Origin: a virus
DNA length: 28,306 bases
Strand: one strand, 5' to 3'
Virus record (IMG/VR): IMGVR_UViG_3300018063_000194
Coordinates: 1 to 28,306 of that record
Numbering within the stretch: the first letter of the stretch is position 1; each line of letters opens with the position of its first letter. A program made the translations under genes and the position numbers. The notes beneath the pieces were generated by a model, which had not been told where the DNA came from, searched no databases, and saw only the letters and a program-made list of their open reading frames with translations. Positions 1-28,306 of the stretch are shown piece by piece.

Positions 1-490
1 CAAAGTGATTGTAGCCCATGCCAGCAAGCAGATTGAGAGCAGCGCTGCCGACAGTGTGGCCGCCACCAAAAAGCGGGCTAAGCTCAAGAGAGCGTTCATT
101 GTCACTAAGCAGATGCCAAATGTAAACTTGGTGATCCTGCAATAGGTCAAAAACAGCAGGGTCCATACGTGACCCCAAAATATACTTCGCGCCCTTGGGG
201 GCATCCTTGAACCACGCGATGTTCTCAGGAGCTGGATCATATGCAATGATGTACTCAGGGGCAGTGCCCCGTGTAGCCAACTGTCGCCAAGCCCCATTCA
301 GGGCGGCAATATTTGGCCCCATTGGGAATTTGTCACGTAAACTGGGGCCATTTCCGCAGACCCTGATGCCACGCTTACTGTAATCATTGAGCGGCACTTG
401 TGGCAAGCCACGTGCCACATTGATCTTGATATTTTCCAGAGCTTTCTCTTCAACCCCTGGGACGCGCAGAGCTTCAATTTGAAAAGCCAT
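1..490 (-). CDS. DUF115/MptE-like Rossmann-fold protein (3' end outside window)
   Basis: The last gene of the minus-strand operon is cut by the window edge, leaving 163 residues from the ATG at 490. A GAGGG ribosome binding site lies just upstream. The glycine-rich VCGNGPS motif (residues 44-50), followed by IAALNGA and EYIIAYDP, matches the nucleotide-binding start of the DUF115 / 6-hydroxymethylpterin diphosphokinase MptE-like fold. Such proteins are common in phage structural regions and near glycosyltransferases. Family knowledge suggests a role in modifying a surface or sugar-like substrate, but the substrate is unknown. It follows virion-type genes with only a short hairpin spacer. Confidence 0.7.
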   Translation of the reverse strand, partial: MAFQIEALRVPGVEEKALENIKINVARGLPQVPLNDYSKRGIRVCGNGPSLRDKFPMGPNIAALNGAWRQLATRGTAPEYIIAYDPAPENIAWFKDAPKGAKYILGSRMDPAVFDLLQDHQVYIWHLLSDNERSLELSPLFGGGHTVGSAALNLLAGMGYNHF

Positions 491-508
491 GTTTACCCTC
501 GTGCGAAT

Positions 509-533
509 GCCCCCGGCCAACATGACCGGGGGC
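509..533. repeat. Perfect 8-bp inverted repeat between two virion genes
   Basis: GCCCCCGG at 509-516 pairs with CCGGGGGC at 526-533 around a 9-nt loop. It lies in the 59-nt gap after the stop of the 186-residue protein and before the DUF115-like gene. There is no T run on the minus strand, so it is more likely an mRNA-stabilising or processing hairpin than a classical terminator. Confidence 0.5.
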
Positions 534-549
534 ACCCAATTCATACGAC

Positions 550-1110
550 TTACAGTATGCCGCGCGGCCACGTCGCATTGGCCACCACCACACTGGAGTT
601 CGGTGTGATGCTGGTAGACGACGTGTTGAGGGTGATCCCTGTCACAAGTGCAGAGGTACGCACGCTGGTCGTGGTGAGCACGCCCGGCGAGGTACCGCTG
701 ATGTAAAGCTTGTTGTTGGGATTGGCAGCAGGGCCAAGTACGCTAAAGGGCAACGAGCCCTTCGCGGCAAGAACACCAAAGTTCTCACCACGGATGCAAA
801 CCCAACCGAAGTCACTTGCGGCAATAGCCACCTGTGGCCAACCGAGCTGTTGCTGCTGGTTGACCAAAGTGATGGTGGCCGGAACGCAAGCGAGATAGGT
901 CGGGTTGAGCGCCACGCACTGGTACTGCTTCAGAGCGACGCTGGCTTTGATAAAGACATACTCGCTGCCATTGTCGCCTAGCGCATGAGTGCCCGGGTCA
1001 AACGGCTCAGCCGGGTACTCAGGCGTAGTTGCTGAGACCGTGTAAGTCGTAGTAAACGAGATCCCCTCAAGCGGAGAGGATGCCTTGTTGGTGATCGTAG
1101 GAGCAGCCAT
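550..1110 (-). CDS. Probable virion protein, 186 aa
   Basis: The protein has no family I can name. It is rich in Thr, Ser, Val and Ala with few charged residues, and its C-terminal half (PNNKLYISGTSPGVLTTTS and after) has the beta-rich, low-charge look of phage head-decoration or capsid-associated proteins. The start is supported by an AGGAGG ribosome binding site about 7 nt upstream of the ATG at 1110. It lies in the run of genes after the major capsid protein, where decoration and head-completion proteins are usual. Structural role is inferred from composition and position only. Confidence 0.6.
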   Translation of the reverse strand: MAAPTITNKASSPLEGISFTTTYTVSATTPEYPAEPFDPGTHALGDNGSEYVFIKASVALKQYQCVALNPTYLACVPATITLVNQQQQLGWPQVAIAASDFGWVCIRGENFGVLAAKGSLPFSVLGPAANPNNKLYISGTSPGVLTTTSVRTSALVTGITLNTSSTSITPNSSVVVANATWPRGIL

Positions 1111-1201
1111 ACTGCGCCTCCTATTGGTTTCGGGAATTTACGGAGAACACCACGGCCCAGTTGCCCGCGATTGGTTTCTCAGGCGAGCCGTGTACTGGCT
1201 G

Positions 1202-1235
1202 CCGGGGCAAGGGAATTGGTTTCCCCCTACCCCGG
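1202..1235. repeat. Imperfect GC-rich hairpin in a 132-nt gap
   Basis: CCGGGG at 1202-1207 pairs with CCCCGG at 1230-1235, with further GGG/CCC pairing inside. On the minus strand it lies between the stop of the 120-residue gene and the ribosome binding site of the 186-residue gene. There is no clear T tract. It could attenuate or stabilise the operon mRNA. Confidence 0.4.
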
Positions 1236-1242
1236 ACGCGTA

Positions 1243-1605
1243 TTACACACCGGTTCTGATCATTCTCCAATCGGTAGAGCTTACCTTCAGAAAATGGGAG
1301 GCCGTGCCATTGATCTCACTCGACGACCCGTTAATAGTATCCGAACCATTGGCAAATGCATGGAACGAATCACTACCTGCGACTCGATAGATCTCAACAA
1401 CATCGCCAACATCAGAATTGGCTGGGAGCAGAACGCCATATTCCGATTGCGCAGTGGTCACCAAGAACACCGACATTTCAGAATAGGATTGTAACTGCAA
1501 ATAGTTGGCTTTAATCGTACCAGTTGCAGTTACGGATTGCATAGTGGTGCCTCCACGATTGTAGATGATCGTAGGAGTACCAACTGGATCAACAACAGTT
1601 GTCAT
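1243..1605 (-). CDS. Small probable virion protein, 120 aa
   Basis: Unrecognised protein with alternating hydrophobic and polar stretches (SVTATGTIKANYLQLQSY, VSSTDWRMIRTG). The pattern resembles short phage head or tail-fibre-associated beta proteins in which a sampled value such as GVLLPANSDVGDVVEIYRV forms a beta sandwich. The ATG at 1605 has only a weak GGGATC-type ribosome binding site. It shares a VLLPANSDVGD-like segment (IG-S-P pattern) with the preceding 128-residue protein, AILPSDAKIGSPYFVASL, so the two may be distant paralogues. Function unknown. Confidence 0.6.
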   Translation of the reverse strand: MTTVVDPVGTPTIIYNRGGTTMQSVTATGTIKANYLQLQSYSEMSVFLVTTAQSEYGVLLPANSDVGDVVEIYRVAGSDSFHAFANGSDTINGSSSEINGTASHFLKVSSTDWRMIRTGV

Positions 1606-1618
1606 GTTTATTGATCCC

Positions 1619-2005
1619 TTATGCCACGGTCACAGTAGCGCTTGTGGTTGGGGTAACCACCCATGCAGTCGCTGACGTCCGCATGAAGATTGCCATTCCT
1701 GGGGTGGCTTGAAACGTAGCCGCCCCATTGGTGACCCCGTTCAAGGTATGCCCGACAGGGCAATAGATTATCGACGCTGTAGCCCCAAGTGACGCGACAA
1801 AATAGGGGGACCCAATCTTGGCGTCCGATGGCAGGATGGCGCGGTCAGCACCACCTGAAGACGTTACCAAGACCAGCGAGGACCTGATAGCGGCAGCAGT
1901 GGCCTGGGTAGTACCGGCACCGGCCAGTGACTGGGGGGTATTCCCCAAGTCATCAGCCGCAAACGGCGACATGCCAAAGCCCATGAGGTCTTCTTTTGTA
2001 GGCAT
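1619..2005 (-). CDS. Small phage head-region protein, 128 aa
   Basis: The N terminus (MPTKEDLMGFGMSPFAADDLG) looks like a short phage family recalled from capsid-adjacent genes, where a helical N-terminal LMGxGMxPxxAxxLG motif precedes a beta-rich domain. The remainder is low-charge, Thr/Ala-rich and ends in a TPTTSATVTVA tail. An AAAGGAG ribosome binding site precedes the ATG at 2005. It lies 33 nt after the major capsid gene, typical of a decoration or head-tail connector accessory. Exact role unknown. Confidence 0.65.
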   Translation of the reverse strand: MPTKEDLMGFGMSPFAADDLGNTPQSLAGAGTTQATAAAIRSSLVLVTSSGGADRAILPSDAKIGSPYFVASLGATASIIYCPVGHTLNGVTNGAATFQATPGMAIFMRTSATAWVVTPTTSATVTVA

Positions 2006-2038
2006 TGCCTATCTCCTTTCTGTGCCCTAACTGCCTGA

Positions 2039-3070
2039 TTAGGCCGTGAGGGTCCCTTGGAGAAATGCATTGCTGAGCGTCATGTTGCCGGCCCAACCCA
2101 CGAGGCGCACCATGGCGTCCTGATTGACGCTGAAGCGGTCGGGATCGAGGGGCACCATGTTGCGACGGCTGTGCGGGCGCCAGTGCAGGTACTTGGTGTT
2201 GAGGAAGTACCCAGTGGTCGACGGAGTGCCGCCAACCGCGCTGGACGAGCTGCTCAGCTGTGGCGGCAGCGGGTCGGTGCTGAAGCCCTGGAAGCCACCG
2301 TCAAGCACGACGTCGGAGTTCAGGTATTTCAACGACTGGAACCCGTACTCAGCCATATCAGGCGCGCCGTTGTCGGTGCCGATACGCTGAATAGCCTGCA
2401 ACGCGCTCAGGTAGTACCTGTACATCACGTTATCCATGATGATCAGGTCGGGGTAATCGCGTCCGCGCACCAGCTGGACCCAAAGAGCGTCCATCTGGCT
2501 CAGAATGCTGGAGGCGCTGAGCACAACACCGCCATTGGTCGCTGCCGACCAGGACTGGTTGCGCCAGAACTGCCAGGAGGCACGATCAATGCCACCCACC
2601 GTGCCAGTAGCCGGCGAAGCAGCAACGAGCAGCTGAAGTCCACCCACGGAGTTGCTGACCGTACCATCGCCGTAGATGCCTTGGCTCAGGCCGTTCATGA
2701 AGGTGTCTTCAGCGTTCATGATCCTGCTCTCAAGCAGGTCGATGATCGCCTCTTCACCCGAGTTCTGCAACTCCTCCAACCCGCTGATGCTGACGGCAAC
2801 CGCCGCCTGACGGATCGGGTACTCAGCCGCGCTGAAGACCTGCGACGGAGCAATATTCAGGGTTTGGTAGCCCGAATACCACTGGAAGGTCTCGTTGTTG
2901 GCGTAGTTCAGTTCCTGCACGATGGTACGACCACCGCTGAAGGTCTTGAGATTGCCACGTCGCGTCAGCCGCAACAGCGCGGCATTGTTGCGCGACATGT
3001 TGTCAGCCAGTTCCCCCGTACGATTACGAAGAGTTGTGGTGACAATTTCTGATAGGTTGGGGAACGTCAT
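2039..3070 (-). CDS. Major capsid protein
   Basis: 343 residues. The start, with FPNLSEIVTTTLRNR, then SGGRTIVQELNYANNETF, WYSGYQTLNIAPSQV and AEYPIRQAAVAVSISGLE, is characteristic of a phage major-capsid family (HK97-like fold expected) found in many proteobacterial podovirus-type genomes. IMNAEDTFMNGLSQGIYGDGT and the late LNTKYLHWRPH segment also fit. An AAAGGAGAAC ribosome binding site precedes the ATG at 3070. The preceding scaffold-like gene and following small virion-like genes agree with a head module. A short relic of a related N terminus occurs at 11,857-11,916 (see findings). Confidence 0.88.
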   Translation of the reverse strand: MTFPNLSEIVTTTLRNRTGELADNMSRNNAALLRLTRRGNLKTFSGGRTIVQELNYANNETFQWYSGYQTLNIAPSQVFSAAEYPIRQAAVAVSISGLEELQNSGEEAIIDLLESRIMNAEDTFMNGLSQGIYGDGTVSNSVGGLQLLVAASPATGTVGGIDRASWQFWRNQSWSAATNGGVVLSASSILSQMDALWVQLVRGRDYPDLIIMDNVMYRYYLSALQAIQRIGTDNGAPDMAEYGFQSLKYLNSDVVLDGGFQGFSTDPLPPQLSSSSSAVGGTPSTTGYFLNTKYLHWRPHSRRNMVPLDPDRFSVNQDAMVRLVGWAGNMTLSNAFLQGTLTA

Positions 3071-3190
3071 AGGTGTTCTCCTTTAAGTTTCCCTAACCGG
3101 TTGATGTGATTGCAGCGTCACCTACAGCGTGGTTCGCTCAACGGCTTGTGTGCCAGAGCTATTGACGCCTGTGCAGTGCTCAACGCTACG

Positions 3191-3664
3191 CTAAACGCGG
3201 TCGCTTGTGCCTTGTACGGCCCCCGTGTCCGCTACGGGGTTGTTCATTGCGGCTCTCAATGCCGCTCTGAGGTCGTCCTTGAGTGGTACCCAAGGACGAC
3301 CATCAGCAAATTCTGTCTGGTGCCCCCAGTATCGTGTGATACTGTCTTTGCATTGGCTCTGCCAAAAAGGCTCTAAATCAACCTTGGCCGGCAACAAGTA
3401 CGTTGGTTTGATCTTGCCGTCAACCTCAAGTCTCAAACGAGCTGATGCATCAGCCGCTGCTTTGATCCTGGGCAGCACCCCTGTCTCAAACTCAGGAGAA
3501 ATTGGGTCCAGGTGCTCCCAATCAATGCGATCGGCATGTGGGGTGTTGAGAAACTTCTCGTAGTCACCCCAATAAGGCTGCCCATTATCAGCCTTGGCCT
3601 TGAAAGGAGCAATGACAGCCAAAAATACGGCTGTCAGCCCTTTGAAGAATGATCGCCGGTTCAT
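3191..3664 (-). CDS. Unknown protein with twin-arginine-like signal
   Basis: 157 residues from the ATG at 3664, chosen because ATGA overlaps the stop of the upstream gene and GAAGGTG lies at ribosome-binding distance. The N terminus MNRRSFFKGLTAVFLAVIAP followed by KAKA has the layout of a Tat signal: N region with RRSFFKG, hydrophobic core, and an A-x-A cleavage site near residue 26. The rest is Trp- and Asp-rich with no motif I recognise. An exported protein inside a capsid operon is unusual; it could act in the periplasm at lysis or superinfection exclusion, or the signal could be coincidental. Confidence 0.6.
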   Translation of the reverse strand: MNRRSFFKGLTAVFLAVIAPFKAKADNGQPYWGDYEKFLNTPHADRIDWEHLDPISPEFETGVLPRIKAAADASARLRLEVDGKIKPTYLLPAKVDLEPFWQSQCKDSITRYWGHQTEFADGRPWVPLKDDLRAALRAAMNNPVADTGAVQGTSDRV

Positions 3665-3843
3665 GAAAGCACCTTCTGGTGCTTGACTACACCATCGTCC
3701 TCGATGAAGAATTCCCATCCAGGATGAGGGACGAAATTGTCAAGAACAAAACTACGAGTCTTGTCCTTAGGACAGTCAGCAGTTGGGTGCCAAATTATCT
3801 CCACATCATCGAGATAATTGATAGTTGCCAACACGGTCCTCAT
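3661..3843 (-). CDS. Small acidic protein, 60 aa
   Basis: Unrecognised. The protein contains NYLDDVEIIWHPTADCP and a PGWEFFIEDDG segment, is acidic and has one Cys. Both ends overlap neighbours by ATGA (start within the stop of the 59-residue gene, stop within the start of the twin-arginine-like gene), so it is translated by coupling in the operon. No membrane segment or signal is visible. Confidence 0.55.
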   Translation of the reverse strand: MRTVLATINYLDDVEIIWHPTADCPKDKTRSFVLDNFVPHPGWEFFIEDDGVVKHQKVLS

Positions 3844-4019
3844 TTGATCTTCACCCTCTTGAGCACTTCCAGCACCAAAGGGCCTTGGCGTTTGTCGTGT
3901 GCGTGAAGCGCACCATCAGGGCTTTCCCAGACCTGGGTATGATCTTTGTCAAACTCAGGGCGGTGCAACCACGCCAGTTGATGTGGCTGCACCGTCTTGG
4001 ATACTGGGGTATCGCTCAT
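3840..4019 (-). CDS. Small coupled protein, 59 aa
   Basis: A short reading frame starting MSDTPVSKTVQPHQLAWLHR and ending VLEVLKRVKIK. It is supported by ATGA overlaps at both ends: its ATG lies in the stop of the scaffold-like gene, and its TGA lies in the ATG of the next gene. Rich in His, Trp and charged residues; no family recognised. Coupling to the scaffold-like gene suggests a head-assembly accessory, as inference only. Confidence 0.5.
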   Translation of the reverse strand: MSDTPVSKTVQPHQLAWLHRPEFDKDHTQVWESPDGALHAHDKRQGPLVLEVLKRVKIK

Positions 4020-5284
4020 TCTGCCAGCTCCTGGCGAGCCTCTTCAATGCTCTCACGCACCGATTTGCTCTTGGACTTAGCCTTGCCTTGTGAAGCTACC
4101 GCAGCGCCAGGGGCGCCACCTTGAATGCTGAGCCCAGCTCTGCGTGCCTTGTCGGCAGCGGCCTGCTGAACCTTCTTCTCGGTATCAGCTTTGGCCTTAC
4201 GATCTGCTGCAGCCTTGGCTGCCTGATCGGCAAGAACCTTCGTCCTGACTTCAGGCATCGCATAAAGCGCCATGTCATAGGCTTTGTCAAGGTCGGCCGA
4301 ACCATCTTCGAGCGGTGGCACCAAACCTGACCCAATGAAATGCGCCATAGCCCCACGAACATCCTCAAAGTGGGGCTTGTCCTTTGACCAGTTCCTGAGA
4401 ATGTCATTGGTCTTGGCATAGCTCTGCTCAGCAAAGGTGTTCTCAAGAGCGCCGAACTTGTTGGTGATCGCCTGCTCCATGGCGGCCTGACGCTGCTCCA
4501 GCTTGGTGATGTACTCCTGCACTGCAGGGGGCACGTCACCAGCAGGCTGCTCTACGTTAGCCTCAGCAGCCGGCTCCTTCTGTTGGCCAAGAAGCCTCTT
4601 TGGATCATATCTAAATGATTGCATCAAAGCCGGAAAGGCTTGATCGGGGGAATTCTGCAGCGCCTCAAACCATGAGAACAACTGATTGACCGCCTGCCCA
4701 GGGGTGTGCCCATGCCGGCGGATCTGCTCAATGTGAGGCTGGAGCGCCTGATCTATCTCATTGTAGCGTTGCTTGATCTCAGCAACGCCCTTGGCCATGT
4801 CGGTCTCACGCTTGGTAATGGCCGCCTGCACCACAGCCGGCACTTTGCCAGCCTCAGCTTTGGCCTCCTTGGTCCAGCCCTCGGGTGGCGTCCAGGCAGC
4901 GACAGCAGCTCCTTCCTCACCTTCAGCACCGGCCTCAGCACCTGCAGCCGCTGCGGCTTCCTGGCCCTCAACGGCTGGTTCGTCACCGCCCTCAGCCTCA
5001 GGCTCCTCCTCAACCTCCTGATGGTTGACCGCAACCTTGGTCTTGCGGACCTGCTTCTCAGACACGTCCTCTCTGGCCCGCGTCTTGCGGTCGGTGTCAA
5101 AGTTTTTCTCCAGGTCCTTCCGCAGCTTACTGCGTCCACTGCCCGGCCCATCAGCCGGCAACTCATTCAGCGGGACCCTGCCCCCAAGAGTTTCGGTGCC
5201 CTCAGCGCCCTCAGTACCGGCTTCGGTCTCAGGGGCGTAGAGGGGGGTCATTGAGCTTGACGAACGAAGGCTACGAAGCAACAT
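4016..5284 (-). CDS. Probable head scaffolding protein
   Basis: 422 residues from the ATG at 5284, chosen over a GTG three codons upstream because AGGAG sits 8 nt before this ATG. The N-terminal third is low-complexity and acidic (long Glu/Ala/Gly runs around residues 95-135). The middle and C-terminal parts are predicted helical: Gln/Glu-rich stretches such as VQEYITKLEQRQAAMEQAI, then a Lys/Ala-rich tail ADRKAKADTEKKVQQAAADK. Acidic, helical, coiled-coil-like proteins between portal and major capsid genes are the usual phage scaffolds. Sequence identity to a known scaffold is not claimed. Confidence 0.65.
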   Translation of the reverse strand: MLLRSLRSSSSMTPLYAPETEAGTEGAEGTETLGGRVPLNELPADGPGSGRSKLRKDLEKNFDTDRKTRAREDVSEKQVRKTKVAVNHQEVEEEPEAEGGDEPAVEGQEAAAAAGAEAGAEGEEGAAVAAWTPPEGWTKEAKAEAGKVPAVVQAAITKRETDMAKGVAEIKQRYNEIDQALQPHIEQIRRHGHTPGQAVNQLFSWFEALQNSPDQAFPALMQSFRYDPKRLLGQQKEPAAEANVEQPAGDVPPAVQEYITKLEQRQAAMEQAITNKFGALENTFAEQSYAKTNDILRNWSKDKPHFEDVRGAMAHFIGSGLVPPLEDGSADLDKAYDMALYAMPEVRTKVLADQAAKAAADRKAKADTEKKVQQAAADKARRAGLSIQGGAPGAAVASQGKAKSKSKSVRESIEEARQELAE

Positions 5285-5326
5285 AACGTACACTCCTCAT
5301 ATTTGGGACATCGGGTGAGGTCCCTT

Positions 5327-5515
5327 TCAACGTATGGGCATTCTCGTCCTTGGGATCATCCAAGGGGGTAATTGGGGCGGCGCTTGTGGCGCCGGGGGCG
5401 GCTGAGGTGGGGGCAATTGGTCAAACCCTTGCTGCACCCGCTGGTTCGACGTAGGTGGTGGCAACGGGTTCATGAGAGCATTCACCATGCGGGCAATCTC
5501 AGATAAATCAGCCAT
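5327..5515 (-). CDS. Small proline-rich protein, 62 aa
   Basis: From the ATG at 5515, supported by GGGAG 8 nt upstream and an 8-nt overlap with the preceding stop. The N terminus (MADLSEIARMVNALMNPLPP) is a short amphipathic helix; the rest is Pro/Gln-rich with PPPQPPPAPQAPPQLPP. Similar Pro-rich linkers occur in the two portal ORFs just upstream. Unknown function; probably a head-assembly accessory. Confidence 0.5.
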   Translation of the reverse strand: MADLSEIARMVNALMNPLPPPTSNQRVQQGFDQLPPPQPPPAPQAPPQLPPWMIPRTRMPIR

Positions 5516-5834
5516 CTGACCGTCTCCCGTTACGGTAATCATAAAGGGTACGTTGAATATCTTCACGCCGTTTTGCACGACTCAGTGGAATCGGCTTGCG
5601 GGGGCGCGTCAGGGCTGGATCATTGCCGTATTCGATGCAATTTGACGCTCTAGTGTCCTTACGAAACTCAGATTTTGACGTGTGAAAGCGCCCGGTGGCC
5701 ATGTGGCGGGTTTCTGGCATGATGTCACTAATGACGTTGGGCGCTACGCCTGCCTCAACCCGATAATCCAAGGAACGGTCAATCATTCCGTTCTCGTTAG
5801 ACATTGGGTGATCAGGACGGTACACATATCCCAT
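5508..5834 (-). CDS. Conserved-looking small basic phage protein, 108 aa
   Basis: The ATG at 5834 is preferred to a TTG at 5840 that overlaps the portal C-part stop. The C-terminal half, with TSKSEFRKDTRASNCIEYGN, DPALTRPRKPIPL and RAKRREDIQRTLYD, has the layout of a small family recalled next to phage portals (SKS-FR-TRA-x-x-C-E-G-N then R-KR-I--A-YD). One Cys, strongly basic C terminus. The reaction is unknown; position suggests head or DNA-packaging accessory. Confidence 0.6.
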   Translation of the reverse strand: MGYVYRPDHPMSNENGMIDRSLDYRVEAGVAPNVISDIMPETRHMATGRFHTSKSEFRKDTRASNCIEYGNDPALTRPRKPIPLSRAKRREDIQRTLYDYRNGRRSDG

Positions 5835-5836
5835 GA

Positions 5837-6961
5837 TCAACTCTTTGGTTTGGGTTTCTGGGCAGATTTCTTGGCTTGATTCGCAGCCGCAGTAGCCTTG
5901 TGCCCCGCTGCGGTGGCTTCATGCTTGGCTGTAGTGGTCTCATGCTTGGCCACTGCTTTGGCTGCCTCAGCTTCGTGGCCGGCAACCGTCACATCGTGCT
6001 TTGCCACGGTCTTTGCAGCATTGGCCTCATGTTTCGCAGCGGTGACCTCGTGCTCGGCAACCGTCGCAGCTGTGTCAGCCTCAGTTTCAGCCACATATCG
6101 GGCAGTTGCATGCTCGTCACGGTAGATCTCAGCATCGCTGTGCATCTGCTCACGCTCAAGCTGCATGCGCTCGCGCTCAAGTTTAAGCTCCTCAAGCTTC
6201 ACCATCAGCTCGGCATGCTTGATCTGCGCATCAATCTGCGAATTGAACTGCTCACCTTCATTTTCAAGGCGCTGGCGCTCAATTTCGGCGTTCGCAGTGT
6301 GGATGGCCGTCTGCTGGTCAAACTGCGCCGACTGAATGTCAATGGTGTTCTTCTGTGCGTCAGCCTGAGTCTTGACTTTCAGGGACTCAATTGAGGCCTG
6401 ATCCTTGGCAACCTGCGAATCGGCCTTCATTTTCTCGATTTGAGCCTTCATTTGCTCAGGACTTGGCTGCGCCGCCTGCTGTTGCAGCCTCTCCTTGGCC
6501 TTGACGGCAGCCTCTTCAGAGAATTCCTCAATGGCGGCCTCAAGATCGCGGCCAATCTTGTGCCCGCGCACGCCAAACTTGAGCAACCTGCCCAAAAGCG
6601 GGATAGCTTCAGGCATTTGCGCACCCAACGTCATTGCCTTTTCCAGAAATGACGTGGTCGCAACCACGAATTCGTTACGTTCAGATTTTTCCTCGGACAA
6701 ATCGCCGTAAATCGTGGAATCCACCTCAATATCTACACGAAATCCACGCAGCCGTTCATTGCGCAATAGCTCAATGCCACTGGCAATGCGTGTGATGGCC
6801 TTGATTTTTTCGGCTACCTGAGGGTCAGCCGGCGGCAAGACCTCACCATTGAGCGGCTGAGGGGCGCCTGGGGGCATTTGCGGCGGGGGCATAGGGCCGG
6901 GGGACCTGAAAGGCAACACATTAGGGGCCATTGGCCCACCTGGGGGCATCATTGGGGGCAT
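5837..6961 (-). CDS. Portal protein, C-terminal part (split gene)
   Basis: 374 residues. A Pro/Met/Gly-rich start is followed by LRGFRVDIEVDSTIYGD, then FLEKAMTLGAQMPEAIPLLG and a LLKFGVRGHKIGRDLE segment. In related phages, as I know the family, this FR-DIE-DST block continues the portal polypeptide rather than forming its own gene. The last ~180 residues form a long Gln/Glu/Ala helix with regular His-containing repeats (AKHExxA and AGHExxA, about 18-residue period near residues 290-360), a coiled-coil or barrel extension. Start overlaps the previous stop as TAATG, so translation is coupled. Confidence 0.75.
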   Translation of the reverse strand: MPPMMPPGGPMAPNVLPFRSPGPMPPPQMPPGAPQPLNGEVLPPADPQVAEKIKAITRIASGIELLRNERLRGFRVDIEVDSTIYGDLSEEKSERNEFVVATTSFLEKAMTLGAQMPEAIPLLGRLLKFGVRGHKIGRDLEAAIEEFSEEAAVKAKERLQQQAAQPSPEQMKAQIEKMKADSQVAKDQASIESLKVKTQADAQKNTIDIQSAQFDQQTAIHTANAEIERQRLENEGEQFNSQIDAQIKHAELMVKLEELKLERERMQLEREQMHSDAEIYRDEHATARYVAETEADTAATVAEHEVTAAKHEANAAKTVAKHDVTVAGHEAEAAKAVAKHETTTAKHEATAAGHKATAAANQAKKSAQKPKPKS

Positions 6962-8670
6962 TATCTGAGCCCTCCCGGCATGGCGCCCATAGCAGGCGGG
7001 GCGGCCGGCATAGGTGGCGGGGCCTGTGGCTTAGGCAACTGTCCCTGAGGCGGCGGCAGGGCTTGCTGCGGGGGCTGCAGTGCGCTCAGTGGCGGCATGT
7101 CGTCGGGGCCAAGCCCTTCGGCGTAGAGGGCACCGGAAACCTCAATCAAGGATTGAGCCGTGAAATGCTGGCACATGATATCTGCTATGATACACAACGT
7201 ATCGCGCGCAAACCGTGCCACATCGTTCTGACGGTGTTGCAAACGGGTGCCGGTATTGTTGGATTTCAAGCGCACACCACCCAGCGTTTCACGCGCATCA
7301 GATGTGCCACGCATGATGTCGTTGATACCAGTCAGCCGGTCCATTTCCTCAATCTGCTGCTGCTTGCACGTCATCAGCTCGTTGATGATGCCAATGATAT
7401 CCTTGACCGGCAGCAAGCTCATGTTGCCTTCGACGCCACCCTTCTCACCGGCAAAGGCAGCCCAGTCATCAACCGGCAACAATTCGTTCTCAACCGACTC
7501 ATTGAACAGCCGCTGAATGTCCTTGGCAGCTGCATTGTAGACACCAGCCATCTTGCATGCCTTGGTCAGCATGGCGATGCGCTGGCTGAGTTCGTCAATC
7601 TGCACTGCCTGATCCTGATATTGAATATAGTCAGGGACCGGGATCAGGGTGTTGTTGGTAGCGTTGGCGTAAAGCGGCCGGGGGCACGGATAAAAACCTG
7701 CGATCTTGAGCGGGTCGTCCTTGCGATCACAAAGGTAGTCATAGCCCTCAGCCACCCAGTACACGGTTTCGTCAGACTTGGACCAGATCTCAAAGATCTG
7801 GCACTTGTCCTCGTCAGTAGGCTGGGCAACCGGGCTGTTACCCTTCTCACCACGGTCGTCACGGCGCAATGGCAACGCCTTGCCAATTTTCTTGCCAAAG
7901 CGACGGATCGCCTGATCACGGCTCATATACACACGCTTGCCCACCGCCGTGACCTCGGCCCACACACGGGCACGCACCGGGAACGTGAAAAAGTCAGGCC
8001 AAGGCACATAATCAACTGGTGTGGACTCGCGGACAATTCTGTCACCAGTGTCTTGCAGCTTCTGCTCAGACAGATCCTCACCCTCAGGCGACAGATCCTG
8101 ATCTGATTCCTGTGGGTTCAACAGAAGCTTTTTGCGGCCCGCCGGGGTGGTGACTGACTTTGATATCTCACCCTGCGCGTCACGCATGTCGGTCTGCGGC
8201 TCAGGCGGCAGCGACACGCTTTGCTCGATCTCAGGCTCATACCGCACCCACACCGAACCGCGCCCCGGCAACAGGTAATCGGTGACAGCTTGGGAGAGTG
8301 CATCGTCAAAGCCACAGATCTCAATCTCATTGCGCAGCCCGCGCTCAAGGATCTGTGAGGCACCACGCGCCACCGGGTCCTTGTCCTTGAAACGACGCTC
8401 CACCACCGGCAACGGCATCTTGCCGTACAAGGCAGGCTTCAGGATCTCAACATTGGACCACAACGCATTATAGCGCCGCTGATTGTAGTCCTCGTCAGTG
8501 CGGTTGCGCTCGTCACGGTAGCGCTTCTCAATTTTCTCGCCACGTTTGACCCAAGACTTGTGATCAGGACTGTCCTTGATGGTATTGATTTGATCCTTCC
8601 AATGCATGGCCAAGCGGGAGCCCTCAGTACCGCCCTCAGGCCCAGCTAGTTCGTCAAGTTCAATGGCCAT
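6961..8670 (-). CDS. Portal protein, N-terminal part
   Basis: 569 residues. Diagnostic portal-family segments are RRYNALWSNVEILKPALYGK, PVVERRFKDKDPVARGASQI, DYLLPGRGSVWVRYEPEIEQ, PVDYVPWPDFF and KTGINDIMRGTSD-like text near residue 450 (LTGINDIMRGTSDARETLGG). These identify the wing and crown of the dodecameric portal through which DNA enters the head. The ORF ends in a Pro-rich linker (PKPQAPPPMPAAPPAMGAM) exactly where the C-terminal ORF begins. The start overlaps the terminase stop as TGATG, with AGGAT 8 nt upstream. Confidence 0.88.
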   Translation of the reverse strand: MAIELDELAGPEGGTEGSRLAMHWKDQINTIKDSPDHKSWVKRGEKIEKRYRDERNRTDEDYNQRRYNALWSNVEILKPALYGKMPLPVVERRFKDKDPVARGASQILERGLRNEIEICGFDDALSQAVTDYLLPGRGSVWVRYEPEIEQSVSLPPEPQTDMRDAQGEISKSVTTPAGRKKLLLNPQESDQDLSPEGEDLSEQKLQDTGDRIVRESTPVDYVPWPDFFTFPVRARVWAEVTAVGKRVYMSRDQAIRRFGKKIGKALPLRRDDRGEKGNSPVAQPTDEDKCQIFEIWSKSDETVYWVAEGYDYLCDRKDDPLKIAGFYPCPRPLYANATNNTLIPVPDYIQYQDQAVQIDELSQRIAMLTKACKMAGVYNAAAKDIQRLFNESVENELLPVDDWAAFAGEKGGVEGNMSLLPVKDIIGIINELMTCKQQQIEEMDRLTGINDIMRGTSDARETLGGVRLKSNNTGTRLQHRQNDVARFARDTLCIIADIMCQHFTAQSLIEVSGALYAEGLGPDDMPPLSALQPPQQALPPPQGQLPKPQAPPPMPAAPPAMGAMPGGLR

Positions 8671-10343
8671 CAGTGTATCCTAGCGTAGCCCTTGCGGCTA
8701 CGGCGCTCGTTGGCCTCAAAAAGGTCCGTCAAAGTCACGGTACACAGGGCCGGATCGGTCGACAGCACCTTGGGCTTTTCCTTTTCAGGCCCAGGCGTGG
8801 ATCCTGAGATCATCTTGTCCAGCACCTGACCTATGAGACCTATCGAGTCCACCTGGTCGTCAGTGCGCCCAGCTGGGAAGGTCATCAGCTCGGACTTGAA
8901 ATCAGGGTACCAAGGCGCGCCAATTGGCACATACAAGCCATCCATGCCCATGCGGCCACGTATTGACTGTGCCCTAATTGCCTTGTTGGTAGTGGCGGGG
9001 AACTGCGCACGGACAATGTAAAGCTTGCGCTCGCGCAGCCGCTTTTCCAGGAAGGGTCCCACGCCCTTCTTGATTTGCCCCGCCTCCTCAGCCCACCCCA
9101 GGGGCTTCCACTTCTCAACCATGTCGCACATAGCTTCCACCCACTTATCAGAGGAAGCCTGCTTACGCCATAGATCAAGAAGAAAAATGCGGCTTTGCGG
9201 GTCAACCCCCACGACCAAGTGAACGGTGTAGTCACCACCCCCATCAGTCACCGCATAGTCACTGGCGCCATAGATGTTGAGCGTTTCCCGCTTTGGCATC
9301 TCGGTAGGCGTTGGTGCATCACCGGGCCGGGTGTAGGGCTTCAGCCAGTCTGCCTGAAAGAAATCACCGCTTTCAGGTGCTGGGCGCTGTTGATACAGCG
9401 CGTTCCACGTACGGACCTTGCGCTTATAGGGGGCAAAGAACTCAGGCGTGAACCACTCAGGCCACAGAATATCACCTACCTTGCGGCCAAGTAGATCATC
9501 CTCACGTTCACATTCAGCAGGTAGGCAGACCACGTACCAGTCATTGCCGTCCTGCCCTTTGATCCAACCAGACTCACCGTTGTATTTTGGAGGTAGTATG
9601 CGCCCAGGCGGGTCGTCCTCATGCCAACGTGTATTGATCCCAATCTCCCACGCCTGAGGTTTCTTGCGGGTAAGCAGGTCGTCAAAGTATGCATCCCATG
9701 TTTTGTTCCTGATCTGCTCAGAGTCAGCTTGCTCACGTCCCTTGATCAGGTCGTCCCAGATCACCCCATCAACACGGTTGCCGGTAATGCCGGTCAAGAT
9801 GCCGCGTGCCATCCATTCACTGCCGTTGGTCAGCGCCCACTCGTCGACAGCGGCCGATTCCTCAGACAAGGTACAGTCAAAGATGCGCTTGTAAATGGGC
9901 TGCTCAACAACGGAGCGGGCGCGACGACCGAATTTACGGGGCAACTCACTTCCGTAGCTCGCAACAATGACAGACTTTTTGGGGAAGCGCCCAAGAAAAT
10001 GAGTTGGAAAGACCACTGAGGTATACACGGACTTAGCACTGCCGGGGGGCATGAGGCCGAGTAGCCGCTTGATCTCACCATCTTCCACCTTTTGAAGGCA
10101 GTCGAGCCACAACAAGTGATGGGCGCCGAAATTTCCCTTGATGGGGATGAACTTCTCACGCTCGTCGTCGTCATCAGTTGAGTGGGGTGCTGTTGGGATC
10201 TCGATCGAGCTTGCGTAGGTCAACAGATCGCTGCGGGCGCGGAGGCGCTTGTTTCTTTCCTCGGCTAAGCTCCTCAACTCGCTGTAGTGCCTTTGCAATT
10301 CGGTCATTGAGCTCTTTAGCACCAATCTCTGTCGCTTTGCCAT
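8670..10343 (-). CDS. terL: Terminase large subunit
   Basis: About 557 residues; ATP-driven DNA packaging motor and nuclease docking on the portal. Walker A is LMPPGSAKS (residues 98-105), Walker B GVIWDDLI (193-200), and the coupling-type INTRWHEDD follows (236-244). The C-terminal nuclease begins around IYGASDYAVTDGGGDYTVH, with acidic residues in DDQVDS near the end. The start is uncertain: ATG at 10343 or ATG at 10307 (MTELQRHY, with AAAGAG upstream). Both lie inside the small-terminase gene, and conserved-looking sequence (DLLTYASSIEIP) also lies in the overlap. Stop overlaps the portal start. Confidence 0.93.
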   Translation of the reverse strand: MAKRQRLVLKSSMTELQRHYSELRSLAEERNKRLRARSDLLTYASSIEIPTAPHSTDDDDEREKFIPIKGNFGAHHLLWLDCLQKVEDGEIKRLLGLMPPGSAKSVYTSVVFPTHFLGRFPKKSVIVASYGSELPRKFGRRARSVVEQPIYKRIFDCTLSEESAAVDEWALTNGSEWMARGILTGITGNRVDGVIWDDLIKGREQADSEQIRNKTWDAYFDDLLTRKKPQAWEIGINTRWHEDDPPGRILPPKYNGESGWIKGQDGNDWYVVCLPAECEREDDLLGRKVGDILWPEWFTPEFFAPYKRKVRTWNALYQQRPAPESGDFFQADWLKPYTRPGDAPTPTEMPKRETLNIYGASDYAVTDGGGDYTVHLVVGVDPQSRIFLLDLWRKQASSDKWVEAMCDMVEKWKPLGWAEEAGQIKKGVGPFLEKRLRERKLYIVRAQFPATTNKAIRAQSIRGRMGMDGLYVPIGAPWYPDFKSELMTFPAGRTDDQVDSIGLIGQVLDKMISGSTPGPEKEKPKVLSTDPALCTVTLTDLFEANERRSRKGYARIH

Positions 10344-10809
10344 CACCACTCACATTTGCGTTGATATTAGTCTGGCTGGCTTTGCCATAGCCGCGCTCCA
10401 TCAAGATCTGCACAGCCTGCAAAACCGTCGTCTCATTGAGAGAATTGGCGATTATCTCGTCAACCTTCTGCATGGCAGGAATGGCGCGCTTCCGCGCAAA
10501 TTCCTGAATGTCACGCATTTCTTTGGCAATCGTTTCCTTAAGACGCAAACGCTTGCGCTTACGTGCTTTCCTCTTATGCCTGAACGTCATGACTTTCTCA
10601 CCTTTACGAATGCGAGCCTTGGTCACCCATCCCTTGAACAGTGCCCTCATGCGCCTACTGTGCGCCTTGGGTGTCAGGTTCTCAGCAGCAGCAAGCTTGT
10701 TGCCTTTGGGGAACTCAAGACCGGGGGATGGCCCCACCTGCCTATTTTGTATGCCCAGATAAAATATAGGATTGCCAATAATACCGCTCCTGAATTTCAA
10801 CTTCTTCAC
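10174..10809 (-). CDS. Probable terminase small subunit
   Basis: 211 residues from a GTG at 10809; the GTG start is supported by a GTGA overlap with the preceding stop. The N-terminal LEFPKGNKLAAAENLTPK segment resembles the start of phage small terminase-like proteins; the centre is very basic (FRHKRKARKRKRLRLKE), followed by helices IPAMQKVDEIIANSLNE and a LMERGYGKAS-like motif found in small terminases. Position directly before terL fits. The C-terminal ~55 codons overlap terL in another frame. It would recognise phage DNA and start packaging. Confidence 0.65.
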   Translation of the reverse strand: MKKLKFRSGIIGNPIFYLGIQNRQVGPSPGLEFPKGNKLAAAENLTPKAHSRRMRALFKGWVTKARIRKGEKVMTFRHKRKARKRKRLRLKETIAKEMRDIQEFARKRAIPAMQKVDEIIANSLNETTVLQAVQILMERGYGKASQTNINANVSGDGKATEIGAKELNDRIAKALQRVEELSRGKKQAPPRPQRSVDLRKLDRDPNSTPLN

Positions 10810-11000
10810 TGAGAAGGCTTTCTAGAGAACAGTTCACACCAGTAACGAGCACTGATTGTGCCCAACACAAGTTTGCAGGCATTGGGGCGTACGTAGTGCT
10901 TGCAGTCACCGCCGGGCCACAGCGACACGGGGCCGCAATGACTCTTAGGCATGCCCTCACTGTAGTTCACCTCAGCCTTGGTCTTCTTGTCGTCGCTCAT
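10806..11000 (-). CDS. Small four-cysteine protein
   Basis: 64 residues with SHCGP, GGDCKHYVRP, NACKLV and YWCELF: four Cys spaced over about 40 residues plus a conserved-looking His and Trp. This spacing resembles small phage and bacterial proteins annotated as high-potential iron-sulfur-like, so binding of an Fe-S cluster or zinc is plausible. Start and stop overlap neighbours (ATGA and GTGA). No signal peptide. Role in the packaging operon is unknown. Confidence 0.6.
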   Translation of the reverse strand: MSDDKKTKAEVNYSEGMPKSHCGPVSLWPGGDCKHYVRPNACKLVLGTISARYWCELFSRKPSQ

Positions 11001-11269
11001 TTGCTGCGCGAACCGATACGATGGGCACTTGGGTTGCCTGACATCTTCATGTTGCGCTTCCCCACAAACCCATACTTCTGTGCGCCCGGCACTGAAGCTT
11101 TGCGAAACAGCTGGGCTTGGGCACCAACACCGTGCATGACAGCCGGCTTCTGCGGCACAAGCATAGTTGACGCTGGCCCCGACTTCACACTGCCCATTGG
11201 AGCGCCTCCAGCTATCTTTTTGCTGGAAGCCTTGGGCGTTTGGCTGTAAAAGCCTTTACTCTTTGGCAT
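10997..11269 (-). CDS. Small basic protein with C-terminal SGNPSAHRIG motif
   Basis: 90 residues, Lys/Ser/Gly/Ala-rich, probably poorly ordered, starting MPKSKGFYSQTPKASSKKIA and ending MSGNPSAHRIGSRSK. The last ~14 residues match the C terminus of the preceding protein (NSGHPGAHRIGKR), so the pair shares a tail motif. Coupled on both sides (TGATG, ATGA). Basic disordered phage proteins of this kind may bind DNA or the capsid interior; this is inference. Confidence 0.6.
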   Translation of the reverse strand: MPKSKGFYSQTPKASSKKIAGGAPMGSVKSGPASTMLVPQKPAVMHGVGAQAQLFRKASVPGAQKYGFVGKRNMKMSGNPSAHRIGSRSK

Positions 11270-11856
11270 CAGCGCTTGCCTATGCGGTGCGCCCCTGGGT
11301 GCCCACTATTGCGCAAGGCGCCACTACGGTTGGGCGCTGCGTGCCCAAAGCCGTGCCCAGTGATCATGCGCGCCGTGCTCTTGCCGGCGCCTATAGAGTG
11401 CCCCTGAGGCTGTTGGGCGTGCCCCTCACCGCAATCCTCAATGAGGGCGCTGCCGTGCTTGGCGTCAATGTTGCCTACCTTGCCGCGATCGTGTCCCATG
11501 GCTGATCCTTTCTGTTGGTTGCCTTGGTGCTCAGCAACTTCCTGAGCAAACGTTTGGTTCTTGGTGTGACGTGCCATCTCGGGAGCATTTCCGATTGAAT
11601 GGCCTTTAGGTTGAGCAGCATGTGCCCCTGCATTGTAGGGAGCGGGCGCAGGCTTGCCCTCACGGTTGAAGCCTGGGTTCCCAGGCTGGTGGCTGCTGCG
11701 GTCATAACCCTTTTTGGCGCCGTACTTCTTGCCCGCGTCAGCCATGTGAAACTCCTTCGCCACCTTGACTGGGATGCCGGCCGCTTCGCCAGTTGGCTTC
11801 CAGCCATGGGCAATGGCCGACATGGTTTTGGCTTGCTTGGGTGATTTCGACGGCAT
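11269..11856 (-). CDS. Gly/His-rich basic protein with repeated GHSIG/AHRIG motifs
   Basis: 195 residues from the ATG at 11856, which has AGGAG 8 nt upstream. An in-frame ATG at 11916 would add 20 residues resembling a capsid N terminus and is TGATG-coupled to the upstream gene, so both starts are possible. The protein is rich in Gly, His, Lys, Ala and Gln. It contains AQPKGHSIGNAP, QQPQGHSIGAGK and a C-terminal GHPGAHRIGKR, three related short motifs, plus AMGHDRGKVGN. No catalytic motif. It could be an internal head or DNA-condensing protein; the motif is shared with the next gene. Confidence 0.6.
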   Translation of the reverse strand: MPSKSPKQAKTMSAIAHGWKPTGEAAGIPVKVAKEFHMADAGKKYGAKKGYDRSSHQPGNPGFNREGKPAPAPYNAGAHAAQPKGHSIGNAPEMARHTKNQTFAQEVAEHQGNQQKGSAMGHDRGKVGNIDAKHGSALIEDCGEGHAQQPQGHSIGAGKSTARMITGHGFGHAAPNRSGALRNSGHPGAHRIGKR

Positions 11857-11916
11857 TTTGGTGCTCCTGTTACGGAGGGTGGTCGTTGCAATCTCAGTGA
11901 GCCCTGGAAAAGGCAT
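11857..11916 (-). pseudogene. Relic of a major capsid gene 5' end (20 codons)
   Basis: Read in frame from the ATG at 11916, the peptide begins MPFPGLTEIATTTLRNRS. It matches the first 18 residues of the major capsid protein at 3070 (MTFPNLSEIVTTTLRNRT) at 13 of 18 positions with three further conservative changes, while codons have diverged. Similarity stops where the next gene's AGGAG and ATG begin. This looks like a scar left when a module from another phage was joined, or an N-terminal tag if the upstream start is used. Confidence 0.55.
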
Positions 11917-12194
11917 CACACTACGCCTACACCAGGAGTAATTCGAATGTCAGTTGAACTGGCGTTGATGTGTGTATCAGCCTGACCAAATCCGATAAAT
12001 AAATCCTGTCCACCAGTCAATGGAATGACAGCATTGTTCGCAATAGAACTACCACCCAATGAAAAGGTGGCCAAAACAGTGCCAGTATTTGAGACCCTGG
12101 CAATCCCCCCAACGTTACTGGTCGTAGTGGGAACAAACCGGGTAGCAGTAGCAGCTACCGCCGTAACGGTAGGTCCAGCAGGCGTCCAAAGCAT
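11916..12194 (-). CDS. Small probable virion protein, 92 aa
   Basis: Low-charge Thr/Val/Gly/Ala-rich sequence (TAVAATATRFVPTTTSNVGG, FSLGGSSIANNAVIPLTGGQ, DLFIGFGQAD) that suggests a beta-sandwich head or tail protein. An AAGGAG ribosome binding site lies before the ATG at 12194. The stop overlaps the capsid-like leader start as TGATG. The composition resembles the virion-like proteins at 550-2005. Confidence 0.6.
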   Translation of the reverse strand: MLWTPAGPTVTAVAATATRFVPTTTSNVGGIARVSNTGTVLATFSLGGSSIANNAVIPLTGGQDLFIGFGQADTHINASSTDIRITPGVGVV

Positions 12195-12205
12195 GGCAGC
12201 ACTCC

Positions 12206-12439
12206 TTATGCCTCAGTAACAAGACTCACATCAGTGGCAAAAGACCCCTTGGGGCCTTTGGCAGTGACGAAGCGAACTTTCTCACCCTCAAGCAAAGGGC
12301 GCATGATATTGGATCTCTTGAGTTGGTTCACGTGGACGAAAATGTCCACGCCACCACCGGGCAATGCAATAAAGCCATAGCCCTTTTCATCATTGAACCA
12401 CTTGACCCGTCCGGTAACGAACCCATTGCCCTCTGACAT
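12206..12439 (-). CDS. Cold-shock domain protein (CspA-like)
   Basis: 77 residues from the ATG at 12439, preceded by GGAGGGG. It is a single cold-shock OB fold: GRVKWFNDEKGYGFIA holds RNP1 (KGYGFI, residues 19-24) and VDIFVHV (31-37) is RNP2, with the aromatic residues for single-stranded RNA/DNA binding present. Such proteins melt RNA secondary structure and can act as antiterminators. Its position right behind the NusG-like gene at the head of the late-type operon suggests it helps transcription or translation of that operon; this is inference. Confidence 0.92.
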   Translation of the reverse strand: MSEGNGFVTGRVKWFNDEKGYGFIALPGGGVDIFVHVNQLKRSNIMRPLLEGEKVRFVTAKGPKGSFATDVSLVTEA

Positions 12440-12514
12440 AAACCCCTCCAGAAACGCTACCGCAGCCGGCAACCCCTCAGGCTACCCAGCTGCGCTCAAA
12501 CAAACCCAACACAT

Positions 12515-13003
12515 TTACGCTGCAACGAGAGCTTTTTCGTCAATCTCAACTCGAACCTTCTGCCCCAGCCAGTTGGCCAGCACCCGACAGCGTTCGCGAG
12601 CCGTCATTTCCTCATAGACCATCAGCTGACCCTCAAACGGGCCGCTTGATGCTTTCACTCGATCCCCTGAAGTGAAATTCGATTTAGAATCTAGTTGGAT
12701 CAACCCCCTTTTGTCCTCACGACTACGCAAATTCACAATTTCATGTTCTGGAATGACCTGAGGCCCATTCTCACCCATCAACGGGCGAGTGATCCCGCGT
12801 GTGCTCCTGATGGGGTACCACGTACCAAAAACCAGTATGAAAATGTATCGTGGGAACAAAGGCACTACTGAAGGGGCTTGGCTGGGGTGCTTCTTGTTGG
12901 TTTGCAAGCAGCGTGGGTAATAGGGCTCGTACCCCTGCCGCATCAGGTTCTGCGCGGCAATGGCCTCAGAATTGGGCTTCGTCATGGCGCAGATCCATGG
13001 CAT
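12515..13003 (-). CDS. NusG/RfaH-like transcription elongation factor
   Basis: 162 residues from the ATG at 13003 (GGAG 7 nt upstream). A longer in-frame reading to 13210 runs through the promoter and Y RNA region and is rejected. The NusG N-terminal domain is visible: PWICAMTKPNSEAIAAQNLM then GYEPYYPRC, PLFPRYIFI and STRGITRPL. A C-terminal KOW-type domain follows (SGDRVKASSGPFEGQL). It would bind RNA polymerase and promote processive or antiterminated transcription, like RfaH or LoaP specialised paralogues. As first gene of a ~13-kb operon it is a natural late-operon regulator. Confidence 0.88.
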   Translation of the reverse strand: MPWICAMTKPNSEAIAAQNLMRQGYEPYYPRCLQTNKKHPSQAPSVVPLFPRYIFILVFGTWYPIRSTRGITRPLMGENGPQVIPEHEIVNLRSREDKRGLIQLDSKSNFTSGDRVKASSGPFEGQLMVYEEMTARERCRVLANWLGQKVRVEIDEKALVAA

Positions 13004-13036
13004 GCAGGGGCTCCGTATGTCTGCTGGGGTAGGATG

Positions 13037-13063
13037 GGTATAGCATCGTCTTTTAGGTGTCAA
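13037..13063 (-). promoter_or_regulatory. Sigma70-like promoter for the minus-strand operon
   Basis: On the minus strand a perfect TTGACA (13063-13058) is followed 15 nt later by TATACC (13042-13037). The spacing is short; an alternative -10 of TACCCA gives 17 nt. Transcription would start near 13,030, giving a leader of about 27 nt before the NusG-like ATG at 13003. Confidence 0.5.
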
Positions 13064-13102
13064 GATTCTGACGCAACTAGCAAATTCATCCATCTTAAAT
13101 AC

Positions 13103-13131
13103 TTGTTGCATTATGCACAAAGCTATTTTAT
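13103..13131 (+). promoter_or_regulatory. Candidate promoter for the Y RNA / TROVE operon
   Basis: TTGTTG (13103-13108) and TTTTAT (13126-13131) are separated by 17 nt in an AT-rich stretch within otherwise GC-rich DNA. The predicted start near 13,138 falls at the base of the first Y RNA stem. It is divergent from the NusG-like promoter, about 40 bp away. Confidence 0.45.
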
Positions 13132-13141
13132 GAGTTGCGCC

Positions 13142-13208
13142 GCCTGTGGCGTAGTGAGCAGCTACTTCGCATCGAACGTAGAGATGCTGCACACGTTTGT
13201 TCCCAGGC
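13142..13208 (+). ncRNA. Minimal Y RNA candidate (no tRNA-like domain)
   Basis: Outer stem GCCTG (13142-13146) pairs with CAGGC (13204-13208). Directly inside lie TGGCGTAG (13147-13154), an 8-nt spacer, TACTTCG (13163-13169), a small hairpin CATC/GATG (13170-13186) and TTGTTCC (13197-13203). The same arrangement occurs in the two larger RNAs downstream, with different but still complementary outer stems. It lacks T and D arms. It is probably the first RNA transcribed from the promoter at 13,103 and may be processed from a common precursor. Confidence 0.6.
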
Positions 13209-13213
13209 ACCTA

Positions 13214-13364
13214 GCAGTGCGGGTACCGTGGCGTAGATCACGGATACTTCGCCTTGTAAGCGGGAGGTCGTGGGTTCGAATCCCACTCGGCAGGGCAACT
13301 TGCCGGTAGCTCAGTGGTAGAGCGCCTACGTACCGTGGCCGTCTGTTCCCGGTACCCGCATTGC
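13214..13364 (+). ncRNA. YrlA-type Y RNA with tRNA-like domain (1)
   Basis: A 15-bp outer stem joins 13214-13228 to 13350-13364 (one G-U pair). Inside are TGGCGTAG (13229-13236), N8, TACTTCG (13245-13251) and, at the other end, CTGTTCC (13343-13349). The enclosed domain is tRNA-like but permuted. CTTGTAA-GCGGG-AGGTC precedes a T arm (13270-13286, loop TTCGAAT), then TCGGCAG / TTGCCGG (13287-13293 / 13300-13306) forms an acceptor-like stem closed by GGCAAC, followed by TA and a D arm GCTC-AGTGGTA-GAGC (13309-13323). Bacterial Y RNAs near Rsr genes have this tRNA-mimic effector module. Confidence 0.85.
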
Positions 13365-13389
13365 TTGGGTGTCTGCCATGGGCCTAACT

Positions 13390-13527
13390 GGTGCTCATAG
13401 CGGCCGTGATGGCGTAGAAGGCGGTTACTTCGTTGGTTCGACCCCAACTGTTCAGGTTCGCCTGAGCAGTGCCCGATTGGTAGGGCATAGCCGCGTTCGC
13501 CTGTACCTCACTGCCGCTATGGGCACC
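13390..13527 (+). ncRNA. YrlA-type Y RNA with tRNA-like domain (2), UUCG-capped
   Basis: A 14-bp outer stem joins 13390-13403 to 13514-13527 (one G-U), and then GTGA/TCAC (13406-13409 / 13508-13511). TGGCGTAG (13410-13417), N8, TACTTCG (13426-13432) and CTGTACC (13501-13507) match the other two RNAs. The tRNA-like part has a T arm (13432-13448, loop TTCGACC), an 8-bp acceptor-like stem TGTTCAGG / CCTGAGCA closed by a TTCG tetraloop (13457-13460), and a D arm GCCC-GATTGGTA-GGGC (13471-13486). Its 3' end lies 6 nt from the AGGAGG of the TROVE gene. Confidence 0.85.
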
Positions 13528-13543
13528 CTAACAGGAGGTGACC

Positions 13544-14920
13544 ATGCGCAAGAACGTCAAAAAGACAATCAATCACGGCTTCACCCATGAAGGCGCCCCA
13601 GCCGCAGCCATGTCGGCTGAACAGGCTTTGCGCCGCTCTGTGATGTCCTGCTTCCTCTGGGAAAATGAATTCTATGAGGAAGGCGAGGAGATTGCTACCC
13701 GCATCATGAAGCTCGCCAGCCAGCTGCCGGGCCAGACGGTAGCCAAGATTGCCGTTGAGGCACGTGAGCGGGGCAACCTGCGACACGTTCCGCTGCTCCT
13801 TGTGTCCATCATGACCAAGTCCGGCAAGGGCACGGCAGTCGCCGACACCATTGCCCGTGTGGTACAGCGTGCTGACGAGCTAACCGAACTGCTGGCCATT
13901 CACGCCAAGATCAATAAGGTCACCCCTGACAAGATCAAGCCAACGTTGTCAGCCCAAATGAAAAAGGGCTTGGCGCGTGCCTTCACCAAGTTCGACGAGT
14001 ATCAGCTGGCCAAGTACGACCGTGACGGTGCGGTGCGGCTACGTGATGCCCTGTTCCTTGTGCACGCCAAGCCCAAGGACAAGACGCAGGCCAAACTGTG
14101 GAAGGCACTGGTCAACAACAAGTTGACTTCACCTGACACGTGGGAGGTTGGCCTCTCAGGCGGCGCCGACAAAAAGGAGACGTTTGAGCGGCTGATCCGT
14201 GACGGCAAGCTCGGCTACTTGGCCTTGCTGCGCAACCTGCGCAACATGATCGGTGCCGGCTGTGACGTTGACCTTGTGCGCAACGCCATTGTTGCCCGCA
14301 AGGGTGGCGCACAACGTGTGCTGCCGTTCCGCTACATTGCGGCGGCCCGTGCGGCGCCACAACTGGAGCCGGCCATTGATCAGGCGCTGTCTGAAGCCAT
14401 TGGTGAAATGCCGGTGCTGCCGGGCAAGTCCGCCGTGCTGGTTGACGTGTCCAGCTCCATGGAGGCCAAGCTGTCAGGCAAGTCCGACATGAGCCGCATG
14501 GACGCGGCTGCCGCCCTGGGCTCCATCATCAATGGTGATCTCAGGCTGTTCACCTTCTCGGATAGCTTAGTGGAGGTGCCGCCGCGCCGGGGCATGGCAG
14601 GCGTTGACGCCATCAAGCGCAGCCAGCGGCACAACGGCACGCAGCTGTTCGACGCCGTGGCCCAAGTCAATGCCACCGTCAAGTACGACCGCATCATCGT
14701 CATAACCGACGAGCAGGCAGCTGGCCCTGGCGTGCAGTTTGGCTACCGTATCCAGGGTCGGGTTAACCGGCTACAGGATCCGCTGAGCGGCGCATATGCT
14801 TACATGATAAACGTTGCGTCCGCGCAGCGTGGTGTGGGCTACCAGCGTTGGGTCCACATTGACGGCTTCAGCGAGGCTGTGCTGAAGTTCATCAACGAGT
14901 ACGAAAGAAATGACGCATGA
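13544..14920 (+). CDS. rsr: TROVE-vWA protein (Ro60/Rsr orthologue)
   Basis: 458 residues from the ATG at 13544, behind a near-perfect AGGAGGTGA. Residues 1-290 form the HEAT-like TROVE ring (ALRRSVMSCFLWENEFYEEG, ARERGNLRHVPLLLVSIM, LLRNLRNMIGAG are family hallmarks). Residues 295-458 form a vWA domain with a complete metal site: D301-x-S303-x-S305, T366, D389. Ro proteins bind Y RNA on the outer ring and the ends of misfolded RNAs in the hole; in Deinococcus the Y RNA tethers Ro to polynucleotide phosphorylase. Three Y RNAs lie directly upstream, so the phage carries a full Ro RNP. Confidence 0.95.
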   Translation: MRKNVKKTINHGFTHEGAPAAAMSAEQALRRSVMSCFLWENEFYEEGEEIATRIMKLASQLPGQTVAKIAVEARERGNLRHVPLLLVSIMTKSGKGTAVADTIARVVQRADELTELLAIHAKINKVTPDKIKPTLSAQMKKGLARAFTKFDEYQLAKYDRDGAVRLRDALFLVHAKPKDKTQAKLWKALVNNKLTSPDTWEVGLSGGADKKETFERLIRDGKLGYLALLRNLRNMIGAGCDVDLVRNAIVARKGGAQRVLPFRYIAAARAAPQLEPAIDQALSEAIGEMPVLPGKSAVLVDVSSSMEAKLSGKSDMSRMDAAAALGSIINGDLRLFTFSDSLVEVPPRRGMAGVDAIKRSQRHNGTQLFDAVAQVNATVKYDRIIVITDEQAAGPGVQFGYRIQGRVNRLQDPLSGAYAYMINVASAQRGVGYQRWVHIDGFSEAVLKFINEYERNDA

Positions 14921-15081
14921 CCGCTTCCCAGCATGCTCAGGTCTGGCACCGTGTAGCTACCAAGATGCAGGCGGCGGCCCGCAAGGCACAAGATGAGGGA
15001 GCTGAAGCAACAGCACTGGGTATTATACATCTAGCGTTGCTTGCCCGTTCCCTCTCAAACGAGTATGCCGCCCAAAAATGA
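14917..15081 (+). CDS. Small helical protein in the Ro operon, 54 aa
   Basis: Begins MTASQHAQVWHRVATKMQAA and continues as an Ala/Leu-rich amphipathic helix ending LSNEYAAQK. It is supported by ATGA overlaps with both the TROVE stop and the following regulator start. No family recognised. Tight coupling to the Ro gene suggests a partner or accessory. Confidence 0.55.
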   Translation: MTASQHAQVWHRVATKMQAAARKAQDEGAEATALGIIHLALLARSLSNEYAAQK

Positions 15082-15296
15082 CCGCTGAAGAATTCCGTCA
15101 GTTGGCATTGAAACTGTTCGGTCCTGAGCGCGGCTGGCAAACCAAATGCGCCGAAGCGCTCAGGACCGACCCTTCAAGTGTCTCACGATACATTTCAGGC
15201 TTAGTGCCCATACCTGGGCCAGTGGCAGTCGCCATGCAAGGCTTCGCTGAGCGCGAACGTATTATTTCGTTGACATTGAAATCACCGCCGGCATAG
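15078..15296 (+). CDS. XRE/Cro-like helix-turn-helix regulator
   Basis: 72 residues; DNA-binding protein of the phage repressor type. The helix-turn-helix is in residues ~18-45: GWQTKCAEALRTDPSSVSRY, then the ISGLVPIPGPVAVAM segment typical of short Cro/C1-like proteins. Start overlaps the previous stop (ATGA). Third gene of the Ro operon, so it may autoregulate the Y RNA/TROVE promoter at 13,103. Its operator was not identified. Confidence 0.75.
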   Translation: MTAEEFRQLALKLFGPERGWQTKCAEALRTDPSSVSRYISGLVPIPGPVAVAMQGFAERERIISLTLKSPPA

Positions 15297-15334
15297 TGCC
15301 CGCGTTTCTGTCACAAACCCAGGAGTACCCCAAC

Positions 15335-15817
15335 ATGTCCGTCATGACCGTCTTGCACCGAAGACTCGGCGTGCCCAACCCCAGGGTTGAGCCCATGGAT
15401 CTTGATCAAGGTTTTGCTGAAGCCCTCAGAAAGGATCCCCCAATGGGACGCCCAGTAAGTGAATTTGCCCCCAACCCTGCCCGTGAGGTGGAGCGTGCCA
15501 TTCAAACCGTGGAGAAGTTTGGGGCATTGCCGCTCAAGGAGATTGATGACAAGCTGGAGGCCCTCAGAGCTGACATGCGCGAAACTGAAGCGCTGGGTCA
15601 GACAATCCGCAATCTGATCATGGAGGTGCGGCAAGATTACCTTGATCGTCTGGAGAAATCCAGAAAGGTTGCTGAACTGACACGCACCAGCTTTGCCAAA
15701 TTGGCAGAGCAATGCGCAGACATCACTGATCCATCCAAGCCTGAGGCGGCCACAACTGAAGAAGCGCCCAAAGAGGAGCCAAAATCAGATGACAACGCAC
15801 AGCCGGCAGTCACTTGA
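15335..15817 (+). CDS. Coiled-coil protein, 160 aa
   Basis: Start at 15335 is chosen because AGGAG lies 9 nt upstream; a GTG at 15296 is possible but less well supported. The N-terminal ~50 residues are Pro-rich. Residues ~55-125 are a charged helix (EIDDKLEALRADMRETEALG, MEVRQDYLDRLEKSRKVAEL) that should form a coiled coil. The C-terminal ~35 residues are acidic and disordered. No family recognised. Confidence 0.6.
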   Translation: MSVMTVLHRRLGVPNPRVEPMDLDQGFAEALRKDPPMGRPVSEFAPNPAREVERAIQTVEKFGALPLKEIDDKLEALRADMRETEALGQTIRNLIMEVRQDYLDRLEKSRKVAELTRTSFAKLAEQCADITDPSKPEAATTEEAPKEEPKSDDNAQPAVT

Positions 15818-16145
15818 GGACACCTTCAACCTGATTGTTGAAACGGCCCTGCACAAATGGCGCTGCCCTGACAATGGGCGCATCAACTCGTCCCAGCTGA
15901 CCGCCCTGGCGCGGCAGGGCAGGCTACGCATTGACATCTCAGGGCGTAGCTACCGCACTGTGTACATCCTGTCAGGCCCGCATACGGGCCTGAGCACAGC
16001 ACCCGATCCTGATAGTGGCAGAGTGTTCAAATCCATTGGAACAGTCAGCACTTCAACTGCACGACGGCAGCAGTACCCCAAACAGCCCAGGCAACAACCA
16101 TCATTGCCACGCCTGAAGTGCCTCGAGAAGGAGTTTGAGCCGTGA
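15789..16145 (+). CDS. Unknown protein, 118 aa
   Basis: From the ATG at 15789, inside the 3' end of the coiled-coil gene (29-nt overlap), with GAGGAG a little further upstream. Residues 1-60 contain helix SRQSLEDTFNLIVETALHKW and then RINSSQLTALARQGRLRIDI, a possible small winged or OB-like module; the C-terminal half is Ser/Thr/Gln/Pro/Arg-rich and probably disordered. Stop overlaps the next start (GTGA). Function unknown. Confidence 0.55.
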   Translation: MTTHSRQSLEDTFNLIVETALHKWRCPDNGRINSSQLTALARQGRLRIDISGRSYRTVYILSGPHTGLSTAPDPDSGRVFKSIGTVSTSTARRQQYPKQPRQQPSLPRLKCLEKEFEP

Positions 16146-16462
16146 AATGGGAACGCATCAAAACCTATCTCCTGCCAGCCGCCGCAGCAGTGATCCTTGC
16201 CCAGGCAGTGGTGATCGTTGATTACCATTTGCGTGTCAGCATGATCCATGAAAACACCACTGCTTGGTTCGACACGTCCACGCAGTTCCAGATACGGGCT
16301 GAGGAATGGGAGGTCACGGCACGGCGGCTGGCATCAATCAATCACAGTTGTGCAGAAAAGCTCCACGGGTATCGTGAGTTCGTGTCTCAGATATTCGATC
16401 CGCGCAAGCAAAGCGAGACGCCACTCAAGCCGCTGGACCTGATTGAGGCGCCAAAGCCATGA
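16142..16462 (+). CDS. Single-pass membrane protein, 106 aa
   Basis: GTG start at 16142 overlapping the previous stop (GTGA). Residues ~9-27 (YLLPAAAAVILAQAVVIVD) form one transmembrane segment after a short basic N terminus. A periplasm-facing helical region follows (FQIRAEEWEVTARRLASINH) with one Cys. The layout resembles inner-membrane spanin-like or phage accessory proteins, but no lysis cassette is seen nearby, so the role is open. Confidence 0.6.
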   Translation: MKWERIKTYLLPAAAAVILAQAVVIVDYHLRVSMIHENTTAWFDTSTQFQIRAEEWEVTARRLASINHSCAEKLHGYREFVSQIFDPRKQSETPLKPLDLIEAPKP

Positions 16463-16755
16463 CCACAGGAGACCATTCAATTAACCTGGGGTGGCGCCCA
16501 TGCCACAAAAAGGGCGCAACGCCCTTTGCCCGCCCAGGTGACGTACTCAGATGTGTCAATGGCCACGCCGTGGGCGAGGTCGTTTCTCCCCTGTATGGAA
16601 ACTCTGCCGTCAACACAAGCAATTTTCACTTCTTCAATCTGGAACCAACACCAAGAATTGGAATATCACTGGCCGAACCCAAGTGCGGAACGTGTGGCGG
16701 GACGTACATCCAATCAGGGTTTAAAATTAACATAAATGGGAGATGGGTACCATGA
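16459..16755 (+). CDS. Putative zinc-ribbon protein, 98 aa
   Basis: Start overlaps the previous stop (ATGA). It has PCHKKGA, RCVNGHAVGEV and PKCGTCGGTYI: a CxNGH knuckle and a CxxCG knuckle about 45 residues apart, which should bind one zinc. The pattern is familiar from small phage proteins with CENGH ... CxxCxG and a final GxW (here NGRWVP). Nucleic acid binding is plausible, not shown. Confidence 0.65.
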   Translation: MTTGDHSINLGWRPCHKKGATPFARPGDVLRCVNGHAVGEVVSPLYGNSAVNTSNFHFFNLEPTPRIGISLAEPKCGTCGGTYIQSGFKININGRWVP

Positions 16756-17084
16756 TCAAAGTCACCAGCCCAGGTGCAGCACAGGAAGTCTGGATCAACC
16801 CTGAGCACGTCACCAAGCTGTGGCAACGTGTTGACGGCATCACCATGTTGCGCTTTGTCAATGGAGAGACCTTGCAGATCTTGGAGAAGCCTGACGATTT
16901 CATACGTAGGATACGCCCCGATCCAACCCTAATGCCCACACCCATAGACAATTCGTATCTCATAGCGAATGCCATCAAAGATCAGTCCAGGCAATTCCAA
17001 CACTTGAATGTCTTGATGGACGCCTATCTAAAGAGCAACCGCAGTCTCCCGCACATTCCAATGGTGCCCTATGTCTCGACATAA
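16752..17084 (+). CDS. FlbD-like small protein, 110 aa
   Basis: Starts at the ATG overlapping the previous stop. The first ~50 residues (MIKVTSP, VWINPEHVTKLWQRVDG, MLRFVNGETLQILEKPDDFI) have the beta-rich layout of FlbD-like domains, which also occur in phage small proteins. The C-terminal half is helical (SYLIANAIKDQSRQFQHLNV) and unrecognised. Regulatory or virion accessory; uncertain. Confidence 0.55.
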   Translation: MIKVTSPGAAQEVWINPEHVTKLWQRVDGITMLRFVNGETLQILEKPDDFIRRIRPDPTLMPTPIDNSYLIANAIKDQSRQFQHLNVLMDAYLKSNRSLPHIPMVPYVST

Positions 17085-17298
17085 TCTCACATGGCGCCCA
17101 CAAAAGATACCGCGCAACGATATTATTGGCCGCTTGGCGGGCAGGATCGCGGCCGAAGGCTACCCTAACAAGATAAAGGTGTCGCCCGCACTGTACAGGA
17201 AACTCCAATCTAAATTACAGGCAATTCAACGAATATCCTATCACGGCGATACACAGCCAAGCTTGCGCATTCTAGGCGTACTGGTTGAGCCTGAGTAA
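17071..17298 (+). CDS. Small basic protein with TWRPQK motif, 75 aa
   Basis: Last gene of the Ro operon; overlaps the FlbD-like gene by 14 nt. LTWRPQKIPRN at the N terminus matches the TWRPQKYT of the protein at 18368, and KIKVSPALYRKLQSKL ... LRILGVLVEPE follows the layout of the small paralogues at 18368-19255 (helix, K-x-P-L block, then a final strand with GVxVE). Function unknown, membership in the small-protein family is inferred from these two blocks. Confidence 0.55.
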   Translation: MSRHNLTWRPQKIPRNDIIGRLAGRIAAEGYPNKIKVSPALYRKLQSKLQAIQRISYHGDTQPSLRILGVLVEPE

Positions 17299-17307
17299 TT
17301 TCAACAT

Positions 17308-17336
17308 TTGACAAATTAACCTAATTGGTTTATTAA
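17308..17336 (+). promoter_or_regulatory. Consensus sigma70 promoter before the second vWA operon
   Basis: TTGACA (17308-17313) and TATTAA (17331-17336) are 17 nt apart, close to the ideal. Transcription would start near 17,343, about 28 nt before the ATG at 17371. The -10 box lies inside the first of two dyads that could be regulator sites. Confidence 0.75.
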
Positions 17337-17358
17337 CCAACTGGCTCATAACCAGTTG
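17325..17358. promoter_or_regulatory. Two overlapping dyads (operator or 5' mRNA hairpin)
   Basis: TTGGTT-TATT-AACCAA (17325-17340) overlaps CAACTGG-CTCATAA-CCAGTTG (17338-17358). The first covers the -10 box, the second the start site and leader. An XRE regulator encoded in the same operon (18126) is the obvious candidate ligand. The second could also fold as a 7-bp hairpin just before the AAAGGAAG ribosome binding site. Confidence 0.55.
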
Positions 17359-17370
17359 AAAGGAAGTCCC

Positions 17371-18129
17371 ATGCCTAAAACCTCAGTTACGTTCCTGCTT
17401 GACCGCACCGGCTCCATGGAAAGCATCAAGGATGACACCATGGGGGCATTCAATGCCTACCTTGACGGCCTGAATGACGCGCCTGACACCGACTTCACGC
17501 TGGTGCAGTTTGACAGCCTGGGGTTGGACAAGGTGTGTGTCAGATTGGTCCCCAGGGACGCGCCCCGGCTGGACAAGCACAACTACCAACCACGCGCCGC
17601 CACCCCGCTGATTGATGCCGCCTACAAAACGATCAGGGCGGTAAGCGACAAGCTCAACGGTGAACAAGGCACCCAGGTGGTGATCTGCATCCAGACCGAC
17701 GGCATGGAAAACAGTTCAACCCAGTACACCTGGGATGACCTGAATGCCTTGATCAAGGAGAAATCAGCGCTGGGCTGGCAGTTCAACTTCATGGGCGCCA
17801 GCATTGATGCCTACGAGCAGGGTGCCAAAATGGGCATCAGCGTGGCCGGCACCATGACTTACGACTCGCTGGACAGCGCAGCCACTCAATCGGCTTTCAA
17901 AGGCCGGGCGCGTGCCACCGCCATGTATGCTTCAGGCGTCACCGCCAACATGAGCATCAGCAGCCTTGAAAAGCGGGCCGCTGGTGACGTGTTTGACCCA
18001 GCCCTGAAGGGGCCAGCCCCCTACAGCAAAACCGCACCAGCGGCCACGGCAAAGCCGGCACAAGGCCCGCAGGTGAAACCGGGCGCCAAACGGCCCCGTA
18101 CCGCAGCAGTGGACGATCTCAAGCTATGA
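17371..18129 (+). CDS. vWA-domain protein, 252 aa
   Basis: From the ATG at 17371 with AAAGGAAG upstream. A von Willebrand A domain fills residues 1-190: the metal site is D11-R-T13-G-S15 (LLDRTGSM), T78 in AATPLIDA and D110 in CIQTDGMEN. The C-terminal ~55 residues are Ala/Pro/Lys-rich and disordered (APAATAKPAQGPQVKPGAKR). vWA proteins of this type bind partners through a metal ion, often with AAA ATPases. The TROVE protein also has a vWA domain, so the phage carries two. Confidence 0.85.
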   Translation: MPKTSVTFLLDRTGSMESIKDDTMGAFNAYLDGLNDAPDTDFTLVQFDSLGLDKVCVRLVPRDAPRLDKHNYQPRAATPLIDAAYKTIRAVSDKLNGEQGTQVVICIQTDGMENSSTQYTWDDLNALIKEKSALGWQFNFMGASIDAYEQGAKMGISVAGTMTYDSLDSAATQSAFKGRARATAMYASGVTANMSISSLEKRAAGDVFDPALKGPAPYSKTAPAATAKPAQGPQVKPGAKRPRTAAVDDLKL

Positions 18130-18371
18130 AAAAGCAGCGCACGGAGCTGGGAACGGTAATTGAGCACGCCTTGTCAAAGCAGGGCGTGCAGCAAAACGAG
18201 CTGGCGGCCAGCATCAACCAGTCACCCAGCTACGTGAGCCAAGTGCTGAGGGGCAACAAGCGCCCCTCAGCACAATGGGTGGAGCTGGTAGCAGACACTC
18301 TCAAGCTCACGGAAAAGCAACGCAAGGAACTGCATCTGAAGGCGGCAAGGCAATTGGGCTTCAAGCTATGA
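18126..18371 (+). CDS. XRE-family helix-turn-helix regulator
   Basis: 81 residues; ATGA overlap with the vWA stop. Helix-turn-helix at residues ~20-60: GVQQNELAASINQSPSYVSQ, then VLRGNKRPSAQWVELVADTL, a clear Cro/C1-type DNA-binding domain. The C-terminal helix TEKQRKELHLKAARQLGF may support dimerisation. It probably binds the dyads at 17325-17358 and autoregulates. Confidence 0.85.
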   Translation: MKKQRTELGTVIEHALSKQGVQQNELAASINQSPSYVSQVLRGNKRPSAQWVELVADTLKLTEKQRKELHLKAARQLGFKL

Positions 18372-18574
18372 TCGTGAAAACGTGGCGCCCGCAAAAGTAC
18401 ACCGGGGTGCTGGGAATCGTGCTTGACTTTATCCTGAAGCACCCCAACGAAAAAGTGCTCAAGCTCAGCAAAGCCTACATGCCGCTGCTGCAACGGGAAG
18501 CCAAGCAATACTTCAAGACGGAGTCAATAGGTGAGGATCACGTCACGATCCTGGGCGTCAGGGTAGAGAAATGA
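18368..18574 (+). CDS. Small-protein array member 1, 68 aa (TWRPQK)
   Basis: Starts MIVKTWRPQKYTGVLGIVLD, with ATGA overlaps at both ends. A helix of the ILEALK type, a KVLKLSKAYMPLLQ block and a final strand ITILGVRVEK-like (VTILGVRVEK) align with the neighbours and with the gene at 17071. No catalytic motif, no Cys. Function unknown. Confidence 0.6.
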   Translation: MIVKTWRPQKYTGVLGIVLDFILKHPNEKVLKLSKAYMPLLQREAKQYFKTESIGEDHVTILGVRVEK

Positions 18575-18807
18575 ACATTGCAATCAGAATAATAGTGGAA
18601 CTGATCAAGCACAACAGGCCCGATAAATTGAAGGTGCACCCTGATCTGCTCTTGTACTTGCCCGATTACCCCAAGGATCTCACAAGCAACGCTCCATATA
18701 CTCAAACCGACCTTTCCGGCGTGTACTATGCCCCCAACAGCCAAACACTGGCCGTCAAGGTGAGCGGGCAAAGCACGAACTATCACTACACGAGATTAGT
18801 TACATGA
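18571..18807 (+). CDS. Small-protein array member 2, 78 aa
   Basis: MNIAIRIIVELIKHNRPDKL opens the protein, then KVHPDLLLYLPDYPKD and a Ser/Tyr/Thr-rich C terminus. The M-N-x-A-I-x-I-x-x-E-x-x-K start recurs in the next three genes. ATGA overlaps at both ends. Function unknown. Confidence 0.6.
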   Translation: MNIAIRIIVELIKHNRPDKLKVHPDLLLYLPDYPKDLTSNAPYTQTDLSGVYYAPNSQTLAVKVSGQSTNYHYTRLVT

Positions 18808-19028
18808 ACGTAGCGATCAAAATATTGCTCGAATCGCTGAAGGTCAGGCCAGGGTGCAACGGCGGCACGCTGAAACTGGACCCGCAGCTGTTTGATCTGC
18901 TGGTCAGGGAGTTGAAAGCCGAGCACAGCAACAATCCCTTAGGCACGGGGGTGTGGGTAAGCGACGAGGCGTACCAAGGCAGGCCGAGGCATGTGTTTCT
19001 TTACGGCACCAAGGTCACGCATAAATGA
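18804..19028 (+). CDS. Small-protein array member 3, 74 aa
   Basis: MNVAIKILLESLKVRPGCNG, then LKLDPQLFDLLVRELKAEHS and a C-terminal GVWVSDEAYQG ... HVFLYGTKVTHK strand pair. Same layout as members 2, 4 and 5; ATGA-coupled. One Cys. Function unknown. Confidence 0.6.
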   Translation: MNVAIKILLESLKVRPGCNGGTLKLDPQLFDLLVRELKAEHSNNPLGTGVWVSDEAYQGRPRHVFLYGTKVTHK

Positions 19029-19255
19029 GTGTGGGGATCAGGGTGTTGCTGGAAGCATGCAAGGCAAAAGCCAGCACGCAGACAACCAGGGAGCTGTATA
19101 TTGCCCCCGAGCTGTTCTCAATGCTGCTGGGCGCGGTGCGTGACGGCCTGCATGACCCGCAGGTGTGGGTCACCTATGACCTGGATGGGCCGGTCTACGT
19201 CTATGCCTACGGCGTCAGGGTGTATTTTCAGGCGCCACAAAGGGCGGGCAGATGA
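19025..19255 (+). CDS. Small-protein array member 4, 76 aa
   Basis: MSVGIRVLLEACKAKASTQT, then LYIAPELFSMLLGAVRDGLH, PQVWVTYDLDGPVYVYAYGV and a basic tail. It keeps the helix, P-x-LF-x-LL block and VWV / YGVRV strands of member 3. ATGA-coupled. Function unknown. Confidence 0.6.
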   Translation: MSVGIRVLLEACKAKASTQTTRELYIAPELFSMLLGAVRDGLHDPQVWVTYDLDGPVYVYAYGVRVYFQAPQRAGR

Positions 19256-19506
19256 ACGTAGCAGCAAAGATCCTGATTGAAGCGATCAAAGCTGAAGTCA
19301 GCCGCAAGCCAAGGACACTGTACAACAACCACATACACCCCAAGCGCATCAACAAGCAGCTGTTTGAATTGCTGTGTTATGAGATCAGACGCCCACACCT
19401 TCTTGCTCCACAGGATCGGGAACACTGCAGCATCAATACCAGCATGGGTGAACCGCCCAGCATGTGGGTATGGGGCAGACTAATTATTCCAAAGGTGCAA
19501 AAATGA
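19252..19506 (+). CDS. Small-protein array member 5, 84 aa
   Basis: MNVAAKILIEAIKAEVSRKP, then RINKQLFELLCYEIRRPHLL and a C-terminal PSMWVWGRLIIPK. Same start motif and LFELL block; the middle is longer than in members 3 and 4. ATGA-coupled on both sides. Two Cys. Function unknown. Confidence 0.6.
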   Translation: MNVAAKILIEAIKAEVSRKPRTLYNNHIHPKRINKQLFELLCYEIRRPHLLAPQDREHCSINTSMGEPPSMWVWGRLIIPKVQK

Positions 19507-19676
19507 ATGATCTCAAGATACTCGCTGAGAAGCTTGCAAAAGCAAAGCCGGGCATGCGTTGGGGCTACACAGTACCTAAAATACATCCAGCACTGACGGT
19601 TGAGGAGCGGGATCTGCTTGTGCAGGTACTGATTGAAGCCCAGCAGCACGCTATTACTACAATATCCAAAGGATAA
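19503..19676 (+). CDS. Small-protein array member 6, 57 aa
   Basis: MNDLKILAEKLAKAKPGMRW, then IHPALTVEERDLLVQVLIEA. Shorter than the others and lacking the terminal strand pair, but with the helix and HPAL block. ATGA overlap with member 5; last gene of the operon. Function unknown; family membership is weaker here. Confidence 0.5.
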   Translation: MNDLKILAEKLAKAKPGMRWGYTVPKIHPALTVEERDLLVQVLIEAQQHAITTISKG

Positions 19677-19771
19677 ATAGCTAGATTTTTGCTCAGCAAT
19701 CTAAGGTGGTGTCGCTCGAGCTCGAGGGGGGAGGGGGACCATTTATTCATCCCGTCATCCCAGGTAACGTA

Positions 19772-19788
19772 ACGGTTACCGTAACCGT
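19772..19788. promoter_or_regulatory. Perfect dyad ACGGTTAC-C-GTAACCGT
   Basis: Two 8-nt half sites around one central base; a further GTAAC repeat lies just upstream (19764-19773). Length and symmetry fit a dimeric regulator site. No promoter was confidently placed beside it. Confidence 0.5.
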
Positions 19789-19831
19789 GTCCTTGCTCTG
19801 CCACAGTGTCCTGCCCGTGCCACGTAGCAGG

Positions 19832-19867
19832 GGAGCAACAGTGACGTGAGAGCAACACTGTTGCTCC
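19832..19867. repeat. Perfect 12-bp inverted repeat
   Basis: GGAGCAACAGTG (19832-19843) pairs with CACTGTTGCTCC (19856-19867) around a 12-nt loop that itself repeats AGAGCAA. No T tract, so a simple terminator is unlikely; cruciform, protein site or RNA stem. Confidence 0.6.
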
Positions 19868-19921
19868 TCTACCACATGAGAGCAGGGCAAGGGCTATGCC
19901 ATGTCACTCTCCTTTAGCCCC

Positions 19922-19955
19922 TGCGTCTCCGCATAGCTGACTAAACGGAGACGCA
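19922..19955 (+). terminator. 10-bp hairpin followed by T-rich DNA
   Basis: TGCGTCTCCG (19922-19931) pairs with CGGAGACGCA (19946-19955), loop 14 nt. TAGTTGTTTTCATTTTAG follows, so it could end the upstream operon, though the T tract is interrupted. Confidence 0.45.
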
Positions 19956-19976
19956 TAGTTGTTTTCATTTTAGTTG

Positions 19977-20004
19977 TTGCGTTTACTGTGTGGTTCATTA
20001 TTGT
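19977..20004 (+). promoter_or_regulatory. Candidate promoter for the gene at 20139
   Basis: TTGCGT (19977-19982), 16 nt, then TATTGT (19999-20004), in an AT-rich stretch. Start near 20,011 would give a ~128-nt leader that contains the hairpin at 20,095. Confidence 0.35.
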
Positions 20005-20094
20005 AGTGAGTGCGTGCTGACTTGATACATGGCCCGCCTGCCCCACACGGTGGCCACTTTGAACGGTGGCGGTTACGGGCAAGGTTAAGCCTAT

Positions 20095-20119
20095 GCCGGG
20101 CGGGCTTCATGAGCCCGGC
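20095..20119 (+). promoter_or_regulatory. Leader hairpin before the basic protein gene
   Basis: GCCGGGC (20095-20101) pairs with GCCCGGC (20113-20119), with GGGCT/AGCCC as an alternative inner pairing. It ends about 6 nt before the TGAGG ribosome binding site, so it could affect initiation. Confidence 0.4.
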
Positions 20120-20138
20120 GCAAACTGAGGTAACTACA

Positions 20139-20669
20139 ATGACCAAGCAAACTATTGACCACGCTGGCTGGTACACCAACACGTTCAAGGCATGGCAGGC
20201 AAAGCAGCTAGGCCCAAAGCCCACGGCTGACATGCTGGCCACCGTGCACGGGTTGGGGCTACGGCCCGGCAAGCAGGCGCTGGCCAATGCCATGGCGCTG
20301 CGTGACTGCGGCGTGAGTGGTGCGCAAATTGTGATGGCGTGCGGCGCACCTCAACTCAACCGCATGCGCGGCTTGATCAGTGACGGCCACGTGAAGCGTG
20401 AAGCGGTGCCGCCCAATGAGCTTGGGCATGCCGTGTACAAAATCACGCTCACGCCCAAGGGTGCCAAGCGCGTTGCGGGCACGGCCAAGGCTGCTGACAA
20501 GGCGGCCGTGAGTGGTGACACTAACGCGGCCAAGCCGGCCAAGGCCAAGCGCACCAGCAAGCCGCGCAAGGCCAAGGTGAAGCCTGACACGCTTGACCGG
20601 GGCCATGGCGGCGGTGAAGTGGTGACGCCGCCTGTCACTGAAGTGCAGCCTGACCAAGTGAACGCCTGA
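20139..20669 (+). CDS. Basic DNA-binding-like protein with histone H1-like tail
   Basis: 176 residues from the ATG at 20139 (TGAGG upstream); longer in-frame starts run into the leader. Residues ~25-110 look like a winged-helix: GKQALANAMALRDCGVSGAQ, IVMACGAPQLNRMRGLISDG, then VYKITLTPKGAKRV as a strand-wing. The tail is Lys/Ala/Pro-rich (AKPAKAKRTSKPRKAKVKP), as in histone H1-like proteins. It probably binds DNA, perhaps condensing or regulating. It is a single-gene unit between a control region and terminators. Confidence 0.65.
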   Translation: MTKQTIDHAGWYTNTFKAWQAKQLGPKPTADMLATVHGLGLRPGKQALANAMALRDCGVSGAQIVMACGAPQLNRMRGLISDGHVKREAVPPNELGHAVYKITLTPKGAKRVAGTAKAADKAAVSGDTNAAKPAKAKRTSKPRKAKVKPDTLDRGHGGGEVVTPPVTEVQPDQVNA

Positions 20670-20678
20670 CACGGCAAC

Positions 20679-20698
20679 GGCCCGCGCAAATGCGGGCC
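20679..20698 (+). terminator. Hairpin after the basic protein gene
   Basis: GGCCCGC (20679-20685) pairs with GCGGGCC (20692-20698) around GCAAAT, followed by TTCACTTCACTT. The stem is strong but the T tract is broken, so it may be a weak terminator or an mRNA 3'-end protector. Confidence 0.5.
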
Positions 20699-20721
20699 TT
20701 CACTTCACTTGGGGGCCGATC

Positions 20722-20799
20722 ATGCGGTACGTTTTCAATGAATACACTCTCACGTGGCTCGCGGGCATGCTCCTGTTCGTTGCCCTGATCCACATTTGA
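20722..20799 (+). CDS. Possible 25-residue membrane peptide
   Basis: ATG at 20722 with GGGGG at ribosome-binding distance encodes a peptide whose centre (LTWLAGMLLFVALI) is a single membrane-spanning helix. It lies between two hairpins, with a strong terminator 5 nt after the stop. Size and lack of homology information make it tentative. Confidence 0.35.
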   Translation: MRYVFNEYTLTWLAGMLLFVALIHI

Positions 20800-20803
20800 T
20801 CGT

Positions 20804-20841
20804 AGCCGCTCGGGGCTCGCGCCTCGGGCGGCTGTTTTTTT
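20804..20841 (+). terminator. Strong intrinsic terminator
   Basis: A 13-bp GC-rich stem (20804-20816 with 20821-20833, two G-U pairs) closed by a TCGC tetraloop is followed by G and seven T (20835-20841). It ends the transcription unit begun at about 20,011. Confidence 0.9.
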
Positions 20842-20901
20842 GTCTTTATTTTTGGCCGAAGAAGACTAATCTTACAGGGAAGACGAGCTTTGGCTCGATG
20901 G

Positions 20902-21109
20902 CTCATCCACCTAGTTCGACGCTCATCCAGCGAAGGCTCATCCAGCACGACGAAGACAAATAAGGTGAAGAGCAGGAGCAGCCTTTCGCTCGCGTCTATG
21001 CGACTCAGCGAAAGCTACCAACATAAACCACCAAAGTCAAGGGGGAGCAATCATATGAAGAACAAGACAGGGGTGCCGATCAGCCAATGTCAAATGCCCT
21101 GCTCATCCA
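20902..21109 (+). repeat. Four direct repeats of CTCATCCA
   Basis: Copies at 20902-20909, 20922-20929, 20937-20944 and 21102-21109. The first three are spaced by 20 and 15 nt, each preceded by G. Iteron-like, but the number is small and the spacing irregular. Confidence 0.45.
20983..21014 (+). repeat. Perfect 8-bp inverted repeat CTTTCGCT/AGCGAAAG
   Basis: 20983-20990 pairs with 21007-21014; an inner CGC/GCG pair extends the helix. No T tract follows. Likely a folded RNA element or protein site. Confidence 0.45.
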
Positions 21110-21132
21110 CATTGGACGAAGAATACAAATAG
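21055..21132 (+). CDS. Possible 25-residue peptide with two Cys
   Basis: ATG at 21055 with GGGGGAG about 8 nt upstream; reads MKNKTGVPISQCQMPCSSTL plus five residues. The good ribosome binding site is the only support. Two Cys four residues apart could bind a metal with a partner. Confidence 0.3.
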   Translation: MKNKTGVPISQCQMPCSSTLDEEYK

Positions 21133-21211
21133 CTGGCAGACTTATGTGGGTCAGGCGGGGACGTCGCTTCTGGGGGCGATCAACCCTGATTACAGGAGCT
21201 TCTGGGGGTAT

Positions 21212-21290
21212 TGGGGGTGTCTAGGGGCATTAAGCGCCTTGCTGCTCGTTAATATCTATCCTGCTGGGAACTGAGACTGGGACACCCCCA
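21212..21290 (+). ncRNA. Candidate structured RNA, G-rich, closed by 10-bp stem
   Basis: TGGGGGTGTC (21212-21221) pairs perfectly with GACACCCCCA (21281-21290). G tracts at 21204-21208, 21213-21217 and 21224-21227 could alternatively form a G-quadruplex with the tract at 21164-21168 region. The loop contains GGGC/GCGCC pairing. No known family recognised. Confidence 0.35.
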
Positions 21291-21389
21291 CTTCAACGTC
21301 AAGCCTGCGTATAGCTGATAGAGCTCACAATATTTGTGGTGCCTGTTACGCATGCTCTACAACACCACAAAGCAAAATGGCCGTTGCCC

Positions 21390-21611
21390 ATGAAGACATC
21401 AAAAAAACGTGTCCGCTTTGAAGTGTCCTTCAACCTGCCTGCTGATGCATCCGTAAGTGATGCTCGTACCTATGTTGCCGAAGCGCTTTACGCAGGACAC
21501 ATGTCCGCATCCTGGACAGTGGATCATACCAAGCCAATGTATGAACTGGACCGTTCAAGCATCAGCGTCAAGCGCATTGGTCCCGTTAAGTCACGGCGTC
21601 CCCACTCATGA
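21390..21611 (+). CDS. Small protein, 73 aa
   Basis: From the ATG at 21390; no strong ribosome binding site, and an ATG at 21336 in the same frame is possible. RVRFEVSFNLPADASVSDAR then TYVAEALYAGHMSA has the beta-alpha layout of small phage proteins with a K-R-F-x-V-x-F-x-L-P start. Stop overlaps the next start (ATGA). Function unknown. Confidence 0.5.
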   Translation: MKTSKKRVRFEVSFNLPADASVSDARTYVAEALYAGHMSASWTVDHTKPMYELDRSSISVKRIGPVKSRRPHS

Positions 21612-21880
21612 GCACCATCATCACCCTATGGATCATCTGTGCCTTGGCCTCCGCTGGCTTCTGCAATGCCTATTTGCGCACAGAATACGACTACTGGGTC
21701 CGTGACCGGTCCATGCAGAACTGGATCTTCTCACTAATATGGTCCTCTCTCGGCGGACCGATCGCCCTTTGCCTTGGCTTTTTTGCCTTCAAATACTTCG
21801 CCCATGGCTGGACCCTTGCATGGCGCCGCCCTTCCCGCTGGAAACCAGGCTTCCTGCAACGCAAGGACCTTCTGCCTTGA
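21608..21880 (+). CDS. Two-pass membrane protein, 90 aa
   Basis: ATGA-coupled. A first membrane segment at residues ~3-20 (TIITLWIICALASAGFCN) and a second at ~42-62 (FSLIWSSLGGPIALCLGFFA) flank a charged loop RTEYDYWVRDRS; the C terminus is basic. Probably an inner-membrane protein. No holin-like short spacing; function unknown. Confidence 0.65.
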   Translation: MSTIITLWIICALASAGFCNAYLRTEYDYWVRDRSMQNWIFSLIWSSLGGPIALCLGFFAFKYFAHGWTLAWRRPSRWKPGFLQRKDLLP

Positions 21881-22041
21881 AAGCCTACATCTACTGCCTA
21901 TGGCGCCTTTTGCTGAACCGCCACTGCTCCCTGCGCTACCTGGAACTGGATGGGGTCTACGTTGTCAAGTGCCTGAACTGCGGCTACACCACGCGCAAAA
22001 CCTACCTGACCTGGAAGCCCTACAGGGATCATGCTCCTTGA
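21877..22041 (+). CDS. Small protein with CxxCG motif, 54 aa (TTG start)
   Basis: A TTG start at 21877 is inferred from the TTGA overlap with the membrane protein stop. KAYIYCLWRLLLNRHCSLRY is followed by VVKCLNCGYTTRKTYL, a single CxxC knuckle plus earlier Cys and His residues that could complete a zinc site. Basic. Unusual start codon makes the N terminus uncertain. Confidence 0.45.
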   Translation: MKAYIYCLWRLLLNRHCSLRYLELDGVYVVKCLNCGYTTRKTYLTWKPYRDHAP

Positions 22042-22238
22042 CTGTTAATGTTCACAAGGTGCTGACATGGCGACCCCAACGCTCACCCGTCTGGTATGAG
22101 GTCTTTGATGGCACCGACTACCACGAATGCTTCGCTCACCATTGGGTTCACCGGCGGCCGTGGCGGCGCGTCTTCAAAGCAATTGAGATCTCTGAGATCA
22201 CTGCTCGCTGGCTGTACCGGGGAACTGCATCACGGTGA
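22038..22238 (+). CDS. Doubtful ORF with TWRPQR motif, 66 aa
   Basis: TTG start at 22038 overlapping the previous stop (TTGA), or GTG at 22059. VLTWRPQRSPVWYEVFDG echoes the TWRPQK motif of the proteins at 17071 and 18368, which argues for expression. But its second half overlaps the well-supported SLOG gene by 131 nt in another frame, so one reading is probably shadow there. Retained with low confidence. Confidence 0.3.
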   Translation: MTVNVHKVLTWRPQRSPVWYEVFDGTDYHECFAHHWVHRRPWRRVFKAIEISEITARWLYRGTASR

Positions 22239-22542
22239 CTGCATTGGCGCCGATGCTTCCGCTCACTCAATTGCCCTTGCCCTTGGCTTCTCAATATTCA
22301 TCCATCCCCCTGCTGATCCCAGGAAGCGAGCATTCTGTGCTGGCGCCGTGAAGGTCTTTCACGCAATGCCCTACTTGGTGCGCAACGTTGTGATCGTGCG
22401 GTCCACCTCATGCTTGATCGCTTGTCCTCACTCATCTCAGGAGCAATTAAGGAGCGGGACCTGGTCCACTATCAGGTTCGCGCGCAGTCTTGCTCGCCCT
22501 GTGTTCTTGATCTTACCGGATGGCTCAATTATTGAGGAATGA
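22108..22542 (+). CDS. SLOG-superfamily nucleotide-binding protein
   Basis: 144 residues from the ATG at 22108; TGAGGT lies about 8 nt upstream. Matches a recognisable SLOG/LOG-like pattern: IGFTGGRGG at the start, LHHGDCIGADASAHSIALAL, IHPPADPRKRAFC, PYLVRNVVIVRSTSCLIACP and RSGTWSTIRFARSLARPVFL then ILPDGS. The fold binds nucleotides or nucleotide-derived ligands; in bacteria such proteins are sensors or effectors, some in anti-phage systems. In a phage it could process or sequester a signal nucleotide, which is inference. Confidence 0.8.
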   Translation: MAPTTTNASLTIGFTGGRGGASSKQLRSLRSLLAGCTGELHHGDCIGADASAHSIALALGFSIFIHPPADPRKRAFCAGAVKVFHAMPYLVRNVVIVRSTSCLIACPHSSQEQLRSGTWSTIRFARSLARPVFLILPDGSIIEE

Positions 22543-22547
22543 TCTTT

Positions 22548-22754
22548 ATGGACAAGAAAGTAATCGCGGCGCAAGAGCTGGACCAGCTGCTGAAAGACTT
22601 CACCGGGCGCGAAGTGCGTGACTTCATCGTAATCTGGCTGGCGGGGTCCATCACCGAAAGAGCATCTACTTACGATGCGGCACTCAAGGGCGTGGACGAC
22701 ATTGTCCGGCCGCTAAAGGCTATCCTTGAACACGAATATGCGAGCCGCCACTAA
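22548..22754 (+). CDS. Small helical protein, 68 aa
   Basis: ATG at 22548 is preferred to 22539 because GAGGA lies at the right distance. ELDQLLKDFTGREVRDFIVI and then LAGSITERAST, VDDIVRPLKAILEHEYASRH are mainly helical and mildly acidic. No family recognised. Confidence 0.5.
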   Translation: MDKKVIAAQELDQLLKDFTGREVRDFIVIWLAGSITERASTYDAALKGVDDIVRPLKAILEHEYASRH

Positions 22755-22949
22755 ATGGTGCAACCCATGAAGAATAAGCTTGAGAAGCTGATCCCCGTGC
22801 CCCCTGAGCACATCAGTGATCTGGAGTTACATTCATCCAATCTATTCACGCGCGACGAAATAAAACAACAAAACAAAATGATACGTCACCGCAATCGCTT
22901 GAAGCGGAAGCGCTCATCCCGGCGCAAGTTATCAACACCTCCAACTTAG
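22755..22949 (+). CDS. Small basic protein, 64 aa
   Basis: The ATG follows the previous stop directly (TAAATG); an internal ATG at 22767 is also possible. The N-terminal half is neutral (LEKLIPVPPEHISDLELHSS); the C-terminal half is very basic (MIRHRNRLKRKRSSRRK) and may bind nucleic acid. Last gene before a long non-coding stretch. Confidence 0.45.
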   Translation: MVQPMKNKLEKLIPVPPEHISDLELHSSNLFTRDEIKQQNKMIRHRNRLKRKRSSRRKLSTPPT

Positions 22950-23323
22950 CGCTTGTGATTTCGTTTTAGCCATGGCTTGGTTGCATGTTGGGCGTGCTTT
23001 GCCCCCACATGGCTATTGTGTTCGCGTAGTGGGGTTGGCAAGGCGGCTTGTAAGCTAATAGGCCCCCTAGCCGTGCTGCGTGGCATTGGGCTGCAACAAA
23101 AGAATACGTGATCACTGATGCGCCGTGTAATGGGCACACTTCAAGCCCGCTGCGGTAACTGATTAGGCCAGTGACAACTTGCTAGGTTGCTGTAGGGCAG
23201 TAGCAAGGTGGCCAAGGCGGTACCAGCGGCAACCGGATGGCAAGGTATCTCACGCACCCTAGCGGCCGTGCTCAAACCACGGCACGGGCCACGTAGGCAT
23301 TTGTTGCTGATTTTGCCTTGTCA

Positions 23324-23362
23324 GGCTACCCAGGTAGCCCCCATGCCCTGAAAACGCATGGG
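23324..23362. repeat. Dyad GGCTACC-CA-GGTAGCC plus hairpin
   Basis: GGCTACC (23324-23330) and GGTAGCC (23333-23339) form a 16-nt dyad; immediately after, CCCATGC (23340-23346) pairs with GCATGGG (23356-23362). The first looks like a regulator half-site pair, the second like an RNA hairpin. Confidence 0.45.
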
Positions 23363-23628
23363 CGGCCATTTGTGGGGCTTGGCGGGGCATTGCAATGCGC
23401 GGCCATGAGTCGCTGCGTTTGCTGGTACATGTCAGCTGCGATCGCACTTTCATTCACATGACCCGTACGTAAAATCCCGCTGGGTTCCACACCACCGGCC
23501 AAACCCGCAAGGGCAATTGAGTGTACTCGGGCATCACTGAATGTGAGCGAAGTCAGGTACACCTCACGGCTTGACCACACAACACACTTCAATTCGCTGT
23601 GAGCCACCACGCATCCAGCTGACCTCAC
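23326..23628 (-). CDS. Doubtful minus-strand ORF, 100 aa
   Basis: GTG start; the middle reads plausibly as protein (SREVYLTSLTFSDARVHSIA, then SAIAADMYQQTQRLMAAH). There is no clear ribosome binding site, it is the only minus-strand candidate within a 15-kb plus-strand region, and it runs across palindromes. It is listed because the composition of residues 20-80 is not obviously random. Confidence 0.2.
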   Translation of the reverse strand: MRSAGCVVAHSELKCVVWSSREVYLTSLTFSDARVHSIALAGLAGGVEPSGILRTGHVNESAIAADMYQQTQRLMAAHCNAPPSPTNGRPCVFRAWGLPG

Positions 23629-23729
23629 CGGCTAAATATCCTGCTAAGGGTTAAGCACAAACGATTAAATAGCGGCTATACCCCGTGCATTGCCGCAGCA
23701 AAGCCTACGTACTATCTCCTCCTCCTGAA

Positions 23730-23795
23730 ATGGGTGAGGGTGGGCAACGGGGCCTAGGCGCAAGCTTAGGCGTTGAACCCCACCCTCATTCCCAT
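23730..23795 (+). ncRNA. Large stem A in the operon leader
   Basis: ATGGG-TGAGGGTGGG (23730-23744) pairs with CCCACCCTCA-TT-CCCAT (23779-23795), leaving a TT bulge. Inside, CAACG/CGTTG (23745-23749 / 23771-23775) and CCTA/TAGG continue the helix. This is a long, near-perfect rod. No known RNA family recognised. Confidence 0.5.
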
Positions 23796-23801
23796 ATTGT
23801 T

Positions 23802-23912
23802 GCGGCGGTGGCATACACACATCACTAGGTTCCGGGGACGAAAGCTTAGTGCTGGATCCCGGCCACGGTGACAGTCTATGCCACCACCGCTGCAATGTGC
23901 AGCAACAGGAGG
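23802..23912 (+). promoter_or_regulatory. Structured cassette 1 before the gene at 23918
   Basis: Outer stem GCGG-c-GGTGGCATA (23802-23815) with TATGCCACC-a-CCGC (23877-23890) encloses CACTA/TAGTG. A short hairpin GCTGC-AATGT-GCAGC (23889-23903) then abuts AACAGGAGG and shares its 5' bases with the outer stem, so the two compete. Same plan as the eight cassettes downstream. Confidence 0.55.
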
Positions 23913-23917
23913 ATGAA

Positions 23918-24097
23918 ATGAATACCAAGTCGATTGCTACGTTCCTGGCCTCAAAACTCAGCGAAGACCTGAGTGAGGGCGCGTCCAACATTCTCACGCT
24001 CACTGCTACGCATCACCACGATGAGGGTGATGAAAACGTAGTTTCAATTGAAACCACTGAAGGACAGCGGTTCATGGTAATCGTCATCAGGGCTTGA
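23918..24097 (+). CDS. Small acidic protein, 59 aa
   Basis: ATG at 23918 behind CAGGAGGATGAA. MNTKSIATFLASKLSEDLSE is a helix; LTLTATHHHDEGDENVVSIE and the final RFMVIVIRA are strands, with a HHHDE cluster that could bind metal. No family recognised. First gene of the structured-cassette operon. Confidence 0.6.
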   Translation: MNTKSIATFLASKLSEDLSEGASNILTLTATHHHDEGDENVVSIETTEGQRFMVIVIRA

Positions 24098-24104
24098 GGG
24101 GGCT

Positions 24105-24164
24105 CATCGCAGGGCGGCGTGTAGCAGCGCCGCCTCACGATGCACCTTGCATCACAGGAGGAGA
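24105..24164 (+). promoter_or_regulatory. Structured cassette 2 before the gene at 24167
   Basis: Outer CATCG (24105-24109) with CGATG (24138-24142) encloses H1 GGCGGCG/CGCCGCC (24113-24134). H2 GATGC-ACCTT-GCATC (24139-24153) reuses the 3' strand of the outer stem and is followed directly by ACAGGAGGAGA. Confidence 0.6.
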
Positions 24165-24166
24165 AA

Positions 24167-24631
24167 ATGAAAAGGACTACTGAGCATAGAGCCTATTGGA
24201 AGCGTGTGTGGCAACAGGCACTGACGAACATGCCACACCGCGACAGCCAAAAGAGCAAGGTGTGGATGGATCAGCCTGTGGGCACAACACCTATTGGTGA
24301 GGCCATCCGTGGTCAAGCGCACGGCACCATCCAGATTATTGATGGCCGCGTGCAAAAGCTTGTGCCTGTCAGGTATGGTCAGCGAGCCGCATTGGCGCGC
24401 ATCCTTGGCTACTACGTCATCTACAAAGAGCGCGTGCAGGTTCACTCTCAGCGCATGTATCACGAACTGAATGAGAGCCCTGAGCCCCGTGACCCTGCCA
24501 AACGCAAGTTGCTGCTGGATCTTGCCGGCCCCAAAGGCACTCACATCGCCCGTGAGTTGCTTGCTGAAAAGGGCGTGCTGCAGAAATGGTATGTTCCCGC
24601 CACGCAGGTGTGGATAGACGACGCAGTTTGA
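24167..24631 (+). CDS. Unknown protein, 154 aa
   Basis: ATG at 24167 behind ACAGGAGGAGAAA. Basic, helical start (TTEHRAYWKRVWQQALTNMP), then PIGEAIRGQAHGTIQIIDGR, RILGYYVIYKERVQVHSQRM and AGPKGTHIARELLAEKGVLQ. No motif I can assign. Well-expressed by its ribosome binding site. Confidence 0.6.
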   Translation: MKRTTEHRAYWKRVWQQALTNMPHRDSQKSKVWMDQPVGTTPIGEAIRGQAHGTIQIIDGRVQKLVPVRYGQRAALARILGYYVIYKERVQVHSQRMYHELNESPEPRDPAKRKLLLDLAGPKGTHIARELLAEKGVLQKWYVPATQVWIDDAV

Positions 24632-24665
24632 ATGGGGCAGCAATGCCCCATTCCCCTTCATGATC

Positions 24666-24772
24666 CCCTAGGCGGCGACATTTGATCGGGCCTGCGCGTG
24701 GGCCATCCTCCTGCGCACGTGGGTTTTGATTGGATGTCGCCACCTGGGGCATCACGCCTCAAACAGGAGGAG
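24666..24772 (+). promoter_or_regulatory. Structured cassette 3 before the gene at 24776
   Basis: The longest cassette. A hairpin GAATGGGG/CCCCATTC (24630-24653) follows the stop. Then CCCTAGG-c-GGCGACAT (24666-24681) pairs with ATGTCGCC-a-CCTGGGG (24734-24749), one mismatch. H2 GGGGC-ATCAC-GCCTC (24746-24760) competes for the last GGGG and precedes ACAGGAGGAGA. Confidence 0.6.
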
Positions 24773-24775
24773 AAA

Positions 24776-25243
24776 ATGAACGTTGACAATATGACAGCGC
24801 TTGCGGCACTGCTCGACACGGTCAACCCGGCCAAGTTCGACATGCGCGGCTGGGTGATGTGGCTGGGTGGCGTCGAGATGACGTGCGAGGATTTTCACCA
24901 CGTTGGTGAGTGTGGCACCACCGCCTGCATCGCTGGCTGGGCCTTTCATCTGGCCCACCCCGACGTTGACAAAAAGAAAGACGCCCTCGCTACAGGCGTC
25001 TACCTTGACGGTGTAGCCGGCCGATGGCTGGGGCTGAATATCACTGAGAGACAGTGGCTGTTCTACGGTCACTGGTCGAATACCAAAGTTGAGCCCACCG
25101 GCGTGGGTCTCGGCGGCCCGCAAGAAGCCGCAGAGGCTGTGCGTGCCATGATCGCAGCTGGCGGTATCCCTGGCATGTACAGTGATGCGATCTTCGGCCA
25201 GTTGCCTGACGATGATGAATACCTGGATGACTTTGACTTCTGA
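24776..25243 (+). CDS. CGT-x-x-C family protein A, 155 aa
   Basis: ATG at 24776 behind AACAGGAGGAGAAA. MTALAALLDTVNPAKFDMRG, then GECGTTACIAGWAFHLAHPD, VAGRWLGLNITERQWLFYG and PQEAAEAVRAMIAAGG. The blocks L-A-x-L-x, F-D/N-M-x, C-G-T-x-x-C-x-x-G-x-A, LGI/LNITxxQxxxLF and A-V-x-x-L recur in the proteins at 25315, 27134 and 27521. The C-terminal extension is acidic (PDDDEYLDDFDF). Function unknown. Confidence 0.6.
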   Translation: MNVDNMTALAALLDTVNPAKFDMRGWVMWLGGVEMTCEDFHHVGECGTTACIAGWAFHLAHPDVDKKKDALATGVYLDGVAGRWLGLNITERQWLFYGHWSNTKVEPTGVGLGGPQEAAEAVRAMIAAGGIPGMYSDAIFGQLPDDDEYLDDFDF

Positions 25244-25307
25244 GTGCAACTAGGATGGCCCATTACTGGGCCATCTCAGGGTGCATTCTGCACCAACACA
25301 GGAGGAG
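25244..25307 (+). promoter_or_regulatory. Structured cassette 4 before the gene at 25315
   Basis: Outer GTGCA (25244-25248) with TGCAC (25289-25293) encloses H1 GATGGCCCA-TTAC-TGGGCCATC (25254-25275). H2 GGTGCA-TTC-TGCACC (25280-25294) reuses the outer 3' strand and precedes ACACAGGAGGAGA. Confidence 0.65.
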
Positions 25308-25314
25308 ATTATGC

Positions 25315-25797
25315 CTGCAACCACCGCAAGGACGCAGGCGGCTTCTCAAGCTGGCTGACTTGCTGGAAGCCAATGCCAACAATCCAACCGGCGCCAAGTT
25401 CGACTACAACTTCTGGGGCTATGTGCCGGAAGGGGCTCAGGTTGCCGTGGACTGTGGCACCACCGTATGCGCATTGGGGCTGGCGGCCATCTCAGGCCAG
25501 TTCCCTGGGCTGGGCTACAAGGTCGGCCGCTACGACCCTGAGATGAAGGCCAATTGGCTTGAGATCACCCTGGAAGGCTCCAGTGAAGAATACGGCACAA
25601 ACATGGCCGCCGAGGTGTTCGACATCACCAAAACTGAGTCGGGGTTTCTGTTCGTAAACGCACCCATCAGTTTACGTGGCGCCGAAGGTGAATTGGCACT
25701 GGCGGACATCATCCGCCGGTTTGTGGCCGGCGAGTCACTGGCGGACATCGAGTTCGAAATCCTTGAGGATAACCCTGAACTCAGTCCAGACAACTGA
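25315..25797 (+). CDS. CGT-x-x-C family protein B, 160 aa (start in wrong frame)
   Basis: The ribosome binding site points to an ATG at 25311, but that frame stops after 15 codons (TGA 25356). The real protein lies in the +1 frame, where the first possible non-AUG start is CTG at 25315. LLKLADLLEANANNPTGAKF, then AVDCGTTVCALGLAAISGQF and FDITKTESGFLF, LALADIIRRFVAG match protein A blocks. Either a non-AUG start, a +1 frameshift, or a one-base change in the phage (or assembly). Acidic C terminus. Function unknown. Confidence 0.5.
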   Translation: MQPPQGRRRLLKLADLLEANANNPTGAKFDYNFWGYVPEGAQVAVDCGTTVCALGLAAISGQFPGLGYKVGRYDPEMKANWLEITLEGSSEEYGTNMAAEVFDITKTESGFLFVNAPISLRGAEGELALADIIRRFVAGESLADIEFEILEDNPELSPDN

Positions 25798-25868
25798 TAC
25801 AGCTAGGGCAGCTCCTTAATTGGGGCTGCCTCAAGGTGTATCAATCACGATACACTAACACAGGAGGA
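25795..25868 (+). promoter_or_regulatory. Structured cassette 5 before the gene at 25873
   Basis: Outer TGATACA (25795-25801) with TGTATCA (25837-25843) encloses H1 GGCAGCTCC/GGGGCTGCC (25807-25830). H2 GTGTATC-AATCA-GATACAC (25836-25855) reuses the outer 3' strand and is followed by TAACACAGGAGGAGA. The stop of gene B lies inside the outer stem. Confidence 0.65.
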
Positions 25869-25872
25869 GATT

Positions 25873-26058
25873 ATGTTGAACGTGCAGCACGAAGTGAAGG
25901 GCGACAAGCTGATCATCACGGTGGATGTCAGCAAGAAGCTCATCGAGAACGCGCCCATGACCAAGTCGGGCAAAAACAAGAACGTGGCCAGCACCGAAGG
26001 GTTCACAAGTGTGAACGGCAACGGCTTGCGCTTCGGCCTCAACGTCATCTCGAAGTAA
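25873..26058 (+). CDS. Small phage protein, 61 aa
   Basis: ATG at 25873 behind ACAGGAGGAGATT. GDKLIITVDVSKKLIENAPM, then TKSGKNKNVASTEGFTSVNG and RFGLNVISK: two or three strands with a basic loop, a compact layout familiar in small podovirus-type early proteins. No catalytic motif. Function unknown. Confidence 0.6.
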   Translation: MLNVQHEVKGDKLIITVDVSKKLIENAPMTKSGKNKNVASTEGFTSVNGNGLRFGLNVISK

Positions 26059-26119
26059 CGCTGCTCGCTGCCTGTCAGCAATGGCAGGCAGCAGGAAGCG
26101 CTACGCTTCACACAGGAGG
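26059..26119 (+). promoter_or_regulatory. Structured cassette 6 before the gene at 26125
   Basis: Outer CGCT (26059-26062) with AGCG (26097-26100) encloses H1 GCTGCCTG/CAGGCAGC (26067-26092). H2 GAAGCG-CTA-CGCTTC (26095-26109) reuses the outer 3' strand and precedes ACACAGGAGGAGAA. Confidence 0.55.
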
Positions 26120-26124
26120 AGAAT

Positions 26125-26316
26125 ATGCGGAAACTTTGTGATAGCCGGAATGATTTGGCGTTTCCCATCACGCTGATCCAAACTGGCAAAAACCAGTTCA
26201 GCGTCATCTACGGTGAGCAAGAAAAGCACGATCTTACCTACTCAGACGCAGCACACGAATACGGCGTCTGCGTCATGCATGCTTTGGCTTGTGATGGGAA
26301 GGTCATCAATGACTGA
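26125..26316 (+). CDS. Small protein, 63 aa
   Basis: ATG at 26125 behind CACAGGAGGAGAAT. FPITLIQTGKNQFSVIYGEQ then YSDAAHEYGVCVMHALACDG: beta-hairpin followed by a helix, three Cys. Overlaps the next gene by 8 nt. Function unknown. Confidence 0.55.
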   Translation: MRKLCDSRNDLAFPITLIQTGKNQFSVIYGEQEKHDLTYSDAAHEYGVCVMHALACDGKVIND

Positions 26317-26854
26317 CAATCCCAACATGGTGGCCTACATCAGCAAGCTGGATGCTGGTGACAAGGCCATCATCTGTGCGGCCATACGTCAATACAGCCA
26401 CGACTTCAGAAACCTGGACGTGCATCCAGGCATGCTACCATTCATCTCAATCAAGCACGTGGTGGCTTGCGTCAATCTGAAGTGTCACAACAGTCAGGGC
26501 CAGTATCTCAGAGCACACACATCTGTGCTCAACAAGCTTGAGTCGCACAAATGGGGTCCGCCGTTAGTCTTCAATGGCACTAAGCCCATTAAGCTGCTGC
26601 GCAAGCTGGACGATGGGCTGGTTGCCAAGCGCTTGGGGATTCATCCTGATCGTGGCGTGCCCATCCCCGGTTTGGCTGCCGTCATCAAGCGACCCCGTGA
26701 CCGCAAGATGTTTGAAAAGGCCACGGATGCCTATGACAACCAACATCCAATGATGACACTGACGCGATTGACTGAGGGCATGTGGCAGATCAGCTGCCCT
26801 GAGCAATACCAGCACTATGTCGATATGTGGTGCCTGGACTATCTGACCAAATAA
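26309..26854 (+). CDS. Unknown protein, 181 aa
   Basis: ATG at 26309 with GGGAAGG upstream; the only gene of this operon that starts by overlap instead of a cassette. MVAYISKLDAGDKAIICAAI, then HPGMLPFISIKHVVACVNLK and TRLTEGMWQISCPEQYQHYV. Basic centre (AVIKRPRDRKMFEKATDAYD). No family recognised. Confidence 0.55.
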   Translation: MTDNPNMVAYISKLDAGDKAIICAAIRQYSHDFRNLDVHPGMLPFISIKHVVACVNLKCHNSQGQYLRAHTSVLNKLESHKWGPPLVFNGTKPIKLLRKLDDGLVAKRLGIHPDRGVPIPGLAAVIKRPRDRKMFEKATDAYDNQHPMMTLTRLTEGMWQISCPEQYQHYVDMWCLDYLTK

Positions 26855-26870
26855 CACAGGAGGAGAAGGC

Positions 26871-27062
26871 GTGGAAAAGACAAAGGACCCCAATTACTAC
26901 GACGTCGCGCAAATGAAGCGCATCGCAGCTGCCGAGAGCCTCATCGAGCAGTACAACAAGCTTGATATCCACGGCGGCACCAACATGTTTGTCATCCCCA
27001 AAGGTGACCTGAAGGTCATTCTTGAGGCCCTTGGGTGCCCAGTCACGTTCGTGGAGACGTAG
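26871..27062 (+). CDS. Small protein, 63 aa (GTG start)
   Basis: GTG at 26871 behind ACAGGAGGAGAAGGC; here the ribosome binding site lacks the two-hairpin cassette. MKRIAAAESLIEQYNKLDIH, then GGTNMFVIPKGDLKVILEAL. Helical, mildly acidic, one Cys. Function unknown. Confidence 0.55.
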   Translation: MEKTKDPNYYDVAQMKRIAAAESLIEQYNKLDIHGGTNMFVIPKGDLKVILEALGCPVTFVET

Positions 27063-27065
27063 CCT

Positions 27066-27130
27066 AACTGCAAGGAGCACAGCATTACGGTGCTGTGCGA
27101 CGTGCAGTTGATGCACGAACACAGGAGGAG
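27066..27130 (+). promoter_or_regulatory. Structured cassette 7 before the gene at 27134
   Basis: Outer AACTGCA (27066-27072) with TGCAGTT (27103-27109) encloses H1 GCACAGCA-TTACGG-TGCTGTGC (27077-27098). H2 CGTGCA-GTTGA-TGCACG (27101-27117) uses the same 27103-27106 bases, so outer stem and H2 exclude each other. ACACAGGAGGAG follows. Confidence 0.65.
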
Positions 27131-27133
27131 AAA

Positions 27134-27445
27134 ATGAACACTACAGGACTCATGGCGTTGGCTGATCACATCGAAGCCAACACCAGCAGAACCTTCAACA
27201 TGTCCACCTACTCAGGGTGCTTCCTTGGGTTCAACGCAGACATGCTCAAGTGGCCCACCATCGACATGGTCAATCCAAAAAGCTTTGCCGCACACTATGA
27301 GATCACAGTTGATCAGGCACGCAGCCTTTGTTGGGGCGACTACCCCCTGTCAACAAACCTGCGTTACGTCAGCAGGGAGCAAGGTGTCCGCACATTGCGA
27401 CACTTTGCGGGCACCGGCATGGTGGATTTCACAATCGGCCAATAG
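27134..27445 (+). CDS. CGT-x-x-C family protein C, 103 aa
   Basis: ATG at 27134 behind ACAGGAGGAGAAA. LMALADHIEANTSRTFNMST, YSGCFLGFNADMLKW and YEITVDQARSLCWGD, then REQGVRTLRHFAG. It is a clear paralogue of protein D (L-A-x-I-E, F-x-M, C-x-x-GF-A-x-L, x-I-T-x-x-Q, REQ-V-TLR). Three Cys. Function unknown. Confidence 0.6.
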   Translation: MNTTGLMALADHIEANTSRTFNMSTYSGCFLGFNADMLKWPTIDMVNPKSFAAHYEITVDQARSLCWGDYPLSTNLRYVSREQGVRTLRHFAGTGMVDFTIGQ

Positions 27446-27451
27446 CGCAAA

Positions 27452-27517
27452 GATGGCAGACAACGGCCCTCAGCAATGGGGGCCGTCGATGTGCCATCAC
27501 GGCACTAACAGGAGGAG
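27452..27517 (+). promoter_or_regulatory. Structured cassette 8 before the gene at 27521
   Basis: Outer GATGGCA (27452-27458) with TGCCATC (27492-27498) encloses H1 ACGGCCC/GGGCCGT (27463-27486). H2 GTGCC-ATCAC-GGCAC (27491-27505) competes with the outer stem. TAACAGGAGGAGA follows. Confidence 0.65.
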
Positions 27518-27520
27518 AAA

Positions 27521-27805
27521 ATGAACGTCAACGCAATTGATGAACTCGCCAATTACATCGAGAAGCGCACCGACAAGAAATTCGACATGGCCCGTCACCA
27601 GGACTGCATCCTGGGGTTTGCAGCTGATCTATGGGTCCTGCACGGCGTTGTCGCCGACGTGGGCGATAAGCTTGGGATCACAAGGCAGCAGGGTCAGCAA
27701 CTGTTCTTCGCCTTAGACTCTCGGGTAGTCCTGAACAAGTTAACCAGGGAGCAAGCCGTGAGCACCCTCCGTAATCTGGCAGTCATCGGCAACGTAGAGT
27801 GGTAG
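27521..27805 (+). CDS. CGT-x-x-C family protein D, 94 aa
   Basis: ATG at 27521 behind AACAGGAGGAGAAA. IDELANYIEKRTDKKFDMAR, DCILGFAADLWVLHG, KLGITRQQGQQLFFALDSR and LTREQAVSTLRNLAVIGNVE. Closest to protein C; the shortest and cleanest member. One Cys. Function unknown. Confidence 0.65.
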   Translation: MNVNAIDELANYIEKRTDKKFDMARHQDCILGFAADLWVLHGVVADVGDKLGITRQQGQQLFFALDSRVVLNKLTREQAVSTLRNLAVIGNVEW

Positions 27806-27875
27806 TGCAACTCGCTGCTCATCCTTAGGGGTGGGCAGCAGGGTGTGCTCTTGAAGCGCACTAACACAGGAGGAG
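27803..27875 (+). promoter_or_regulatory. Structured cassette 9 before the gene at 27879
   Basis: Outer TAGTGC (27803-27808) with GCACTA (27858-27863) encloses H1 GCTGCTCA/TGGGCAGC (27814-27839). H2 GTGTGC/GCGCAC (27843-27861) competes with the outer stem. ACACAGGAGGAGA follows. Confidence 0.65.
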
Positions 27876-27878
27876 ATC

Positions 27879-28306
27879 ATGTCAAAACTTTCTGAAAGGG
27901 CAATGCTTGCTGCATTGCATACCGGGGCTTGGTCGGGTGCTGCGCACGACCAGCAGGTGACTGAGGAAGTCAGTGAGGCACACAAAGCCGCCGAGCGCGA
28001 CGCAGGGCGCTACACCAAGCAATTGGTGTCCAATAAGTTCCTGCGCCACGTCACCGGCAAGCTGTCCACGGCACGTCGCATCCACCGGCTGCTCACGCTG
28101 CCGTGGGATGATGACGGCACACGCATCCTCAGCTGCACCGGACACGCGCACTACACCGAGCAGATGCGGCTGCAACGCCACGGCATCGAGGCTGCGGCAG
28201 TTGAGTTCGTCAAGGGCCTGCCCGACTACATCAAGGAGGCCCGTGAGCGGCTTGGCACCATGTTCGACAAGGATGACTACCCTGATGCGGACAGCGTGCG
28301 CAAGAA
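27879..28306 (+). CDS. DUF3150-like protein (3' end outside window)
   Basis: ATG at 27879 behind ACAGGAGGAGATC; 142 residues visible. SKLSERAMLAALHTGAWSGA, RYTKQLVSNKFLRHVTGKLS, LTLPWDDDGTRILSC and RERLGTMFDKDDYPDADSVR fit the pattern of the phage/plasmid DUF3150 family as I know it: an N-terminal L-x-x-L-x-x-S/T-x-W motif and a LPW-D-G-x-R block. In other phages these genes often lie beside MoxR-type AAA ATPase and vWA genes; the downstream sequence is not in this window. Confidence 0.65.
   Translation, partial: MSKLSERAMLAALHTGAWSGAAHDQQVTEEVSEAHKAAERDAGRYTKQLVSNKFLRHVTGKLSTARRIHRLLTLPWDDDGTRILSCTGHAHYTEQMRLQRHGIEAAAVEFVKGLPDYIKEARERLGTMFDKDDYPDADSVRK

Follow-up and report, generated by a model that had tools for sequence, protein, structure and literature searches.

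A small-gene block of a soil phage with repeated three-strand RNA modules and a shared SD: possible two-layer control by RNA processing and a phage anti-SD RNA

The RNase III sites of phage T7 (R0.3, R0.5, R1, R1.1, R4.7 and others) mature and protect mRNAs (PMC8708148), and the internal loop of R1.1 is 4/5 (PMC6121014). In bacterial mRNAs, stem-loops at the 5' end, hairpins at the 3' end and strong SDs slow decay (PMC7509114). Extended SD-like sequences (SAS/ESAS) are repeated before many genes of cluster K mycobacteriophages, about half of them with an inverted repeat upstream, and are described as of unknown function (PMC3203893). Small RNAs can also act at the initiation region: the c4 antisense RNA of P1/P7 is a phage RNA whose loop pairing around the ribosome binding site blocks translation (PMC12197685), and the alpha-r14 sRNAs (NfeR1) of Sinorhizobium combine variable stems with an ultraconserved anti-SD loop and silence mRNAs at the initiation region (PMC10746234).

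The DNA analyzed here (the window) comprises 28,306 nt of the virus record IMGVR_UViG_3300018063_000194. Within one gene block of this soil phage, almost all genes are preceded by an identical three-strand RNA plan and a common SD. Strands X and X' form an outer stem around a hairpin, H1, and X' can pair instead with X'' to form a second hairpin, H2. A preliminary description had assigned nine gaps to one such plan, and all nine could indeed be parsed as X–H1–X'–X''–SD–ATG, ahead of genes starting at 23918, 24167, 24776, 25311, 25873, 26125, 27134, 27521 and 27879. The modules are as follows.

23799..23903 (+), module 1, large variant: X 23799-23814, H1 23832-23862, X' 23878-23895, X'' 23898-23903
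24105..24153 (+), module 2, model R1 match: X 24105-24109, H1 24111-24135, X' 24138-24144, X'' 24148-24153
24661..24760 (+), module 3, large variant: X 24661-24681, H1 24693-24717, X' 24734-24754, X'' 24756-24760
25242..25294 (+), module 4: X 25242-25248, H1 25254-25275, X' 25280-25288, X'' 25289-25294
25795..25856 (+), module 5: X 25795-25801 (stop within X), H1 25806-25830, X' 25835-25843, X'' 25849-25856
26055..26109 (+), module 6: X 26055-26062, H1 26067-26092, X' 26095-26104, X'' 26104-26109
27065..27117 (+), module 7: X 27065-27072, H1 27077-27098, X' 27101-27110, X'' 27112-27117
27452..27505 (+), module 8: X 27452-27458, H1 27463-27486, X' 27491-27498, X'' 27501-27505
27803..27862 (+), module 9: X 27803-27809, H1 27814-27839, X' 27842-27849, X'' 27855-27862

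When each gap was compared with 200 dinucleotide shuffles, the observed score was reached by none of the shuffles in seven gaps and by a single one in the other two. By the same scoring, no such fold precedes two other genes of the block, which start at about 26310 and at 26871. The outer arms are 16-26 nt long in the larger variants (gaps 1 and 3). The record stops within the block, and gene 9 runs past its end. The SDs of the block are listed below.

23906..23913 (+), SD of gene 1, a variant: CAGGAGGA, then TGA
24155..24162 (+), shared SD of gene 2
24764..24771 (+), shared SD of gene 3
25299..25306 (+), shared SD of gene 4
25861..25868 (+), shared SD of gene 5
26113..26120 (+), shared SD of gene 6
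26854..26866 (+), shared SD with no structured module: ACACAGGAGGAGA, upstream of the GTG start at 26871
27122..27129 (+), shared SD of gene 7
27509..27516 (+), shared SD of gene 8
27867..27874 (+), shared SD of gene 9

The common ribosome binding site noted in the preliminary description is thus present, but it is longer than was stated there, AAC(AC)AGGAGGAGA, and gap 1 has the variant AACAGGAGGATGA. Since the SD at 26854..26866 occurs without a fold, SD and fold are separable. Across the element-bearing phages, the SD is either AACAGGAGGAGA or AAAGAGGGAAA (type B).

A model search of related phage contigs, of the kind proposed with the preliminary description, recovered well over 100 further copies of the element, and double compensatory changes were observed at 15 of the 16 consensus pairs. 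At 428 of 453 triple positions, both pairs in which X' can engage (X':X and X':X'') are kept. In the seven window copies that belong to the clean set, pairing partners were permuted among copies: the copies' own X:X' pairing was reached by only 1 of 2000 permutations and their own X':X'' pairing by 4 of 2000. Stem sequences differ from copy to copy while their pairing is constant, and the outer stem and H2, which share X', are mutually exclusive helices that are both conserved with covariation, as had been claimed from the window. Scored symmetrically, G-T pairs outnumber A-C pairs on the sense strand by 55:17 in the outer stem and by 23:5 in H1; this G·U excess indicates that the element is an RNA of that strand. 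All copies have a single orientation and lie in one block per phage, and no conserved box was found in them besides the SD.

The geometry of the element resembles that of the T7 sites. X, loop and H1 add up to 20-25 in 80 of the 85 copies that could be parsed, so that the hairpin spans about two helical turns and has an asymmetric internal loop, as in T7-type RNase III sites. This fold, state A, consists of X:X' and H1 with about 22 bp in all (20–25). The internal loops fall into recurring classes, GTC/TG (40 copies), ACG/AA, ACA/CA and A/CA, mostly 3x2 or 1x2, and 63 of 83 copies have a 3-nt linker from H1 to H2. The same plan is found in R0.3, R0.5, R1 and R4.7 of T7, where an intergenic lower stem of 9-11 bp, an asymmetric loop and an upper stem of 9-10 bp are followed by the next SD. 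The T7 sites, however, have no X'' capturing X', and the 3' products of most of them are almost unfolded. They are also few, whereas the new element stands before nearly all genes of its block, where cleavage is predicted by analogy. In predicted folds of the intact RNA, the outer stem has a median probability of 0.87 and H2 one of 0.03; in the predicted 3' product, the value for H2 rises to 0.90. State A is favored over state B by 4.5 kcal/mol on average, and H2 is already preferred in 17 of 83 copies in the intact fold. H1 does not have the stem and T-run of an intrinsic terminator; terminator-like sites number 6 in total vs. 5.2 expected by chance, the one on the + strand in the region overlapping the H1 of gap 3.

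These features suggest a module for RNA processing and end protection, the reading that we favor over a ribosome switch. The nascent RNA would adopt state A, resembling a T7 RNase III site. One cleavage in the 3' strand of the internal loop would turn H1 into the hairpin that closes the 3' end of the upstream message. The 5' end of the downstream message would then lie 2-3 nt ahead of the 5' arm of H2, and X', released from X, would pair with X'' into a 5'-terminal hairpin directly in front of a strong SD. The same exchange of strands would also separate the two cleavage products. Unlike the terminal hairpins of bacterial mRNAs, both hairpins would here arise from a single intergenic module. 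A search of 13 records for a phage-encoded RNase III gave none, so a host enzyme must be assumed.

The preliminary description had proposed a two-state switch that could couple translation of each gene to ribosomes terminating on the one before it, or to a phage RNA-binding protein. In the first case, a ribosome ending at the stop would melt X, allow H2 to form and thereby tune initiation of the next gene. The outer stem was said to begin at the preceding stop, and across copies X indeed starts within −6 to +4 nt of it in 69 of 83 cases (26 at 0). Together with two mutually exclusive, conserved helices and the preference for state A unless X is occupied, this placement speaks for coupling. The rule nevertheless fails in gap 3, whose preceding stop is about 37 nt upstream of the module, and in gap 1, where no convincing gene end was found at X; likewise, no ORF upstream of the copies in contigs L177 (5773), L189 (11624) and L162 (4593) ends at X, and compact phage genomes would place a module at the stop regardless. 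Moreover, shuffling the leader leaves the accessibility of the SD about the same (0.43 with the element, 0.40 after shuffling), and the tight 20-25 length is not expected of a ribosome switch. Coupling is thus not supported as the main function, and we consider it unlikely. Somewhat less likely still is a binding site for a protein, of the phage or of its host, that recognizes the RNA by the asymmetric internal loop between variable helices. The recurrent loop classes and a geometry conserved over free stem sequence would suit such a protein, yet X'' would be superfluous in a pure binding site. A TROVE (Ro60-like) protein, considered as a general partner, is encoded in the window alone and is absent from the other twelve element-bearing records searched.

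A DNA-level element, such as a recombination site or an integron attC-like cruciform that spreads small gene cassettes, could also have a conserved structure of variable sequence that begins at the preceding stop and lies between small variable genes. The excess of G-T over A-C pairs on the sense strand speaks against it, as do the single orientation and the single block per phage. The single-stranded DNA structure with conserved core boxes of attC was not found, the SD being the only conserved sequence, and when bacterial genomes were scanned with the pattern of one class, the 11 matches were due to chance, lacked the element's hairpins and gave no host link. We regard this explanation as very improbable.

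Apart from the processing and end-protection module, the SD itself has a complement in the relatives. In relatives with the element, a single hairpin, in most cases no more than a few kilobases past the block, has a loop complementary to their own shared SD; the preliminary description, limited to the window, could not have revealed this. The loop/SD pairs are TTCTCCTCCTGTT/AACAGGAGGAGAA and, in unrelated phages, TTTCCCTCTTT/AAAGAGGGAAA, and the stems differ. Exact loop complements extend over 13-14 nt in G013, G024, G026, G027 and G028 and are shorter in G025 and G030 (11), G031 (10) and G009 (9); in G025 the match to its own SDs is only 7-9 nt per gene, and in G005 a weaker match lies in a weak hairpin. 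Predicted loop-SD pairing within lineages amounts to about -16 to -24 kcal/mol for A with A (full SDs) and about -14 to -16 for B with B, and is poorer across lineages (about -7 to -13 kcal/mol). In G013, G024, G026 and G027, the sole ACAGGAGGAGA off the element strand is the anti-SD loop.

Such a loop could be a chance feature or a purely structural terminator loop, with the SD conserved only for strong translation, and the T-runs after several of the hairpins are compatible with ordinary terminators. However, the loop sequence tracks the lineage-specific SD, and the type-B SD AAAGAGGGAAA is near-invariant despite its weaker 16S match. A comparable stem was found at only 6 of 4000 random sites and, among the matches listed, at none of at least 119 exact TCTCCTCCTGTGTT sites (a similar 14-mer elsewhere). 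This explanation is accordingly improbable in our estimate, though less so than a DNA-level element.

The complementarity instead suggests a phage-made RNA that controls the whole block at once. Encoded on the same strand past the block, and in many cases with an end like that of an intrinsic terminator, the anti-SD RNA would prevent initiation on the cassette messages as a group, e.g., as late shut-off or feedback, and the SD would be kept well beyond the needs of 16S pairing because this RNA targets it as well. The hairpin may be just one part of a longer transcript. In the known systems, c4 acts on the ant mRNA and not, by way of a common SD, on an entire block. The alpha-r14 RNAs are chromosomal, with CCUCCUCCC in three hairpins, whereas the phages encode one hairpin with the loop TTCTCCTCCTGTT or TTTCCCTCTTT; unlike in alpha-r14, this loop is tailored to the extended block-wide SD and varies with it by lineage. 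Within a subcluster, the ESAS repeats follow a consensus sequence, and the portion of their description considered here mentions no alternative third strand or complementary RNA. The cluster K combination of GGGATAGGAGCCC and a conserved 17-bp repeat was not found in our element, in which the stems vary per copy.

An alpha-r14-like hairpin with an anti-SD loop and a variable stem was found in the relatives and not in the window, whose record ends inside the block. In the window's phage, one hairpin past the block with a loop containing TCTCCTCCTGTG(TT) would be expected. In the search for this RNA, none of at least 119 exact TCTCCTCCTGTGTT sites among the matches listed had a hairpin, and no relative of the window's last gene was found. 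The anti-SD-like CTCCTCCTCCTG at 23715 lies outside any hairpin loop and, together with its partner hairpin, reads as an opposite-strand SD-bearing element, so it was not counted.

Overall, we give roughly even chances to a two-layer RNA control of this small-gene block, by processing and end-protection modules and by a phage anti-SD RNA. Slightly below that we place the fuller proposal of a private translation code, in which ribosomes read an extended SD, a lineage-matched anti-SD RNA coevolves with it and one cut protects both ends. If this is true, the translation of 10-20 or more phage genes would be governed through one SD by one small RNA of the phage, and each SD/anti-SD pair would be a lineage-specific code. 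The module would divide an operon RNA into separate messages, each with protected ends, and would be a natural part for synthetic operons. The puzzle of the SAS/ESAS would become a simple sequence test, the search for a complementary loop.

Covariance models of Rfam 15 gave no match at the gathering threshold in the window, L177, L178 or L133, and the weak matches included none of relevance close to the element or to the anti-SD hairpin. INPHARED isolates had no DNA match to the window, and a cyanophage with a DUF3150 homolog had no match to the element model. With a 71-nt query, part of the hairpin but no H2 was found in two Klebsiella phages. In a comparison bearing on whether a module is inherited together with the gene on either side, H1 similarity differed little: it is 0.42-0.49 between copies with homologous neighbor genes (upstream or downstream) vs. 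0.39 between copies with unrelated neighbors.

All nine gaps in the window have one order: a segment X near the preceding stop, the hairpin H1, X', X'', the extended ribosome-binding sequence common to the block genes (SD) and the start codon. X' can pair with X, giving the outer stem that accompanies H1 (state A), or with X'', giving the hairpin H2 (state B). When each gap was compared against its own dinucleotide shuffles, the observed score was equaled or exceeded in 0 of 200 shuffles for seven gaps and in 1 of 200 for two, which bears out the preliminary description of nine gaps on one structured plan. No such fold was found at the window junctions near 26310 and 26871, the latter keeping the SD despite the missing fold. 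Further features of the window were observed:

13538-14920 (+), a TROVE plus vWA (Ro60/Rsr-like) protein, PHROG 850, absent from the other element-bearing records searched
22096-22542 (+), weakly similar to the SLOG cluster 4 family, with a match under the curated cut-off
22950-23705, about 750 bases ahead of the block with no obvious gene
23705-23790, a hairpin with 25-nt arms whose opposite strand terminates in AGGAGGAGGAGATA, as if it were a divergent element
25311-25797 (+), the gene after module 4, which meets a stop after 15 codons; the remainder of the phage protein runs on in another frame, to 25797, which points to a probable frameshift or error in the sequence

No DNA relative of the window turned up among the INPHARED phages; its major capsid protein shares 53% identity with its counterpart in Bradyrhizobium phage ppBjS10J-1, 48% with the one in Stenotrophomonas phage BUCT555 and 47% with the one in Myxococcus phage Mx8. 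Scanning IMG/VR for terminases yielded 80 related stretches, including contigs of 78–96 kb. The same plan was detected in many related contigs, at first with a parser tuned by eye and then with a covariance model (R1) trained on 76 copies. The R1 search, a check proposed at the outset, gave about 135 matches in total at E ≤ 0.001 in 13 of 20 whole records, some of which supplied the training copies and so match by construction; contigs G025, G030 and G031 lie outside the training set. Matches within a contig form a single block on a single strand, and most matching records have several (G029 and G033 have just one each), while three records close by terminase (G003, G004, G006) have none.

Double compensatory changes were found at 15 of the 16 pairs (RNAalifold). 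Because the parser itself could favor pairing, a partner-swapping test of X:X' and X':X'' with 2000 permutations was added, in which the true partners beat every permutation across 83 copies and again when the set was cut to the 32 copies lacking the common GAAGC core; across seven window copies they beat nearly all permutations. Thus, the claim that stems vary while pairing is kept stands, and so does that of two exclusive helices sharing X', since both the X–X' and X'–X'' pairs are kept at 428 of 453 triple positions. G·T outnumbers A·C, both scored alike, by 55 to 17 in the outer stem and by 23 to 5 in H1, and therefore the selected molecule is the coding-strand RNA. In G030, G025 and G031, whose terminases are unrelated or were not found, the module carries a different SD, AAAGAGGGAAA; fold and SD sequence are therefore separable. 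That this is a conserved RNA element whose two helices exclude each other is, in our judgment, nearly certain.

In 80 of 85 parsed copies, X plus loop plus H1 comes to 20–25; H1 itself is mainly 8–10 bp, and GTC/TG is the most frequent internal loop. H1 end and H2 start are 3 nt apart in 63 of 83 copies. The outer stem had been said to begin at the previous stop; X starts within −6 to +4 nt of it in 69 of 83 copies, and in some copies no ORF terminates at X. Half elements, with X, H1 and X' but lacking either X'' or an adjoining SD, were seen in other records (L190 5095-5139 and 1086-1133 (+); also L209, L210 and L220).

State A is more stable than state B by 4.5 kcal/mol on average. The computed median probability of the outer stem in intact RNA is 0.87, and that of H2 rises from 0.03 in intact RNA to 0.90 in the fragment 3' of a cut placed after H1; computed SD openness (0.43) is about what a shuffled leader gives (0.40). 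The T7 sites R0.3, R0.5, R1 and R4.7 share the fold of the element ahead of the next gene, with a lower stem of 9–11 bp, an asymmetric loop and an upper stem of 9–10 bp; among the T7 cut positions used, that of R18.5 is probably misplaced. R1.1 has an asymmetric internal loop (PMC6121014), and T7 RNase III sites serve mRNA maturation and protection (PMC8708148). The element is alike in plan to a T7 RNase III site, membership of which would rest on cleavage, and unlike it has the additional X''. By this analogy the element may be cleaved; X'' would then allow a 5' hairpin to form on the downstream product, and H1 would stay on the upstream product as its 3' hairpin. Decay is slowed by 5' and 3' terminal hairpins and likewise by strong SDs (PMC7509114). 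No phage RNase III gene was found in the 13 records searched. We give processing with end protection an even chance of being the module's main function. An intergenic hairpin of similar outer-stem and H1 plan, without H2, occurs in the isolated Klebsiella phages vB_Kpn_Cap62 and 1 TK-2018 (L229 1170-1275, L230 960-1075) and is possibly an RNase III site.

A search for the SD complement on the coding strand revealed hairpins with stems mainly of 10–19 bp, differing from phage to phage, and loops of 13–24 nt containing the complement of the same phage's SD: 14 nt in G013, G024 and G026, 13 in G027 and G028, 11 in G025 and G030, 10 in G031, 9 in G009, and 11 in G005, but in a weaker hairpin. The G029 stem is that of G013, hence not independent. 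These anti-SD hairpins were seen in other element-bearing records; the record of the window (28,306 bases, IMG/VR) ends at 28306, inside the element block. Most lie no more than a few kb past the block, and several have T-runs downstream; G013 has one more element beyond its hairpin, and the hairpin of G005 is less clearly placed relative to its few elements. In G013, G024, G026 and G027, the 11-mer ACAGGAGGAGA is confined to the block on the element strand and occurs exactly once on the opposite strand, as the anti-SD loop. The two SD types are separated by pairing energies, for loops as for SDs, and for both types pairing with a generic 16S tail is weaker than loop pairing. The SD is near-invariant across most of AACAGGAGGAGAA, past its 16S-pairing part (looser in G027). 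An equally strong flanking stem occurs at 6 of 4000 random 13-nt sites and at 0 of 119 TCTCCTCCTGTGTT occurrences in other contigs among the matches listed; in a GGNTTCTCCTCCTGTT scan, strong hairpins (score above 27) were confined to these phages or contigs with identical stems. The loop test covered part of the element-less relatives.

We are highly confident that the SD/anti-SD pairing is a real feature of the relatives. Its simplest reading is a phage anti-SD RNA acting on the block, probably by repression, and trans or block-wide translational control by this pairing is somewhat favored. The hairpin may be an sRNA in its own right, come from a 3' UTR or act in cis at the operon end. Such a loop RNA would work like alpha-r14/NfeR1 (PMC10746234) and c4 (PMC12197685); membership in alpha-r14 is ruled out by sequence and by hairpin number. 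Neither the element nor the anti-SD hairpin matched an Rfam family in searches that included the window, L177, L178 and L133. Within the open-access literature searched, the nearest described repeated leader is SAS/ESAS, whose repeat sequence is conserved, unlike that of the element (PMC3203893).

A second, longer structured leader was observed in several phages (L178 ~5892 (-), L162 ~7494 (-), L188 13785 (+), L133 ~7947 (-)). It includes H2 and the shared SD but lacks the usual X and H1, contains conserved GACCTACCTCT or close variants, and precedes the DUF2201/VWA gene. The block genes of L178 encode a MoxR-like ATPase (7153-8178 (-)), a DUF2201 metallopeptidase/VWA protein (4709-5893 (-)) and a DUF3150-like protein (8794-9669 (-)), the last resembling one in Synechococcus phage MinM2.
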